Source: a bacterium | GTDB lineage: Bacteria; Campylobacterota; Campylobacteria; Campylobacterales; Sulfurimonadaceae | Reading direction: 5' to 3' | Assembly: GCA_018825665.1 (NCBI GenBank) | Contig: JAHJEG010000038.1 | Location: 1-64,000 of the forward strand | DNA length: 64,000 nt | Part shown: one piece after another, positions 1 through 64,000 of the stretch | Numbering within the stretch: the stretch's first letter is position 1 | How the letters are laid out: every line of letters starts with the position of its first letter | Made by a program: the position numbers and the translations under genes | The notes under the pieces: generated by a model | What the model was told of the DNA's origin: nothing | Databases searched by the model: none | Seen by the model: the letters and a program-made list of their open reading frames with translations, nothing else

Positions 1-12
1 CTTAGATTCGAT

Positions 13-131
13 TGTCTAGGTGGCTATAGAGAGAGGGAAACGCCTGGCCCCATTCCGAACCCAGAAGCTAAGCCTCTCATCGCTGATAATACTGCACCTT
101 TCAGGTGTGGAAAAGTAGGTCGCTGCCTAGT
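13..131 (+). rRNA. rrf: 5S ribosomal RNA
   Basis: This is a typical bacterial 5S rRNA of about 118 nt. The terminal helix is visible as CTAGG at 16-20 pairing with CCTAG at 126-130. The conserved internal segments CCATTCCGAACCC and AGTAGGTCGCTGCC are both present. It lies at the window edge, so the 16S and 23S genes of the operon are presumably to the left. A T-rich stretch follows at 140-150 and could end the transcript. The exact ends are good to a few bases. Confidence 0.93.
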
Positions 132-253
132 TGTCGTTATTACTTTTTTCTCCCTTTAATCATTTTTCATTCAATCTGTTTGATTTTTTCTTTTCTTTTA
201 TCTGTTTGACTTCTTATTTCTTATATAATTACATTTTTATTTATAGGATATTT

Positions 254-919
254 ATGATACTTAATGCACAGTGGAACTCTTTTTTAAAAGAAGAGGTAAA
301 TAAAAATTATTATTTAAAACTTCAAAAAATAATAGATTTGGAATATAAAACTAAAATAGTTTTCCCAAAATATGAAAATATATTCAGAGCTTTTAACCTT
401 CTTTCTCCAGCTGATGTTCAAGTAGTTATCATAGGACAGGATCCATATCATGGAGCTAATCAAGCCAGCGGGCTTGCTTTTTCGGTTTGTGACACGTGTA
501 GGGTTCCACCCTCATTAAAAAATATATTTAAAGAATTATCAGATGATATAGGGTGTGAAATAAGCAACAGTGGGAATTTGACCCATTGGGCTACACAGGG
601 TGTATTGCTTATTAATAGTGTTTTGTCTGTTGTTGAGGCAAAACCAAATTCTCATAAAAATTTGGGCTGGGAGATATTTACCGATTTTGTTATTGAAAAA
701 TTATCTTTGGATTTTGAGAATATTGTTTTTATTTTATGGGGTGCTCCATCTCAAAAAAAGTCTTTCCTGATTGATGATAGCAGGCATTTGATACTTAAAG
801 CACCGCATCCATCACCGCTTTCTGCATATAGAGGTTTTTTTGGCTCCAAGCCCTTTTCCAAAACCAATGCATATTTGTCGGCATGTGGAAAAAAAGAGAT
901 TGACTGGTGTCTTAATTAG
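254..919 (+). CDS. ung: Uracil-DNA glycosylase
   Basis: This 221-residue family 1 uracil-DNA glycosylase removes uracil from DNA and so starts base-excision repair. The catalytic motif GQDPYHG is at residues 61-67 (catalytic Asp63), and the C-terminal HPSPLSAYRGFFG motif that supplies the catalytic His and the DNA-intercalating loop starts near residue 185. The open frame reaches back to 131, but the upstream codons give a Phe-rich stretch unlike any Ung and would begin at the end of the 5S gene. ATG at 254 has an AGGATATTT leader and gives a normal family length. Its last 8 bases overlap the end of the convergent EEP nuclease gene. Confidence 0.96.
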   Translation: MILNAQWNSFLKEEVNKNYYLKLQKIIDLEYKTKIVFPKYENIFRAFNLLSPADVQVVIIGQDPYHGANQASGLAFSVCDTCRVPPSLKNIFKELSDDIGCEISNSGNLTHWATQGVLLINSVLSVVEAKPNSHKNLGWEIFTDFVIEKLSLDFENIVFILWGAPSQKKSFLIDDSRHLILKAPHPSPLSAYRGFFGSKPFSKTNAYLSACGKKEIDWCLN

Positions 920-1919
920 TTACAACAAATTTTGCATATAGGGGTAAGTGGTCTGAGTATCCTATGCCTTTATGCTGCAGGGGTTTTTTTCTTGTTGTTT
1001 TCCATCTGTTAATACTTTTTTTATGAAACAAATAGGCTGACCCAAGATGAGATGCACTCTCGTGTATGTAATACATATCCTTTTTTTCAAGTAAGGACTG
1101 TGAGATAAGAATATTATCCAGGGCTTCTTTTTTCCCTCTGAATTTATACGTGTATCTGTCTTCCTCATTCACGTCATACCAAAGATTATAGAAGTTGTTT
1201 TGTTCATATTTTGTATTGATGGCTTTTTTATTTTGTTCTATAGATTTTAGTATATGATTTATTCCGGTTTTTCCGTTTGTGTCATTATGTTTTCTATTTC
1301 TTAAAAACTTGATATGCTCTTCATAGTGAGAATTGAAATCACCTAATAGGATGATGTTCTTATCATCACCAATCTCTTTTATTCTTTTTTGCAGAGCTTT
1401 TGCGGAGATTATTCTTTGACTCTCCGGTCCTGATTTAGCCTTCCAGTGGTTTATAAATATAAAGAGCTCTTTATCATTTATTTTATATTTTATCTCTAGT
1501 ATATTTCTGTATTGTTGCGAGGATGTGACACTGATCTCTTGAGCGTACACAAAAGGCACTTTACTGAGCAAAGCGACCCGTACTGTAGTGTTTTTTTTGT
1601 CTGCTATTTTGTAGTATTGATAGTAAAGACCTTTTTGTTTTAGTGTGTATCTTAAATCTTTAAGTGCCTGCAAGGATTCTATTTCCTGCAGGGCTATGAT
1701 ATCGGCATCCAACTCTTTGATGACTCTGGAGATGTTATTGAGCTTTATTTTGTAGTTTTTCGCATTCCAGTTTGAAATTCCGTTTGGCATATACTCCTGA
1801 TATTCATAGCCGCTTTTTTCCAGATCAAACAAATTTTCTACATTATATGTGGCAATGGTCAAAATCTTATCTCCAAATACAGCTGTAATAAGTATAATCA
1901 GTAAAAGGGATGCTTTCAC
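912..1919 (-). CDS. Exported endonuclease/exonuclease/phosphatase (EEP) family protein
   Basis: This 335-residue protein has an N-terminal signal peptide (hydrophobic residues 2-16, ending near AVFG) followed by an EEP domain. The family motifs appear in order: ATYNVENLFD at 23-32 (catalytic Asn), a QEIE metal-binding Glu, LLGDFNSHY (Asp/Asn pair) and a C-terminal YSDHLPLY (catalytic Asp-His). It should be a metal-dependent phosphodiesterase acting outside the cytoplasm, perhaps on extracellular DNA, but the substrate cannot be read from the sequence. It starts with GTG, which shares one base with the TAG stop of the upstream peptidase gene (TAGTG), so translational coupling is likely. Confidence 0.85.
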   Translation of the reverse strand: MKASLLLIILITAVFGDKILTIATYNVENLFDLEKSGYEYQEYMPNGISNWNAKNYKIKLNNISRVIKELDADIIALQEIESLQALKDLRYTLKQKGLYYQYYKIADKKNTTVRVALLSKVPFVYAQEISVTSSQQYRNILEIKYKINDKELFIFINHWKAKSGPESQRIISAKALQKRIKEIGDDKNIILLGDFNSHYEEHIKFLRNRKHNDTNGKTGINHILKSIEQNKKAINTKYEQNNFYNLWYDVNEEDRYTYKFRGKKEALDNILISQSLLEKKDMYYIHESASHLGSAYLFHKKSINRWKTTRKKPLQHKGIGYSDHLPLYAKFVVTN

Positions 1920-3868
1920 TAATTGATGCCGTTGAGTCTCAATAGATTAGACGGGTTTGGATCCCTTTGCATAAGTTCTTTAAAAAGAATCTCCATACTT
2001 TTGGCTCCCCCTCCGCTTAAAACTATATCCAAATATTTTTTAGCCGTGTCTGAGCCAAATATTCCCTCATCCACTACATTGAAGAATGCATCGGCACTTA
2101 AAACTTCAGCCCATTTATAGCTGTAGTATCCGGCGGCATAGCCACCCGAGAATATATGGGAAAAGCTATTTTGAAATTTATTGTAATCGGGTGCTTTGAT
2201 AAGCGATGTTTCTTCTCTGATACCATCAAGTATATTTTGGACTTCATCTTTTTGATGCAGTTTTGTATGAAGTTTAAAGTCAAACAGTGAAAATTCCAAT
2301 TGTCTTATCATTCCAAAAGCGGATAAAAAGTTTTTGCTTCGTACCAGCTTGTCTATCATCTCATCGGGAATAATCTCCCCAGTTTTATAATGCTTTGCAA
2401 AAAGTTTTAAAACATGCGGTTCATAGGCAAAGTTTTCTAAAAATTGTGACGGAAACTCAACAGCATCCCATTCAACTCCATTCACTCCGCTTACTTCATT
2501 CTCATCTACACTGCTGATCATATGATGAATCGCATGACCCATTTCATGAAAAAATGTCACTACATCATCATGGCGTAAAAGCGAAGGATTCTCTTTTGAT
2601 GAAGGTGGAAAATTACAAACAATAAATGCCGAAGCCAACTGTTCCTGCCCTTTTTCGTCTTGACAGTGCGCTTGCCAGTTGTGCATCCATGCTCCGCCTT
2701 GTTTTGCTTTTCTGGCTTCAAGGTCCATATACAGTCTTGCCTTGAGCGTGCTCTCAAGATATACATCATAGGCGGCGGCTTTTTCATTCCAAAGTTCTTC
2801 ATCAACTTTTTCAAATCGCATTCCAAAGAGTTTGTTTAAAAATTCAAACATCCCATTTACAACACTCGTCTGACTGAAGTAAGGACGGTACAGCTCCTCT
2901 TCTATATCGTACTGCTCTTTTTTTAATATTTCACTGTAGTAGGCGGTATCAAAACTTTGCAGCGGTTTTTTACTCATCTTTTGAAGCGTTTGAAGCTCTG
3001 CTTTTGCCTGCTGTTTTGAGTTTTGAAGCAGGTCGTCTAAGAATTTGAGCACGGTATCCTCATCTTTTGCCATCTTGCTTGCAAGTGAATAGGCTGCGTA
3101 GCTTGAAAATCCAAGAAGTTGGCTCATCTCATATTTAAGCGCTAATATCTCATCGATTATTTGTGCATTCTGCGGCGCTCTTGTTACATACGCCTTGTAC
3201 AGTTCTTCTCTTATTTTTTCATTTTTTCCATAAGTCATATATGCTATATAAGAGGGCATCTGCAGAGTGAACTTGTATTGAGTCACTCCGTTTTCTTCAT
3301 ATTTTGCATTTTCTATGTCGCTTTTTGGAAGTCCTTCTACATCTTTTGCATCTGTTATTATGTATTCGTAGGCGTTTGTGGCATCTAAGATATTTTGAGA
3401 AAAATTATTCGAGAGTTCGCTTTTTTTAATATTTATCTCTTGAAGTCTTTGTTTGGTCTTTTCATCCAAATGCGCACCGCTTAATTCAAAATGTTGTATG
3501 TTGAGCTCTAAAACCCTGTTTTGCTCGTAGTTTAAACTATTTGTTTCCTTCTCCTGTATCTCTTTGTAGGCCTTATATATATCTATATTCTGAGACATTC
3601 TCGTAGAATACTCTGTAATAATCGGCAGGGATTCAGTGTATACTGCCTGTGTTTTATCTGAGTTATTGACTGAATTGATGTGTGAGAGGGGAGTGAAAAA
3701 CTGTCCCAAGTATTCCTCCATCATCAGCAGAGGCTTTACAAAATTTGCATATGTTTTGTTTTCTAAAGCCAACAATCTCTCAGTTTCCTGAGTATTGGTC
3801 TCAAGTCTTTGTTTTAATTCTTCTATAAAAGTATCTAAATCTACATTAAATTTTAAAAATCGTCCCAT
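1919..3868 (-). CDS. prlC: M3 family oligopeptidase (oligopeptidase A-like)
   Basis: This 649-residue zinc metallopeptidase belongs to family M3 (thimet oligopeptidase/PrlC). The zinc motif HEMGH lies near residue 441, followed about 25 residues later by the Glu-containing EFPSQFLENF segment that supplies the third ligand. The C-terminal half carries the usual HIFSGGYAAGYYSYKWAE signature of the M3 substrate channel. It should degrade short peptides, including cleaved signal peptides, in the cytoplasm; no export signal is seen. Length is close to E. coli PrlC (680). It is preceded by the serine protease gene (5 bp gap) and followed, with a 1-bp overlap, by the EEP gene, so these form one minus-strand operon. 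Confidence 0.93.
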   Translation of the reverse strand: MGRFLKFNVDLDTFIEELKQRLETNTQETERLLALENKTYANFVKPLLMMEEYLGQFFTPLSHINSVNNSDKTQAVYTESLPIITEYSTRMSQNIDIYKAYKEIQEKETNSLNYEQNRVLELNIQHFELSGAHLDEKTKQRLQEINIKKSELSNNFSQNILDATNAYEYIITDAKDVEGLPKSDIENAKYEENGVTQYKFTLQMPSYIAYMTYGKNEKIREELYKAYVTRAPQNAQIIDEILALKYEMSQLLGFSSYAAYSLASKMAKDEDTVLKFLDDLLQNSKQQAKAELQTLQKMSKKPLQSFDTAYYSEILKKEQYDIEEELYRPYFSQTSVVNGMFEFLNKLFGMRFEKVDEELWNEKAAAYDVYLESTLKARLYMDLEARKAKQGGAWMHNWQAHCQDEKGQEQLASAFIVCNFPPSSKENPSLLRHDDVVTFFHEMGHAIHHMISSVDENEVSGVNGVEWDAVEFPSQFLENFAYEPHVLKLFAKHYKTGEIIPDEMIDKLVRSKNFLSAFGMIRQLEFSLFDFKLHTKLHQKDEVQNILDGIREETSLIKAPDYNKFQNSFSHIFSGGYAAGYYSYKWAEVLSADAFFNVVDEGIFGSDTAKKYLDIVLSGGGAKSMEILFKELMQRDPNPSNLLRLNGIN

Positions 3869-3873
3869 TTATT

Positions 3874-4959
3874 TTAATCCTCGTCTCTTTTTTGTCTGAT
3901 AGCACCATAGGTGTTTATTAAGATATCATCATATTTGTTTGATTTTTCCAGTAATCTTTGCACGGCAGTTCTGCCCTCTTGTTTTGTTAATGAAGAGTCC
4001 ACTATCAGATAAGACAAGTATATACTGTTTTCATTAATGGAAAATTGCAGATAGGATAATTTGCTGTTTTCTTCAAGAAGATAGTCATAGATTTTTTCTA
4101 TGTTGTTTTGTGGAATCCCGCATAGTTTCGTATCTCCAATGATAATTCCGTTTTCATAGTAGTTAATTTCTATCCTTGCCGTTCCGTAGTCGATCTGCCA
4201 CGATGCCTGACTTCTTCTTGCGAGTGTCACATTGATATCCAATGAATCTAAAATATCTTCAATAAGTTTTGTCGCACCTGTCGGGTTGTAGCCTTTGCGT
4301 CTGAGTTTTGCAACTTCAAGTTTGATTCCACATGCCAGACAATAATCGTTTTTTATATCCTCTTCGTTTATAAGATTTTTGCAAGAAGGGCATTTGATGA
4401 TATTTTCCCGTCCTAATTTTTTATAGTTTTCTAAACTTTCCTCAACATAATAATAAGGCAGGGCAAAACCGAGGTTATTGGAGTTTTGGATAATAAAGGT
4501 ATTGACTCCTATGAGTTCTGCTTCATTATTTAAAAGAGGTCCGCCACTGTTACCTGGGTTTATTGCTGCATCTATCTGTATATATTCAAGCTCGCCCTGA
4601 AGCCTTGTGGCACGTGATACTATACCCTCGGTTGCTGTATAGTTCAGCCCGTAGGGGTGACCTATGGCTATAGTCGTATCTCCGTCTTCTACTATTTTTG
4701 TTGAGAACTTTAGAGGATTTTTCGGTTTTGGAACATCAAAACTAATAAATGCCAAATCATAATCCGGGTCATCATAGACAACTCTGGCTATGGAGCGCTT
4801 GATTTTCTTTGCCGTGATGACCACTTCTTTGAGCCCGCTTGCCACATGCGAATTGGTCACAATCAAATCACCGATGATAAAACCCGACCCCGTGCCGTAG
4901 GGGGTCATAATCTGGATGATGTTGTCTATATATTTTTCTAAAATAACTTGAGTGTTCAT
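3874..4959 (-). CDS. Trypsin-like (S1C) serine protease with zinc ribbon and C-terminal YbjN-like domain
   Basis: This 361-residue protein has a chymotrypsin-fold protease domain with a full triad: His38 (TNSHVASG), Asp68 (YDLAF) and Ser138 (NPGNSGGPL). No signal peptide or PDZ domain is seen, unlike DegP/HtrA, so it is probably cytoplasmic. A small zinc ribbon follows, with C190xxC193 and C207xxC210. The last ~115 residues resemble the YbjN/type III chaperone fold by hydrophobic pattern; that part is inference. It lies 6 bp downstream of the unknown gene ending at 4966 and 5 bp upstream of the M3 peptidase, which suggests a proteolysis-related operon. The substrate is unknown. Confidence 0.85.
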   Translation of the reverse strand: MNTQVILEKYIDNIIQIMTPYGTGSGFIIGDLIVTNSHVASGLKEVVITAKKIKRSIARVVYDDPDYDLAFISFDVPKPKNPLKFSTKIVEDGDTTIAIGHPYGLNYTATEGIVSRATRLQGELEYIQIDAAINPGNSGGPLLNNEAELIGVNTFIIQNSNNLGFALPYYYVEESLENYKKLGRENIIKCPSCKNLINEEDIKNDYCLACGIKLEVAKLRRKGYNPTGATKLIEDILDSLDINVTLARRSQASWQIDYGTARIEINYYENGIIIGDTKLCGIPQNNIEKIYDYLLEENSKLSYLQFSINENSIYLSYLIVDSSLTKQEGRTAVQRLLEKSNKYDDILINTYGAIRQKRDED

Positions 4960-4965
4960 ATGTAT

Positions 4966-6279
4966 CTATATCTCCTCAAAGTTCAGGTTTGTTATTTGAA
5001 TATAAAAGCTGTTGCTAAACTCGTTGAGTGATGTGAAATTCAGCTCATTTCCAAAAGGTTTGAGCATTTTGAACCTTTTTTTGTAGGGGGTGATAATTTC
5101 ATTTACTCTTGAGATAATAGTTCTTTTGGAAAATGAGTTCGTGCTTTGGTTGTAGAGTTCATTATAGTTGAGTTCTTGAAAAAAATCACTGTTTTGAATC
5201 TCTACCAAAGTATGCAGAAGGTCTTTTGTGACCGGATGAAGACCGTAGTTATAAAGAAGATAAAATGCTATGTATTTATAGATGGTAGGGATAATAAGAT
5301 TATAACGATTGTTTTTATACCAGCGTATTTTGGTGAGCGATTCATTGATGAAGATGTTTATCTCCTCATGTGAAGTCTTCTCCATGGGATTAAAAGTATA
5401 TTTCGCATCATAAAAATTTTTGCTGAAATTTTCAAAATCCATCTTTTTTAGTATCTCGACATATTTTTTAAGTTCTTCATTCTTCGCTTCGGTGGTGGAG
5501 TTCTCATCGCTGAAGTATTCTTGAATGATTTTACTCATCTTTTGATAGATCTCATATTTTGGAACAATGAGATAGTCTATCTTAAAAAGAAGGCAGAGGT
5601 ATGAAAATGACTGCATTCCTGCATTGTCATTGGTAGGAAAGGTCAGTATCTTGTTTTCCAGCTCCTGTATCCAGGCCTGCATTGAATCATACTTGAGTTG
5701 CAGCAGTTTTTCATTCACCGGCTTTAAATGCTCTATATCCTCTATAAGGGTGTTAGGAAATTCATTTTTGGTATATTCTTTGTCAAAATCTGCATTCAAT
5801 GCCAATTCCCTAAGAGGAAAAAAAACTTTTTGAGGACTCATGGTAATGTTGTCATGATAAAGTTTCAGTTTTATATATTCATTGTCTGCAAAATATTTTG
5901 CATATGTCAGCTGGTAGTTTCTCTCTAAAATATATCTTTTGAGGGCTATGAAGGCATGTTCTTTTTTTGTTAAAATAGATTCTGCATAAATATGTTCAGA
6001 TGTTATATACCCGCTTATTTTCGCAGTGCCCTGGTATATCTCAAAATTTAGGGTATCCTCTTTTTTAACAAAGCTGATATTTTCGTTGAAATGATTGTCG
6101 GTGTAGTTTTGCAGTGATCTAAAAAAATACTCATAGGCACTAAGAATATCTTTTGCCGCAAATGCTTCGTATGATTTATTAAATAGCTCTTCTTCATCAT
6201 CGGCGAGGCTTGCGTTAATGCCTCTGCCAAAAGGGTGTTTTAATTCTGTTTTGGTTTCAAAAAAGTTTAGCCAGCTCAT
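4966..6279 (-). CDS. Conserved hypothetical protein, partner of the S1C protease
   Basis: I do not recognise this protein of about 437 residues. It is soluble, acidic and lysine/glutamate-rich, with no signal peptide, membrane segment or cysteine motif. The N-terminal ~150 residues (after a DEEELFNKSYEAF helix) could be an alpha/beta module, and the C-terminal half looks all-helical. ATG at 6279 is preferred, with AAAGTGAG upstream; an in-frame TTG at 6300 would add seven residues but has no ribosome binding site. It is the first gene of a minus-strand run into the serine protease (6 bp gap), so it may be a substrate, inhibitor or adaptor of that protease; this is context only. Confidence 0.7.
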   Translation of the reverse strand: MSWLNFFETKTELKHPFGRGINASLADDEEELFNKSYEAFAAKDILSAYEYFFRSLQNYTDNHFNENISFVKKEDTLNFEIYQGTAKISGYITSEHIYAESILTKKEHAFIALKRYILERNYQLTYAKYFADNEYIKLKLYHDNITMSPQKVFFPLRELALNADFDKEYTKNEFPNTLIEDIEHLKPVNEKLLQLKYDSMQAWIQELENKILTFPTNDNAGMQSFSYLCLLFKIDYLIVPKYEIYQKMSKIIQEYFSDENSTTEAKNEELKKYVEILKKMDFENFSKNFYDAKYTFNPMEKTSHEEINIFINESLTKIRWYKNNRYNLIIPTIYKYIAFYLLYNYGLHPVTKDLLHTLVEIQNSDFFQELNYNELYNQSTNSFSKRTIISRVNEIITPYKKRFKMLKPFGNELNFTSLNEFSNSFYIQITNLNFEEI

Positions 6280-6369
6280 GAACTCACTTTGGGTATACAA
6301 ATGTATAGAAATTTATGAGTGCAATTATAATGAAAGCACCCTTATAAAACACCTACTTATTTTGAAAGC

Positions 6370-7164
6370 TTATTCATCATCTTTTGCAAATTTTTCATAT
6401 AAAAAGCTTAATATAGCTTCTCTGCACCGAATATATTCAGGGTCATGCTGAAGTTCAACCCTGTTTCTTGGTCGCTCCAGATTGACTTCCAAAATTTCAC
6501 CTATGGTAGCCTCCGGACCGTTTGTCATCATAATGACTCGATCACTTAAGAGTACGGCTTCATCAATGTCATGGGTGATTACGATTACGGTATTTTTGAC
6601 ATTTTGCTGAATCCTCATAAGGTGTTCTTGCAGATTTGCCCGCGTGAGCGAATCAAGTGCTCCAAAAGGCTCATCCATAAGCAAAACTTTCGGCTGTATT
6701 GAAAGAGCTCTCGCAATACCAACACGCTGCTTCATCCCTCCGCTTATCTCTCCTGGGAGTTTGTCCTTCGCATGATCCAGGTTTACCATGGATACGAATT
6801 TTTCTACTCTTTCTCGAAGTTCAAAAGCACTAAGTTCAGGCATTACTTTTTTTACAGCCATCTCTATATTTTGATAAACGCTTAACCATGGAAGAAGTGA
6901 ATGGTTTTGAAAAACGACTGCACGTTCAGGTCCCGGACCCTGTACATGTTTGTTTTCAAGAAGGATAGCACCTTCGGTTTGTGCATCCAAACCCGATATC
7001 ATATTTAAGAGGGTACTTTTACCGCAGCCGCTGTGCCCTATAATAGAGATTATCTCATTCTTCTTAATCTCCAGATTCACATCGGTCACCGCTATATAAT
7101 CTTCTTTTCCTGGAATTGGAAATCTTTTTTCAATATTCTGTAAACTTAAAAATTTTTCACTCAT
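6370..7164 (-). CDS. nrtD: Nitrate ABC transporter ATP-binding protein
   Basis: This is the 264-residue ATPase of a nitrate/sulfonate/taurine-type importer. Walker A GHSGCGKST is at 43-51, the ABC signature is ISGGMKQR, Walker B is VLLMDEP followed by the GALD D-loop, and the switch His lies in ITHDIDEA. It would drive import of nitrate captured by NrtA through NrtB. It has no C-terminal NrtA-like regulatory domain (no nrtC-type subunit is present), so the importer is the simple NrtABD form. Its ATG overlaps the stop of nrtB by one base (TAATG), so the two are translationally coupled. Nitrate specificity is inferred from the flanking nitrate reductase gene. Confidence 0.9.
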   Translation of the reverse strand: MSEKFLSLQNIEKRFPIPGKEDYIAVTDVNLEIKKNEIISIIGHSGCGKSTLLNMISGLDAQTEGAILLENKHVQGPGPERAVVFQNHSLLPWLSVYQNIEMAVKKVMPELSAFELRERVEKFVSMVNLDHAKDKLPGEISGGMKQRVGIARALSIQPKVLLMDEPFGALDSLTRANLQEHLMRIQQNVKNTVIVITHDIDEAVLLSDRVIMMTNGPEATIGEILEVNLERPRNRVELQHDPEYIRCREAILSFLYEKFAKDDE

Positions 7165-7979
7165 TACGCTCTACCTTTTTTCGTATAATCAAAATAATCT
7201 GCAATTTTGCCCATAATAATATCCAAGAAGAAACCTATAAGACCTACAACGATAATACCTATAATAATATTATGATAGTTAAGGTTGTTATATTCATCCC
7301 AGATCCAAAAACCTATACCGATACCGCCTGTCAGCATCTCCGCCGCAACGATTACCAGCCATGCTATTCCCAAAGAAAGTCTCATCCCCGTAAAGATATA
7401 CGGCACGGAAACAGGCAAAATGATTTGGATGATCTTTTCCAGCGGAGAAAATCTCAGTACCTTGGCAACATTCATATAATCTTCACTGACGCTTTTGACA
7501 CCAAGAGCGGTGTTTATGATTATCGGCCATATAGAGGTGATAAATATGGTAGAAATCGCGGTCAGGTTTATATCCTGAAATATAAACAAAAGCAAAGGCA
7601 GCCATGCCAAAGGTGAAACGGGCTTGAATATCTGTATAAAAGGATTCAGAGCATACTGGGCAGTCTTGCTCATACCCACAAATAAACCCACCGGGACTCC
7701 GACTAATATTGCCAAAACAAATCCTGCAAAAACTCTCTCAAGGGAGGCTACTATCTGCCAAAATATCCCCTTGTCGTCCTGGTTGTTTACATAAAAGGGA
7801 TCAGATAAAACTCCAACCATCTCATCACCATCAGCATTCACACCGCCAAACGCAGCTACATAGGTATCAGTTGGCGTAGGAAAATCCTCAACCACATTTG
7901 CGATACCTGACCATATTTGTATAATAAATAGAAAAACCAAAAACGGCAAGACTATTTTTTTTACTAACTCTGTATTCAT
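7164..7979 (-). CDS. nrtB: Nitrate ABC transporter permease
   Basis: This is a 271-residue integral membrane permease of the binding-protein-dependent transport family, with about six membrane segments. The first is near residues 9-27, followed by a periplasmic loop with a PTP/DTYVAAFGG segment. The conserved EAA-type cytoplasmic loop is recognisable near SEDYMNVAKVL followed by SPLEKIIQIILP. It forms the channel for NrtA-delivered nitrate and pairs with NrtD, whose gene overlaps it by one base. It is separated from nrtA by a 161-bp structured spacer (see 8015-8136). Confidence 0.9.
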   Translation of the reverse strand: MNTELVKKIVLPFLVFLFIIQIWSGIANVVEDFPTPTDTYVAAFGGVNADGDEMVGVLSDPFYVNNQDDKGIFWQIVASLERVFAGFVLAILVGVPVGLFVGMSKTAQYALNPFIQIFKPVSPLAWLPLLLFIFQDINLTAISTIFITSIWPIIINTALGVKSVSEDYMNVAKVLRFSPLEKIIQIILPVSVPYIFTGMRLSLGIAWLVIVAAEMLTGGIGIGFWIWDEYNNLNYHNIIIGIIVVGLIGFFLDIIMGKIADYFDYTKKGRA

Positions 7980-8014
7980 TTCTTTTCCTCGGGTTTGAAT
8001 TTAGTTTGCACTTA

Positions 8015-8088
8015 AAAGTATCCAGATATAGGCTTGATAAAAGGAGAGTCTATATGAAATTATACTTTTTAGGTTTTCTGGATACTTT
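8015..8088 (-). repeat. 12-bp perfect inverted repeat in the nrtA-nrtB spacer
   Basis: AAAGTATCCAGA at 8015-8026 is repeated in inverse as TCTGGATACTTT at 8077-8088. A nested 6-bp repeat (ATATAG 8026-8031 with CTATAT 8050-8055) lies inside the 50-base loop. In the nrtA-nrtB transcript this would fold just upstream of the nrtB start codon. It could be a leader-type regulatory structure, an mRNA processing signal, or the remnant of a small repeat element; the sequence does not decide. Confidence 0.6.
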
Positions 8089-8109
8089 GAACTACAAACT
8101 ATATTATTA

Positions 8110-8136
8110 ATGCACAAAGGCTTATCCTTTGTGCAT
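8110..8136 (-). terminator. Hairpin just after the nrtA stop codon
   Basis: An 11-bp perfect stem (ATGCACAAAGG at 8110-8120, CCTTTGTGCAT at 8126-8136) with a 5-base loop sits 4 bases beyond the nrtA stop. In the nrtA direction it is followed by AT-rich sequence but no clean T-run. It therefore looks like a leaky terminator or a 3'-end stabiliser of the kind that keeps binding-protein mRNA more abundant than permease mRNA. Confidence 0.6.
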
Positions 8137-8140
8137 GGTT

Positions 8141-9523
8141 TTATTTTTTTGTTACAAATTTAGGGTCTGCACATCCCGCCGGTCCATAAGGACATACATA
8201 GCTTGGTTGTTGCGTTGTAACCGTCCATGTATTGGCTTTTAAAAGCTCCTCTTTTGTGACTAAAGGATTTGTTACTTTGAAGCTGTAAATATACTCGACT
8301 GCCTGATTAGGGTCATATACTTTGCCGTCCATAAACATATTGTATTTATCCACACCGTCTTTCTTCCATGGGCTTGGAGGAAGTGAGTAGCCAATCTCTT
8401 TTGCAACTTCTGCAAAAAGGTCAGGACGATATACAGATTCAATGACGGCTTTCATGTCAACGGGTTTGTCAAGCTGACCCCATCTGTACATTTGAGTGAT
8501 AAACCACATTCCGTGAGAGTAAAAAGGATATGCAGCATAGTAGTTTGCAAAAACATTAAACTGTGGATTTTCCTCTGATTTTTGCCCTTTTAAGTACTGA
8601 AACGTACCTGTCATCGATTTCTCCAAAACACTTACAGGTGCTTTTACGTAGTTAGGCTTACTAAGGATTTTTGCCGCTTCTTTACGGTTTTCCCATGAAG
8701 CGTCCAGCCACATTTGAGCTTCGATAATCGCTTTCATAACAGCTTTTGTCGTCTCAGGATTTTTTTCTATAAAATCAGCTCTTGTTTGCAATACTTTTTC
8801 AGGATTGTTATTCCAGATATCATAGTTGGTAACAAGGGTTGAACCTTTTTTCTTTAAAACGATTCTTTCATTCCATGGCTCACCGACACAGTACCCTTCG
8901 ATATTTCCGGCAATAAGGTTTGAGGGCATAGTCGGAGGCGGAAAAGGTTTGATGGTTGTGTCACGGTCAGGCTCTATCCCCGAAGTCGCCATCCAGTAAC
9001 GAAGTTCATAGTTATGCGTGGATACCGGGTGAACCATACCGAAATTAAGCGGTTGGTAGTTTCCCTTCTCTGCTATATGTTTCGCATCAATATATTTTTT
9101 AAGTGATTCAGAACCGAGCGGACGCTTTTTTTCATCCATACCGTGCTCTTTCATCTTCTCGATTATATTATTTCCAAATGTGATTCCGTTACCGTTAAAG
9201 TCAAGAGATAAAACAGCTTGAAGATTTGCATTACCGTTTATCCCTAATGTCGCAGCAATCGGCATACCGGCAAGCGCATGTGAAAAATCATACTCTCCAG
9301 AAATGACTTTTTGCTGGATTCCCGGCCATCCGCCGCCTTCTTTAACGACATGCACATCCAAACCGTATTTGTCAAAAAAACCTTTTTCCTCAGCAATAAC
9401 GATAGGAGCACAGTCAGTCAGGGCGATAAAACCTATTGTCAACTTTTTCTTTTCAACTTCAGCCAATAATGATGTGGCAACCAACGATAAACCTAAACCT
9501 AATCCAACTAATTTCTTTAGCAT
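8141..9523 (-). CDS. nrtA: Nitrate ABC transporter substrate-binding protein
   Basis: This 460-residue periplasmic binding protein belongs to the NrtA/CmpA/SsuA group. Residues 1-22 form a Sec-type signal peptide (LVGLGLGLSLVATSLLA, cleavage near LLA-EV) rather than the Tat or lipoprotein signals often seen in this family. The mature part opens with the family pattern IGFIALTDCAPIVIAEEKGFFDKYGL, which forms the first lobe. It should capture nitrate (possibly nitrite) in the periplasm for NrtBD. The start is set by ATG at 9523 with AAGGAT upstream. It is transcribed divergently from the first nitrate reductase gene and shares its control region. Confidence 0.9.
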   Translation of the reverse strand: MLKKLVGLGLGLSLVATSLLAEVEKKKLTIGFIALTDCAPIVIAEEKGFFDKYGLDVHVVKEGGGWPGIQQKVISGEYDFSHALAGMPIAATLGINGNANLQAVLSLDFNGNGITFGNNIIEKMKEHGMDEKKRPLGSESLKKYIDAKHIAEKGNYQPLNFGMVHPVSTHNYELRYWMATSGIEPDRDTTIKPFPPPTMPSNLIAGNIEGYCVGEPWNERIVLKKKGSTLVTNYDIWNNNPEKVLQTRADFIEKNPETTKAVMKAIIEAQMWLDASWENRKEAAKILSKPNYVKAPVSVLEKSMTGTFQYLKGQKSEENPQFNVFANYYAAYPFYSHGMWFITQMYRWGQLDKPVDMKAVIESVYRPDLFAEVAKEIGYSLPPSPWKKDGVDKYNMFMDGKVYDPNQAVEYIYSFKVTNPLVTKEELLKANTWTVTTQQPSYVCPYGPAGCADPKFVTKK

Positions 9524-9532
9524 CTTTTATCC

Positions 9533-9660
9533 TTAAATTTACATTTTTTAAATGTTTGATTAGGAATTATACTACGATAGTAACACTAAATATGCAGTTA
9601 AATGATTAAAAATTATACAATATAATCTTAAGATTACATTAAATAGTATTGTATTATACT
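9533..9660. promoter_or_regulatory. Divergent nrtA / narB1 control region
   Basis: On the minus strand a TATAAT -10 for nrtA is at 9566-9571, inside ATTATACTACGA (9566-9577). On the plus strand the shared motif AAAAATTATACA starts at 9608 and ends in TTACATTAAAT at 9644; a -10 candidate for narB1 is TATTAT at 9652-9657 or TATACT at 9655-9660. A box TTAAGATTACATTAA (9628-9642) lies 95 bp from a weaker copy TTAAATTTACATTTT (9533-9547). A perfect 14-bp palindrome TAATCTTAAGATTA spans 9623-9636. The region 9533-9644 aligns without gaps to 14626-14737, with about 76 of 112 positions identical by my hand count. Confidence 0.75.
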
Positions 9661-9686
9661 GCTTAGAATACAATATGGAGTCTTTT

Positions 9687-11669
9687 ATGATTAGGTCTGT
9701 TTGCGGGTATTGCGGTGTCGGTTGCGGTATAGAGTTTGATGTGAGTAAGCTTATCGGGGATGTCACATATCCTATTAATGAGGGCAAGGTATGTTCAAAA
9801 GGTGTATCCGAATTGATAAGCATTCAAACTTCTACAAGGCTGCTAAGGCCGCAGGTAAGAAAAAATATAGAGGATGCGTATGCAATTTCAAGCTGGCAAA
9901 AGAGTATCTCTTTAATAGGAAATGCAGTTAAAAACACCGATAAAGATAAAATAGGTTTTTATCTCTCCGGTCAACTTCTCACGGAAGATTATTACATAGC
10001 CAATAAGCTGGGCAAGGGTTTTATAGGCACAAACAATGTGGATACAAACAGCCGCACCTGTATGTCAAGCGCCGTTACAGCCTATAAAAAATCGCTTGGG
10101 GCGGATTTCGTGCCTTTAAGGATGGAGGATATATTTAAGAGTGACCTGCTCATACTTGCAGGTGCAAATACGGCAGAAGCGCATGTGGTCTTTCACAATC
10201 AGATCAAAAAAGCCAAAAAGTCAGGTTTGAAAATCGTTGTTATCGATCCAAGGCTTACAGATACCGCAAAAATAGCAGACATTTATCTTCCTTTAAAAGC
10301 AGGAAGCGATATCGATTTTTTTAATTTGATCTCAAAAAGGCTGATTGATGAAGATTTATATGATAAAGAGTTCGTGGAGCAGCATATCAACAATTTTGAA
10401 CTCTTAAAAAACAAGTTTAAAAGAGTTCCCGTTACAAAAATGCTCAAACGTACAGGACTCTCAAGCGAGCAGTTCGAAGAGTTTTGGCAGCTTTATAAAA
10501 AGAGTAAGAACATAATATCATCCTGGACAATGGGCTTGAATCAATCTTCACAGGGGGTTGACAAAAATCTGGCACTCATCAATACACATCTGCTAAGCGG
10601 AAAAATATTCAAAGAGGGAAATGGTCCGTTAAGCCTTACCGGACAGCCAAATGCAATGGGCGGAAGGGAGGTAGGAGGGCTCTCAACCGTCCTTGCCGTC
10701 CATCTTGGCTTTGATGAGAAGAGTATAAAAAAAGTTTCAAAATTTTGGAATACGGATAAAATTGATACCAAAGTCGGTCTTACAGCGACGCAGATGTTCG
10801 AAGCAAACTTGGATCTTTTGATAATCTGCCACACAGACCCCGTATACCATCTTCCAAATAGACATAAAGTAGAAGAGCTTATAAAAAAGATACCTATGGT
10901 CGTGGAGATTAATGCTTATGAAAACTCTGAAACCTCGAAGTTCGCCCATATAAGGCTTCCGGCTTCTCCATGGGGAGAAAAAGAGGGCACGCAGACCAAT
11001 CTTGACAGAACGATTACAAAGCAGATGAAACTTACAAGAACCTCTATAGACTGTAAGCCCGATTGGGAAATATTTCAGTTGATTGCGCAGGAACTTGGCT
11101 TTGAAAAAGAGTTTTGTTTTAAAAATACCAAAGAGATATTTGAAGAATACCAGCAGATGACCAAGCTCAACGATTATATGGACATAAGCGAAGCTTCTTA
11201 TGATGCGTTGAGTGATACGCCTTTTATTTGGGGTAAAAAAATAAAAAACTTTTTGACACCTGACAAAAAAGGGAATCTGTTTTTTGTTGAGAACAAACTT
11301 TTAAGCGAAAAGGTCTCTTTGGAATATCCTTTCGTGCTTTTGACGGGAAGAACAAGAGACCAGTGGCACAGCGGAACAAAAACAAATCTGCCAATGACCT
11401 TGTTAAAATATAAAGAGCTTAATTTTTGTGAGATACATCCAAAGGATGCAGAGCTATTGAATGTCAAAGAGGGAGATACGATAAAGGTTACCTCAAGAAG
11501 GGGAGAACTTTTAACAAAGGCACTTGTAACGGAGTCTATCAGAGAAAAAACTATTTTTATACCCATAAGCAACAGAGAGATAAATTATCTCACCAATGAT
11601 TTGCTTGACAGGGAATCTTTACAGCCCGATTATAATCACAGTGCGGTAAAGATACAAAAAATAGAATAA
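9687..11669 (+). CDS. narB: Assimilatory nitrate reductase catalytic subunit, first copy
   Basis: This 660-residue molybdopterin (bis-MGD) oxidoreductase of the NarB/NasA type reduces nitrate to nitrite in the cytoplasm; there is no Tat signal. The N-terminal [4Fe-4S] ligands are Cys6, Cys9, Cys13 and Cys36. Cys125 in SRTCMSSAV is the expected molybdenum ligand, and the C-terminal domain has RTRDQWHSGTKT. It is somewhat shorter than most family members and has no extra C-terminal [2Fe-2S] domain, so its electrons should come from ferredoxin or another small carrier. ATG at 9687 is chosen because GGAG at 9677-9680 is well placed; the in-frame ATG at 9675 contains that ribosome binding site. 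Confidence 0.87.
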   Translation: MIRSVCGYCGVGCGIEFDVSKLIGDVTYPINEGKVCSKGVSELISIQTSTRLLRPQVRKNIEDAYAISSWQKSISLIGNAVKNTDKDKIGFYLSGQLLTEDYYIANKLGKGFIGTNNVDTNSRTCMSSAVTAYKKSLGADFVPLRMEDIFKSDLLILAGANTAEAHVVFHNQIKKAKKSGLKIVVIDPRLTDTAKIADIYLPLKAGSDIDFFNLISKRLIDEDLYDKEFVEQHINNFELLKNKFKRVPVTKMLKRTGLSSEQFEEFWQLYKKSKNIISSWTMGLNQSSQGVDKNLALINTHLLSGKIFKEGNGPLSLTGQPNAMGGREVGGLSTVLAVHLGFDEKSIKKVSKFWNTDKIDTKVGLTATQMFEANLDLLIICHTDPVYHLPNRHKVEELIKKIPMVVEINAYENSETSKFAHIRLPASPWGEKEGTQTNLDRTITKQMKLTRTSIDCKPDWEIFQLIAQELGFEKEFCFKNTKEIFEEYQQMTKLNDYMDISEASYDALSDTPFIWGKKIKNFLTPDKKGNLFFVENKLLSEKVSLEYPFVLLTGRTRDQWHSGTKTNLPMTLLKYKELNFCEIHPKDAELLNVKEGDTIKVTSRRGELLTKALVTESIREKTIFIPISNREINYLTNDLLDRESLQPDYNHSAVKIQKIE

Positions 11670-11674
11670 AAAAA

Positions 11675-13312
11675 TTATTTACAGCAGTACAACACAAGAA
11701 AAAGATTTATGACAAACATAATAGTAAAAGCCCAGCGGTAAAACAATGCCGGAGAGCGTTCTATGATGGTGCTTTCTTTGAAAAAGAAGGGTTTTACCTT
11801 ATGCGGATTGTTTATCTCGAAATCCATCTCTGAGTAATTGTTGTATCTAGCGTTTTTATCAGTCGAGATGGAGCGCAGAATCACGCTGTCAAGCCAGTCA
11901 GGGATATTTTTATTATAAGTACTTGGTTTTTTTGCATTTTTAAATACGGGGTTTTGAAAAGGTTCAATCTCCCCGTAAGGGTATTTTCCACTCAGGCAGA
12001 GATATAAAGTCACTCCTATTGAGAACATTTCGCTTGATTCGCTTATCGCTTCGTTTTGAAACCTGTCAGGAGATAAAAAGCTAGGTGTTCCCGCTTTTGT
12101 ATCTGTAGAAAATATCTCTGTCATATTCCCAAAATCGATTATTTTAAAGCTTGAGTTTTGCTGTTTGTCTTTTAAGATGATAATATTATGAGGTTTTATA
12201 TCACCGTGGACCAAATCATATTTTAAAAGATATTGGGCCATTTTTAGGAGCGTAGCGGCCAACTGTACGGTGTCGTCAATGGAGAGGCAATTTGTCGAAA
12301 GATAATCATTTAGATTTTCACCCTTAAAATACTGCATGATATAGTAACACTGCGTTCTGTTTTTTGGAATGACCGCTTTTGGAAAGATCTCATACTTGAG
12401 TCTTTTGGCATTCCAGGCTTCTTTGATAAAAAGGTCGTGTTTTTTTGTATCGTCTATAACTTCCAAAGGGGCGAATTTGATGACATACTGCTTTGTCTTT
12501 TTTGAGCACAGCCAGGTTCTGTTATTGTTGATAAGCGATTTTTCCAGAACATAGCCATCAATATTCTCTCCTCTGTTTAGTTTCTGCGAAATGAAGAGCT
12601 TTTGTTGCTTGAGTCCTTCAATTTCATCCGCTTTTAGGATATCCAGGACCACGGCCGTCGTATCATCGGGAAGCATATCTTCCATCAGTCTGCTTGCTTT
12701 TTTTACTAAGCTCGATGCTCCTGAACTTATCCCTCTCTCAAGACGATTGTCGCTCATGATATTGTAAAGTCCGTCACTGCAAAGAAGTATCTTGTCTCCC
12801 TTTTGAATGATGTTTTCAAAATAGTAGGGCTCGACATCTTTTTCTATTCCTATGGCCTGAGTCAGGACATTTTCATATCCCGCTTCATCCATTGAATGAT
12901 CAAAAGACAATTGTGTCAGAGTTTTATCTCTAAAGAGATAGATTCTGCTGTCACCGACATTCGCTCCATAGAGGCGATTGCCCTCTATCACGACCAGGGT
13001 GAGTGTTGTTACAAGTTCGCTTCGTTCATAGTTTGTTTGGGATTCCTGGTAAAGTATAGCGTTGATCGATTTGATGAAAGTGCTTATTGATTTTTCAATA
13101 CTCCAGGATTTTGGACGTATTTTGAAGTTGTTGATGAGGTAGTTTGTCACCCTTTTTGCAGCTTCTGCACCCTCAGCGGCACTTCCTACTCCATCACACA
13201 CTACGGCAATACTTACATTGCCGATAATTTTGAAATCATAAAAGTCATCACCAACCAGTTCCTTGCCTTTTGCCAATGAAAAACCCGAGCCTTTAATATT
13301 GATGGATGACAT
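11675..13312 (-). CDS. PP2C phosphatase - Ser/Thr protein kinase fusion, nitrate locus
   Basis: This 545-residue signalling protein joins two opposite activities. The N-terminal ~240 residues are a PP2C phosphatase (VCDGVGSAAEG, ANVGDSRIYLF, LCSDGLYN, PDDTTAVV with the metal-binding Asp residues). The second half is a protein kinase with VIKFAP (ATP-site Lys), catalytic loop HGDIKPHN near residue 367 in place of the usual HRD, an intact DFG, and a GTPSFLSPDR activation segment; the glycine-rich loop is poor. A single C-terminal membrane anchor ends in LYCCK. ATG at 13312 follows AAAGGAAA; the frame is open further but would overlap narK. It lies 14 bp after narK in the same operon. From memory, similar fusions occur beside nitrate-assimilation genes in Pseudomonas, so a role in sensing or tuning nitrate use is plausible. 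Confidence 0.85.
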   Translation of the reverse strand: MSSINIKGSGFSLAKGKELVGDDFYDFKIIGNVSIAVVCDGVGSAAEGAEAAKRVTNYLINNFKIRPKSWSIEKSISTFIKSINAILYQESQTNYERSELVTTLTLVVIEGNRLYGANVGDSRIYLFRDKTLTQLSFDHSMDEAGYENVLTQAIGIEKDVEPYYFENIIQKGDKILLCSDGLYNIMSDNRLERGISSGASSLVKKASRLMEDMLPDDTTAVVLDILKADEIEGLKQQKLFISQKLNRGENIDGYVLEKSLINNNRTWLCSKKTKQYVIKFAPLEVIDDTKKHDLFIKEAWNAKRLKYEIFPKAVIPKNRTQCYYIMQYFKGENLNDYLSTNCLSIDDTVQLAATLLKMAQYLLKYDLVHGDIKPHNIIILKDKQQNSSFKIIDFGNMTEIFSTDTKAGTPSFLSPDRFQNEAISESSEMFSIGVTLYLCLSGKYPYGEIEPFQNPVFKNAKKPSTYNKNIPDWLDSVILRSISTDKNARYNNYSEMDFEINNPHKVKPFFFKESTIIERSPALFYRWAFTIMFVINLFLVLYCCK

Positions 13313-13326
13313 TGTATTTCCTTTGC

Positions 13327-14607
13327 CTAAATTCTTCCGCCGGCACTCACGCCCCAGGTGGTTCTCCATCTGGTCTTTACTAAAGAGATTCCCATAAGAG
13401 CTATCATAACAACTGCCGCAAATATTATGAAACCTGCCGCATAACCGTCAAATGCACCCTTGCTCCATCCCAGAGTTTTAATAAGTGCCGTACCGCCAAG
13501 GCCGCCTGCTGCACCTATTATCCCCGTCATAATACCGATATCCTTACCAAATCTTTGGGGAACCAACTGAAATACTGCACCGTTTGCCATACCAAGACTT
13601 GCCATGATTAAAAACAAAACCAAGATAGCAACACCAAAAGGAAGTGTCATTGTAGCATTTAAGACAGCCAAAAGAGTCACCGTACCAAAGAAGATATATA
13701 AAGATTTAATACCTCCAAGCTTATCCGCAACAGCACCGCCAACAGGACGGAGAATAGCACCTGCAAAGATACATAAGGCTCCAAAATAACCGGCTACGAC
13801 TTTAACATTTCCCTCATTAAGGACATCCATACCAAAGACACTCATATCCGCCTGGTAAGTGTTCATCAGATAGACTTTCATATATCCCGCAAAGCCTACG
13901 AAACCACCGAAACTTACGGCATAAAAAAGGTTAAACCACCAAGTATCTTTGTCTTTTAGCAATTTGCCATAATCTTTTAATTTTTTAGGATTTGCTTTGT
14001 ATACATCTTCGGGAGCATCTTTTGCCATAAACATATATGTGACAAAGATGATGGACGAGAGAACCGCACCTACTAAAAAAACTGCTTCCCAACCCCATAT
14101 TTCAGCAATCTTTGGAGCAAATAAGAAGTCGATTACAACACCTATATTTCCGGCACCTGCAATTCCCAAAACAACACCCTGAAGTTTTGGCGGATACCAT
14201 TGACCCGCCTGCGGAAGTGCTACGGCAAAAGAGGCACCTGCAAAACCAAGACCGAATGCCACGTAAAGAAGCTCATCATACGTGATGTTCGCACCCCTGA
14301 AATATGCGTAAAACAAAACAGCGATAACAACGGACTGAGCCATAAGGGCAGTTTTTTTCGCTCCAAACTTATCCACACCAAACCCCAGCAGGATTCTCAA
14401 AAGCGCACCGGCTAAAATAGGGATAGAAAGAAGTGTCGCCTTTTCCCCGGCACTCATCATAAAACCGCCGATAGCCAATGATTCACTTATCTCTGTTGAG
14501 AGTGGCCCGAGCATAGTCCACACCATAAAACTAAAATCGAAATACAAAAACGCCGCTAAAAGCGTCGGCCAGTGACCTTGCCCTTTTAATGCCTTAAATC
14601 CTGCCAT
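13327..14607 (-). CDS. narK: NarK/NasA-type nitrate transporter (MFS)
   Basis: This 426-residue major facilitator protein has about 12 membrane segments and belongs to the nitrate/nitrite porter family. The two glycine-rich nitrate signatures are present in variant form: GIAGAGNIG in the first half and GIIGAAGGLGG in the second half, with DFSFMVW in the first helix. It should bring nitrate into the cytoplasm (or exchange it for nitrite) and provides a second uptake route beside NrtABD. ATG at 14607 has AAAGGAAG upstream. It is the first gene of an operon with the PP2C/kinase fusion and is divergent from the ferredoxin-DmsC gene. Confidence 0.9.
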   Translation of the reverse strand: MAGFKALKGQGHWPTLLAAFLYFDFSFMVWTMLGPLSTEISESLAIGGFMMSAGEKATLLSIPILAGALLRILLGFGVDKFGAKKTALMAQSVVIAVLFYAYFRGANITYDELLYVAFGLGFAGASFAVALPQAGQWYPPKLQGVVLGIAGAGNIGVVIDFLFAPKIAEIWGWEAVFLVGAVLSSIIFVTYMFMAKDAPEDVYKANPKKLKDYGKLLKDKDTWWFNLFYAVSFGGFVGFAGYMKVYLMNTYQADMSVFGMDVLNEGNVKVVAGYFGALCIFAGAILRPVGGAVADKLGGIKSLYIFFGTVTLLAVLNATMTLPFGVAILVLFLIMASLGMANGAVFQLVPQRFGKDIGIMTGIIGAAGGLGGTALIKTLGWSKGAFDGYAAGFIIFAAVVMIALMGISLVKTRWRTTWGVSAGGRI

Positions 14608-14625
14608 TTTTCTTCCTTTGTAAAC

Positions 14626-14749
14626 TTAATTTTTCATTAAGTATTTGTTGAATGCAAAATTATACTACGAATATATGGAAAATATAACAGCATATTGCTT
14701 AAAAATTATACAGCATAATATTAATTTTACATTAAATTGCTGATAAAAT
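14626..14749. promoter_or_regulatory. Divergent narK / ferredoxin-DmsC control region
   Basis: On the minus strand a TATAAT -10 for narK is at 14659-14664 inside ATTATACTACGA (14659-14670), the same 12 bases as in front of nrtA. The shared motif AAAAATTATACA starts at 14701 and ends in TTACATTAAAT at 14737, followed by a -10 candidate TAAAAT at 14744-14749 for the plus-strand operon. Two symmetrical boxes, TTAATTTTTCATTAA (14626-14640) and TTAATTTTACATTAA (14721-14735), are 95 bp apart. The layout is an ungapped match to the nrtA/narB1 region. Confidence 0.78.
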
Positions 14750-14781
14750 TTTACTATACATTAATACTATGGAATACATTT

Positions 14782-16362
14782 ATGATAAATATTATGCAAA
14801 CACCACTGGAGAGTTTTATAGATTACAAAGCTGAGACCGGCATGCAATGCGGAAACTACTCCATAGACATTCCAAAATTACAAGAGGGTGAGCAATACAG
14901 GTTCCACTTTGACGCGGTTGCCTGTGTGGGATGCCGCTGTTGTGAAGTGGCATGCAATGAACAAAACAATAATCCCGCAGATATAAAGTGGAGAAGAGTG
15001 GGTGAGATGGAAGGGGGAGTCTTCCCTGCCTTTACTCAGCTTTTAAACTCTATGAGCTGCAACCACTGTATAGATCCTGAATGTCTAAGAGGCTGTCCGA
15101 CAAACTCGTATATAAAGATAGCAGAGACGGGAATCGTAGTGCATGAAGATGAGACCTGCATAGGATGTCAGTATTGTACCTGGAACTGTCCTTACGGCGT
15201 ACCCGTATATCACGATGAACGCAATATTGTGACGAAATGCCATATGTGCCATGAGAAACTCGATGTCGGTCAAACCCCTGCCTGTGTGCAGGCTTGTCCC
15301 TCTGGGGCGATAGAGATTGAAGCGGTGAATGTTCAAGAGTGGCTTGAGCGGGATATGGACAAAGAAGCAAATATGCCGTTCCTGCCGGATGCCCGCATCA
15401 CAAACTCTACGACCAGATATACATTGCCTGAAAATATGCCTGAAGATATGAAGGAGATGGATGAGCATATCCTCAAGCCCGCCCACTCTGAGATGCCTCT
15501 GGTATTTATGACGGTTCTAACCCAGATCTCACTTGGGGGATTTTTTGCACTTTTTATGGGTGATGTGATGAGCCTTTTTGGCTTTGAGGGAGCCAACTGG
15601 ATTATGGCACTCTTGGTGATGCTTCCGGCAGCTCTAGGGCTCCCGCTCTCAGTACTTCATTTGGGTCGCCCGTTTTTGGCGCTTACTGCTATGAAAAATA
15701 TAAAAACATCCTGGTTATCGCGTGAGGCATTGGCTCTTGGGGTGTTTACGGCATTGATGAATATAGTCGTCGTTTTATATCTTATGGAAGTTGCACATGC
15801 CATACGATTATTTGTTGAGGCTGTAACCTTGGCATGTGGAATCTACGGCATTTATGCCCAGAGTATGATTTACCGCATAAAAGCCAGACCCTCGTGGAAC
15901 AGAATCACTACCAATACGAAGTTTTTCGGTGTGGCGTATGTCGGTGTATTTATGCTTGGGCTTTTGGCTGTCTTTCTTGGAATGCTCGAAGTTGCCTTGC
16001 CGTTGATTGTTTTGGCAATGCTGGGTGCTTTGGCTCAGATATTTTTTAGCTATGAAGACTTGCGAACCTTGGATACACAAAACGAAAACCACTACCAATT
16101 GCAAAGAACGAAGAGACTCTACGAAGAGAACTTTTCAAAAGTAAAACTGTTTCGTTTTATTACTCTTGTTGCAGGAGGCGTTCTTTTCCCCTTACTGGCA
16201 GTGGTATTTTTAAGTGCATCCTCCTATGCCGGAGCAGCCGTAGTAGCTCTTTTGTCATTGGTGTTGATGTTTGCCAGTGAGCTAAGCGATAGATTCTTGT
16301 TTTATTCCACTGTGGTTCCTTTGGGCATGGCAGGCGGATTTTTTGTAGGAAAGTCACGATAA
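14782..16362 (+). CDS. Fusion of four-cluster ferredoxin subunit and DmsC-type membrane anchor
   Basis: This 526-residue protein combines the electron-transfer and membrane subunits of a DMSO-reductase-type enzyme. Residues ~40-205 are DmsB/NrfC-like with four [4Fe-4S] motifs: C48xxC51xxC54xxxC58, CNHCxxxxCLRGC, CIGCQYCTWNC, and CHMCxxxxxxxxxxACVQAC. From about residue 250 there are eight membrane segments of the DmsC family, with the signature LHLGRP followed by SWLSRE. No signal peptide is present, so the Fe-S part stays in the cytoplasm. It should pass electrons from membrane quinol to the nitrate reductase encoded 21 bp downstream. ATG at 14782 follows GGAATACATTT; an earlier TTG at 14737 lies inside the promoter motif and is rejected. 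Confidence 0.88.
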   Translation: MINIMQTPLESFIDYKAETGMQCGNYSIDIPKLQEGEQYRFHFDAVACVGCRCCEVACNEQNNNPADIKWRRVGEMEGGVFPAFTQLLNSMSCNHCIDPECLRGCPTNSYIKIAETGIVVHEDETCIGCQYCTWNCPYGVPVYHDERNIVTKCHMCHEKLDVGQTPACVQACPSGAIEIEAVNVQEWLERDMDKEANMPFLPDARITNSTTRYTLPENMPEDMKEMDEHILKPAHSEMPLVFMTVLTQISLGGFFALFMGDVMSLFGFEGANWIMALLVMLPAALGLPLSVLHLGRPFLALTAMKNIKTSWLSREALALGVFTALMNIVVVLYLMEVAHAIRLFVEAVTLACGIYGIYAQSMIYRIKARPSWNRITTNTKFFGVAYVGVFMLGLLAVFLGMLEVALPLIVLAMLGALAQIFFSYEDLRTLDTQNENHYQLQRTKRLYEENFSKVKLFRFITLVAGGVLFPLLAVVFLSASSYAGAAVVALLSLVLMFASELSDRFLFYSTVVPLGMAGGFFVGKSR

Positions 16363-16383
16363 AGAGATGAAAGGAAAGAGACT

Positions 16384-18675
16384 ATGATAGGTACGATAAA
16401 AGATTTTTTAGGTTTTGATATAAAAGCGGACAAATACAAACTCTCCGCCGATCCTCAGTTTGGGATGATAAGTGATGAAAAAAAGCCGGATAAATGGGTG
16501 TTCTCAACCTGCGGATACTGCGGAGTGGGATGTGGACTTTATATCGGTGTAAAAGAGGGCAAGGCGCTCTACACAAAAGGAAATCCCAAACATTTTGTAA
16601 ATCAGGGAACCCTCTGCCCAAAGGGTTTAAGTGAACATCAGATGATAGACTCACCTCACAGGATAAGGACACCTCTTATCAGAAAAGAGGGCGTGCTGCA
16701 TCCTGCATCCTGGGATGAGGCGTATACAAAAGTGGGGGATGCATTTAAAAGTATCGCAAAGAAACACGGAGAAAAAGCAGTGGGGGTTATCTCTACGGGA
16801 CAGCTTCTGACAGAGGAGTTCTACACTCTTGGCAAGTTTGTGCAGCTTGGTCTGAGAACAAACAACTTTGACGGGAACACGACTCTGTGTATGGCTTCTG
16901 CCGTGATGGGCTATAAACAATCCTTGGGGAGTGACGGTCCCGTAGGTTCCTATGAAGATTTTGAAAAAGCGGATGTTATTTTTCTTATTGGCGCGAATAT
17001 CGCGGACAATCATCCTATTTTGACCCTGCATATCAACAAGAACAAGAATCCGAAGAAAAAAGTGATTGTGATAGACCCGAGAGCTTCAAAGACTTCCCAG
17101 ATGGCGGATATCTATGTACCGATAAAAGCCAGAACAGACTTGGCACTTTTTAACGGCTTGGCCTATATCATTATAGAGCAGGGCTGGGAAGATGAGGGCT
17201 ATGTCCGGGCAAATACAAACGGCTACAACGAACTCAAAAAACACCTGCAAAACTATCCTCCGCAGGAAGTGGCAAATATCACGGGGATAGATGTAAAAAC
17301 GCTTTATGAACTTGCCCGAGAGTTTGGGGCAAATGATGCGGTGCTGAGTGCGTGGACCATGGGTGTAAATCAGTCTTTTATGGGAACAGATACGGTGAGT
17401 GCTATTATCAATCTGCACCTTTTAACGGGACATATCGGGAAAGAGGGTGCAGGACCTTTTTCCATAACAGGGCAGTGCAACGCGATGGGGACAAGAGAGA
17501 GCGGTTTTACATCTTCGCTTCCGGCATACAGAAATTTCGGAGATGAAAAGGCCTTGAAAGAATATGCACAGATAGTCAATGTTCCCGAAGCAATCGTCCC
17601 GACCGCCCGTGGATACAAATATGCGGAGATAATAGACGCGATAGACAGAGGGGAGATAAAAGCTCTTTGGATAGTGGCGACGAATCCTCTTGTGAGCTTT
17701 GTACATCAGGAGAAGCTTCGCAAGACCCTGGCAAAATTGGACTTGCTGGTGGTGCAAGACGCATTTTTGGGAGACACGGCAGAGATAGCCGATGTGGTTT
17801 TTGCAGCTGCGACATGGGGTGAAAAAGAGGGAACGTATACAAATTCGGAGAGACGATGCAATCGTGCGAATAAGGCGGTTGAACCCATAGGAGAGGCTAA
17901 AAGCGATTTTGATATCGTTGTGGAGTTCTCAAAACAGTTTGAGGGAGTCAATGCATTGCTTTTTCCTAAATGGCAAACACCTTTGGATGCTTTTAATGAG
18001 TTTAAAAAACTCAGTGAAGGACAGCTTTGTGATTATTCCGGGATGAGTTATGAACTCCTGGAGGAGCAAGGCGGTATTCAGTGGCCGTGCAACACCCAGC
18101 GCCCACTTGGCACGAAAAGACTTTATTCTCCGGATATCGCCTTTAGAACCAAGGATAAAAAAGCGAATCTTATCTGTGCAGACTGGTTCCCTATGGCAGA
18201 GCCTGCAAGCCCGGAATTTCCGGCTATTTTAAATACGGGCCGTACGGTGGAACAATGGCACACCCGCACAAAAACCCGCTCTATTGAGATACTTGACAAC
18301 TTGGCTCCCGAGGCATGGGCAGATATAAATCCGCAAGATGCAAGGGCGTTAAAAGTAAAAAGCGGAGACAGACTCTCTATCTCAAGTGCAAGGGGAAGAG
18401 TGGACGATGTCATCGTGCGAGTGACGCAAAGCGTGGCATGTGGAAATGTATTTGTTCCTTTTCATTTCAACACACAGCTTGTAAATGCTCTTACAAACGA
18501 GAGTTTTTGCCCAAAATCAGGCGAGCCAAACTTCAAACAAACTGCAATTCAGCTCCATTCGGATGAGGTTCCGGAGGGCTTAAAGTTTGCACAACAGGAG
18601 ATAAGCGGAGAAATAGAACATGTAAAAACAGCATACGAGGGGATAAAAGTGAAGGAAAAGGAGAAGCAGGCTTAG
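16384..18675 (+). CDS. Assimilatory-type nitrate reductase catalytic subunit, second copy
   Basis: This 763-residue bis-MGD molybdoenzyme is a paralogue of the protein at 9687-11669. A 40-residue leader precedes the [4Fe-4S] site (Cys43, Cys46, Cys50, Cys78); Cys169 in TTLCMASAV is the likely molybdenum ligand; the cofactor region contains GQCNAMGTRE, and near the C-terminus RTVEQWHTRTKT is typical of NarB/NasA. There is no Tat motif, so it is cytoplasmic. Its partner should be the Fe-S/DmsC fusion immediately upstream, giving a quinol-linked nitrate reductase. It is about 100 residues longer than the first copy, mostly in the N-terminal leader and C-terminal tail, which may dock the Fe-S partner. 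Other oxyanion substrates cannot be excluded by sequence alone. Confidence 0.85.
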   Translation: MIGTIKDFLGFDIKADKYKLSADPQFGMISDEKKPDKWVFSTCGYCGVGCGLYIGVKEGKALYTKGNPKHFVNQGTLCPKGLSEHQMIDSPHRIRTPLIRKEGVLHPASWDEAYTKVGDAFKSIAKKHGEKAVGVISTGQLLTEEFYTLGKFVQLGLRTNNFDGNTTLCMASAVMGYKQSLGSDGPVGSYEDFEKADVIFLIGANIADNHPILTLHINKNKNPKKKVIVIDPRASKTSQMADIYVPIKARTDLALFNGLAYIIIEQGWEDEGYVRANTNGYNELKKHLQNYPPQEVANITGIDVKTLYELAREFGANDAVLSAWTMGVNQSFMGTDTVSAIINLHLLTGHIGKEGAGPFSITGQCNAMGTRESGFTSSLPAYRNFGDEKALKEYAQIVNVPEAIVPTARGYKYAEIIDAIDRGEIKALWIVATNPLVSFVHQEKLRKTLAKLDLLVVQDAFLGDTAEIADVVFAAATWGEKEGTYTNSERRCNRANKAVEPIGEAKSDFDIVVEFSKQFEGVNALLFPKWQTPLDAFNEFKKLSEGQLCDYSGMSYELLEEQGGIQWPCNTQRPLGTKRLYSPDIAFRTKDKKANLICADWFPMAEPASPEFPAILNTGRTVEQWHTRTKTRSIEILDNLAPEAWADINPQDARALKVKSGDRLSISSARGRVDDVIVRVTQSVACGNVFVPFHFNTQLVNALTNESFCPKSGEPNFKQTAIQLHSDEVPEGLKFAQQEISGEIEHVKTAYEGIKVKEKEKQA

Positions 18676-18690
18676 CCAAGTTTTTCTGTT

Positions 18691-19536
18691 TTACGTTGAA
18701 AGTTTTTGAAACTCCTCATTCCCTTTTATCTTTTCAAACAGTTCTTCACCCTCGATTTCATCTTTTAGATTGGGGGATTTTTGTATGGCTGTTGCCAAAT
18801 CCGAGAGGGCTTCTTTTGTGTTTCCAAGCACAGCGTTTGCACAGGAGCGCTGCCAGTAGGCATATCCGTATTCCGGGTCTATTTCTATAGCTTTATTGCT
18901 AAGGTTCAGTGCCCATTCAAAATCATCCATGTCCAGCACTGCATCTGCTTTATAGGCGTAAACTTCGGCATCATTGGCATTTACTTTTAAAATCTCATCA
19001 TAAATATCTATTCTTGACTGAGGATTCGTCTCTAAATTTGAGCGCATCCAAAGAGAGTGGATATACTGGGTGTTGTATATTTTATTTTGGTTTTCAAGTA
19101 CTTTTTTTGATTGGAGGGTCATTGCATCCTGGAGGCTTTGCATCTGGGTGTTGTATTTTTCCGTAATCTTGTTTACTCTTGCCTCGACAATACTCTCTGT
19201 CTTGCTTCTGATATCTCTTAGGGAGTTCCAGCCGGCAAAAATAAGTATGGAAGTGGCAGCGGCGATGAGGTAAAAAACATTGCCGATCGTGTCGGTCATA
19301 TATCTTGCGGCACGGTCTGTCTGTTCCACTTCGGCTTTTGATATGCGTCTCTCAACCTCATTTCTGAGTTTCATATTCTCAACACGCAAATCTTTGAGCT
19401 CATCCAAAATATATCTTTCCACCAGGGGTTTTTCAAGCGCCTCTTTGAGTCCGACGACATCCTTGTCGGAGGCACAGAGGATACCAGAAAGCGCAAACAG
19501 CACTATAAGTGTAAAAAATTTAGACGCAAGATTCAT
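18691..19536 (-). CDS. Exported or membrane-anchored TPR protein
   Basis: This 281-residue protein has an N-terminal hydrophobic signal (residues 6-21, ALSGILC with a possible lipobox Cys), a coiled coil around residues 40-75, a second membrane segment at about 85-105 (FYLIAAATSILIFAG), another coiled coil, and tetratricopeptide repeats in the C-terminal half (NANDAEVYAYKADAVLDMDD, EIDPEYGYAYWQRSCANAVLG). TPR proteins act as scaffolds; the partner is unknown. It is convergent with the second nitrate reductase gene, 15 bp away, and shows no sign of belonging to that operon. Confidence 0.75.
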   Translation of the reverse strand: MNLASKFFTLIVLFALSGILCASDKDVVGLKEALEKPLVERYILDELKDLRVENMKLRNEVERRISKAEVEQTDRAARYMTDTIGNVFYLIAAATSILIFAGWNSLRDIRSKTESIVEARVNKITEKYNTQMQSLQDAMTLQSKKVLENQNKIYNTQYIHSLWMRSNLETNPQSRIDIYDEILKVNANDAEVYAYKADAVLDMDDFEWALNLSNKAIEIDPEYGYAYWQRSCANAVLGNTKEALSDLATAIQKSPNLKDEIEGEELFEKIKGNEEFQKLST

Positions 19537-19600
19537 AGACAGCCTTTGTTTGTAAGAATTATCTGAATTATAACAAAGGCGACTTCAAGAGAATTGAAAA

Positions 19601-21127
19601 CTATTTTCTCTTTAACTCAAACAAATCCGTTCTTCTGTCTTTTAGGTTTTTGACACTTCCAAACTGATTTAATTCTCTGAGCAGATCTATATCAACATCC
19701 GCTATCAAAATCATTTCGCTGTTGGGAGTAGCTTCAGCTTTTATCCCGTTTGTGGGAAAAGCAAAGTCACAAGGGGTAAAGACCATAGACTGGGCAAACT
19801 GCATATCCATATTGTGTACATTTGGGAGGTTCCCTACGCTTCCTGCAATAGCGACATAACATTCATTTTCAATAGCCCGGGCCTGAGAACAGTGTCTTAC
19901 CCTTGAGTAACCGTTTTGCGTATCCGTTAAAAACGGGACAAAGAGGATATCCATCCCCTCATCGGCGAGCAGTCTGCTAAGTTCAGGAAATTCAGAATCA
20001 TAACAAATCAGGATACCTATCTTTCCGCAGTCGGTATCAAATGTTTTAAGTCCGCTTCCGCCTTGCATACCCCATACTTTTTCCTCATCCGGAGTCACAT
20101 GGATTTTTTCATATCTCTCAATCGTGCCGTCTCGTCTGCATAAATATCCGACATTGTACAAACGGCCGTCTTTCATCTCGGGCATGCTTCCTGAGATAAT
20201 GTTTATATTATAGGAGATAGAGAGTTCTGAAAATTTCTCAATGATGCTGTCTGTATGTTTTGCCAGCTCTCTAATAGCATCAGGTTCGGAGAGATGATTG
20301 TTTTCAGCCATCAGGGGTGCATTGAAAAACTCAGGGAACAGGGCGAAATCGGAACGGTACCCCGAGAGGGTGTCTATAAAATACTCAGCCTGCTGTAACA
20401 AGTCCTCCAAGTGTTTATAAGGGCGCATCTGCCATTGTACCAGACCTAAACGAACTATTTTTTTCTTTGTAGAAACTTTTTTATTGGGCTTTTCATAATA
20501 AATATTGTCCCATTCAAGTAAAACGGCAAACTCCCCTGATGCTTCGTCCCCTTCCAGGTATCCGGATAAAATTTTTGAGGGATGAAAATCATTGGATACC
20601 TGAAAATTAAGAACAGGGTCATCAATCTCTTTTCTTTTTACTTTTTCTATATATTCTTTTGGTGAAAGTTCATGTTCGTACTTATGGTAGTTGGGGATTC
20701 TTCCGCCAAAAGCAATCCCTTTGAGATTGAGTCTTTCGCATAACTCTTTTCTGTAGTCATACAGACGTCTGCCCAATCGCATACCCCTAAATTCAGGTTT
20801 GATAAACACATCGATTCCGTAGAGCATATCCCCTTCGTCCGTATGCGTGTTAAAGCTGTAGTTTTGGGTGATTTCACGGTAGGTGTGCTTATCCGAAAAA
20901 TCTTCGTAATTGACAATGATAGACAGAGCACACCCGGCAATCTCCCCATTGACCTTAATCACAATCTGACCTTCTGAAAATTTTTTAATCAGTGCTTCGA
21001 TATGTTTTTCCGTCCAATACGATTCAGGCAGGGAGTGATAAATCACTATCATCGTTTTTTTCAACTCCTGATAGTCATCCATACTCAGATATACCAGTTC
21101 TATATTTTCTTTTTCTTGCTTTTGCAT
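19601..21127 (-). CDS. GNAT acetyltransferase - carbon-nitrogen hydrolase fusion
   Basis: This 508-residue two-domain protein starts with a GNAT N-acetyltransferase (residues ~8-170; acetyl-CoA loop near EFRGMRLGRRLYDYR). Residues ~225-480 are a nitrilase-superfamily hydrolase with the full triad: Glu in LFPEFF, Lys in YEKIHVTP and Cys375 in LICYDSEFPEL. The same two-domain order is known in many bacteria, but its substrate is unsettled; an amide-processing or amide-repair role is a guess. ATG at 21127 is the natural start. It lies 69 bp after the YajG-like lipoprotein gene on the same strand. Confidence 0.87.
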   Translation of the reverse strand: MQKQEKENIELVYLSMDDYQELKKTMIVIYHSLPESYWTEKHIEALIKKFSEGQIVIKVNGEIAGCALSIIVNYEDFSDKHTYREITQNYSFNTHTDEGDMLYGIDVFIKPEFRGMRLGRRLYDYRKELCERLNLKGIAFGGRIPNYHKYEHELSPKEYIEKVKRKEIDDPVLNFQVSNDFHPSKILSGYLEGDEASGEFAVLLEWDNIYYEKPNKKVSTKKKIVRLGLVQWQMRPYKHLEDLLQQAEYFIDTLSGYRSDFALFPEFFNAPLMAENNHLSEPDAIRELAKHTDSIIEKFSELSISYNINIISGSMPEMKDGRLYNVGYLCRRDGTIERYEKIHVTPDEEKVWGMQGGSGLKTFDTDCGKIGILICYDSEFPELSRLLADEGMDILFVPFLTDTQNGYSRVRHCSQARAIENECYVAIAGSVGNLPNVHNMDMQFAQSMVFTPCDFAFPTNGIKAEATPNSEMILIADVDIDLLRELNQFGSVKNLKDRRTDLFELKRK

Positions 21128-21196
21128 TTTTTTCCAGTTATGATGAAATGTAGATTCCGAATAATAGCTCTATTTGCATTATCCTTGAACCTTTGT

Positions 21197-21763
21197 CTAC
21201 TTGCTTGCCAACTTTGAGATGATATTGTTTATACTGTCTGAAAAAAGAGTATATAAAAATGGTTCAATGTCTTTTGAACTATAAGAAGGCGCAATCCATT
21301 TTCCGGCTTTTTCTTTGAAATTTTGAGTGCTGGTCGTCCTGCCTTTTTTTACTACGACCTCTATCTCAATCTCACCTTTTAGGTTTTCATCAAAGCTTTT
21401 GTCATGATAGACAAGTTCTATTTTTTTGATACGGATCTCAAGCAGAACATCTGCATCGTTTTGACTGACGTTTGTATTAAATTCAGCGATACTGAGTCCA
21501 TAGCCAAGCCCCTCTTTGTATTTTTTGGCAAAATCTGCATCACTAAAGAGCAGGAGATCTTTTTTACCGTTTTTGAGGGTGTATCCTATATTCTTTTTAT
21601 CGCTTCTCATATCTTTTACGGCTGTGACATAGACACTTGTATTTTCTTTGGCGATGGCTCCGTTATAATCCGCCTTATAGGATTCAAGGCTTATGGATTC
21701 GTTTTTATAAGAACAGCCTCCAAAAAACAATGCCCCAAGCAGCAGGTAAACTAAATTTTTCAT
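21197..21763 (-). CDS. YajG-type outer-membrane lipoprotein
   Basis: This 188-residue protein has a clear lipoprotein signal (LLLGALFFGGC, lipobox Cys at residue 17). The rest follows the YajG-family pattern: two alternating beta/alpha halves, VYVTAVKDMRSDKKNIGYTLKNG and then a long strand pair ending IEIEVVVKKG. Its function is not known. ATG at 21763 has AAAGGAGTATAGT directly upstream, a strong ribosome binding site. No partner gene is obvious. Confidence 0.72.
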   Translation of the reverse strand: MKNLVYLLLGALFFGGCSYKNESISLESYKADYNGAIAKENTSVYVTAVKDMRSDKKNIGYTLKNGKKDLLLFSDADFAKKYKEGLGYGLSIAEFNTNVSQNDADVLLEIRIKKIELVYHDKSFDENLKGEIEIEVVVKKGRTTSTQNFKEKAGKWIAPSYSSKDIEPFLYTLFSDSINNIISKLASK

Positions 21764-21839
21764 ACTATACTCCTTTTTAAAATGTACAAAATTATATCCG
21801 AGTGACAGCTAATACAAAAAAAAACATGTATGAGCGATT

Positions 21840-22586
21840 TTACTCTTGAATATCATATTTTGTAAGCTTGTTGAATTTGATCATACTGCCAAGCTCTTGG
21901 ATATATTTGTCTCCTATCTCAGAATATCTGTCCAGTTTTTGTATGATTTCAAATACGTCGTCGGTTTTGAGTCGTATCTCTCTGAACTCTTCATAGGCGT
22001 GGCCTCTTGCCATAAGCTTATAATATTCTCTGACCGACTCTTCGATACTGCCGAATTTTCTGAGCCAAATAATTCTTTCGTTTTCTCTGGCCTCTCCTGC
22101 GGCAATTCTTGGTTCGTCAGGATTGACACTCCACATGCCGAAGATATTATTCGCTTCTGTAAAAAATCTTGAAGTAGCCCATGCGCTTTCCATTGCAGCC
22201 TGTGCTAAAACTATGCTCGGGGGATGAGGTTTTAAGACAGCCAAGAGTTCTTCATCGCTTTGTACATTGTGCTTTGTTTTTAAGTCATTGATCTTTTTTA
22301 AATTCTTGGAATTTTCCATGTCGTCCAATACGCTGAGATATCTTGTCATCCATTCAGAATGGACTTTTTGAACTGCCGGAACAAGAAGATGGTAAAATCT
22401 CTCCTTTTTGGTCGCTACACTCATATTCTCTGGAACTTCATCAGGAACATATTTCATTGTCTGAGAGTTGGACATGAGCTTTTCTTTGATGTTTTTTTCC
22501 GGTTCCTCCTCTTCAAAAAACTCTGCAGTTGAGAAAAAATACAATCCGAAAATACTTACGGGTATCAATAAAAATAGATATTTCAC
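21840..22586 (-). CDS. Bax-like glucosaminidase, membrane-anchored
   Basis: This protein of about 248 residues has an N-terminal membrane anchor (residues 2-17, KYLFLLIPVSIFGLYFF) followed by a periplasmic glucosaminidase domain. The pattern SIVLAQAAMESAWATSRF with Glu and the following NNIFGMWSV segment is typical of Bax/FlgJ-type N-acetylglucosaminidases that cut peptidoglycan glycan strands. The start is taken as GTG at 22586 because AAAGGAGATTT sits right before it; a TTG at 22631 would overlap the antiporter gene and lacks a ribosome binding site. It follows the antiporter gene by 10 bp and is probably cotranscribed with it. Confidence 0.83.
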   Translation of the reverse strand: MKYLFLLIPVSIFGLYFFSTAEFFEEEEPEKNIKEKLMSNSQTMKYVPDEVPENMSVATKKERFYHLLVPAVQKVHSEWMTRYLSVLDDMENSKNLKKINDLKTKHNVQSDEELLAVLKPHPPSIVLAQAAMESAWATSRFFTEANNIFGMWSVNPDEPRIAAGEARENERIIWLRKFGSIEESVREYYKLMARGHAYEEFREIRLKTDDVFEIIQKLDRYSEIGDKYIQELGSMIKFNKLTKYDIQE

Positions 22587-22596
22587 AAATCTCCTT

Positions 22597-23754
22597 TTAG
22601 TAATAGATTGCAATGATTGCAAAAGCGGCAAAAAACATCAGATGGGAAATACCCTCAAAATAGTTGGTTTGCCCCTCATCGGTTGTTTTCCAGGCCAGGA
22701 TAATCGTTAAAATCAAAGCGCCGATCCAAAGCGGAGAAAAATCAAGAGTCAGTCTTATTCCGCTTGCATAGGCCAGAGCCATTAAAATTGGCACTGTTAA
22801 AAGAATCGAAACCGTTGAGGCCCCCATTGCAATATTGACAACCCTTTGAATCTCATCATTTTTAGCAGCTTTGATCGCCGTGACAATCTCGGGAGAAACA
22901 GCGACAGTTGCGATAATAAGACCGGACATTCCCGCTGAAACACCATATTCCTTTGCAAGCACAATGCCGTCACTTGCAAATACTTCGGCGCCAAGAGCAA
23001 TGATGGCAATAAACAAGAATATGGAAGCGACAAGTCCAAGTTTGTTGAATTTTTCAAATATATAGGTGTCCTCTTGCTCCTCATCATCCTCTTGCATCTT
23101 TCTTTTAAGTCTGAAAATCCTGCTTCTGGCAGTTTGCTTAAAGAAGTGGGTGTGGGTTCTGGTTTGAAAAACCAGAATAAATATGTAAAACACCATAAGC
23201 AGGGCGGCGATAACCATTGAAGCTTCTTCGATTACTGCAGTTGTGTGTTTTGTATCGCTTAGTAAACTAGGAACGAGCAAGGCGACGCTCGTTACGAATA
23301 AAATCGTAGTATAGGCACTTGAAGTTTCTTTGTTGTGTTCTTGGGCGGTAAATTTTAGTCCCCCTAAAAATACGGCTAATCCAAGAAGCACATTCATATC
23401 TACAATTACGGCGGCAATAATACCGCCCTTGACCGTTTCGATAACTTCGGGATCTGTAAAAGCCTGAAGGAGAATAATGTATAAGAGTATGATTTCAACG
23501 ATGACGGCGCTCAGAGTCAATACAAAACTGCCATAAGGCTCCTGCAGTCTCTCTGAGAGAACCTCGGCAACCTCTGAAACAGTGAGAGATAAACTTCCTA
23601 TGCCTATAGCTGCAAAAAGTGTAGCCAGTCCGCCTTGTCCGAGCTTGTGGAAATAAAATGCCGTTACGATAGCGATCACTCCGACAAAAATATCCCAATA
23701 ATCTTCTATGAAATACCTGAGCTTCCTATCTTCTTTGCTTGATGCTTTTTCCAA
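22597..23754 (-). CDS. Ca2+/H+ antiporter (CaCA family, ChaA-like)
   Basis: This 385-residue membrane protein has about 11 hydrophobic helices arranged as two related halves. Each half carries an acidic exchanger motif: SFVLTLSAVIVEIIL in the first and MSGLIIATVAVSPEIVTA in the second. Between them is a charged, acidic loop (KMQEDDEEQEDTYIFEKF). It should export calcium or sodium in exchange for protons across the inner membrane. It is 10 bp downstream of mgtE and shares its orientation, so the two divalent-cation transporters form a unit with the Bax-like gene. Confidence 0.85.
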   Translation of the reverse strand: MEKASSKEDRKLRYFIEDYWDIFVGVIAIVTAFYFHKLGQGGLATLFAAIGIGSLSLTVSEVAEVLSERLQEPYGSFVLTLSAVIVEIILLYIILLQAFTDPEVIETVKGGIIAAVIVDMNVLLGLAVFLGGLKFTAQEHNKETSSAYTTILFVTSVALLVPSLLSDTKHTTAVIEEASMVIAALLMVFYIFILVFQTRTHTHFFKQTARSRIFRLKRKMQEDDEEQEDTYIFEKFNKLGLVASIFLFIAIIALGAEVFASDGIVLAKEYGVSAGMSGLIIATVAVSPEIVTAIKAAKNDEIQRVVNIAMGASTVSILLTVPILMALAYASGIRLTLDFSPLWIGALILTIILAWKTTDEGQTNYFEGISHLMFFAAFAIIAIYY

Positions 23755-23764
23755 AAAAATATCC

Positions 23765-25132
23765 TTATAATAAAATAATAGTGGCTAAACCTAAAAAACT
23801 GAAAAAGCCGACCACATCTGTTACAGTGGTGAGTAAAACCGTACTGCCTATTGCCGGGTCAATACCGGCCTTTTGAAGTACCAGGGGTATGACACTGCCA
23901 AAAAATCCCGCACTGATTAAATTCACTATCATAGAGAGCGCAATTACCACACCCAAAAGAGGTATGCTAAACCAGAAATAGGCAATAATCCCGATAACGA
24001 TCGCAAATATCAGGCCGTTTGCCATGGAGATTATCACCTCTTTGTAGATGGTTTTTCTGGCATCCGCTCCGACAATATCACCAAGTGCCATTTGGCGCAC
24101 GGTAACGGTAAGCGTCTGCGTTCCCGCATTTCCGCCCATGGATGCAACAATCGGCATCAAAATGGCGAGTGCTACGAGTGACTGAATCGTACTGTCAAAG
24201 ATACCGATTACAAGAGAAGCGGCTATGGCGGTTATCAAGTTCAGTCCGAGCCAAATAGCTCTGGTCTTTCCAATCTCATACATATCTTCCTCTTGCTCAG
24301 CCTCATCATTAACACCGGCAAGGTTATAGATCTGTTCCGTCGCCGTTTCTTGGATAATGTCATAGATATCATCGGATGTAATCCTTCCAAGAAGCACATT
24401 GTTGTCGTTCACAACGGGTACGGAGGTAAGGTTGTAGTTGGTAAACATATCTACAACTTCTTTTATATCCGCTTTGTGGTTTACAAAATAGTTTCTGAAT
24501 TTTTCAAACGGAATATTTTCAAAATTTAAATCATGTTCAAAAATTATTAATTCTTCAAGTCCGACCGAGCCCAAATACTTATGGGTTTTGTCCACGATAT
24601 GCACATGCCAGATATTGTCCACTTCTCCAGATTCTTTTAAAAATTTTAGTTTTTTTATTGCCTTGCCAATATTATCCGTGATCTTTGCACTAAAGAGCTC
24701 GGTCTGCATATACGAACCCGCCTGGTCCTCATCGTAGGACATCAGCTGCTCTAAAATCTCCTTGTCTTCATCATTAAAGGTTTCAAGGATGGTCTGCGCT
24801 ATATCCTCATGTTCTTCACTTAAGTTCTGAATAAAGTCGGCAGCATCGTCGGTATCCATTTTTGAAGCGATATCGGCAATCTTGGCTGTACTGAAGAGTT
24901 CCGTAATCTCACCCTGCACGTATTCCGGCATCTCAGATAAGATATCTGCAAAAAGTTCATGAGGGAGTTTTTTTAATACCCTTAGGTATTCATCCCTGTC
25001 CAAATCTCTTAAATGTAATAACTGCTCACTTATGTCATATGCGTGAACCGTCGCGTTTTCATTTTTATATTGATTGATTTCTAAAAAAATAAGTTCAACC
25101 AACTGGGTTATTTCTTCTTGGTTTATTTCCAT
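23765..25132 (-). CDS. mgtE: Magnesium transporter MgtE
   Basis: This 455-residue protein has the full MgtE layout: an N-terminal superhelical MgtE_N domain (residues ~25-130), a tandem CBS pair (~130-260, including TSVPVVNDNNVLLGRITSDDI), an acidic linker, and five C-terminal membrane helices with the ion-pore motif MGGNAGTQTLTV. It imports Mg2+, and its cytoplasmic domains close the channel when Mg2+ is plentiful. ATG at 25132 opens a minus-strand operon with the Ca2+/H+ antiporter and Bax-like genes. A TATACT -10 candidate lies on the minus strand near 25175. Confidence 0.93.
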   Translation of the reverse strand: MEINQEEITQLVELIFLEINQYKNENATVHAYDISEQLLHLRDLDRDEYLRVLKKLPHELFADILSEMPEYVQGEITELFSTAKIADIASKMDTDDAADFIQNLSEEHEDIAQTILETFNDEDKEILEQLMSYDEDQAGSYMQTELFSAKITDNIGKAIKKLKFLKESGEVDNIWHVHIVDKTHKYLGSVGLEELIIFEHDLNFENIPFEKFRNYFVNHKADIKEVVDMFTNYNLTSVPVVNDNNVLLGRITSDDIYDIIQETATEQIYNLAGVNDEAEQEEDMYEIGKTRAIWLGLNLITAIAASLVIGIFDSTIQSLVALAILMPIVASMGGNAGTQTLTVTVRQMALGDIVGADARKTIYKEVIISMANGLIFAIVIGIIAYFWFSIPLLGVVIALSMIVNLISAGFFGSVIPLVLQKAGIDPAIGSTVLLTTVTDVVGFFSFLGLATIILL

Positions 25133-25180
25133 ACATACTCCATCTGGTTTCTTTGGCTCTTAGATATATAACAGTATAAC

Positions 25181-25223
25181 AAAAGTCACAAAATTTTTTA
25201 ATAAATTTAAAGTTGTGACTTTT
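25181..25223. repeat. 11-bp inverted repeat with T-run between mgtE and the MscS operon
   Basis: AAAAGTCACAA (25181-25191) pairs with TTGTGACTTTT (25213-25223) and is followed by T residues on the plus strand. It has the look of a terminator but sits between two divergent genes, where none is needed. It could be an operator or a leader hairpin of the plus-strand transcript. No M-box (Mg2+ riboswitch) pattern is evident in the short mgtE leader. Confidence 0.5.
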
Positions 25224-25272
25224 TTACTTTTAGTTTCATCTAAGTTTATAGAGATTTTATAAGAGGGTATCT

Positions 25273-25437
25273 ATGGAAGATAAACAGGAATTGGATGAAA
25301 GACTGAAAAAAGTTTTGAAAAGAGCTAAAAACGAGACCTATATGAAGGATGTTTCCACTTTGGTCTTTGCAAGGTTTTTTTCTACGCTGCTTGCCATTTT
25401 GGCACCGTTTTTAAAAAAAAATAATACAAAAGGATAG
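25273..25437 (+). CDS. Small single-pass membrane protein, 54 aa
   Basis: This 54-codon gene runs from ATG at 25273 to TAG at 25437 and is preceded by AGAGGGTATCT. The first ~23 residues are a highly charged helix (KQELDERLKKVLKRAKNE); residues ~28-47 form one hydrophobic segment (STLVFARFFSTLLAILAPFL) followed by a basic tail. I do not recognise it. Its stop is 3 bp before the ATG of the MscS-like gene, and its final codons hold that gene's AAAGGAT ribosome binding site, so the two are surely cotranslated. It might be an accessory subunit of the channel or a membrane tether for the sigma factor. Confidence 0.72.
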   Translation: MEDKQELDERLKKVLKRAKNETYMKDVSTLVFARFFSTLLAILAPFLKKNNTKG

Positions 25438-25440
25438 GAT

Positions 25441-26274
25441 ATGAAAGAAGAAACAACAGAAGCTTTGAGGATGATACTGCTTGACCCTTTAACTGCACTT
25501 GGACATCAAATCGTCTCGGTAATTCCAAGTATATTAGGTGCGATAGCTCTATTGGCCGCAGGATATTTTATAGCAAAGTTTTTTTCTTTTGTAACGAAAA
25601 AATTTGTACAAAAGATAAATCTGGACACTCTGGCGGATAAGGCGGGGCTTACAAAGTTTTTAAGTTTTATAGATGATAACTTGACTCTTTCAAAGGTATT
25701 GTCGATTATCGTCTATTATATCATTCTGCTTACCTTTATAATGTCAGCTGTCGAAGCCTTAAATATGAAGATTATGGCTGATGCGCTTAAGTCGATACTT
25801 CTGTATTTACCTAATATAATCGCTTCCATATTTGTGCTGATGTTTGGATTTTTTATTGCCAATAATGCCAAATCCGTAGTTTCAAAAAGCGCATCGGGGA
25901 TGAATATAGAATTTAGTGATTCGCTTGGAAAACTGGTATACGGTTTGGTGGCCGTAATATCTGTTTCTTTGGCAATAGGACAGCTTGATATAGAGACCAC
26001 GCTTTTGAATCAGGCAGCAAGCATAATCCTAATCGCTATTGGTACGGCTCTTGCACTCTCTTTGGGTTTAGGAACAAAAGAACTCTCTTCAATAATACTC
26101 GCAGGCAATTATGTACGGGATATTTATAATGTAGGTGATACAATAACCGTAGACGGATTGAGCGGAGAGATACTCTCCATCGGCACGACAAAAACAATAC
26201 TTATTACCAAGGAAAACAAAGAGGTGTCCATATCTAACGATGTAATATTAAAGTCAAATATAACCAAGGGATAG
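25441..26274 (+). CDS. MscS-like mechanosensitive channel with TM-helix repeats
   Basis: This 277-residue membrane protein has about five hydrophobic helices. They include a glycine/alanine-rich pair (IIASIFVLMFGFFIANNAK and the pore-like IAIGTALALSLGLGTKE), followed by a short beta domain with the MscS pattern YVRDIYNVGDTITVDGLSGEILSIGTTKT. The first part matches the conserved TM-helix repeat proteins associated with MscS. The C-terminal alpha/beta cage of full MscS is missing. It should gate ions or osmolytes on membrane tension, or act as a membrane sensor. Its TAG stop is followed at once, in the same frame, by the sigma factor coding sequence. Confidence 0.85.
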   Translation: MKEETTEALRMILLDPLTALGHQIVSVIPSILGAIALLAAGYFIAKFFSFVTKKFVQKINLDTLADKAGLTKFLSFIDDNLTLSKVLSIIVYYIILLTFIMSAVEALNMKIMADALKSILLYLPNIIASIFVLMFGFFIANNAKSVVSKSASGMNIEFSDSLGKLVYGLVAVISVSLAIGQLDIETTLLNQAASIILIAIGTALALSLGLGTKELSSIILAGNYVRDIYNVGDTITVDGLSGEILSIGTTKTILITKENKEVSISNDVILKSNITKG

Positions 26275-26799
26275 ATAATCAATAAACTGAATGATTTTGA
26301 TCTTGTAGCAAGGGCGCAAAAAGAGCTGCCTTATGCTACGGATGCTTTTGAAGTGCTGATTAACAGATATCAAAATAAGATTTTCAATGTCTGTAAAAGT
26401 GTCTTAAAAGACCATCATTTATCAGAAGATGCAACCCAAAACAGCATGCTTCGTATCTTCCATTATCTGAAAAAATTTAAGAATGAGAGTTCTTTTTATA
26501 CCTGGGCATATAAAATTGCCTATAACGAAAGTCTGCAGATTATCAACAAAAATAAAAACATGTTTGTCAATGACAATGTCAAAGATCTTGTTTTTACACA
26601 TGACCCTGTTGATATGGAGATTGAGGTTGAAAGTATCATGCAAAAATTAAACCAAGAGGAACAGGAGCTTTTATTTTTCAAGTATACTCTTGAGTTTGCT
26701 GATGAAGAGATCGCTTCAATTGCGGGCATATCCCTCAGTGCCTGTAAAATGCGCCTAAAAAGATTAAAAGAAAAAATCAAAAACGAGTATAAAGACTAA
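26275..26799 (+). CDS. ECF-type RNA polymerase sigma factor with non-canonical start
   Basis: This sigma-70 family factor of about 174 residues has regions 2 and 4 only. Region 2 reads DLVARAQKELPYATDAFEVLINRYQNKIF and then DHHLSEDATQNSMLRIF; region 4 has FFKYTLEFADEEIASIAGISLSACKMRLKRLKEK. The only ATG/GTG/TTG choice in the correct frame is GTG at 26353, which would delete the first part of region 2. The conserved sequence instead continues upstream to the codon right after the MscS stop. AAGGG at 26266-26270 fits initiation at ATA 26275 or ATC 26278. It is the last gene of the small protein-MscS-sigma operon. No anti-sigma gene is adjacent unless the 54-residue protein plays that part. Confidence 0.8.
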   Translation: MINKLNDFDLVARAQKELPYATDAFEVLINRYQNKIFNVCKSVLKDHHLSEDATQNSMLRIFHYLKKFKNESSFYTWAYKIAYNESLQIINKNKNMFVNDNVKDLVFTHDPVDMEIEVESIMQKLNQEEQELLFFKYTLEFADEEIASIAGISLSACKMRLKRLKEKIKNEYKD

Positions 26800-26840
26800 A
26801 CAAGAGATATCTTTATTCTTATCACCCTCTTTTTAAAAAC

Positions 26841-26963
26841 TTAATTTTTCATTAATTAAAATCCAGAAACACCTATTTTTTCTTTAAAAATAAAATATTA
26901 TCATTTTTTTGTCTAAAATTTATACAATTAGTATTAATTTTACATTAAATCAAATGATATAAT
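26841..26963 (+). promoter_or_regulatory. cobA-nirA control region with nitrate-regulon motif
   Basis: The 207-bp spacer upstream of cobA carries the same elements as the two divergent nitrate promoters: TTAATTTTTCATTAA (26841-26855), TTATACA (26920-26926) and TTAATTTTACATTAA (26934-26948) running into ATTAAAT at 26950, then TATAAT at 26958-26963 as the -10. The boxes are 93 bp apart. The 18 bases AACTTAATTTTTCATTAA are identical to those in front of narK. The ATTATACTACGA segment is absent, as expected where there is no divergent gene. Confidence 0.78.
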
Positions 26964-27006
26964 TTTTTCAATACTTACAATATTTGATGAAAAGGCTGGT
27001 GACACA

Positions 27007-27756
27007 ATGGAAACATTACCAAAAGTATATTTAGTCGGTTGCGGTACAGGTGATGTTGAACTCTTGACCATCAAAGCGTATAAAATAATCCAAAGTGTGG
27101 ATGTTGTGTTTATTGACCATCTTATAGCGGCTGAAATCATAGAGATAATCCCAGAAAATACAAAAAAAGTATTTGTAGGAAAACAAAAAGGTTTTCATTC
27201 CCTTAAACAAGAGGAGATAAATGAACTCTTGATTGCACATGCCAGAGATGGCTTGAGCATAGCAAGACTAAAAAGCGGAGATCCCTATATTTTTGGTCGC
27301 GGGAGCGAAGAAGCTATCTCTTTGGCAGAGGAAGGTATCGGAGTCGAAGTTATTCCCGGCATATCATCGGCTTTGGCAGCTCCTTTGCTCGCAGGCATTG
27401 CCCCAACAGCAAGAGGGTATGCAACAAATCTCTCTATAGTATCGGCACATTTAGCCGGAAACAGAGTCAATTTGGAGTGGCTGCCGTTGCTTAAAATGTC
27501 AAATCATACCGTAGTAGTTTTGATGGGAGTATCACGGGCAAAAGAGATATATGCATGTGCCAAAAAAATCGGAGTGGATATGAATATAGATGCTGCGGTC
27601 ATCTCAAACGCATCAAGAAAAAACCAGAGTGTGCGTATAGGTAGTGTGTCAAATTTGGAATCTATTTGTGAAGATGCACCCAGACCCGCACTCATCGTAT
27701 TTGGCGATGTAGTGAAACTACACGAAATCTTACCTAAAACAGAATTTGGAGAATAA
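27007..27756 (+). CDS. cobA: Uroporphyrinogen-III C-methyltransferase
   Basis: This 249-residue SAM-dependent methyltransferase (SUMT) makes precorrin-2, the precursor of siroheme. The N-terminal glycine-rich motif VYLVGCGTGDVELLTIKA, the ARLKSGDPYIFGRG substrate/SAM loop and EVIPGISSALAAP are diagnostic. It lacks the extra CysG dehydrogenase/chelatase domains, so those steps must be encoded elsewhere. It lies 2 bp before nirA, and its final codons hold the GGAG for nirA. The pairing with a siroheme enzyme and the shared nitrate-regulon promoter indicate a dedicated siroheme supply for nitrite reduction. Confidence 0.93.
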   Translation: METLPKVYLVGCGTGDVELLTIKAYKIIQSVDVVFIDHLIAAEIIEIIPENTKKVFVGKQKGFHSLKQEEINELLIAHARDGLSIARLKSGDPYIFGRGSEEAISLAEEGIGVEVIPGISSALAAPLLAGIAPTARGYATNLSIVSAHLAGNRVNLEWLPLLKMSNHTVVVLMGVSRAKEIYACAKKIGVDMNIDAAVISNASRKNQSVRIGSVSNLESICEDAPRPALIVFGDVVKLHEILPKTEFGE

Positions 27757-27758
27757 AT

Positions 27759-29345
27759 ATGGAAACCTTGCAAAAAGCCTTTGATGAAAGAAACACAAAA
27801 CTTAACAAGATAGAAAAAATCAAAGAGCTGAAAACTCCTATGAGTGTGTATGAAAAACTCGATGAGATATGCTCTAAGGGCGTAGCCGATGTAAGAGATG
27901 AAGACACTGCCTATTTTTTTAAATGTTTTGGGATATACCACAAAAAAGATGATACGTTTATGCTTCGCTTACGAATTGCGGCCGGACAGCTGAGCGTGGA
28001 ACAAGCACAAAAAATCGGAGAGATCTCCCATAGATTTGGAGATGACTACATCGATATAACGACCAGACAGCAGATAGAATTAAGATTCCTGAAACTTGAG
28101 GATTTGCCTGTAGTTCTAAAAGAACTCGAGAGCGTCGGGATAAGCCCTTTTCAAACAGGAGTTGATAATTTCAGAAACATTGTTACCAGCTCGTTTGACG
28201 GACTTGGAGATAAAAATATTCTTGTCTGCAAGCCGATTATAGATGAACTTCAGGAGATTTTTTTTAAAAAAGAGGATTGGATAGGGGTTTTACCAAGAAA
28301 ATTCAATACTGCAATCCTGGGGACTAAAACCAATGACTGCAATATCTACGGACATGACTGTTGTTTTGTGGCCGCATTTAAAGACAATGCCATAGGTTTC
28401 AACCTTTACCTTGGAGGCAAGGTTGGAATCCAGGCGGAGGACAGCGGACTTTTTATAGCTCAAAATGAGGTAGTGCAAACTTTTAAGGCGATAATAAACC
28501 TTTTTAGAGAGTATGGGTTTAGAGATAACAGGAACAAAAACAGACTCCATTTTTTACTTGAAGCAGTGGGTATGCAAGAGTTTGTCAAAGCGATAAAAGC
28601 AACAAGCGGATTAGACTATAAAAGCAGCGGGGATATACTCTCAAAAGATGAATATATCTTAGATGACAGCGGAGTGTTTTATCTGGGAGATAATTTGGAT
28701 GCCGTACATTTTAGTATACCGAGCGGGATATTCAAAGGAAGCGATTTAATCAAGGCTGCCGACCTGGCATGTGCAAATGATGCACAAATAAGATTGTCTG
28801 TGGAACAGAGTTTTTATCTTGTCGCCCAGAGTAACAAGGTAAAGAGTATTCAAGATTCCGAACTCTATAAAGAGTACAGTGCCTACCATAACACCTATTT
28901 TAATCATCAGATAGCATGTGCGGGAACAGCGACATGCAGTTTTGGAGTTATTCCGAATAAACCCGATGCCATAGAGATGGCAAATTATTTACAGCGTGAA
29001 GTGCCGCTGAAGAATGCAAAAGTCAGGATGTACTGGTCCGGATGTGTCAAAGGATGCGGAATACACGGGATAGCGGATATAGGTTTTGAAGGTTGTAAGG
29101 CTAAGGATGATAATGGAAATACCTGCTACGGCGTTCATATCTTTATAGGCGGAAAAGCTACCCAAAAAGCAAAAGAAGCTAGAATACTTTACAAGTCGGT
29201 TCCTTTAACAAAAGCCAGGGATTTGGTGAAAGACTTGATGATTTTCTACAAAAATGAGAGACTAGAAGGTGAGAGTTTTGAAAAGTTCGATACAAGGGTT
29301 TTGAGCAGATTAAGTGTTGAGGAAATTACTTCAAAGCAATATTAA
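27759..29345 (+). CDS. nirA: Ferredoxin-nitrite reductase
   Basis: This 528-residue siroheme/[4Fe-4S] reductase of the nitrite/sulfite reductase family takes six electrons to convert nitrite to ammonium in the cytoplasm. The cluster ligands appear as CAGTATC (CX5C) and CVKGC (CX3C). The N-terminal half has the family pattern DDYIDITTRQQIELRFL and DNFRNIVTSSFDG. A sulfite-reducing role is possible from sequence alone, but cobA and the shared promoter elements with the nitrate transport and reductase genes argue for nitrite. The large FAD/NAD(P)H subunit (NirB type) is absent, so ferredoxin is the likely donor. Confidence 0.9.
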   Translation: METLQKAFDERNTKLNKIEKIKELKTPMSVYEKLDEICSKGVADVRDEDTAYFFKCFGIYHKKDDTFMLRLRIAAGQLSVEQAQKIGEISHRFGDDYIDITTRQQIELRFLKLEDLPVVLKELESVGISPFQTGVDNFRNIVTSSFDGLGDKNILVCKPIIDELQEIFFKKEDWIGVLPRKFNTAILGTKTNDCNIYGHDCCFVAAFKDNAIGFNLYLGGKVGIQAEDSGLFIAQNEVVQTFKAIINLFREYGFRDNRNKNRLHFLLEAVGMQEFVKAIKATSGLDYKSSGDILSKDEYILDDSGVFYLGDNLDAVHFSIPSGIFKGSDLIKAADLACANDAQIRLSVEQSFYLVAQSNKVKSIQDSELYKEYSAYHNTYFNHQIACAGTATCSFGVIPNKPDAIEMANYLQREVPLKNAKVRMYWSGCVKGCGIHGIADIGFEGCKAKDDNGNTCYGVHIFIGGKATQKAKEARILYKSVPLTKARDLVKDLMIFYKNERLEGESFEKFDTRVLSRLSVEEITSKQY

Positions 29346-29358
29346 AGACATATTTTAG

Positions 29359-30102
<744 letters not shown>

Positions 30103-30117
30103 TTTTAAGGAAATAAA

Positions 30118-30336
30118 ATGAAAGTTGAAGAATTAACAGCGAAAGTTTTAGACGCAAATCCAAATATGGACCGTTATCAGTTGGCACTTGCAGTGGCAAA
30201 GAGAAGTGATCAGCTTTTAAACGGTGCAACCAGCAAATTAAGCTCAAAGTCAAAAAGCATTAAAGCTGCCGATTTGGCCTTAATGGAAATTGCTGAGGGT
30301 CTTATAGTAGTTAGCGGCTTTATAGATAAGGAATAA
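30118..30336 (+). CDS. rpoZ: RNA polymerase omega subunit
   Basis: This 72-residue omega subunit helps assemble the beta' subunit into RNA polymerase. It shows the family core YQLALAVAKRSDQLLNG and a following basic helix, then KAADLALMEIAEGLI. TTTAAGGAAATAAA precedes the ATG. Its place directly upstream of spoT is the common bacterial arrangement and supports the call despite the short length. Confidence 0.92.
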   Translation: MKVEELTAKVLDANPNMDRYQLALAVAKRSDQLLNGATSKLSSKSKSIKAADLALMEIAEGLIVVSGFIDKE

Positions 30337-30340
30337 GCTC

Positions 30341-32497
30341 TTGTCCCTGAGTCAAGTAGATGTAGAAAAAGTTAAACATATACATGATGTTGACTCAGCT
30401 ACCAAATATCTTTTTTCACAGATTGCGGAATCTGACTTATTAAATATTGCATTGGGTTACGCAAAAAAAGCTCACGAACATCAGTTTCGAAAGAGCGGTG
30501 AACCCTACGTAATCCATCCCATCCTCGTCGCCGGCATCGTTGCTTCCATCACGAATGATGAGGCAATGGCTATCTCGGCACTATTACATGATGTTGTAGA
30601 AGATACCGAAGCTACAATAGAAGAGATAGAAAAACAGTTTGGCAAAGACGTAGCCCATTTGGTTGAAGGTCTTACTAAGATCGATACTATCAGGGATGCG
30701 GAACTCATACCGTCGAGTTCAAATGAAAAACTGGTCGTCTCCGCCCTTTCATTTAGAAAAATGCTTTTAGCGAGTATAGAGGATGTAAGAGTTTTGGTTG
30801 TAAAACTTTGTGACAGGCTTCACAATATGCTTACATTAGACGCTCTTCCTCCGCATAAACAGATTAGAATTGCAGAAGAGACGGTAGTCGTATATTCGCC
30901 CATTGCCCACAGACTCGGTATCTCTTTTTTGAAAAATATATTAGAAGACTTGAGCTTTTCATATCTTTTTAAAGAAGAGAAACATCATATAGATAATTAC
31001 CTTGATACCAATTTTCATGCGATAGAGATGAAGCTCGATGAGTTTAAAAAATCTATACACAGACTTCTTGTGAAAAACGGCTTTTGTGAAGATGAATTTG
31101 AAATACTCTCCCGTGTAAAACACCGCTATTCTGTTTATCTGAAGATGCAGAGAAAAGGTATAGGGATTGATGAGGTCCTGGACTTGCTGGCGGTCAGGAT
31201 TTTAACGAAAGATGCGGTGAAATGCTATAATATTCTGGGCTTGATCCATTTAAACTTTCAGCCCTTATCATCAAGGTTCAAAGATTATATCGCTGTGCCA
31301 AAAGACAACGGGTACCAGACTCTGCATACCTCTGTTTTTTACAAAACTGCAATATTTGAAGTCCAGATAAGAACGTATGATATGCATAAAACAGCCGAGC
31401 TTGGAGTTGCCGCCCACTGGAAATATAAAAACGGCGGCAATGACAATATTAAACTTGATTGGCTACATAATTTAAGTTATCAGAATGAGAATGTAGAGGA
31501 TTTTTACGCACTTATAAAAAATGATCTCTACAGTGAGGATATAGCCGTATTTTCGCCTAAGGGACAGGCCTTTACTCTGCCGCGCGGCGCTGTTGTGCTG
31601 GATTATGCTTATGCGGTGCACACAGAGGTGGGAAATAAAGCGTTTTCATGTCTGATAAACAAATCCAAAGCTTCTTTGCTTAATGAACTTAAAAACGGTG
31701 ATATCGTGCAGATAAATCAGGCCGATGAAGTGATAACAAGATGTAGTTGGATAGATGCTGTTAAAACCTCCAAGGCAAAGACGAACATGAGGTTTAACTG
31801 CAACTACAGAATACGGGATATAAATATGAAATCCAGTATCAATATTGTTGCCACGGCTATGAACTTAAACCATGCAAGAGTCGAAGAGTGGTTTGAAACG
31901 CATAGCTGTGACAATCTCTCCAATATACCATGCGATATAGAGCATTTTCGCAATGTTATAAGTAAATATACAGCCGAGATAAGCCAAAACAACAGATTTA
32001 AAAGTTTTTTATCCAGACACAGGTTCAAGCTTAAGTCCACTACGCTCTCAGGCATAGAAATATTTAGTTCCGGAAGTGTGAATGACGTAGTTTTTGATTA
32101 TTGTTGTCATCCAAAAACCGGTGATGAGATCATGGCCTTTTTAGAGAAGGGAAAGGTTCACGTACACCATAAAATGTGTCAAAATGCTGCTAAAAAACTA
32201 GACTCGAATGAAGCTATGGTTTTTGTCAGATGGGAAAGACAAAATATCTACCACTACAATCTTATTGCCTCGCTCCACAATGAAAAAGGTGCATTGGCGA
32301 ACTTTTTAACATTTCTGGTAAAACTCAATATAGATATCAACTCTATAGAATTGGGAAAAGAGCGTGATAATTATATTCAGTATTGTGAGCTTGGATTTGA
32401 ATCAAAAGAGTCGGATATAAATGCTCTTCGAATCAAACTGGAACAAAAAATTAAAGTTATTCATCTTATTCGAACTGATGATGCTTATAAAAATTAA
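30341..32497 (+). CDS. spoT: Bifunctional (p)ppGpp synthetase/hydrolase
   Basis: This 718-residue RelA/SpoT homologue makes and degrades the stringent-response alarmone (p)ppGpp. In order: an HD hydrolase domain (residues ~45-200; HDVVEDTE indicates an active hydrolase), a synthetase domain (RVKHRYSVYLKM, KDYIAVPKDNGYQTLHT), a TGS domain (VFSPKGQAFTLPRGAVVLDYAYAVH), a Cys/His segment ending in CCHPKTGDEI, and a C-terminal ACT domain. The start is TTG at 30341, 4 bp after rpoZ; no better ATG exists before the conserved region. As the only Rel protein in view it probably covers both activities for the cell. Confidence 0.93.
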   Translation: MSLSQVDVEKVKHIHDVDSATKYLFSQIAESDLLNIALGYAKKAHEHQFRKSGEPYVIHPILVAGIVASITNDEAMAISALLHDVVEDTEATIEEIEKQFGKDVAHLVEGLTKIDTIRDAELIPSSSNEKLVVSALSFRKMLLASIEDVRVLVVKLCDRLHNMLTLDALPPHKQIRIAEETVVVYSPIAHRLGISFLKNILEDLSFSYLFKEEKHHIDNYLDTNFHAIEMKLDEFKKSIHRLLVKNGFCEDEFEILSRVKHRYSVYLKMQRKGIGIDEVLDLLAVRILTKDAVKCYNILGLIHLNFQPLSSRFKDYIAVPKDNGYQTLHTSVFYKTAIFEVQIRTYDMHKTAELGVAAHWKYKNGGNDNIKLDWLHNLSYQNENVEDFYALIKNDLYSEDIAVFSPKGQAFTLPRGAVVLDYAYAVHTEVGNKAFSCLINKSKASLLNELKNGDIVQINQADEVITRCSWIDAVKTSKAKTNMRFNCNYRIRDINMKSSINIVATAMNLNHARVEEWFETHSCDNLSNIPCDIEHFRNVISKYTAEISQNNRFKSFLSRHRFKLKSTTLSGIEIFSSGSVNDVVFDYCCHPKTGDEIMAFLEKGKVHVHHKMCQNAAKKLDSNEAMVFVRWERQNIYHYNLIASLHNEKGALANFLTFLVKLNIDINSIELGKERDNYIQYCELGFESKESDINALRIKLEQKIKVIHLIRTDDAYKN

Positions 32498-32517
32498 ATC
32501 AATTAGGAAATAGTTAT

Positions 32518-33717
32518 ATGTTAGAAGAAGCGTTAAGGGAAATATATAGAGGCACTGCTGAAGTTATTGACGGACAAAGAATAGAAAAATTGTTAAAAGC
32601 ATACTTTGAAGAAGGAAAGACATATACGGTAAAAGCCGGCTTTGATCCTACTGCTCCAGATCTTCACTTGGGTCATACGGTACTCCTGCAAAAACTTGCC
32701 GCATTTCAAAAATACGGTGCAAAGATTCAATTCTTAATCGGCGACTTTACGGCACAGATCGGTGATCCGACAGGTAAAAGTGCTACAAGAAAAACTCTCA
32801 GTCCCACTGATATTATAGAGAATGCCAAAAGTTACAAAGAGCAGGTCTTTAAGATACTTGATGCCGAAAAAACAGAAGTCGTCTTTAATTCGCAATGGAT
32901 CAATCCTCTTGGCGCAGCCGGAATGCTCTCGCTGACTACAACGTATAATGTAGCCAGAATGTTGGAGCGTGATGATTTTGACAAAAGATACAAAAGCGGG
33001 ACCTCCATCTCTATAAGTGAGTTTATATACCCTTTGCTTCAGGGTTATGACAGTGTGCATCTTCAAAGCGATATTGAGATAGGCGGAACAGACCAGAAGT
33101 TTAACCTTTTGATGGGCAGACATCTTCAGCGTGCTTATGAGATAGGAAAAGAACAGTCTGTTTTGATGATGCCTATCCTTGAGGGTCTTGATGGTGTGCA
33201 AAAAATGAGTAAGTCTTTAAATAACTACATCGGTGTCGCGGATGCGCCAAATGATATGTTTGGAAAAGTTTTAAGCGTTTCGGATGCGCTTATGTGGAGA
33301 TATTATGAACTCCTAAGCACAAAGACTTTGGATGAGATTGAAACTCTTAAAAAAGGGGTGGAAGATGGCTCTTTACACCCTAAGACAGTCAAAGAAGAAC
33401 TTTCATTGGAAATCGTTACAAGATTCCACTCCAAAGAAGATGCGCTAAATGCAAAAATGGAATTTGACAGAGTGCACTCAAAGAGTCAGATTCCAACAGA
33501 TATAAATGAGTTCAGTGTAGACGGGGAGACCTGGATAGCAAAAGCCTTGGTAGAATGTAACATTAGTCCATCTACTTCGCAGGCTAGAAGAGATATTAAG
33601 CAAGGTGCTGTTAAAATAAACCAGGAAAAAGTGTCTGATGAACAGCTGCAATTGTCAGCTGGTGAGTATGTTCTTCAGGTAGGAAAAAGAAAATTTGCAA
33701 AGTTAAGGGTGAACTGA
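32518..33717 (+). CDS. tyrS: Tyrosyl-tRNA synthetase
   Basis: This 399-residue class I aminoacyl-tRNA synthetase attaches tyrosine to tRNA-Tyr. The HIGH-type motif is HLGH at 50-53, the KMSKS motif is intact (VQKMSKSLNNY), and an S4 RNA-binding domain occupies the C-terminal ~60 residues (SQARRDIKQGAVKINQEK). The TGA stop shares one base with the ATG of the next gene (TGATG), implying coupled translation. Confidence 0.96.
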   Translation: MLEEALREIYRGTAEVIDGQRIEKLLKAYFEEGKTYTVKAGFDPTAPDLHLGHTVLLQKLAAFQKYGAKIQFLIGDFTAQIGDPTGKSATRKTLSPTDIIENAKSYKEQVFKILDAEKTEVVFNSQWINPLGAAGMLSLTTTYNVARMLERDDFDKRYKSGTSISISEFIYPLLQGYDSVHLQSDIEIGGTDQKFNLLMGRHLQRAYEIGKEQSVLMMPILEGLDGVQKMSKSLNNYIGVADAPNDMFGKVLSVSDALMWRYYELLSTKTLDEIETLKKGVEDGSLHPKTVKEELSLEIVTRFHSKEDALNAKMEFDRVHSKSQIPTDINEFSVDGETWIAKALVECNISPSTSQARRDIKQGAVKINQEKVSDEQLQLSAGEYVLQVGKRKFAKLRVN

Positions 33718-34808
33718 TGGGTTTTGAGTCATTAAAGATAGGTAAATATATAATAGAGAAGCCAATAGTTCAAGGCGGAATGGGCGTTGGCATCAGCTGG
33801 GATAAATTAGCCGGTAATGTGTCAAAAGAGGGTGGTCTTGGCGTAATCAGTGCAGTGGGTACAGGCTATTATGAAAACAAGGCTTATTCAAAAAAATTAG
33901 TGGCAGACAGGCCTTTGGATGCGCTGAATTTTTATTCCAAAGAGGGTTTTGACGCAATCATACAAAATGCTAGAAAGATTTGCGGGGATAAGCCTTTGGC
34001 TGCAAATATTCTCTATGCGATTAATGATTACGGCCGTGTAGTGACGGATGCATGTGAATCAGGCATAGATATCATTATAACCGGAGCAGGGCTTCCTACG
34101 AATATGCCTGAGTTTACTGCGGATTATCCAGATGTTGCACTTGTGCCGATTGTTTCATCTGCAAAAGCTCTTAAGATCATCTGTAAAAGATGGCAAAAAA
34201 GATACAACAGACTTCCGGATGCCGTTGTTCTTGAGGGTCCAAAAAGCGGCGGACACCAGGGTTTCACATATGAACAGTGTGCTTTGGACGAGAACCAGCT
34301 TGAAAATCTTGTAAGACCTGTAGTGGAAGAAGCTGCATTATGGGGTGACATTCCCGTGATTGCTGCCGGAGGTGTTTGGGATAAAAACGACATAGAAGAG
34401 ATGATGGCTCTTGGTGCGAGAGGCGTTCAGATGGGAACAAGATTTATCGGTACGCATGAGTGTGATGCACATGAAAATCTTAAAAAAGTTCTCTTGGATG
34501 CCAATGAAGATGATATTCAGCTTATGGCATCACCTGTAGGATACCCGGCTCGCGGAGTCAGAAGCAATTTGACAGAACTTGTCGAAAAAAGAGAAGGTCC
34601 TGCAATCAAATGTATCTCAAACTGTGTTGCCCCTTGTAACCGCGGTGAAGAGGCGAAGGCCGTCGGATTTTGTATCGCAGACAGATTGAGTGATGCTTAT
34701 GAGGGTAATACAGAATTTGGTTTGTTCTTTTCCGGGTCTAACGGATACAAATTAAAAGAGATTATCTCTGTAAAAGAATTGTTGACGAAACTGATGCAAG
34801 GCGAATAA
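33717..34808 (+). CDS. NAD(P)H-dependent flavin oxidoreductase / nitronate monooxygenase family
   Basis: This 363-residue FMN-dependent TIM-barrel protein is related to nitronate monooxygenase and FabK. It has the opening PIVQGGMGVGISWDKLAGNV, the central GPKSGGHQGFTYEQC (active-site His region), and the phosphate-binding IPVIAAGGVWDKNDIEEMMALGARGVQMGTRF. The C-terminal CISNCVAPCNRGEEAKAVGFCI is Cys-rich. The exact reaction cannot be told from sequence: nitronate oxidation, enoyl reduction or quinone reduction are all known in the family. It is translationally coupled to tyrS and followed 7 bp later by the amidase gene. Confidence 0.85.
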   Translation: MGFESLKIGKYIIEKPIVQGGMGVGISWDKLAGNVSKEGGLGVISAVGTGYYENKAYSKKLVADRPLDALNFYSKEGFDAIIQNARKICGDKPLAANILYAINDYGRVVTDACESGIDIIITGAGLPTNMPEFTADYPDVALVPIVSSAKALKIICKRWQKRYNRLPDAVVLEGPKSGGHQGFTYEQCALDENQLENLVRPVVEEAALWGDIPVIAAGGVWDKNDIEEMMALGARGVQMGTRFIGTHECDAHENLKKVLLDANEDDIQLMASPVGYPARGVRSNLTELVEKREGPAIKCISNCVAPCNRGEEAKAVGFCIADRLSDAYEGNTEFGLFFSGSNGYKLKEIISVKELLTKLMQGE

Positions 34809-34815
34809 GAAGCTG

Positions 34816-36198
34816 ATGTTTCGTTGGTGGCTGTTACTCTTTATTTTTGCAGTATCTCTCTATGGATTAAGTGATAGCGAGATTCTAAAGCGGGCTGAAG
34901 GTTTTATGAAAACCGGAACAAAAAGTGATCAGTTTCGCGCATATAATGATTACAAAAACCTTTATTTGCGTGCTATTATGTCAGAAGATGCCGCTCTTAA
35001 AATCCATGCTTTGCAGGGGATCGTAAAAAGCGGAACCAGACTCCATATAGATGTATCCCAATACGCGGACGAACTTTCAACGATTAAGCCCCACTCCTCC
35101 TACACGCAACCGATATCCAAACCTATACCCGAGCTGCAAAATGACAATGATGTCAAAGTCACCTCCTCACATAAATTAAAATCAGTGCGATGGAAAGATG
35201 AAAGGCTTGTACTGAAATTTGATAAAAAGCTGCATTCAAAACAGGTCAATTATTTTACCCTTTATGATTCTGAGAATAAAAAATACAGGTATGTCTTCGA
35301 TATACATGCTTCAATGTTGACAAAATCAGAGAATCTAAGAAAAGAGGGTATTACGAGAATCAAACTTGCCCAGTTCAATCCACACACTCTGCGACTTGTC
35401 ATAGAAAATAATGAAGAAATAAAGATAAGATTTAAAAAAGAGCTCAGTCAGTTGATTATTAATATAGATTCAGACTCTAAGTCCTCTGTACCTTCGAGTA
35501 TAACTCCGACAAGGGTCGACAGAGACAAGATTGTCGTGATTGATGCAGGTCACGGAGGAAAAGACCCGGGAGCTGTAGGATATAGCAGATACAGGGAAAA
35601 GGTCGTTGTTTTACAAATCGCACAAAGTTTAAAAAATATTTTAATAGCACGCGGTTATAAGGTTTATATGAGCAGAGATAAAGACAAGTTTGTAAAACTC
35701 AGCAGCAGAACGCAGTATGCGAATAAAATGAATGCAGATATCTTTATCTCTATCCACGCAAATGCCGTAGATAAAAAGAATGCTTCAAGAGTACATGGCA
35801 TTGAATCGTATTTCCTCTCTCCATCACGTTCAGACAGGGCAGACAAGGTCGCAGAAAAAGAAAATTCAGCCGACATCAGTGATATGAATATGTACGGTAA
35901 ACAAAGCTTTTTAAACTTTTTAAACCATCATAAGATTTTGGCTTCGAATAAACTTGCAATAGATCTGCAAAGAGGAATGCTGGGCTCTTTAAATAAAAAA
36001 TACAAGAATGTAAATGACGGTGGTGTAAGAGAAGGACCTTTTTGGGTCTTGGTGGGGGCTCAAATGCCGGCAGTTTTAGTCGAAGTGGGTTTTATTTCTC
36101 ACCCTAAAGAAGCAAAAAGATTGGTCAGTACCAAATATCAAAACAGGCTGGCTATGGGAATGGCTGACGGAATAGAGAGATATTTTTTTAATAACTAG
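34816..36198 (+). CDS. amiC: N-acetylmuramoyl-L-alanine amidase (AmiC type)
   Basis: This 460-residue exported amidase cuts the peptide stem from peptidoglycan, needed for daughter-cell separation. An N-terminal signal peptide (LLLFIFAVSLYG) is followed by an AMIN-like beta domain at ~115-215 and a zinc amidase_3 domain from about residue 230. The zinc motifs are VVIDAGHGGKDPG and ISIHANAV, with the catalytic Glu in VLVEVGFISHPKEA. It is the last gene of the pyrH-to-amiC run and is convergent with the DHH phosphoesterase, 35 bp away. Confidence 0.93.
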   Translation: MFRWWLLLFIFAVSLYGLSDSEILKRAEGFMKTGTKSDQFRAYNDYKNLYLRAIMSEDAALKIHALQGIVKSGTRLHIDVSQYADELSTIKPHSSYTQPISKPIPELQNDNDVKVTSSHKLKSVRWKDERLVLKFDKKLHSKQVNYFTLYDSENKKYRYVFDIHASMLTKSENLRKEGITRIKLAQFNPHTLRLVIENNEEIKIRFKKELSQLIINIDSDSKSSVPSSITPTRVDRDKIVVIDAGHGGKDPGAVGYSRYREKVVVLQIAQSLKNILIARGYKVYMSRDKDKFVKLSSRTQYANKMNADIFISIHANAVDKKNASRVHGIESYFLSPSRSDRADKVAEKENSADISDMNMYGKQSFLNFLNHHKILASNKLAIDLQRGMLGSLNKKYKNVNDGGVREGPFWVLVGAQMPAVLVEVGFISHPKEAKRLVSTKYQNRLAMGMADGIERYFFNN

Positions 36199-36233
36199 AT
36201 TCTTTCCACATGCCAGGAGCATATGAAACGGTT

Positions 36234-37340
36234 TTAATATTCTTCTTTTTTATATGCTAAGTCACCTGCTACGGCTTCTTTGTCATTTATAATCTTTTCT
36301 ATCTGTTTTTTCACTTTATCGTAGCGGAACTGTTCTTTAAAGCCCATGATCCTTCCTCCGGCAGCATTTGGATGCCCGCCGCCATTTGCCCATTCTTTGG
36401 AGATTTGAGAAACACTTACTTGGTTGTTGGCTCTTAAACTCATCGTTCCGCGATAGCTTACATCCACTATGAAATCATATTCCGGATATTCCAACAAAAA
36501 GCCGTTGCCGATGATAGAAGTATTTCCGACACCATAACTCAAAAAACCTCTGTATCCTTTATAGTATATAGTCATCTGGTCTCTTTTGCTGCCAAGCAGT
36601 CCTACTATATATTTTGTAGCCAAGTTGTCAAGTGTATTGTCTTTATCGACTTTAAAGAACTCTTTTTTTAGAGAGTGTATTTTTTCATCTAAAAGTATAG
36701 CTGCATTGTCTTCATCTAAATATTTGGTAGCTTCAAGAAGCAAAGAGATTTTATAGTCCCCGTCTTCCTCGGCAAACATCACACGGTTGAGTTCTCTGGT
36801 CTCTGTCACGAGTCTCATACAAACTTTTCCGTATTCAAAGTTTTCTACCTCTTCTTGCTTCCACAAATCTACGGCGTTTACCACATTTACATATTTGTTC
36901 ATCCAGGCAGGTTCATCGATCTCAAAATTTTCAAGAACATAATCATAGGTGATTTTCGTAGCACATCTTGAGGTGTCAAGATAATACCATTCGTATTTCT
37001 TAGCACTTTCTTCACCGCTGCCATGGTGATCAAGAAGGGTTATCTTGACCTCTTTGTTTGCATCGTTCATTTTAATCACTTCGCCGTTAAGCCATCTTGA
37101 TTCATCTGCAGTGAGATTTAAATCTGTTATCAGGATTAGGGCGCTCTCTTTGGAATGTTTGATGTTTTCCAAAATCATTTCTAGTTTTGATTTGACTTCC
37201 GCCCCGTAATTAGCATTATAATTAGTGATCTTGTAGGGAGTGTATTTCATAACCAGTTGACAGCTGTAACCGTCAAGATCTATATGAGACAAGTGGTGAA
37301 TTGTTTGTTGTACCTTGGAAGTACCTGTATTGCTAAGCAT
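36234..37340 (-). CDS. DHH superfamily phosphoesterase
   Basis: This 368-residue protein has both parts of the DHH/DHHA1 family. The phosphoesterase core has HLSHIDLDGYSCQ, DLNL and LLDHHGSGE, which place the metal-binding Asp and His residues. The C-terminal substrate domain has NGGGHPNAAGGRIMGF. It resembles nanoRNase/cyclic-di-nucleotide hydrolases of the NrnA type, but the DLDG variant of the first motif makes the substrate uncertain. ATG at 37340 is clear. It lies 21 bp after flhA on the same strand and is probably cotranscribed. Confidence 0.85.
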   Translation of the reverse strand: MLSNTGTSKVQQTIHHLSHIDLDGYSCQLVMKYTPYKITNYNANYGAEVKSKLEMILENIKHSKESALILITDLNLTADESRWLNGEVIKMNDANKEVKITLLDHHGSGEESAKKYEWYYLDTSRCATKITYDYVLENFEIDEPAWMNKYVNVVNAVDLWKQEEVENFEYGKVCMRLVTETRELNRVMFAEEDGDYKISLLLEATKYLDEDNAAILLDEKIHSLKKEFFKVDKDNTLDNLATKYIVGLLGSKRDQMTIYYKGYRGFLSYGVGNTSIIGNGFLLEYPEYDFIVDVSYRGTMSLRANNQVSVSQISKEWANGGGHPNAAGGRIMGFKEQFRYDKVKKQIEKIINDKEAVAGDLAYKKEEY

Positions 37341-37361
37341 TTTTTACCTTATTTTTTAATT

Positions 37362-39530
37362 TTACTTGATTGAGATGGAACCCATAACTTCAAAAGTTGC
37401 ACTTGAATCTATCTCGGCATGTGAAAGAGTGACGACGTCAAGAGAAAATCTCTCAAAGATTTCAGCCACCGCTCTGCGAAGACTTGGATCGACAATAATT
37501 ACAACCGGAGATACCCCTTTTTGAAGTAAATCAGCTGCTTTTTGACTTGTAGCCTGTATAAGCTGGTTGATCTCTCCGACATTCAACATAAGATTTCTGA
37601 TACCGTCTTGTTCTTTTGATTTTTCCAGCATCATCTGTTCTGAGTTTGTGTCAAAGGTGAGCAGTCTTATAACCCCGTCATCCGATGAATACATCTGTGT
37701 GATAATACGGGAAAGCTTGGCGCGTACCTGCTCTGTGATTAAATCAACATTCTTGGTAAATTCGGCTATATCGGCGATAGTTTCCAAAATGCTCAACATA
37801 TCTTTGAGAGGAATCTTTTCATGTAAAAGAGCTTTTAAAATTCTCTGGATCAAGCCGATACTTGCGACTTTTAAAACATCATCGATAATGACAGGGAAGT
37901 CGGTTTTGATTTTATCAATCAGCGTCTGCACTTCCTGGCGGGTAAGCAGGTCTTCAGCATTTCGTTTGATAAGTTCACTCATGTGTGTCGATATTACAGT
38001 TGCGGGATCGACAACGGTATAGCCGTTTATGATTGCATCTTCCTTTTGGTCCGGAAGTATCCACATGGCATCGAGTCCAAAAGCGGGTTCTTTTGTCGGT
38101 TCACCTTCTATCTCTCCCGTTGCCATGCCGCTGTCCATTGCAAGGAATTTGTCAGGCATAATCTTCCCCTCGCCGATTGCGATACCTTTTAAGAGTATCT
38201 GGTATTGGTTTGGCTGAAGGTGAAGATTATCCCTTATACGGACCTGCGGCATTAAAAAGCCGAAATCGCTTGCTATTTTTCTTCTCATAGAACGGATTCT
38301 CTCAAGCAAATCTCCGCCTTGCGTATTATCTGCAAGACGTATCAGCTGGTAGCCGAGGGTGAGCTCAAGCATCTCCACTTTGAGTATGTCTTCAAGCGCC
38401 GATTCCTCTTCTTTTGCTATCTCTTCATTTGTCTTTCTTGGTTTTACCGCAGCACGCTCTTTGTCCTGCTGTTCCTTGGATTTTTTGCCGAGAATGTCTT
38501 CTACATCAAGTATGGTGAGTTCACCTTTTTCGTATTTGTATACCGCCCAGCCGAGAGCGGCAAATAAAATACCTACAAAACCCATGGAAGCGGTAGGCAA
38601 ACCCGGAACAAGAGCAAACAGTATCATGATAAATCCGACAATCATCATTATCTTTGCATTGCCCATCATCTGATTGATCGTTCCCTCTGCAAAGTTGTCG
38701 CCGTCGCTTGATGAACGGGTTATCATGATACCCGTAGCGGTGGAGATGATAAGTGCAGGGATCTGCCCGACCAAACCATCCCCGATGGTAAGGAGTGTAA
38801 AAGTTGAAGCACTGTCTGAGACGCTCATATCATGCTGAAAGACACCGATTAAGAATCCGCCGATTATATTTATGAGAGTGATGATGATACCGGCAACGGC
38901 ATCACCTTTTACGAATTTGCTGGACCCGTCCATAGCTCCGTAGAAATTTGCATCCTGAAGTATCTCCGCTCTTCTTTGCTTGGCTTGCGCATCATCAATA
39001 AGTCCCGCATTTAGATCCGCATCTACAGCCATCTGCTTTCCAGGCATCGAATCCAGCACAAAACGGGCAGCGACTTCTGCCACCCTTGTCGAACCTTTTG
39101 TGATAACCATAAAGTTGATAAGAACAAGGATGGAAAAAACTATAATACCTATCACATAGTTCCCGCCGACTACAAAATTACCAAAACTGCTTATGATATC
39201 ACTGACGGCTTCGGGCCCTTCGTTTCCGTGACTTAAAATCATTCTTGTCGTGGCCACATTTAAGGATAACCTAAAAAGGGTGATAATTAAAATAAGGGTA
39301 GGAAAAGTTGTCAGGTCGGTAGGTTTTGGCACATATAATGATATCAGGAGTATTAATACGGCAATAGCCATAGATACCGTCAGAAGAACATCCAGCATTC
39401 CTGATGGCAGAGGCACTATGATAATGGCAAGAATAGCCATTACAAAGATAACAACACTTAGGTCTCTTTGTCCGATAAGCAGATTTAGAGTAGTGCCGAT
39501 TTGCTGTCTGAGTGTAAATTTTTTTGCCAA
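37362..39530 (-). CDS. flhA: Flagellar export gate protein FlhA
   Basis: This 722-residue component of the flagellar type III export apparatus has eight N-terminal membrane helices (residues ~25-330) with the conserved FHIPEP-region equivalents [32 protein letters not shown], then a cytoplasmic substrate/chaperone-docking domain (residues ~360-720) with [13 protein letters not shown]. Length is typical for FlhA. The order rrf2 - flhA next to a divergent rpsO is, from memory, conserved in Campylobacterota. The ATG is 4 bp after the Rrf2 stop. Confidence 0.96.
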
Positions 39531-39534
39531 GTTC

Positions 39535-39939
39535 TTACTCTTCTAAAATATCTGCCAGAGTTAAACGGGATAAAAACAGATCTATCTTCCCTTGGAGCTT
39601 ATTTAAAAAAGGCCATATAGAACAGATATCTGCTTTTTCGGATGGACAGTTTTTCATAGAAGGGGCGCAGTCAAATACAGCCGGGGCTTTACCTTCTACA
39701 GATGACATAACATCCAACATATTGATATCTTTTGGGTCTTTTGCCAAAACAAAACCGCCGTTTACTCCTTTATAAGACTTCAAAATATCATTTTTGGCCA
39801 AGGCCTGTAATATCTTTGCCAAAAAACTTTTGGAAATGGACAGTTCACGAGACAGGGTTTCGCTGTCCATAGGTGAATTGGCTTTTGATAAAACAATAAG
39901 AGATAAAATAGCGTATTCACTTGCTTTGGTTATTAACAT
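39535..39939 (-). CDS. Rrf2 family transcriptional regulator
   Basis: This 134-residue winged-helix regulator of the IscR/NsrR/RsrR family starts with the typical [26 protein letters not shown]-recognition helix ([20 protein letters not shown]) is followed by three cysteines, CAPSMKNC and PSEKADIC (CX6C, X7, C), in the place where IscR and NsrR hold an Fe-S cluster. It could therefore sense iron-sulfur status, NO or redox. It directly precedes flhA (4 bp), so it may link flagellar export to redox state. A minus-strand TATAAT at 39976-39981 is its likely promoter. Confidence 0.88.
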
Positions 39940-40057
39940 GGAGTAGTTCTTTATGATTAATTATTTAAAATGTAGATTATATCCAAAGAAATTGAAATTA
40001 CAATGTATTGAGAACGATATAGGGTGTGAGATAAATAAAAATAAAGAAATGATTAGC

Positions 40058-40063
40058 TATAAT
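40058..40063 (+). promoter_or_regulatory. rpsO -10 box
   Basis: TATAAT at 40058-40063 lies 65 bases upstream of the rpsO start codon, leaving a leader of about 55 nt. In other bacteria S15 binds its own leader to repress translation; I see no obvious pseudoknot here but the leader length would allow one. Confidence 0.6.
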
Positions 40064-40127
40064 TCCGCTTCAACTTTATGTATTATGTACGTAATTGTTA
40101 GATTATTATACCCATCAGGAGGCTATT

Positions 40128-40403
40128 ATGGCTTTAGATACGGCTAAAAAACAAGAGATAGTTGCAAAATACGGACGCAATGAAAGCGACACTGGTTCAA
40201 GTGAAGTTCAAATTGCACTTTTAACAGAAAGAATTGCTGAATTAACTGAACACCTTAAGGTATTCAAAAAAGATCACGCTTCAAGACTTGGTCTTTTAAA
40301 ATTGGTAGGTCAGCGTCGTCGTCTTATGAGATACTTCAAAAGAACTCAAAAAGATGCTTATCTTAAACTGGTTCAAGATTTAGGTATTCGTGATAATATC
40401 TAA
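40128..40403 (+). CDS. rpsO: 30S ribosomal protein S15
   Basis: This 91-residue ribosomal protein S15 binds 16S rRNA early in small-subunit assembly. The sequence has the family core [21 protein letters not shown] and [22 protein letters not shown] at 40128 is preceded by AGGAGG at 40117-40122 and gives MALDTAKK, the normal N-terminus; the longer frame from 40095 reads through the ribosome binding site and is rejected. Confidence 0.97.
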
Positions 40404-40426
40404 GTTCTAAAATCTTTATTAACCGC

Positions 40427-40475
40427 GGGGGTATGGACATTTTTTGTTTCATATCCCCATCTTCCATCTTTTTTT
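40427..40475 (+). terminator. rpsO terminator
   Basis: A stem formed by GGGGTATG (40428-40435) and CATATCCCC (40450-40458), with one bulged base, is followed by a T-run at 40469-40475. It lies 24 bases after the rpsO stop and is a good intrinsic terminator. Confidence 0.7.
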
Positions 40476-40598
40476 ACAATCTACATTCAACTTATCTAAT
40501 AATACCGATGCTAAAATAAAACACATTGAACTTCAAAGAATTAAAAGACTACAATAAACAGGTAAATCAATTTTACGTACATACTTCAGGAGATATTG

Positions 40599-40811
40599 AT
40601 GTATACAGTTAAGGTCGAAGGTGCATGCGGCTGTTTTTTAAAAAGCAGGCTTTGTGAGAGCAAAGAGTTTACAAATGAAGAAGCAGCCAGGCAGGAAGCC
40701 GAAAGTATGCTTAAAATAATGCAAGATAATTTTTGCAAAAAACATGAATTCGGCATACGTGAGGAAGTGGAGAGTTTTATTATTTCCATCAGGCCAAGAA
40801 AACAGGTTTAG
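40599..40811 (+). CDS. Small conserved hypothetical protein, 70 aa
   Basis: I do not recognise this 70-residue protein. It starts at ATG 40599 with CAGGAGATATTG directly upstream (an adjacent in-frame TTG is less well spaced). The sequence predicts a beta-alpha-beta fold: MYTVKVEGACGCFLKS, then a helix EEAARQEAESMLKIMQD, then EEVESFIISIRP. It has four cysteines, including GACGCF near the N-terminus and LC at 19-20. It stands alone between rpsO and the convergent kdsB. Confidence 0.7.
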   Translation: MYTVKVEGACGCFLKSRLCESKEFTNEEAARQEAESMLKIMQDNFCKKHEFGIREEVESFIISIRPRKQV

Positions 40812-40865
40812 TTGTTTCCACATGCCGGCAAAACGGCACTGGCCTGATAATACAAATCTGTCCAG

Positions 40866-41582
40866 TTATAAAAATATTTCAATAGCTCTTTTTAAATCTT
40901 CTGGCGTATCAATCCCAAAACCTGTACTTGCAACTTTTACCATGGCTATCTTTTTTTGATGATAAATTGCACGGAGCTGTTCTAGTTTCTCTATGTCTTC
41001 TATAGGGGCATCGCTTAGATTGCAAAACTCTTTTAAACTTTTTTTGCTAAATCCGTATATCCCTATATGCCCGAAATAAGTGGCTCCGCCGCCGCGGTTG
41101 TAGGGGATGAGCGAGCGTGAAAAATAGATGGCGTTGTCTTCATCGTCAAGCACCACTTTTACCAGGTTGGGGTCTTGTGCGGATTCGGCATTTATGGCAT
41201 TAAAACAGCTTCCCATAATAAAAGGCTCATTTTTATCCTGAAGGGTCTTTAGCTTGTTCATTAAAGATTCAACGACTTCCGGCTCTATAAAAGGCTCATC
41301 TGCCTGCACATTTATAATAATCTCATCGTCGCTTACGCCGAGAATATTTGCACATTCATGAATTCTGTCTGTACCGCTTTTGTGCGTTGTAGAGGTGAGC
41401 ATCGCTTCTATGCCGTGAGCCTGGCATGTGGAAAGTATGCTCTCATCGTCCGCAGCCACAACCACCCTGTCGAGGTGTGCCACTCTTTTGGCGGTTCGCA
41501 CCACCATAGGCAGTCCCCCTATGTCTGCTAAAACTTTTTGCGGAAATCTTGTTGATGCCAATCTTGCAGGAATAATTATCAT
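40866..41582 (-). CDS. kdsB: CMP-KDO synthetase (3-deoxy-manno-octulosonate cytidylyltransferase)
   Basis: This 238-residue enzyme activates KDO with CTP for lipopolysaccharide core synthesis. It opens with IIPARLASTRFPQKVLADIGG, a classic KdsB nucleotide-binding loop, and has NVQADEPFIEPEVVE and HIGIYGFSKKSLKEF further on. The C-terminus ends GFGIDTPEDLKRA. A minus-strand TATAAT at 41610-41615 is its promoter; a plus-strand TATAAT at 41598-41603 serves the divergent methyltransferase. Confidence 0.95.
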   Translation of the reverse strand: MIIIPARLASTRFPQKVLADIGGLPMVVRTAKRVAHLDRVVVAADDESILSTCQAHGIEAMLTSTTHKSGTDRIHECANILGVSDDEIIINVQADEPFIEPEVVESLMNKLKTLQDKNEPFIMGSCFNAINAESAQDPNLVKVVLDDEDNAIYFSRSLIPYNRGGGATYFGHIGIYGFSKKSLKEFCNLSDAPIEDIEKLEQLRAIYHQKKIAMVKVASTGFGIDTPEDLKRAIEIFL

Positions 41583-41644
41583 TTAAAGCCTTTAGGTTAT
41601 AATTACGAAATTATATCCAAAAACGGATTTTTAGGAATTATTAT

Positions 41645-42340
41645 ATGCTTCTTTACCAGCCGCAAGAGGGCTATTGTTACAACAGTGATTCTGTATTTTT
41701 ATATGACTTTATAGATTCATTCTCTCCAAAGGGAAAAGTTCTTGATGTTGGAGCCGGTTGCGGCGTTGTAGGTCTTTTGGTGGCAAGAGACAATGAAAAG
41801 GTAGAACTTGAAGCCGTAGAGAAGCAAGAGGCCTTTGTCTTTTATGCGAAAACGAATGCAAGAGTAAATAAGATAAACTATAAAATGCATGAATGTGATT
41901 TTTTACAACTCGATGAAAACGTAAAATATGACTATATAATCTCAAATCCCCCTTTTTATCATGAGGGTGCTTCAAGAAGCGAAAATGAGATGTTGTTTAA
42001 TGCGAGGTATAATATCAATTTGCCGCTTAGAGATTTTTTCAAAAAAATATCGAGACTTTTAAAACCGAGTTCTCATTTTATATTTTGTTATGATGCTTCA
42101 CAGTTTGGTTTGATTTGTGCGGAATTGGACCGTGTCAAGCTTAGAGTAGTCGATGTACAGTTTGTACATCCAAAAATAGATAAAAAGGCGTCGCTGGTTA
42201 TGTTGCATGTAAGAAACGGTTCAAAATCACTGATGAAAGTCTGGCCTCCATTTATCAGTTTTGAGGGAAAAGATTTTTCAGCTCAAGCTAAAGAAATCTA
42301 TAAAAAAGCTTCGACACAGAGTATAAAATGCACGCTTTAA
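41645..42340 (+). CDS. tRNA1(Val) (adenine-N6)-methyltransferase family protein
   Basis: This 231-residue SAM-dependent methyltransferase of the TrmN6/YfiC group has motif I KVLDVGAGCGVVGLLVAR and the adenine-N6 catalytic motif SNPPFY. The opening YQPQEGYCYNSDSVFLYDFI is also characteristic of the family. It should methylate a base in tRNA-Val, though related enzymes act on other RNAs. Its end overlaps the start of the YkgJ-type gene by 13 bp, beginning a tightly packed run to trpC. Confidence 0.87.
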   Translation: MLLYQPQEGYCYNSDSVFLYDFIDSFSPKGKVLDVGAGCGVVGLLVARDNEKVELEAVEKQEAFVFYAKTNARVNKINYKMHECDFLQLDENVKYDYIISNPPFYHEGASRSENEMLFNARYNINLPLRDFFKKISRLLKPSSHFIFCYDASQFGLICAELDRVKLRVVDVQFVHPKIDKKASLVMLHVRNGSKSLMKVWPPFISFEGKDFSAQAKEIYKKASTQSIKCTL

Positions 42341-42708
42341 AAAAAGAAGAGGGATATCCGTACGCATTCAATTCCGCGGCATGTGCATCCTGTCAAGGCA
42401 AGTGCTGTACGGGGGAGAGCGGTTATATTTATGTAAGTCAGACAGAGATACAAAAAATATCCGACTTGCTTGAGATGCGTGTAGAAGATTTTATAAACAA
42501 ATATCTTTTTAAAAACGGCTATAAATATTCAATAAAAGAGAAAAAATATAACGATTCCTATGAGTGCGCATTTTATGACAGAGCGTCCAATGGATGCACG
42601 ATCTATGATGCGAGACCTGTGCAATGCAGGACTTTTCCTTTTTGGGATTATTATAAAACCAGGGTTGATGAGCTAAAGCTGGAATGTCCGGGAATAACGA
42701 ATGATTAA
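42328..42708 (+). CDS. YkgJ family cysteine-cluster protein
   Basis: This 126-residue protein carries the family's cysteine signature: CASCQGKCC near the N-terminus, CAFYD...CTIYDARPVQCRTFPFWD in the second half, and a last Cys near the end. The cysteines probably bind zinc or an Fe-S cluster. The function of the family is not established. It overlaps its neighbours on both sides (13 bp and 8 bp), which indicates coupled translation. Confidence 0.85.
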   Translation: MHALKKEEGYPYAFNSAACASCQGKCCTGESGYIYVSQTEIQKISDLLEMRVEDFINKYLFKNGYKYSIKEKKYNDSYECAFYDRASNGCTIYDARPVQCRTFPFWDYYKTRVDELKLECPGITND

Positions 42709-44002
42709 AAGTATTTTGTTTTTACTTTTTGTTCTTGTCTTCAATGGTTGTATAGGCTTCTCCAACGGACTTCAAAAAGAGGTAAAGCCAAATCAGAAAA
42801 CTTTTGAAGAGGAAGATACCTATATACTTTTTGCACTCAGAGCCGAACAGTTAAAAGAGTATGAAGCGGCTGCAAGCATGTTTAATACACTTTATGAAAA
42901 ATCGAATAAAAAAGAGTATCTGTATCATTCTTTGCAAAACTATCTTGTTTCTGGAAATAACGAGGCTGCTATACAAAAGGTAGATGATGTAAGCGGTGGA
43001 TCCTTTGATGATTTTTCTCTGATTCGCATAAAAATTGTTGCACTTATGCAGCTTGAAAAACTTGAAGAGGCAAAAAGTCTCGCGATACAACTGGTCTCCC
43101 TCTCCAATGAAGTGGATGATTATACGCTTGTCAGTGATATTTATATAAAACAAAAAAAATACGATACAGCAATAAAATATCTTGAGAGCGCGTATGCCAA
43201 AAACTACAATGAAATAGTCCTTGATAAAATGTCCATAGTGTTATATGTAAACCTGCAAAGAAAAAAAGATGCCATCGCCCAGCTTGAAACACATTCCAGA
43301 GTTCATGGATGCTCAAAGATTATATGCTCAAGATTGATTGGTTTTTACAGTAATGAAAATAATATAGAGGGGCTTCTCTCAACGTATCTAAGGCTCTACG
43401 AACTTGAAAAAGATGAGCAGATTGCTAGAAAAATCATTCAAATATACGGGTATAAAAAAGACTATATGAATTTAATCGAATTTTTGGAAAGATCAAACAG
43501 TGATGACGCTTTGCTCTTGGAATTTTATGCCAAGTATAAGAAATATAAAGAAGCTTCATTGCTGGCGCAAAAGCTTTATTCAAAAACTTACGAGGTAAGT
43601 TATTTAGGTCAAAGTGCCATCTTTGAGTATGAAAGCAGTATAAATAAAAACGATAAAAAAATGCTTCAAAAAGTGATAGACAAACTTCATAAAGTCTTGA
43701 AAATAGAAGAAAGTGCACTGTATCTGAATTATTTGGGATACATTATGATAGATCACGAAATTGATGTAAAAAAAGGGATTGCATATGTTAAAAAAGCTTT
43801 ACTTGTAGAACCAAAATCAGCATACTATCTCGACTCACTCGCATGGGGATACTATAAGCTCGGAGAGTGCAAAAGAGCACACAAGATTATAAAAGAGGTG
43901 CTCGGACTTGAAGGCGGAGATGATTTGGAAGTGTTATCCCATTATAAAGCTATAGAACAGTGTTTAAAATTAAAAACTAAAAAAGGTAAAGGTACAAAAT
44001 GA
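42701..44002 (+). CDS. TPR-repeat lipoprotein
   Basis: This 433-residue protein begins with a lipoprotein signal ([13 protein letters not shown], lipobox Cys17). Most of the rest is alpha-helical tetratricopeptide-like repeats, for example [26 protein letters not shown] and [19 protein letters not shown], with a last repeat [19 protein letters not shown]. It is likely a periplasmic scaffold anchored in a membrane. The TGA stop overlaps the trpC start (ATGA), but a functional link to tryptophan synthesis is not evident. Confidence 0.82.
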
Positions 44003-44784
44003 TTTTAGATGATATTATCAAAAAAACAAAAGAAGATTTGGTAAAAAGAGAAAAAGAGTTTTCTCTTGATTGGCTTGGACGTTCACTTGCTTTTAATGCA
44101 AGAGCTCCAAGGGATGTTATTCCGTATTTAAAAGCGACAGAGGAAGACCCGTACAGAATTATTGCAGAGGTCAAAAAAGCTTCCCCATCCAAAGGTGTGA
44201 TTCGTGAAGATTTTGATCCTTTAGCAATAGCGCAGAGCTATGAAAGAGGCGGTGCAAGCGCTATCTCTGTTTTAACAGAACCGCATTTTTTTCAGGGCTC
44301 ACTGGATTATCTGGGTGCAATTAGACGCTATGTGAGTGTTCCATTGCTTAGAAAAGACTTTATAGTCTCAAAATATCAAATCTTGGAAGCTACGGTGCAC
44401 GGAGCTGATTTTATACTTCTAATTGCAGCGGCGCTTAGCAAGGGAGAGCTAAAAGAGCTTTTGGCCTATACAAGACACTTAGGCATGGAAGCACTTGTTG
44501 AGGTTCATGATAAGTCAGACCTTGTAAAAGCTATTTATGCGGGAAGCGATATTATCGGAATCAACCACAGAAACTTGCAAACTTTTGAGATGAATATGAA
44601 TCTGTGTTATGAGCTTATACCTATGATTCCAAATGGAAAAATCATTGTCGCAGAGAGCGGCATATATGAGCATGGACAGCTTGAAGACTTGTCCAAAGCA
44701 GGTGTGGACGCTTTCCTGGTTGGAGAGTCTTTGATGCGTGAAGAGAACGAGGAAGAGGCGCTCAAAAAATTAAAATTTGGATGA
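43999..44784 (+). CDS. trpC: Indole-3-glycerol phosphate synthase
   Basis: This 261-residue TIM-barrel enzyme forms the indole ring in tryptophan synthesis. It has the family hallmarks [56 protein letters not shown] and [11 protein letters not shown]. There is no fused TrpF domain. It is the last gene of a run that starts with the tRNA methyltransferase and is not beside other trp genes here, so the tryptophan pathway is dispersed. Confidence 0.96.
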
Positions 44785-44879
44785 AAAAATTTATTAAGCT
44801 AGAATATAAGCTCTAATCTTTCAAGGTATATAAAGATTGTATAAGTAAAGTTTATAAATATAAAATAAAGTTGCAGAAT

Positions 44880-47189
44880 ATGGAAAAGTTAGATTTGTAC
44901 AAGGATGAACTGGTAGGCAGAGCATATCACCATTTAAGGGTCTCGTCGATCGCTGTTGTGATTAATGCTACGGTCTTGCTTGCAGTTTTGTATGAAAACG
45001 TAAACTCTAAACATCTTATTCTCTGGTATGTTTTAGTCTTTCTTGTGTCTGTATTGCGAAATTTTTCATCAAAACTTTATAAAAAGAATAAGAATAAATT
45101 TAGCGTAAAAAAATGGGAACAGATTTTTTATCTCGGGCTTTTTGTATCTACAGCCTTGTTGGGAGTTTTTCCCCTATTGTTTTTTGTTCCGGATGATTAT
45201 CAGCTCCAGGCAATGGTTATCGTAGTTATAGCCGGACTTAGTGCAGGAGGGATAAGCAGTCTTTCCTCTTTGCTCTATGCTGCATGGTTATTTATAGTCT
45301 TCTTGCTTTCTCCCCTTATCGTACAACTTTTTTTACAAGATACACAGATACACAACACAATGGCATTTTTGATCTCACTTTATTTAATCTTGTTGATGTA
45401 TACGGTCAGGCAGTTCAACAAACAGTATTTTGACATTCTGGATTCCAGAAAAATGTATGAGGATGAAAAAGAGAAACTTTTGCGTTCCGAAGAGCGTTTT
45501 GAAAAGGTTTTTAAACAAGCACCTCTTGGTATTATGATCTATGATAAAAATTTAATTATTAGAGAAGTCAACCAGGAGTTTGTTGATTTTCTTGAAGCTC
45601 CGCACTACTATTTAATCGGTCTGGATTTAAATACTTTGCCCGACCAGAGTGTATTGCCCTCTATAAAAGCAGCCTTGGATGATATAGAAGGCTTTTATGA
45701 AGGAGAATACAGAACAAAATATAAACAAAAAGACCTTTGGATATCTATGAGCACCTCACCGCTCAAAGACTCAAGCAACAACGTGATAGGGGGTATCGGT
45801 ATAATCTCCAATATCACGCAAAGAATGCTAACGCAGCTGGAATTTGAATACCAGGCGAGTCATGACCATTTGACTGATATTCCAAATCGTACAACACTGC
45901 TTGAGAGGATAGAGTATGAGATTATCAGATTCAAGAGGCATGGAATCATTTGCGGCATAATGTTTCTGGATTTAGACCATTTTAAAAATATCAACGATTC
46001 TTTGGGCCATGCCGCGGGTGATGAGATATTGATACAGACTGCTAAAAGATTTAAAAATATAATAAGAGCTGAAGATACTGTTGCAAGAATCGGAGGGGAT
46101 GAATTTGTTATTTTACTTCCAGACTTGGCAAATAATGAAAATCAGTCTGCCACAAATGCCGAATATATAGCTCAAAAAGTTCATAACGCATTACGGGAGC
46201 CCTTTGAAATCAAGGGATATAAATTAAATATATCTTCAAGTATAGGGATAACTCTTATCAATGAAAAAGATAAAAATGCAGATGATTTATTAAAGCATGC
46301 TGATATAGCTATGTATCAGGCTAAAAAAGCAGGTCGTAATACAACAAGATTTTATAAAGATAAAATGGACGAATGGGTTAAGAGGCGGCTAGGAATTGAA
46401 AACGGGCTTAGAAACGCTATAAGCAATGGTGAACTTGAGATACATTATCAGCCAATAATCGAGATTTCAAGCTCTAATTTTGTAGGAGCAGAGGCTCTTC
46501 TTAGATGGAGCTCCAAGGAATTTGGCAATGTGTCACCAGAAGAGTTTATCCCGATAGCCGAGGAGAGCGGTCTGATCTTAAGTATCGGTTCGTGGGTTCT
46601 TCAAAACAGTGTGCAACAGTTTGCCGAGTGGCAAAAAATGTTTCCGCATATAAAAACATTTAAAAAGATAGCCGTAAATATAAGTGTACATCAATTTGAA
46701 GATACAGGCTTCTTCAGGCAGGTAGATACGATTATACAAGAGTCGGGTATACAGGCTGACAATCTGGAATTGGAGTTAGTCGAGTCCATTATCGTAAAAG
46801 ATATGGAAAAAGTGCGTGATAAAATGCAGATGCTCAGAGACCTTGGAGTCAGAATATCCATAGATGATTTCGGAACGGGATATTCGTCTTTGTCCTACCT
46901 TAAAAAGCTGCCTTTTAGCACGCTTAAAATCGATAAGTCGTTTATACATGACATTCAGTATGATATCGATGACAAAGAGTTGATAAGTACGATTTTGACT
47001 ATCGCAAAAAACTTTAATCTTGAAGTTGTGGCAGAGGGTGTGGAAACATATGAACAGTATTTATTTTTAAATGAAAAGATGTGTGATTATATACAGGGAT
47101 ATTACTGCTCCAAACCCATAGATACAAAAAGCTTCACAGAACTCTTTGTATCGACGAACGGTGTGTGTCAGGTTGTCTTAAACCAATAG
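44880..47189 (+). CDS. Membrane PAS-GGDEF-EAL cyclic-di-GMP protein
   Basis: This protein of about 769 residues has, in order, six or so membrane helices (residues ~15-180, probably a MASE-type sensor), a coiled linker, a PAS domain (~205-320), a GGDEF domain with intact RIGGDEF and an RxxD inhibitory site (RAED) five residues before it, and an EAL domain with EALLRW, ELVES and IDDFGTGYSSL. Both the diguanylate cyclase and the phosphodiesterase sites look complete, so it may make and break c-di-GMP. ATG at 44880 is preferred over an in-frame TTG at 44871. Confidence 0.9.
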   Translation: MEKLDLYKDELVGRAYHHLRVSSIAVVINATVLLAVLYENVNSKHLILWYVLVFLVSVLRNFSSKLYKKNKNKFSVKKWEQIFYLGLFVSTALLGVFPLLFFVPDDYQLQAMVIVVIAGLSAGGISSLSSLLYAAWLFIVFLLSPLIVQLFLQDTQIHNTMAFLISLYLILLMYTVRQFNKQYFDILDSRKMYEDEKEKLLRSEERFEKVFKQAPLGIMIYDKNLIIREVNQEFVDFLEAPHYYLIGLDLNTLPDQSVLPSIKAALDDIEGFYEGEYRTKYKQKDLWISMSTSPLKDSSNNVIGGIGIISNITQRMLTQLEFEYQASHDHLTDIPNRTTLLERIEYEIIRFKRHGIICGIMFLDLDHFKNINDSLGHAAGDEILIQTAKRFKNIIRAEDTVARIGGDEFVILLPDLANNENQSATNAEYIAQKVHNALREPFEIKGYKLNISSSIGITLINEKDKNADDLLKHADIAMYQAKKAGRNTTRFYKDKMDEWVKRRLGIENGLRNAISNGELEIHYQPIIEISSSNFVGAEALLRWSSKEFGNVSPEEFIPIAEESGLILSIGSWVLQNSVQQFAEWQKMFPHIKTFKKIAVNISVHQFEDTGFFRQVDTIIQESGIQADNLELELVESIIVKDMEKVRDKMQMLRDLGVRISIDDFGTGYSSLSYLKKLPFSTLKIDKSFIHDIQYDIDDKELISTILTIAKNFNLEVVAEGVETYEQYLFLNEKMCDYIQGYYCSKPIDTKSFTELFVSTNGVCQVVLNQ

Positions 47190-47621
47190 TGTTTTAACAC
47201 ACTCGTTGATTCTTTTTCCATCGGCAGAACCGGCTAGCTCTTTAGAAGCCATCCCCATAACTTTTCCCATATCTTTTAACGTGGTCGCGCCGACTTTTGC
47301 AATGATATCTTTAAGTGCCGATACCAATTCTTCATCACTCAGCTGTTTTGGCAGATAAGGCTCATAATATGCGATCTCATCAAGCTCTATCTGCATCAAA
47401 TCTTCGCGATTTGCATCCTTGTACTGGCTGGCCGAATCATTTCTTCTTTTTACCTGAGTTTGGATGATTTTTACTATGTCATCATCATTTAATTCTTTTC
47501 TTTCATCCACTTCAATTTGCTTAAAAGCACTTGTTAAAAGGCGAAGCGCATCTCTTTTTTTTGAGTCTTTTGCCTTCATCGCCTCTTTTAATTCCTGGTT
47601 GATTTTTTCTCTTAAAGTCAT
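47178..47621 (-). CDS. GatB/YqeY domain protein
   Basis: This 147-residue YqeY-type protein resembles the tRNA-binding tail of the amidotransferase subunit GatB. It has the helical pattern LREKINQELKEAMKAKDSKKRDALRLLTSAFKQIEVD and the C-terminal GKVMGMASKELAGSADGKRINECVK, both typical. It may bind tRNA, but its role is not established. It overlaps the end of the GGDEF/EAL gene by 12 bp in convergent orientation and is divergent from flgH. Confidence 0.9.
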   Translation of the reverse strand: MTLREKINQELKEAMKAKDSKKRDALRLLTSAFKQIEVDERKELNDDDIVKIIQTQVKRRNDSASQYKDANREDLMQIELDEIAYYEPYLPKQLSDEELVSALKDIIAKVGATTLKDMGKVMGMASKELAGSADGKRINECVKTLLV

Positions 47622-47701
47622 TGATTATAATCCTTATTCTCTTGGAACTGTTTTTGCTAGTAATTATAACTAAATCACACACTATATACAAAGAGATAAA
47701 T

Positions 47702-48424
47702 ATGATAAGAAATTTTTTAATAATTTTGGCACCTTTCTATGTTATACTGTTTTTAACAGGTTGTACGGCAAAATTAACAGATCCGGAAATTGATTTTGAA
47801 CCTCCTGTGTACGTTGAACAGATGCCTTCGCATGAAGACAGACAGGACTTTGTCTCAACAGGAAGCATTTTTGGGCAGGGGGACAATCCGCTTTTCTCTG
47901 ACCATAAAGCTATGCATGTCAACGATATAGTGAGGGTTGTTATATCGGAAAATGCGCAAAGCACAAGTACGGGTGCGAAGCAGTTGAGCGAGGCTGATAC
48001 TACTTCTTTGGGAGGAGGTGCTTTTACCTCAAACGGCACAAATCCGGCAGTTGATGCATATGCTTCAAAATTAAGCGGGTTGGCGAATGTAGGATTTGGT
48101 GCTTCTACTACCAATTCTTTTAAGGGACAGGGAAGTGCGACAAAAGATGCTTCTTTTACCACGACTGTTTCTGCTAGAATAGTAAAAGTGCTTCAAAACG
48201 GTAATTATTTTATCACCGGTAAAAGAGAGATCCTGGTAGATGATCAAAAACAGGTGATACAGATAAGCGGTGTGATACGTCCGTACGATATTGACCAGTA
48301 CAATAAAATAGATTCTGCTCAGATGAGCGATGCCAAGATACTTTATAAGACAGAAGGGGAAGTAGACCGTGCAACGAAACAAGGTTGGGGAACCAAGATT
48401 ATTCAAGCTGTTTGGCCATTTTAG
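47702..48424 (+). CDS. flgH: Flagellar L-ring protein FlgH
   Basis: This 240-residue lipoprotein forms the outer-membrane L-ring of the flagellar motor. It begins with a lipoprotein signal (ILAPFYVILFLTGC). It has the FlgH core: LFSDHKAMHVNDIVRVVISENAQSTSTG, then ARIVKVLQNGNYFITGKREILVDDQKQVIQISGVIRPYDI. ATG at 47702 is chosen over the frame start at 47621, which lies in the start region of the divergent yqeY. The next gene starts 56 bp before its stop. Confidence 0.93.
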   Translation: MIRNFLIILAPFYVILFLTGCTAKLTDPEIDFEPPVYVEQMPSHEDRQDFVSTGSIFGQGDNPLFSDHKAMHVNDIVRVVISENAQSTSTGAKQLSEADTTSLGGGAFTSNGTNPAVDAYASKLSGLANVGFGASTTNSFKGQGSATKDASFTTTVSARIVKVLQNGNYFITGKREILVDDQKQVIQISGVIRPYDIDQYNKIDSAQMSDAKILYKTEGEVDRATKQGWGTKIIQAVWPF

Positions 48425-49970
48425 TTTAGCACTGTTGCTTAGTGCGGGTGTATTGAGTGCGGGAAGTTTTGAAGACTTCAAACGATCGCAGGTGCAGGAA
48501 TTCCAAAAATACAAAGATGAAAGAGACAACGCTTTTAACAATTATCTCAAAGAACAGTGGAAGGCATATAATGCATATAAAGGAACACCTTTATATGAGA
48601 AGCCAAAACCTAAAAAAATAGCTCCTGCGCAGCCAAAGCCGATTAAGAGTGTGGGTCCCAAAGTCACTATCAAAGTGAAAGAGGTGGAACAAAAAAAACC
48701 GGAATTATCCGAAGATTTGGCACTTATTAAAGAACCTGTTCACGTTGCTCCGCCAAAAGAAATAGAGGCTGAAAAAAAAGTAGAGCCTAAAAAGGATGCG
48801 ATTGTTGAAGAGCTCCCAAAAGCCATAGCGGTCCTTCCTAAAAAAATAGAAGTGGAGCCTGAAAAAAGAGTAAAGATTGTCAAAAAAGACATAAATTTTA
48901 ATTTTTACGGAACTGATTTGGGCTTTGATATCCCTTCTAAAATCAAAAGTGCAAAATTCTATCCTCAAGACCAAAGTGGCATAAGCAGCTTTTTTGATAG
49001 TGCTGCTTCAAGTGAATATGAAGATTTGATCAGGCAAATCGCCTCTACAAAAGAGAGTTTAAACTTAAACGACTGGGGTCTGTACCTCTTAGTCTTGCAA
49101 ATATCCAATCATACGTTTTCAGACCAGGATGAATCGAGGCTCTTAAGCTGGTTTATCTTTAATAAACTCGGATATGCGGTAAAAATAGGATTGGCAAAAA
49201 ATCATGTCGTATTGATGCATTATTCCAAAAAAATAATCTATTCCACTCCAAACTACAGCTTTTCAAATCAGAAGTTTTACGTGGTCGCAAATTATGCCAA
49301 AGGGAGCGTCGGACAGCTTTTTTCATATAAACAGAATTATCCAGGTGCAGATAAAGAACTGGATCTCTCACTAAAAGAGCTTCCAAATTTCAAGTCAAAT
49401 ATGAAAAGCAAGACTTTGTCCTTTAAACAGTATTCAAATACGTATGATGTTACATTTGAGTACAATCAAAATCTTATAGATTTTATGGCAACGTATCCGC
49501 AAGCCGATTATGAAACTTTTTTCAATGCTCCGGTTGATGAAAGAACCTATGAAAGTATCGCAAAGTCTTTGAAGAAATATGTGGACGGAAAAAAGACAAG
49601 TGATGCTATGAATTTTGTCCTTAACTTTGTACAGAACTCTTTTGCATATGAAAGAGATGACCAGCAGTTTGGCAGAGAAAAAGTCATGTTTGCACAAGAA
49701 ACACTCTATTTTGACAAATCAGACTGTGAGGATAGAGCTGTGCTGTTTTCTTACCTGATAAAAGAGTTGTTTGGCATTGGTGTAGTAGGGGTAAAATACA
49801 AGGACCACATGGCAACAGCTTTATATGTTCCTATGGAAGGCGATACGGTAAATGCAGGTTCGAGACGCTTTGTCGTAGCCGATCCAACGTATATTAATGC
49901 AAGCATAGGACAGAGCATGCCTAAATACAAACCTTTGAAACCGGAAAGTTTTGTAATTGTGAGAAACTGA
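48369..49970 (+). CDS. Exported transglutaminase-like cysteine peptidase domain protein
   Basis: This 533-residue protein has a long signal peptide (LFGHFSLALLLSAGVLSAG), a charged helix, a Lys/Pro/Glu-rich linker (residues ~75-165) and a C-terminal domain with a transglutaminase-type triad: Cys in SDCEDRAVLF, His in KYKDHMATALY and Asp in VVADPTY. The GTG start at 48369 has AGGGGAAG upstream and lies inside flgH in another frame, so the two are coupled. It may act on the cell wall or on an envelope protein near the flagellum; the target is unknown. Confidence 0.78.
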   Translation: MQRNKVGEPRLFKLFGHFSLALLLSAGVLSAGSFEDFKRSQVQEFQKYKDERDNAFNNYLKEQWKAYNAYKGTPLYEKPKPKKIAPAQPKPIKSVGPKVTIKVKEVEQKKPELSEDLALIKEPVHVAPPKEIEAEKKVEPKKDAIVEELPKAIAVLPKKIEVEPEKRVKIVKKDINFNFYGTDLGFDIPSKIKSAKFYPQDQSGISSFFDSAASSEYEDLIRQIASTKESLNLNDWGLYLLVLQISNHTFSDQDESRLLSWFIFNKLGYAVKIGLAKNHVVLMHYSKKIIYSTPNYSFSNQKFYVVANYAKGSVGQLFSYKQNYPGADKELDLSLKELPNFKSNMKSKTLSFKQYSNTYDVTFEYNQNLIDFMATYPQADYETFFNAPVDERTYESIAKSLKKYVDGKKTSDAMNFVLNFVQNSFAYERDDQQFGREKVMFAQETLYFDKSDCEDRAVLFSYLIKELFGIGVVGVKYKDHMATALYVPMEGDTVNAGSRRFVVADPTYINASIGQSMPKYKPLKPESFVIVRN

Positions 49971-49979
49971 GATTAACTT

Positions 49980-51662
49980 ATGGAAAACTTCTTAAATAAT
50001 CCAGAAGAGTTTAAAAATCTAGATATTTTATTTGTAGAAGATGATGATACATTAAGAGCGCAAAGCAGTGTATTGTTCAAAAAACTCTTTAAGAGTGTTG
50101 CTACATGCACGAACGGACTGCAGGGTTTAGAAGCCTATGCTGTCGGTACATATGATATTGTAATCACAGATATCAACATGCCGCTTATGGACGGCTTGGA
50201 GATGTCAAAAGAGATAAAGCATCTAAACCATGCTCAGCCTATACTTATCATATCTGCGTATAAAGAGCATCAGTATTTTTTACAGAGCATAAAAATTGGT
50301 GTAGACGGATATATTCTAAAACCTTTTTCCCTTGAGCAGTTATTTGAGAGTATTAGAAAAATAGCAACAGGCATAACAGCAAAAAAAGAGCTGAAAAAGT
50401 ACCATGACAAGCTAGAACAGATGCTTGAAGAAAAGACAAAAGAGGTCGTGTATAAAAGTTTTCATGATGAATTAACGGATACTTACAATCATTTTGCTCT
50501 TACAGATTTGATAAAAAAATCGGGTGAATTAAAAATACTGCTTTTAAATATAGACAATTTTAGAAATATAAATGATGCGTATGGTTTTGATGTCGGGGAT
50601 CATGTGCTTGTTGAGGCCAGCAAACTCTTAAAGATTATTCAGCCCGTAAATTCTAAGCTTTTTAGATTAAATTCCGATGAATTCGTCTTTGTGATAGAAG
50701 ATGAAATAAGCAAGAGAGGATTAGTCGAAATTTTAAATTCAATAGAATATTTTTTTAGTGAGAGTGAAATATCTCTGGATTACAATATTGATATTAAAAT
50801 TTCATTTAGTATAGGGGTCTCTGCAGGTAAAGGGATTTCAGCACTCAATGAAGCGAAAGTTGCGATTCGTGAACTTAGAGAACATACCTGCGGCACGTAT
50901 AAGTTTTTTGATAAAGATTCGGATTTTTTGCATAAGCAGCACAATAATCTTTATTGGATACACAAAATAAAAGATTCAATAGGCATCGGGAGTCTCATAC
51001 CGTTTTATCAGCCAATAATAAATAATAAAACAGGTGAAATAGACAAATATGAGTGTTTGGCAAGAATAGAGGAGGGCGATACTTTAATCCCCCCTATACG
51101 CTTTATGGAGGCTGCTAAAGTCACAGGAATGCTTCCTGTGATTACAAGAACAATCATTCAGCAAAGTTGTGAAAAATTCAGTGATACGCATTATCAGTTT
51201 TCTATTAATATCACAAGTGAAGACTTATATATGGAGTATCTTGAAGAGTTTTTATTAAAAAACACAAAGAAATATAATATCAAACCTTCCAGGCTTGTAT
51301 TGGAGATTCTAGAAAATATTACATCACTCAATGATGACACTACCTTAAAGCAACTACACTCTTTAAGAAAAAAAGGGTTTAAGATTTCAATAGACGATTT
51401 TGGAAGTGAGAGCTCTAATTTTTCCAGACTTTTGGAGTTCAGTCCTGATTATTTAAAGATAGACGGATCTTTTATCAAAAATATACTCGATGATGAAAAA
51501 ACGAAAATTATTACGGAAGCGATAGTATATATAGCGCATAAGAGTAATATTAAGGTGATCGCAGAGTTTGTGCATAATGCCGAAGTTCAGAAGCTCGTGA
51601 AAGAGATTGGAGTTGATTTTTCTCAGGGGTATTATTTTTCCGAGCCTAAAAAAGATCTCTAA
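49980..51662 (+). CDS. Response regulator with degenerate GGDEF and EAL domains
   Basis: This 560-residue protein starts with a receiver domain (residues ~13-125; acidic pocket EDDD, phospho-acceptor Asp64 in VITDINMP, Lys in LKPFS). A coiled linker leads to a GGDEF domain whose signature is LNSDEF, so cyclase activity is unlikely. The EAL domain has ECLAR in place of EALxR, but keeps the Asn of SINIT, the Glu of LEILEN, IDDFGSE, YLKIDGSF and the Gln of SQGYY, so it may still hydrolyse c-di-GMP. It is 9 bp after the transglutaminase-like gene. Confidence 0.88.
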   Translation: MENFLNNPEEFKNLDILFVEDDDTLRAQSSVLFKKLFKSVATCTNGLQGLEAYAVGTYDIVITDINMPLMDGLEMSKEIKHLNHAQPILIISAYKEHQYFLQSIKIGVDGYILKPFSLEQLFESIRKIATGITAKKELKKYHDKLEQMLEEKTKEVVYKSFHDELTDTYNHFALTDLIKKSGELKILLLNIDNFRNINDAYGFDVGDHVLVEASKLLKIIQPVNSKLFRLNSDEFVFVIEDEISKRGLVEILNSIEYFFSESEISLDYNIDIKISFSIGVSAGKGISALNEAKVAIRELREHTCGTYKFFDKDSDFLHKQHNNLYWIHKIKDSIGIGSLIPFYQPIINNKTGEIDKYECLARIEEGDTLIPPIRFMEAAKVTGMLPVITRTIIQQSCEKFSDTHYQFSINITSEDLYMEYLEEFLLKNTKKYNIKPSRLVLEILENITSLNDDTTLKQLHSLRKKGFKISIDDFGSESSNFSRLLEFSPDYLKIDGSFIKNILDDEKTKIITEAIVYIAHKSNIKVIAEFVHNAEVQKLVKEIGVDFSQGYYFSEPKKDL

Positions 51663-51743
51663 AAAGCTCTTTCTCTTCACAAAAGTTAATAAGCATTCAG
51701 ACTATATCTGCTATTCTAAGATTTTAAAATAAAAAGGAAAATT

Positions 51744-52100
51744 ATGTTAATAAAAGAACTTTCAACAATTCAGGCAATGGAGCAAAAAGCGGGAAAAGGT
51801 GTTTCAATGAAAATGCTTATCGGCTCAGAGGAAGCAAATAATTTTTTAATGAGACAATTTACAATAAAAGCAGGCGGTCATATGCCTCTGCATACCAACA
51901 GTGTGGAGCATGAGCAGTTTGTTCTTAAAGGAAGGGCAAAAGTAACCGTAGGCGATAAAGTATTTGAGGCAAAAGAGGGTGATATCCTGTATATCCCTGA
52001 AGCGATACCGCATATGTATGAGACTATAGGGGATGAGGACTATGAGTTTTTGTGCTTAGTCCCAAAAAAAGAAGACCTTATCAATATAGTGTCATGCTAG
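51744..52100 (+). CDS. Cupin domain protein
   Basis: This 118-residue single-cupin protein has motif 1 with three metal ligands, PLHTNSVEHEQFVLKG (His, His, Glu), and motif 2, GDILYIPEAIPHMYE (His). Such proteins bind a metal and may be small-molecule sensors, isomerases or dioxygenases; nothing here decides. AAAAAGGAAAATT precedes the ATG. It sits between the response regulator and the histidine kinase on the same strand, with 33 bp to the latter. Confidence 0.85.
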   Translation: MLIKELSTIQAMEQKAGKGVSMKMLIGSEEANNFLMRQFTIKAGGHMPLHTNSVEHEQFVLKGRAKVTVGDKVFEAKEGDILYIPEAIPHMYETIGDEDYEFLCLVPKKEDLINIVSC

Positions 52101-52133
52101 TCAAGAATAAAATAAACAGATATAGGAAAGATC

Positions 52134-53408
52134 TTGCCTTTTGATATTTCGGATTTAAAAGAACATAATTCAGAGATGCTGAAGCTCTTGACCTCGAACC
52201 TGCCTGATATGTTATGGGTAAAAGATATCAACGGCATTTATATGTATGCGAACCAGGCAATTTGTGACGGTTTGCTTATGGCAAAGGATACAGAGGAGCC
52301 TCTTGGAAAAGGAGATCTGTTTTTTGCACTTAGAGAAAGGGAAAAATATAAAGATTTCCCAAATTGGCATACCTTTGGTGAGCTTTGTTTTAACAGCGAT
52401 AAGATGGTGATAGAAAACAACAAGCCTATGAAGTTTGAAGAGTATGGAAATATTAAGGGTGAAATGGTTTATCTTGAGGTCTATAAAGCACCGTTTTATA
52501 ATAAAGAGGGTGAGATTATAGGAACAGTGGGTGCAGGCAGAGACATAACAGAGCTTAAAAAAATACAATTGGACCTGGAAGAAAAAAATACAATCCTGGC
52601 CGAACAAAGAAAGCAGATAGAATCATTTAACACACAGCTTGAACAAAGAGTTGAAGAGGAAACAAGAAAAAGACAGAATCAAGAAGCTATCATGATTCAT
52701 CAATCCAGACAGGCGGGGATGGGAGAGTTGCTTGAATCTATCGCCCACCAGTGGAGACAGCCGCTCAACATCATAGGAATAGCCACGGCAAATCTAGAAA
52801 CCTTGAATAATCTTGGAGCACTCGACAGCGAAGATTTCAGAAAAAAAATGGAGATAATATCTTCAAACATACACTACATGTCTGATACTATTGATGATTT
52901 TCGCAATTTTTTAAATCCCTGTCGCGTGACCACCAGTTTTTCTCTTAAGAGCTGTATTGAGCAAACAGTCTCTATCTTTCACGCTCAAACAAATATACAG
53001 AATATTGTTGAGAGTATTCACGCAGACCATCACTTAATAGTGGGCGGGGTTGAAAATGAATTTAAGCAGGTCCTGTTTATTTTGCTTAATAATGCGATAG
53101 ACGCTATCAAAGCAGAGATGGAAAAAAAACATATCACAAAGGGCGAGATTACTCTGCTTCTGTTTCGTGAAGGGTCCAAAGCCATAGTGCAGATAAGGGA
53201 TAACGGGGGAGGCATAAAGGCAGAAATCATCAATTCTATATTTAATGCGTATTTTAGTACAAAATCGAACGCTATGGGTACAGGCATCGGGCTTTATATA
53301 GCAAAAAATATTATAGAAAATAGAATGAAAGGTCTGATTGGTGTCGAAAATTTCGAGAATGGCAGTATTTTTACAATAGAGTTGCCTTTGCTTGAACTGG
53401 ACAACTGA
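52134..53408 (+). CDS. PAS domain sensor histidine kinase
   Basis: This 424-residue soluble sensor kinase has no membrane segment. A PAS domain (residues ~17-140) is followed by a long coiled coil (~140-190), the phospho-acceptor His205 in IAHQWRQPLN, and an HATPase domain with NNAIDAIK, IRDNGGGI and GTGIGLYIAKNI. The start is TTG at 52134 with AGGAAAG upstream; there is no suitable ATG. It is close to the REC-GGDEF-EAL gene (49980-51662), which is a likely phosphorylation partner. Confidence 0.87.
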   Translation: MPFDISDLKEHNSEMLKLLTSNLPDMLWVKDINGIYMYANQAICDGLLMAKDTEEPLGKGDLFFALREREKYKDFPNWHTFGELCFNSDKMVIENNKPMKFEEYGNIKGEMVYLEVYKAPFYNKEGEIIGTVGAGRDITELKKIQLDLEEKNTILAEQRKQIESFNTQLEQRVEEETRKRQNQEAIMIHQSRQAGMGELLESIAHQWRQPLNIIGIATANLETLNNLGALDSEDFRKKMEIISSNIHYMSDTIDDFRNFLNPCRVTTSFSLKSCIEQTVSIFHAQTNIQNIVESIHADHHLIVGGVENEFKQVLFILLNNAIDAIKAEMEKKHITKGEITLLLFREGSKAIVQIRDNGGGIKAEIINSIFNAYFSTKSNAMGTGIGLYIAKNIIENRMKGLIGVENFENGSIFTIELPLLELDN

Positions 53409-53447
53409 GGATTTAAAAATTGTAACTATACAATATTATAAATCCTC
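53407..53447. terminator. Bidirectional terminator hairpin between the histidine kinase and sulP
   Basis: GAGGATTTA (53407-53415) pairs with TAAATCCTC (53439-53447), enclosing a second stem ATTGTA/TACAAT (53419-53434). It overlaps the last codon of the kinase gene and lies 9 bp from the end of the convergent sulP, so it could serve both. T-runs are weak. Confidence 0.6.
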
Positions 53448-53456
53448 TGCGGGGGT

Positions 53457-54995
53457 CTAGTAGTTTATAGCAACTTTATATGTTGGGTCATCCTCTTCAT
53501 AAGAACAGTGCGGACCTGCTTTTTTCAGTATGCTTTTACAGTCTGCACTCAGATGGCGAAGGAGCAGGCTTTTGCCGGCATCTTCATATTTTTTAGTTAT
53601 AGCATCAATCGCTTCAACTCCTGATGCATCCATCACTCTTGCGTTTTTAAAATCGATTACGACTTTAAAAGGGTCATTTTGTATATCGAAATTATCAGCA
53701 AATGTTGTAGCACTGCCGAAGAAAAGAGGACCTTCAAGTTCGTATACCTTGGTTCCGTCGGCCTCGACATGGCTTTTTGCCCAGATGCGGGCATGTTTCC
53801 AGGCAAAAGCAAGAGCCGAGATGATAACACCGGCAATCACCGCAATTGCAAGGTCTTCAAGCACTGTTATAACTGTAACGGCTACCATGACAAAAGCATC
53901 TGTCCTTGGCATACGGCTTATACGTGAAAAACTTGACCACTCAAATGTACCGATACTCACCATAAACATAATTCCAACTAAAACGGCAACGGGGATAGCA
54001 TTTAAAATATCGCTCATAGAAACGACCAGGATAATAAGTCCTAGGGCAGCTACAAAGGAGGAGAGTCTTCCGATTCCGCCTGAAGTATAATTGATAATAC
54101 TTTGACCTATCATCGCGCAACCGGCCATTCCTCCAAAGAAACCGCATGTGACATTTCCTGTCCCCTGTGCGATACACTCTTTATTGGCAGAGCCGCGAGT
54201 GTTGCTGAGTTCATCCAAAACAGAAAGGGTAAGTAAAGATTCTATAATACCAACAAGAGCTACGATGACTGCATAAGGCAGAACCATGATAATGGCATCC
54301 ATGCTAAAGAGGTTTTGGGGGATAATAAAACTAGGAAGCTGACCCGAAAACTGACTCATATCTGCCAGACCGCTCAAGAGCAGGGTATCCGCATTTGTAA
54401 AATAAACGCCCAAAGTGATAAAGATAATAGCTATAAGCCCGGCCGGGACCGCTTTTGTGTATTTTGGGAGTACATACATGATGAGCATCGTGATGGCAAC
54501 CAAAATATACATAATAGAGCCTTGCCCTTCAAAAAATTTGAACTGGGCGGTAGCGATAACAATAGCCAAACCATTTACAAAGCCGTGAATGGCAGGAGTA
54601 GGCACAAGACGGATAAATTTTCCAAGTTTTAGCATACCTATACTTATCTGAATAAGACCCGCAATAACAGTGGTTAAAAGAATATAGTGTAAAACTCCCA
54701 TAGCAAGGGCTTCACCGACGAGACCCTGGGCAGAGAGCAACTCACTTGCCTCAAGACTTATACCGACTAAAACGATAGCAACGGCACCGGTAGCCCCTGA
54801 AATCATCCCCGGTTTACCGCCGATAAGAGAAGTAATAAGACCAAGAATAAATGCAGTATAAAGACCTACAACCGGACTGACTCCGGCTATGAATGAAAAT
54901 GCGATGGCTTCGGGAACCAATGCAACGGCTACAACTAAGCCCGAAAGAATATCGTTTTTAATATTCTTTGATGAGTATTTTTTTAAATCAAACAA
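53457..54995 (-). CDS. SulP family anion transporter
   Basis: This 512-residue transporter has about 11-12 membrane helices (residues ~15-400) and a C-terminal STAS domain (VVIDFKNARVMDASGVEAIDAI). The family motifs AFSFIAGVSPVVGLYTAF and GMAGCAMIGQSIINYTSGG are present. It may carry sulfate, bicarbonate or a dicarboxylate; sequence alone does not choose. A minus-strand TATAAT at 55036-55041 is its likely promoter. Confidence 0.9.
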   Translation of the reverse strand: MFDLKKYSSKNIKNDILSGLVVAVALVPEAIAFSFIAGVSPVVGLYTAFILGLITSLIGGKPGMISGATGAVAIVLVGISLEASELLSAQGLVGEALAMGVLHYILLTTVIAGLIQISIGMLKLGKFIRLVPTPAIHGFVNGLAIVIATAQFKFFEGQGSIMYILVAITMLIMYVLPKYTKAVPAGLIAIIFITLGVYFTNADTLLLSGLADMSQFSGQLPSFIIPQNLFSMDAIIMVLPYAVIVALVGIIESLLTLSVLDELSNTRGSANKECIAQGTGNVTCGFFGGMAGCAMIGQSIINYTSGGIGRLSSFVAALGLIILVVSMSDILNAIPVAVLVGIMFMVSIGTFEWSSFSRISRMPRTDAFVMVAVTVITVLEDLAIAVIAGVIISALAFAWKHARIWAKSHVEADGTKVYELEGPLFFGSATTFADNFDIQNDPFKVVIDFKNARVMDASGVEAIDAITKKYEDAGKSLLLRHLSADCKSILKKAGPHCSYEEDDPTYKVAINY

Positions 54996-55152
54996 CGATG
55001 AAACCCTTTAAAAGTATTATTTTTACAGTTTCGCGATTATATCCAAAGCGATATGAAGGTTAGCTTTTTGTTTTTGCCTGTGAATTGATTATTGTCTAGA
55101 GAGATAGTTAAAAATAATGTTAAAATCTCTCCAGCAAGCGTAAAGGAAATCA

Positions 55153-55572
55153 ATGACATATCTCATAGTGCATCTTATACATATTTTTTCAGTATTTATT
55201 TATGGAGGGTTCCTTTTTACGGATAATCTGTTTTTATCTAAAATGAAACGTGATTTAAGCGAGCAGGAGCATAGTAAAGTCCGGGAATACTTTATGAAAT
55301 ATGTCAGAAAGCTTGTTCCGAAGAGTTTGATAGTAGCGGTACTTTCGGGAATATATCTCATACTTGTAAATTTTGGAGAGATAAGCGATGAGGGGCTGTC
55401 AAATTTTCAAATAGTGCTTTTATTAAAAGCGTTTTTAGGCCTTTGGCTGGGAGTGCGTGGCGTATTACAGGTCTTTTTCGGTATAAATCCCCTTGTATTT
55501 AAGAGTCATATTGTCCCGTTTATTTTAGTTATAATAATTATTTTTCTTTCTCAGATAATGTTTAGCGTCTAA
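55153..55572 (+). CDS. Four-helix membrane protein, CopD-like
   Basis: This 139-residue protein has four predicted membrane helices, a pattern shared with CopD- and HemJ-like small membrane proteins. The first helix carries two histidines (VHLIHIFSVFIYGGFLF) that could bind heme. Function is unknown. AAGGAAATCA precedes the ATG. It stands alone between sulP (divergent) and the helicase gene (convergent, 8 bp gap). Confidence 0.65.
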   Translation: MTYLIVHLIHIFSVFIYGGFLFTDNLFLSKMKRDLSEQEHSKVREYFMKYVRKLVPKSLIVAVLSGIYLILVNFGEISDEGLSNFQIVLLLKAFLGLWLGVRGVLQVFFGINPLVFKSHIVPFILVIIIIFLSQIMFSV

Positions 55573-55580
55573 GAGAACCT

Positions 55581-56822
55581 TTACTTCGTCTCTTTGAGCG
55601 CTTCTTTTTCTCTGAGTTTGTCTTTTTTACTTTTACCTTTTCCTTTTACAGGCTGAGGTCCTTTTACTTTTTTAGGTTCCTCCCCCTGTAGCTCAAATCC
55701 TTCTATCTGTTCTCTTTGGAGTTTTTTATCTGAGCGTTTTTCTATAAGTGCAAAATGGGCACTCTCTTCATGCCCTATAAAGGCGATAGACATTCCGGAT
55801 TTTCCGGCTCTGCCTGTTCTTCCAATGCGGTGGATATAATCAGCAGGTGAGCGTGGCAGATCAAAATTGATTACACATGAGATATCCTCTATGTGAAGTC
55901 CGCGTGAAAGAAGGTCGGTGGAAAAAAGAATATGAATTTTTTTGCTTTTAAAATCGTCCAAAATTGCAGTTCTGTCTTCTTGGGTAAAATCGCCGTGGAA
56001 AGCCTCGGCTTTAAACCCGTGTTTTCTAAATTTGACAGCTATATTGTCAGCTGCTCTTTTATTTGCCATAAATACCAAAACCTGTTCAAGTTTCTCTTCT
56101 TTGATTAAATGTCGAAGAAGCGGAGCTCGGTTTTCTTTGTTTACTAAAAGAGCACGTTGCGTAATCGTACTGACAGTCGTTTCTTCATCCTCAACACTTG
56201 TTTCTACGGGAGTTTGTGTGATTTTAGAAGCGATACTTAGCATTTTAGGGGGATATGTGGCTGAGAAAAGAAGGTTTTGACGTTTTTGAGGGATAGCCTG
56301 AAGAATAAGCTCAAGCTCCTCTGCAAAGCCAAGATCAAGCATTTTATCCGCCTCATCAAGGATGAAAAATTCAAGACTTGAGAGATTCATCTGTTTTTTG
56401 CTCAGCACGTCTATAAAACGTCCGGATGTTGATACCAGGATATCACATCCTTGTTGAATATCATAGAGCTGTTCACCGATTTTTTCTCCGCCGATAATAG
56501 CGACTACTTTTGGCTTTTGCGGTAAGAAAGCACCAAATGTTCTAAAAGCCTCACTCAGCTGAAGGGTAAGTTCTCTGGTCGGAGCAAGCACAAGCACTTT
56601 TATTTTTGCTTTGCCTTCACCCTTTTTCCTGGACCACATCTCCAAAACAGGCAGAACAAAGCTCGCACTTTTTCCTGTTCCGGTTTGGGCTTTTGCCATG
56701 ACATCTTTTCCCTCAAGCACTAAAGGGATCACTTTTGTTTGAATGGAGGTAGGACTTTTAAAAGCACTTTTTTGGAGTGCTTTTAAAAGGGGCTTGGAGA
56801 GATTGAATTTTGAAAAAGGCAT
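55581..56822 (-). CDS. rhlE: DEAD-box RNA helicase (RhlE-like)
   Basis: This 413-residue ATP-dependent RNA helicase has all core motifs: Q motif TSIQTKVIP, AQTGTGKS (Walker A), PTREL, DEADKMLD, SATYP, ARG-type RGLHIEDIS and HRIGRTGRAG. The tail is rich in Lys (KGKGKSKKDKLREKEALKE). It should unwind RNA in ribosome assembly or mRNA turnover. The ATG overlaps the valS stop by one base (TAATG). A perfect hairpin lies in its first codons (see 56755-56789). Confidence 0.93.
   Translation of the reverse strand: MPFSKFNLSKPLLKALQKSAFKSPTSIQTKVIPLVLEGKDVMAKAQTGTGKSASFVLPVLEMWSRKKGEGKAKIKVLVLAPTRELTLQLSEAFRTFGAFLPQKPKVVAIIGGEKIGEQLYDIQQGCDILVSTSGRFIDVLSKKQMNLSSLEFFILDEADKMLDLGFAEELELILQAIPQKRQNLLFSATYPPKMLSIASKITQTPVETSVEDEETTVSTITQRALLVNKENRAPLLRHLIKEEKLEQVLVFMANKRAADNIAVKFRKHGFKAEAFHGDFTQEDRTAILDDFKSKKIHILFSTDLLSRGLHIEDISCVINFDLPRSPADYIHRIGRTGRAGKSGMSIAFIGHEESAHFALIEKRSDKKLQREQIEGFELQGEEPKKVKGPQPVKGKGKSKKDKLREKEALKETK
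56755..56789 (-). repeat. 14-bp perfect hairpin in the 5' coding region of the helicase gene
   Basis: CTTTTAAAAGCACT at 56755-56768 and AGTGCTTTTAAAAG at 56776-56789 are exact inverse repeats around a 7-base loop. In the helicase mRNA they cover codons ~12-23, starting about 33 bases after the start codon. Such a stem in the initiation region could slow or regulate translation. Confidence 0.75.
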
Positions 56823-59449
56823 TATGCTTGCAGAGAGTGCAGCTGCTCTTTTACCTTGAGTTGTTTTGTTTGAGCATCGGCTAAAGCCTCACGATTTTTT
56901 GCAAGTACGTCTTCGGGTGCATTCGCCACAAATCTCTCATTGTTGAGCATGCCGCTTAGTTTATCTATCTCTTTTTGAAGTTTTTCATCCTGCTTTGTAA
57001 GTTTTGCTATGATTGAGCTTAAATCAATACTGTCTGTAGGGATAAAGGTCTCACATGTGTCCGAGATATCACTTACGGCGTTCTCAATTTTGCTATCCGT
57101 AAACTCCAGTACTTCGACTTTTGCAAGTCTTGTGATAAAGGGGAGCATCATCTTTTTGTCCGCTTCGCTGATTCCGTCAATCTTCACATAAGCTTTTTCC
57201 ACTTTCTGGTTTGCTAAATCGACGAGGACCTTTGCACGTCTGATGGACACGATTGCATCCATGATGATTTCAAATTTGGCTTCCTCTTTTCTTTGTTTGG
57301 TTTTAAAAGGATACTTCATAATCATGATAGAACCTTCATCTTCAAGTGAAGTACCCGATAACTCATGGTAAAGATATTCTGTGATAAACGGCATAAAAGG
57401 GTGCAGAAGCTTCATCGCCTCTTTAAAGATTGCTCCAAGCTCTACAATAGAGGCTTTGTCAGCCTTGCTAAGCTCGATTCCCCAGTCACAAAACTCATTC
57501 CATAAAAAGCGGTACATCACCAAGGCTGCATCGTTGAATTTGTACTCGTCAAGATATGCACGAACCTCTTTTGTCGCAAAGTTCAGACGCGACATCATGT
57601 ATCTTCCCAGATTGGTCTCTACACAAAATCCGCTCATATCGGGGAAGGTGTCTACATTCATCTGCAAATATTTGCTGGCATTGTAAAGTTTGTTTGTAAA
57701 GTTACGGTTGAGTTCAAGCTTTTCCGTACTCATACGTATATCACGACCCTGAGCGGCTGATATTGCAAGGGTGAAGCGTAAAATATCCGCACTGTATTTA
57801 TTAACCATGTCCAGAGGGTCGATTACATTGCCCTTGGACTTGCTCATCTTGTCACCTTTTTCATCACGCACCAGAGCGTGAAGGTAGATATGGTTAAACG
57901 GAAGCTGGCCGTTAAAGCTCTCGCCCATCATCATCATTCTTGCTACCCAGAAGAAAAGGATGTCAAAGCCTGTAATCAGAAGTGAATTGGGATAAAAATT
58001 TTTCATATCTTCTGAGCAGAAAAGTTTGTCCATCTCCGCATCGCCGTTGCCCCATCCCAAAGTTGAAAAAGGCCATAAGGCGGAACTAAACCATGTGTCA
58101 AGCACATCGGGGTCTTGCGTGAGGTTTTTAGAAGCACATTTAGGACAAGACTGAGGATGTTCATCCTGAGATGCAAACTCATGGTCACAGTCATCACAGT
58201 AAAATACGGGAATCTGATGTCCCCACCAAAGCTGACGGGAGATACACCAGTCTCTTAGCTCACCCATCCAGGAGTTGTAAGAGTTTATCCAGTGAGGAGG
58301 AAAGAATTTAGCCTCCCCGTTATTTGTCTTTTCAATTGATTTATCCGCTACTTCTTTGCGAACAAACCATTGCTTTGAAATATAAGGCTCAACGATATTC
58401 TTACATCTGTAGCAGTGTCCCACCTGGTGTTTATGGTCTTCAACTTTGACCATAAATCCCTCTTCGTCAAGTCTTTTGACAATGATTTCACGGGATTCAA
58501 GTCTTTCGAGCCCTTTGAACTCACCTGCATAATCGTTTAAAATCCCTTTTTCATCAAAAACAGTTATAAACTCCAGATCGTGACGCTTTCCAACTTCGTA
58601 GTCATTTTGGTCATGTGCCGGAGTTACTTTAACCACGCCTGTTCCAAAATCCATATCAACATGTGTGTCGGCAATAATAGCCACTTCTCTATCGATGAGA
58701 GGAAGTTTGATCTTTTTGCCGATAAGCGGCTTGTATCTTTCATCATCGGGGTGAACCATTACGGCAGTGTCACCGAAGTACGTCTCAGGTCTGGTCGTAG
58801 CAACTTCCACATGCCCGCTTCCATCTGCAAAAGGGTATTTGATATGGTAGAACTTACCCTCATGGTCCTCGTGTTCAACCTCGATATCGCTCAGTGCTCC
58901 ATCATGTGTACACCAGTTGACCATATAGTTTCCGCGTACGATAAGACCTTGATTGTACAGATGGACAAAAGCCTCTTTTACAGATTTCTGAAGCCCCTCA
59001 TCCATAGTAAAGCGTTCACGCTCCCATGCCGGAGATACGCCCATTTTACGAAGCTGGTCTGTCATGATTCCTGCTGATTCCGCTTTCCATGCCCAGGCAC
59101 GCTCTAAAAACTTCTCACGACCGAGTTCCTCTTTCGTCGTACCCTCCGCGAGAAGCTGTTTTTCTACAACATTCTGAGTAGCGATGCCCGCATGGTCGGT
59201 TCCAGGCTGCCAAAGCGTTTTATAGCCGTCCATTCTTTTATAGCGGGTGATGATATCCTGAAGAGTAAATGTAAGTGCGTGACCAATGTGCAGACGACCT
59301 GTGACATTTGGAGGAGGCATCATGATAGAGAAGTTTTTACCCTCTTCCTGAATAGATTTGTTTCCGTCTATTTCAAAGTACTTTCTGTCTTCCCAGATTT
59401 TGTAAAATGAATCTTCTATTTTTTGTGGTTCGTAGCTGTTCGTTGACAT
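56822..59449 (-). CDS. valS: Valyl-tRNA synthetase
   Basis: This 875-residue class I synthetase attaches valine to tRNA-Val and has the editing domain typical of ValRS. The HIGH motif is in PPNVTGRLHIGHALTF and KMSKS in DKMSKSKGNVIDPLD. Between them lies the CP1 editing region with VATTRPETYFGDTAV. A zinc-ribbon insert (CDDCDHEF...CPKCASKN) is present, and a C-terminal coiled-coil arm closes the protein. A minus-strand TATAAT at 59483-59488 is its promoter. Confidence 0.97.
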   Translation of the reverse strand: MSTNSYEPQKIEDSFYKIWEDRKYFEIDGNKSIQEEGKNFSIMMPPPNVTGRLHIGHALTFTLQDIITRYKRMDGYKTLWQPGTDHAGIATQNVVEKQLLAEGTTKEELGREKFLERAWAWKAESAGIMTDQLRKMGVSPAWERERFTMDEGLQKSVKEAFVHLYNQGLIVRGNYMVNWCTHDGALSDIEVEHEDHEGKFYHIKYPFADGSGHVEVATTRPETYFGDTAVMVHPDDERYKPLIGKKIKLPLIDREVAIIADTHVDMDFGTGVVKVTPAHDQNDYEVGKRHDLEFITVFDEKGILNDYAGEFKGLERLESREIIVKRLDEEGFMVKVEDHKHQVGHCYRCKNIVEPYISKQWFVRKEVADKSIEKTNNGEAKFFPPHWINSYNSWMGELRDWCISRQLWWGHQIPVFYCDDCDHEFASQDEHPQSCPKCASKNLTQDPDVLDTWFSSALWPFSTLGWGNGDAEMDKLFCSEDMKNFYPNSLLITGFDILFFWVARMMMMGESFNGQLPFNHIYLHALVRDEKGDKMSKSKGNVIDPLDMVNKYSADILRFTLAISAAQGRDIRMSTEKLELNRNFTNKLYNASKYLQMNVDTFPDMSGFCVETNLGRYMMSRLNFATKEVRAYLDEYKFNDAALVMYRFLWNEFCDWGIELSKADKASIVELGAIFKEAMKLLHPFMPFITEYLYHELSGTSLEDEGSIMIMKYPFKTKQRKEEAKFEIIMDAIVSIRRAKVLVDLANQKVEKAYVKIDGISEADKKMMLPFITRLAKVEVLEFTDSKIENAVSDISDTCETFIPTDSIDLSSIIAKLTKQDEKLQKEIDKLSGMLNNERFVANAPEDVLAKNREALADAQTKQLKVKEQLHSLQA

Positions 59450-59531
59450 ATATTCGCCTTAAATCGGTTTAAAAATTGCGCGATTATAGCTAAAAAGAGG
59501 TGAGGGCTTGCTTAGATGAGACTGAGAGGCT

Positions 59532-59559
59532 GCCACACTTTTTGCTCTTGAAGTGTGGC
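59532..59559 (-). terminator. Hairpin after the Q/N/K-rich protein gene
   Basis: GCCACACTT (59532-59540) and AAGTGTGGC (59551-59559) form a 9-bp stem 7 bases beyond the stop of the minus-strand gene. There is no strong T-run on either side, so it may be a 3'-end stabiliser rather than a terminator. Confidence 0.5.
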
Positions 59560-59566
59560 AAAGATT

Positions 59567-59992
59567 TTAGTGTTTTGCGCCGCCGCGATTTGCCCCACCC
59601 ATGCCGGACGGATTTATACGCTCCATGCCGGGTGTATTTCCGAAATTAGAACCTGTGGCTTTTTTGTAAGCCTTTGGAGCCTGTTCGCCGGAGCCGTAGC
59701 TGTTTTGATTTGCATTTTTGTACTGCGACTGTTTTGCTTCATCGCCTTTATTTTGTATTTTGTACTGATACTGCTCTTTATACTGGTTCTTATTTTGTTC
59801 GAGACCATCCTTGCTTTGCACTTGGTTTTTATACTGATTTTTAATCTGGTTCTTGTTTTGTGTCAATTCACCGGCAGAATTTTGTTTTTCCTGATTCAGG
59901 TTTTTATACAAGGCACCCGAAACTTCCTCAGCAACTGCTGCACTCACACCTAAAAGTAATAGAGCCGATACGATAGAGATAAACTTTTTTAT
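59567..59992 (-). CDS. Exported Q/N/K-rich low-complexity protein with ATA start
   Basis: This is a protein of about 141 residues. The canonical frame begins only at GTG 59947, which would start in the middle of a signal peptide. Reading upstream in the same frame gives KKFISIVSALLLLGVSAAVA, a textbook Sec signal, preceded by ATA at 59992 with AAAGGA 6 bases before it. I therefore place the start at ATA. The mature protein is built of short Gln/Asn/Lys/Tyr repeats (QNKNQIKNQYKNQ, QNKNQYKEQYQYK) and a Gly/Pro-rich tail. It is likely disordered and periplasmic or surface-exposed. No function is known. Confidence 0.68.
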   Translation of the reverse strand: MKKFISIVSALLLLGVSAAVAEEVSGALYKNLNQEKQNSAGELTQNKNQIKNQYKNQVQSKDGLEQNKNQYKEQYQYKIQNKGDEAKQSQYKNANQNSYGSGEQAPKAYKKATGSNFGNTPGMERINPSGMGGANRGGAKH

Positions 59993-60074
59993 TTGTAATC
60001 CTTTATTTTTATATCTCGAAAGTTTATCCTGAATATGTTAGTAAAGTGTTAGCTAGAGGGGAGTAAAACAGTAG

Positions 60075-60899
60075 TTATGAGAGGTTTGGAACAGTTTTTT
60101 TCATATGGATTTTATCATCATACATATTTTTATCTGCAAGCTCTATAATCTCGTTTAGAGCGTCACCTTCATTAAAAACAGAAATTCCGACTGAAAAGCT
60201 TATGCTGAATGAAGAGTCTTTGATTTTAAGGTGTTTGTGCGACACGTCTTCTCTTATATCGTTCAACTGAGTTTTTGCATCTTCCAAGTGTGCGGAGCTT
60301 GAAAAGATGATAATGAACTCATCTCCTCCGTATCGGATTACACTCTCTCTCGTCTTTTTCAATTGATTGGCGATATAGATCAAAACCTTGTCTCCGACGA
60401 CATGACCGTAGGTATCGTTTATATCTTTGAAATAGTTTAAATCGATGAGTGCAAGAATTCCGGAGCGGTTGAAGTTTTGGGATTCTTTGTTGAGCAGATG
60501 CTCGTTGAGCCATTTTCTGGTATACACATTCGTCAGTTCATCTTTGTAGAGAGATTCTTTGAGCTTATCTATCTCCAAACGCAGTTTTTCGGTTTCTTTA
60601 AGAACTTCCGCCAACAGGGATTCATTTTTGTCTTTAATGGCGGATATCGCTTTTGTGGTATTCTCGCTCAGCATAGTCGCATTTTTTGATGTTTGGCTCT
60701 GCAATTTTGCAAGCAAGGACAATTCTCTGTTTAAAAAGGTGTCTATCGCCTCTTCTTCATCTTTAATCTTTGTGTTATGCGACGAGGCATAGTTGCAAAA
60801 GATCGTCTTATACATGTTTGGAGTCACTATGCTCATATCTCCGATAGAACTCTTTGTCTCGCTAGATATTATCTGAAGAATAGTATCATCATTTTTCAT
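60075..60899 (-). CDS. Soluble diguanylate cyclase (GGDEF)
   Basis: This 274-residue protein has a helical N-terminal region (~1-105) of unknown signal and a C-terminal GGDEF domain (~110-270) with RYGGDEF intact, DLNYFKDINDTYGH upstream and SVGIS downstream. It should make c-di-GMP. There is no RxxD inhibitory site at the usual place (the residues before RYGGDEF read TRESVI). No membrane segment is seen. It is the only gene in its transcription unit. Confidence 0.9.
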   Translation of the reverse strand: MKNDDTILQIISSETKSSIGDMSIVTPNMYKTIFCNYASSHNTKIKDEEEAIDTFLNRELSLLAKLQSQTSKNATMLSENTTKAISAIKDKNESLLAEVLKETEKLRLEIDKLKESLYKDELTNVYTRKWLNEHLLNKESQNFNRSGILALIDLNYFKDINDTYGHVVGDKVLIYIANQLKKTRESVIRYGGDEFIIIFSSSAHLEDAKTQLNDIREDVSHKHLKIKDSSFSISFSVGISVFNEGDALNEIIELADKNMYDDKIHMKKTVPNLS

Positions 60900-61033
60900 T
60901 ATTAAAGTACACCCTCATTACTAAAATCAGCAGACAGTTTAGCATAGAGATAGTGTATATTTAATTAAGTTTTTTGTTTTTGTCTGTATTTTTGAATCAA
61001 ATCAGCTTTTGTGTAGATTTAAATTTATAGAGG

Positions 61034-61039
61034 TATAAT
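61034..61039 (+). promoter_or_regulatory. -10 box of the UvrD-type helicase gene
   Basis: TATAAT at 61034-61039 lies 33 bases upstream of the TTG start codon. The AAGGAGTCTG ribosome binding site follows at 61060-61069. The spacer 60900-61071 holds nothing else that I can identify. Confidence 0.6.
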
Positions 61040-61071
61040 CACACTCTTAAAATTTTGCAGAAGGAGTCTGT

Positions 61072-63144
61072 TTGCCGTTATCGCGTTTAAATGAAGAGCA
61101 ATATGCCGCTGCAACCTCTACAGACCTGCAAAATTTAATCATCGCTTCGGCAGGAACCGGGAAGACCTCTACCATAGTCGGACGTATAGGACATCTTTTG
61201 GGTTCGGGCGTAAAGGCTCAGGAGATACTGCTTCTTACCTTTACTAATAAGGCAGCGGCTGAGATGGTTGAGAGAGTAGCTGCATATTTTGGAAAAGAGG
61301 TCGCTTCCAAGATTGATGCGGGAACTTTTCATGCGGTGAGTTACAGATGGCTCAAAAAACATGATAAAAAAGTGGTCTTAAAACAGCAAAGAGAGTTAAA
61401 AACACTTTTTAGAAGCGTATATGAAAAGCGCTCCTTTCATCATATCGATGCAGAGACAAGACCTTATGGCGGAAACTATCTTTATGATATGTACTCTTTT
61501 TACCAAAATACGGAGCTCGAATACGATTTTGAACATTGGATAAACGAAAAATATACCGAGCATGATCTGTATGCGATGATCTATGCGGATATCGTCGATG
61601 AGTTTGAAGCTCTGAAAAAAGAGTATGGTTTTGTAAATTTCAATGACCTGCTTTTAAATTTTCGCGAAATGTGCAAAGAGAAGGATCTGGGTTACAAAGA
61701 GGTTCTCGTCGATGAGTATCAGGATACGAATGCTCTTCAGGGAACCCTTATAGACGCAATGAAACCACCCTCTTTGTTTTGTGTGGGTGATTATGACCAG
61801 AGCATTTATGCCTTTAACGGAGCGGATATCTCAATCATCGGCTCCTTTACAAGCAAATATCCACATGCCAGGGTTCATACGCTTACAAAGAATTACCGCT
61901 CAAGTTTGCCGATACTCTCTTTGGCCACCAAGGTTATAGAACATAATGAAAGAATTTATCCCAAAAAACTTGAAGTCACCCGAAACTACGATGCACAGGC
62001 TCCAAAGCTCTTGGCATATGATGAGCTGTTTGACCAGTATCACGCTATGGCCGCACAGATCAGGGATTCGCAAACACCAAGAGAAGAGATAGCCGTAATC
62101 TTTAGAAACAACTCTTCGGCCGATGGTATTGAAGTGGGGCTCAGAGAGCTCAATATCCCATGTAAGCGTAAAGGCGGAACAAGCTTTTTTGATGCAAAAG
62201 AGGTCAAAGCCATACTTGATCTGTACACCTTGCTCGTAAACGAATCGGATATGATGTCTTTTATCCATCTTGTGGAGTTTGCCAGAGGTATAGGAAGCGC
62301 AATGGCAAAAGAGATGTATACAGCGCTTAAGGGTCTGGGACACGGCTCTATTTTCTATGGACTTTACGCCCCTGACACATCCATACACAATCCTTTTGAA
62401 AAACGAAAGGTCAGTCATCAGCTGGGACTCTTTGACGAGTTTTTGGAGTTGGGAGCTGTGGGCAAGTTTGCCAAACTCGGGTTTGAAGCGAAGTTTATGC
62501 AAAACCCTATTTTAAAGCATCCAAAACTCACAAAGGACGGAGCGATATTTTTACATGATTTTTACTCTTTGTATAGAGACCTCAAAGGTGTAAAACAGCC
62601 AAGAACCATAGTGCGAAAAATAGCCGCATCCGCACTCTATAAACATATTGCAGAGGTGTTGGCCCTTAAAAGAGCCACGCTAAAAGACGGGAGTATAGAC
62701 GAAAAACAAAAAGAGGAGTCTTTGACAAGAATACAAAGAAAGACCCTTCTATTGGAAGAACTCTCAAAACCCTACTCAGAACATGAGCGATTTTTAAACG
62801 CAATGATTCTGGGTTCTTCAGATTTGACTCAGGGGGAGGGTGTAAATCTGCTGAGTGTGCACGCCTCAAAAGGTTTGGAATATAAAGAGGTCTACGTGGT
62901 GGACCTGATGGATGGAAGATTTCCAAATAGAAAACTGATGCAAAGGGGAGGCTCCCTTGATGAGGAGAGACGCCTTTTTTATGTAGCCGTGACAAGAGCA
63001 AAAGATATACTGTATCTGAGTTATGCAAAATATGACAAGATAAAAAAGATGAATTTCGTGCCCTCGCAGTTCTTATATGAAGCGGGTCTTGTCCCAAAAG
63101 ATGAGACATACAGGGCTTTGGTTGAAAAAGAGGATGCACAATAA
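61072..63144 (+). CDS. UvrD/Rep-type DNA helicase
   Basis: This 690-residue superfamily 1 helicase has motif I ASAGTGKTSTI at 24-34, motif II VLVDEYQDTN, motif III GDYDQSIYAFNGA, motif IV NYRSS, motif V LLSVHASKGLEYKEV and motif VI YVAVTRAKD. It unwinds DNA 3' to 5' in repair or restart of replication. It starts with TTG at 61072, well placed after AAGGAG. It is somewhat shorter than UvrD (720). No nuclease domain follows. Confidence 0.92.
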   Translation: MPLSRLNEEQYAAATSTDLQNLIIASAGTGKTSTIVGRIGHLLGSGVKAQEILLLTFTNKAAAEMVERVAAYFGKEVASKIDAGTFHAVSYRWLKKHDKKVVLKQQRELKTLFRSVYEKRSFHHIDAETRPYGGNYLYDMYSFYQNTELEYDFEHWINEKYTEHDLYAMIYADIVDEFEALKKEYGFVNFNDLLLNFREMCKEKDLGYKEVLVDEYQDTNALQGTLIDAMKPPSLFCVGDYDQSIYAFNGADISIIGSFTSKYPHARVHTLTKNYRSSLPILSLATKVIEHNERIYPKKLEVTRNYDAQAPKLLAYDELFDQYHAMAAQIRDSQTPREEIAVIFRNNSSADGIEVGLRELNIPCKRKGGTSFFDAKEVKAILDLYTLLVNESDMMSFIHLVEFARGIGSAMAKEMYTALKGLGHGSIFYGLYAPDTSIHNPFEKRKVSHQLGLFDEFLELGAVGKFAKLGFEAKFMQNPILKHPKLTKDGAIFLHDFYSLYRDLKGVKQPRTIVRKIAASALYKHIAEVLALKRATLKDGSIDEKQKEESLTRIQRKTLLLEELSKPYSEHERFLNAMILGSSDLTQGEGVNLLSVHASKGLEYKEVYVVDLMDGRFPNRKLMQRGGSLDEERRLFYVAVTRAKDILYLSYAKYDKIKKMNFVPSQFLYEAGLVPKDETYRALVEKEDAQ

Positions 63145-63207
63145 TCATTTTACTCTTATTTTACATTGTGAAGATAGAATTATAAAATAATAGTCAAGGG
63201 GTGTGTT

Positions 63208-63669
63208 ATGAAAAAAATATTTTTACTTTTAGTCTATGTTCTGATTTTGCAGGCAGAAGATACATTAAGGGCTGTGTATGATCTCACGGCTTCAAAAACA
63301 GAGACTTTTGAGCAAAAGATTCTTAAAGCCATCGTGAGCAACAAAGCGTATTATGAGGGTCAGTTCAAAGAACTCGAAGTTGCAGTCGTGATTCATGGCG
63401 GCGCATACAAATTTTTTGTCAAAGAACTCTCAAATACGGAATATAAAGATGAAAAAGAGCTTATAAAAGCATCTTTGGAATTAAAAAAGAGAATAGAGTC
63501 CATTTCAAAAAACTACAATGTAGAGTTTTTGATGTGTGAGATAGGGGCAAAAAAACATAAGCTAAAAAGAGAAGATGTGTATTCTTTCGTAAAGATGGTT
63601 CCAAACGCGACGATAGGACTTATAGACAAACAAAACGAAGGGTATGCCTATATTCCTGTGAGAGATTAA
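63208..63669 (+). CDS. Exported DsrE-like protein
   Basis: This 153-residue protein has a short signal peptide (IFLLLVYVLILQAE) followed by a DsrE/DsrF-like fold. The pattern VAVVIHGGAYKFFVKEL, a helix ELKKRIESISKNYNVEFLMCEIG with one Cys at the switch position, and VPNATIGLIDKQNEGYAYIPV match periplasmic DsrE family members. It may handle sulfur, but a single Cys is not proof. The ATG follows AAGGGGTGTGTT. Confidence 0.75.
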   Translation: MKKIFLLLVYVLILQAEDTLRAVYDLTASKTETFEQKILKAIVSNKAYYEGQFKELEVAVVIHGGAYKFFVKELSNTEYKDEKELIKASLELKKRIESISKNYNVEFLMCEIGAKKHKLKREDVYSFVKMVPNATIGLIDKQNEGYAYIPVRD

Positions 63670-64000
63670 AGCTGACGCAATTTTTTTGTCTCTATGAAGT
63701 AGGTGTGCCCAAGATAGATAACATAAAAAATTGCACCAAAAAATATAGCAAAAGGGATTAGAGATACAAGGTACAGAGCCAGAGTCTTTAATCTGATAGT
63801 GTTTGCGCTGAAGAACCTGATCTTCTTTTCCTCATCTTTTGTACAGATATTTGAAGATATATCATAGGTCAGCATCTTGTGAAAGAAATAATACAGGGGA
63901 AAATTAAGGGCTATAATATTTACCAATGGTATGAAGTACAGAGGAATCATCAGCAAAAATAACACAAGCATGATAAACGACCATTTCAGCAGTAAAAATA
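63666..64000 (-). CDS. EI24/CysZ-type membrane protein, 5' end cut by the window
   Basis: This is the C-terminal part of a membrane protein whose start lies beyond the window edge; the frame stays open to base 64000. It shows hydrophobic helices with IPLYFIPLVNIIALNFPLYY and a last helix LVSLIPFAIFFGAIFYVIYL. The FIPLVN motif and spacing suggest the EI24 domain (etoposide-induced 2.4/CysZ family), in which CysZ is a sulfate importer. It overlaps the end of the DsrE-like gene by 4 bp in convergent orientation. An ATG at 63971 exists but falls inside a helix. Confidence 0.7.
   Translation of the reverse strand, partial: FLLLKWSFIMLVLFLLMIPLYFIPLVNIIALNFPLYYFFHKMLTYDISSNICTKDEEKKIRFFSANTIRLKTLALYLVSLIPFAIFFGAIFYVIYLGHTYFIETKKLRQL

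Follow-up and report, generated by a model that had tools for sequence, protein, structure and literature searches.

A putative compound operator at the nitrate-assimilation promoters of a Sulfurimonadaceae bacterium

Two divergent promoters of the nitrate-assimilation (nas) genes, nrtA/narB1 and narK/ferredoxin-DmsC, resemble each other closely within the window (the whole stretch of DNA analysed, 64,000 nucleotides), and the question is whether they are copies of one duplicated gene unit or two instances of one operator. The preliminary description had counted about 76 matches by hand between 9533-9644 (module 1) and 14626-14737 (module 2), and the exact ungapped count is indeed 76 of 112. 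In 10,000 fixed-register dinucleotide shuffles the mean is 41.1 (sd 4.7, maximum 59); with the best of all registers taken over both intergenic regions, 300 shuffles give a mean of 52.9 (sd 2.2) and a maximum of 61, below the observed value. Each module finds the other as its top other plus-strand match in the window, the next best reaching 54-55, and a search of the organism's own genome with 9524-9700 (module 1) returns only module 2 (E 2e-7), with E > 0.05 for everything else. The matching stretch runs from the start of a first element, B1 (9532/14625), to the end of a second, B2 (9642/14735). Identity is concentrated in four blocks, namely B1 (12/16), the leftward -10 block (13/14), the N-box (16/19) and B2 (13/16), with a sum of 54/65. 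The spacers outside these blocks are identical at 21 of 46 positions against 15.1 expected (P 0.04), with block borders set after the alignment had been inspected. Around the leftward -10, 13 identical base pairs are shared by the two modules, which exceeds the need of a hexamer.

A third B1-N-box-B2 copy, overlooked in the preliminary description, is located at 26840-26948 upstream of cobA-nirA, genes that we take to be cobA-like and nirA-like from their translated sequences and whose orthologues are present in relatives. Above-threshold B and N matches in the 64-kb window consist of these three triplets only, with offsets of 0/70/95, 0/70/95 and 0/69/93. Position weight matrices (PWMs) derived solely from own-genome sites detect the triplet in relatives too, at their nas promoters, and it is also found at nas promoters in further genomes picked by pattern. 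In relatives the layout precedes a cupredoxin/haem-copper-type operon as well as nirA and cobA, and also faces a porin or kinase gene. The conserved blocks recur in relatives with unchanged spacing, in agreement with the earlier suggestion that they mark what regulator and polymerase need.

The 112-bp module is probably a compound operator, with the N-box read by a shortened NtrC relative (mini-NtrC) and B1 and B2 bound by a looping, nas-specific repressor. The N-box, in the middle of the module, would have its centre near -52 relative to each of the two divergent sigma70 promoters. Mini-NtrC, which combines a Fis-type helix-turn-helix (HTH) with a degenerate AAA+ domain, would activate these promoters when ammonium is scarce. 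On either side, the same-oriented and nitrate-specific B1 and B2 are usually nine helical turns apart. Counted from the predicted transcription starts, B2 would occupy about -36 to -21 at the reductase promoter, and B1 would fall at about +12 to +27 in the transporter promoter. A nas-specific regulator seated on both would loop the DNA and hold the two promoters in repression until nitrate or nitrite becomes available.

Table 1. Features of the three modules and of the genes next to them, with the basis of each assignment.
Feature	Position	Strand	Basis or remark
B1 element, module 1, CTTAAATTTACATTTT	9532..9547	+	PWM scan of window; relatives keep same offset
TATAAT -10, leftward nrtA promoter	9566..9571	-	sequence and spacing; first T 40 bp from N-box centre
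N-box, module 1, palindrome ATGATTA-AAAAT-TATACAA	9602..9620, centre 9611	.	PWM scan, relatives, N-box regulon
B2 element, module 1, CTTAAGATTACATTAA	9627..9642	+	95 bp from B1; PWM scan, pair spacing
TATTAT -10-like, rightward narB1 promoter	9652..9657	+	41 bp from N-box centre; sequence, spacing statistics
nrtA, nitrate ABC transporter binding protein	8141..9523	-	Pfam NMT1_2
nrtB; nrtC/D	7164..7979; 6370..7164		downstream of nrtA; NCBIfam ntrB, ntrCD
narB1, assimilatory nitrate reductase-like molybdoenzyme	9687..11669	+	ORF opens at 9675; start set at MIRSVCGYCG from comparison with relatives
B1 element, module 2, CTTAATTTTTCATTAA	14625..14640	+	PWM scan of window
TATAAT -10, leftward narK promoter	14659..14664	-	sequence and spacing; first T 40 bp from N-box centre
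N-box, module 2, TTGCTTA-AAAAT-TATACAG	14695..14713, centre 14704	.	PWM scan
B2 element, module 2, ATTAATTTTACATTAA	14720..14735	+	95 bp from B1; PWM scan, pair spacing
TAAAAT -10-like, rightward ferredoxin-DmsC promoter	14744..14749	+	40 bp from N-box centre; sequence, spacing statistics
narK, MFS nitrate/nitrite transporter	13327..14607	-	
ferredoxin-DmsC fusion	14794..16362	+	followed by narB2 16384-18675; ORF opens at TTG 14737; start set at MQTPLESF from comparison with relatives
B1 element, third module	26840..26855	+	PWM scan
N-box, third module, TTGTCTA-AAATT-TATACAA	26909..26927, centre 26918	.	
B2 element, third module	26933..26948	+	93 bp from B1; PWM scan, pair spacing
TATAAT -10, cobA-nirA promoter	26958..26963	+	sequence; 40 bp from N-box centre
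cobA-like uroporphyrinogen-III methyltransferase (27007-27756) and nirA-like ferredoxin nitrite reductase (27759-29345)	27007..29345	+	third target unit

Judged by where their sequences occur, the B elements are nitrate-specific and come in same-oriented pairs. All 32 such pairs within the 20-250 bp range in 1.04 Mb lie 67, 72-73, 85-86 or 93-96 bp apart, with clusters at 72-73, 85-86 and 93-96 bp and, for most, an N-box in between. These distances correspond to 7, 8 or mostly 9 helical turns, the 7- and 8-turn variants being found in relatives. The orientation is constant, always toward the reductase, despite the near-inverted-repeat form of the element, and some 8-10 bp separate the end of B2 from the -10 that follows it. 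From their spacing and position, B1 and B2 are probably the operators of a looping repressor around the N-box. Less likely, though conceivable, the pair instead recruits an activator, perhaps an OmpR-type response regulator at CTTAA-CATTAA repeats; B2 would then stand in for the -35, in the manner of a Pho box, and B1 would serve as an upstream helper. Such an activator would suit the short distance from B2 to the -10, the orientation toward the reductase and the fact that the element, with two C's spaced by 10 bp, can be read as a direct repeat, but B1 lies downstream of the predicted transporter promoter start, a repressor-like position, and integral-turn spacing across 70-95 bp fits looping. 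In the genomes where B elements occur, the OmpR-type response regulator of the L009/L011 nas cluster has only paralogues of 26-32%, and for this reason it was discarded as B-binder. B2, beside the -10, may have a direct activating role. Two further assignments were rejected: B2 as a plain -35, where TTTACA would leave a spacer of 12-13 bp, and B1 as part of the leader or ribosome site of the transporter gene, B1 being present also at cobA-nirA, where there is no leftward gene.

The N-box is a 19-bp palindrome, TTGNNTA-N5-TANNCAA. By its predicted targets it is a general nitrogen box (glnA, amtB, glnK, nifA, nas) and the general nitrogen-status box of Campylobacterota except two large families, f2 and f3, by our reading the Campylobacter-like and Helicobacter-like ones. 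Exact N-boxes lie mostly upstream of glnA, amtB, glnK, narK, nirA or narB in several families; a control pattern has no match in the 61-genome family sample, and in the phylum sample of 200 genomes it occurs in 2. In the distant complete genome G064, the best intergenic sites are those of narK, glnK, glnA and nirA. The promoter geometry is fixed: in most of 126 site-direction pairs, a -10-like hexamer stands 40-41 bp away from the centre of the box (71 pairs at 40 bp and 26 at 41 bp, against a null of 8.25 per position), and the -10s in Table 1 show this same spacing. Sigma54 promoters at N-boxes were rejected, none being present downstream of the box in the 126 site-directions. A scan of the exact-site targets for an autoregulated regulator yielded none with a convincing N-box. 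Crp/FNR and LysR proteins were set aside as readers by our own reasoning, the half-site spacing being mismatched to the FNR/NtcA geometry.

The most likely reader, from homology, gene neighbourhood and co-occurrence with the box, is mini-NtrC, a single-copy, NtrC-derived protein of roughly 250 aa. The organism's own genome encodes it at 3300-4085 of L351, on the plus strand. Its top NCBIfam match is ntrC (E 4e-12 to 1e-8), its nearest solved structures are NtrC-family, and one copy is present in 55 of 200 genomes. The gene adjoins amtB/glnK in 11 genomes of five families (f4, f5, f7, f8, f9), often accompanied near amtB/glnK by a protein with NtrB as its sole NCBIfam match; in f1 it sits between slyD and fabD, away from nitrogen genes. 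The C-terminal Fis-type HTH (PF02954) reaches 26.6 and 23.5 bits in two members (cut-off 22) and 13-19 bits, under the cut-off, in the remaining ones, and the members align with one another over their full length. The AAA+ domain scores near or slightly above the cut-offs of PF00158/PF14532, its Walker A and PPLRER region kept and its middle missing. The GAFTGA loop is absent from every member translated, and no Pfam match to a receiver domain was obtained, the proteins beginning at the AAA+ domain. Without a receiver and the sigma54-contacting loop, mini-NtrC would activate sigma70 promoters.

The presence of mini-NtrC coincides with that of the box. In genomes picked by family rather than randomly, all 16 carriers have glnA N-box scores of 6.1-20.4, several of them weak (6-9), whereas all 14 non-carriers score 2.7 or less, and the contrast holds inside two families. 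The co-occurrence is partly phylogenetic, with few loss events (f2, f3 and part of f7). Few losses also leave room for the view that another regulator lost in the same families, such as a LysR or Crp-type protein, reads the N-box with mini-NtrC as a passenger, and G064 does encode further candidate regulators, among them three Crp-like and two LysR-like. We regard this as unlikely, given that in five families mini-NtrC is found next to amtB-glnK, an N-box often being close by, that it is related to the nitrogen regulator NtrC, and that the outer TG...CA of the N-box is spaced by 17 bp just as in the E. coli NtrC consensus TGCACCAnnnTGGTGCA (PMC8743547).

As to the origin of the two modules, the preliminary description was correct that both are divergent promoters with an uptake gene on the left and a reductase block on the right, but its proposal that the island grew by duplication of this unit finds no support. 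NrtA (ABC binding protein) and NarK (MFS) have no similarity, nor have NarB1 and ferredoxin-DmsC. The spacer identity of modules 1 and 2 has a z of 1.5, and unrelated modules across different genomes average 1.42. Both the unrelated flanking genes and the lack of a within-genome spacer excess speak against a duplicated transporter/reductase unit. Paralogous modules whose remainder has drifted are thus quite improbable, even though co-linear blocks, the long identity at the leftward -10, the weak spacer excess and the distant paralogy of NarB1 and NarB2 (32% identical) would suit them, as the layout also occurs a third time in the window and, in relatives, beside many other genes. Still, the two promoters may share a very ancient origin.

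Several known systems share parts of the proposed arrangement. The cyanobacterial NtcA box, GTA-N8-TAC at -41.5, controls glnA, amt, nrt, nir and narB; the N-box is likewise a nitrogen box of global reach, set at a constant distance from a sigma70 -10, but with a TG-N13-CA core and an odd centre near -52. At E. coli nagE-nagB, a NagC loop encloses CRP in its middle. The nas modules resemble it in having two operators nine helical turns apart, overlapping divergent promoters, with a putative activator site between them, and differ in the operator sequence, in the 7- and 8-turn variants and in a B pair that lacks a left-hand gene (cobA-nirA). TyrR/VpsR-type proteins are sigma70-acting relatives of bacterial enhancer-binding proteins, and mini-NtrC similarly combines a Fis-type HTH and an AAA+ domain and would work without sigma54; TyrR responds to aromatic amino acids, whereas mini-NtrC is tied to amtB-glnK and the nitrogen regulon. 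A further parallel is NtrC of Rhodobacter capsulatus and Caulobacter, which is GAFTGA-less and acts at sigma70 promoters (PMC10274813); as proposed for mini-NtrC, it controls glnA-type nitrogen genes from a palindromic operator. These proteins keep a receiver and a full NtrB partner, while mini-NtrC has neither receiver nor most of the AAA+ core from Walker A to the R-finger region, and its predicted site has its own sequence and centre.

Canonical PII, NtrBC and Amt are reportedly missing from C. jejuni reference strains (PMC12795558), and a literature search found no nitrogen regulator or nitrogen box for the rest of the phylum; an NtrC relative as nitrogen-box reader was not previously known there. 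The chances are about even that Campylobacterota beyond the Campylobacter- and Helicobacter-like families possess a minimal Ntr system with a sigma70-acting mini-NtrC, joined in several families by a degenerate NtrB-like partner, and a looping nitrate input, mini-NtrC and its boxes having been lost together in those two. If true, this would show how a two-component enhancer-binding protein can be pared down until it serves ordinary RNA polymerase as an activator. The predicted site, regulon, fixed promoter geometry and single candidate gene make nitrogen sensing directly testable, and the B pairs, with operators 7, 8 or 9 turns apart, form a natural spacing series.

Module 1, between nrtA and narB1, and module 2, between narK and the ferredoxin-DmsC gene, match without gaps at exactly 76 of 112 positions, as the hand count of about 76 in the preliminary description had it, and dinucleotide-keeping shuffles with all registers open reach at most 61. 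A search of the same genome returns no further site close to this likeness. The identity is uneven: four blocks hold 54 identical positions out of 65, and the spacers 21 out of 46 (15 expected), counts that are descriptive and constitute no test, since the block borders were set after the alignment had been viewed. From left to right, the blocks are B1, a CTTAATTTTWCATTAA-like element; the leftward -10; the N-box, a 19-bp palindrome (TTGNNTA-N5-TANNCAA); and B2, which repeats the B element in the orientation of B1.

Growth of the island by duplication of a transporter/reductase unit, as first proposed, is not supported. The flanking genes are unlike, with no similarity between NrtA and NarK or between NarB1 and ferredoxin-DmsC; NarB1 and NarB2 share 32% identity. 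Once the blocks are removed, modules 1 and 2 compare at z 1.5, different-gene modules of different genomes at a mean z of 1.42 (n=178), and orthologous modules, which are more alike, at a mean z of 2.27. The likeness of the two spacers is thus no higher than that of unrelated modules, without a within-genome excess. The 13 bp common to both modules around the leftward -10 form a small excess beyond this account.

Scanning both strands of the window with B and N matrices yields three B-N-B triplets only, the third upstream of cobA-nirA, which we take to be siroheme and nitrite reductase genes. Because the scanning matrix contained sites of the window and its relatives, the deciding test is that of matrices from this genome alone on the relatives' loci, comprising 34 close loci of Campylobacterota found by a NarB1 search, with many of the genomes metagenome-assembled. 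These matrices recover the triplet in nrtA/narB1, narK/nirA and kinase gene/narB1 intervals and upstream of a cupredoxin/haem-copper-type operon, bearing out the conservation of the blocks. Matches to the exact B pattern in 61 family genomes lie mostly in promoters of nitrate-assimilation (nas) genes, again as triplets, with narK/cobA, narK/nirA and porin/narB1 among the gene pairs. The left gene is variable (nrtA, narK, a kinase, a porin or none), and to the right there is almost always a reductase gene or operon. In Sulfurimonas-like loci the N-boxes are mostly kept and B is absent, so N and B represent separate inputs.

Coordinates of triplets and associated features (L, loci of the relatives or of the same genome)
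Feature	Location	Remarks
Module 1 triplet	B1/N/B2 starts 9532/9602/9627	matrix scan
Module 2 triplet	B1/N/B2 starts 14625/14695/14720	matrix scan
Third triplet	26840/26909/26933	upstream of cobA-nirA; matrix scan
Small, presumably ECF-type sigma factor gene	window 26353-26799	ends ~40 bp before B1 of the cobA-nirA promoter
PP2C phosphatase-Ser/Thr kinase fusion gene	window 11675-13369	43-bp overlap with narK
GNAT acetyltransferase domain fused to nitrilase-type carbon-nitrogen hydrolase	window 19601-21127	near the nitrate island
B-N-B triplets downstream of narB1	L009:12066-12175, L010:12077-12187, L040:905-1014	before cupredoxin/CoxB-like and haem-copper oxidase-like genes; in L010 these are followed by the ferredoxin-DmsC gene
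Sensor kinase and two response regulators	L009:116-4726, L011:3514-8133	adjoin the nas-cluster kinase gene
N-box before NifA-like gene	L062:6158-6176	same genome; 30 not 40 bp to -10
N-box before ABC transporter operon	L100:14919-14937	operon continues into urea carboxylase-like genes
210-235-aa neighbour of mini-NtrC	L154:3756-4388, L337:3270-3974, L336:5160-5867, L339:3260-3922	

The haem-copper oxidase-like gene behind the triplet in L009, L010 and L040 is possibly a nitric oxide reductase. The sensor kinase of L009 and L011 presumably carries an NMT1-like periplasmic domain, of NrtA's superfamily; the kinase and response regulator set is not conserved in other B-element genomes.

All 32 same-oriented B pairs lying 20-250 bp apart in 1.04 Mb of loci fall within 67-96 bp, at spacings of 67, 72 (4), 73, 85, 86, 93, 94 (6), 95 (13) and 96 (4) bp, which amounts to roughly 7 or 8 and in most pairs 9 turns of the helix; the 67-bp pair is a weak overlapping match within the 73-bp pair, and the sequences are related, not independent draws, covering different gene pairs and several genera. 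The N-box keeps a near-constant distance of ~23-26 bp to B2 in the 85-96 bp pairs, and its distance to B1 varies by whole turns. Three 72-bp pairs, from Arcobacter loci, have no good N-box in between. Among 126 N-box site-direction pairs, the first base of a TANAAT-like hexamer lies 40 bp (71) or 41 bp (26) from the N-box centre, against a null of 8.25 per position, and a sigma54 promoter is found in none. With the -10s assigned from position and sequence, a hexamer at -12 to -7 places the N-box centre near -52, on both sides in divergent modules.

In the same genome the palindrome also lies upstream of an amtB-glnK operon, another amtB gene and a NifA-like gene, the last implying that nitrogen fixation may depend on the N-box regulator. 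The exact pattern has matches in 17 of the 61 family genomes, mostly at glnA, amtB, glnK, narK, nirA and narB (reversed control: 0). Among 200 phylum genomes, 11 have matches, mostly at nitrogen genes and in families f1 (that of the present genome), f5, f8 and f12, with the reversed control matching in two genomes; f2 and f3, apparently the Campylobacter- and Helicobacter-like families, are represented by many genomes and have none. The best gene-start sites in a 1.6-Mb matrix scan of genome G064 (26.6% GC) belong to narK, the divergent region at glnK, glnA and nirA, and in each case 66-78 bp separate the site from the start codon. The L100 site extends the regulon to urea use.

The outer TG...CA found in the NtrC consensus TGCACCAnnnTGGTGCA, 17 bp long, is retained in the N-box (PMC8743547), for which reason Fis-type HTH proteins were considered as readers. 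A PF02954 HTH scan of 15 N-box genomes and 14 genomes of families without exact N-boxes reveals a class of ~264-289-aa reading frames only in the 15 N-box genomes. Its members, termed mini-NtrC, match NtrC best; the protein, ~250 aa, begins at a degenerate AAA+ domain, and the members lack a receiver domain and GAFTGA. A profile search of the 200 phylum genomes detects the gene in 55, always as a single copy (f1, f4, f5, f6, f8-f12, part of f7 and one f2 member). The gene lies between slyD and fabD in f1, including the present genome, and adjoins amtB/glnK in f4, f5, f7, f8 and f9 (11 genomes in total), often with an N-box between and a 210-235-aa protein next. The only NCBIfam match of this neighbour is a weak one to NtrB (NR(II); E 2e-4 to 6e-3), with none for the L337 copy, and it may be a degenerate NtrB.

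Scored with a matrix trained on f1 alone, the glnA promoter N-box reaches 6.1-20.4 in 16/16 mini-NtrC carriers versus at most 2.7 in 14/14 non-carriers. Within f7, carriers score 16.7, 13.4 and 6.2 versus 2.7, -0.7, -1.9, -7.2 and -7.2 in non-carriers; within f2, the glnA box is present in the carrier G215 only. Phylogeny accounts for part of this co-occurrence, and box and protein were probably lost jointly on at least two or three occasions, with which the report of C. jejuni reference strains without PII, NtrBC and Amt agrees (PMC12795558). Mini-NtrC is the best-supported candidate and the predicted reader of the N-box.

The whole analysis is comparative, with sites, promoters and regulon read from sequence. 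When nitrogen is limiting, mini-NtrC would occupy the N-box and bring sigma70 polymerase to both sides, much as the GAFTGA-less NtrC proteins of Rhodobacter and Caulobacter act at sigma70 promoters (PMC10274813). At the nitrate genes, a second protein, probably a repressor and possibly an activator, would bind B1 and B2. In the reductase promoter, B2 occupies about -36 to -21; in the transporter promoter, B1 occupies about +12 to +27. Both are positions typical for a repressor. The whole-turn distance between B1 and B2 points to a DNA loop enclosing the N-box, resembling the loop between operators at nagE-nagB of E. coli. The PP2C phosphatase-Ser/Thr kinase fusion gene adjoins narK in most of the relatives' nas clusters.
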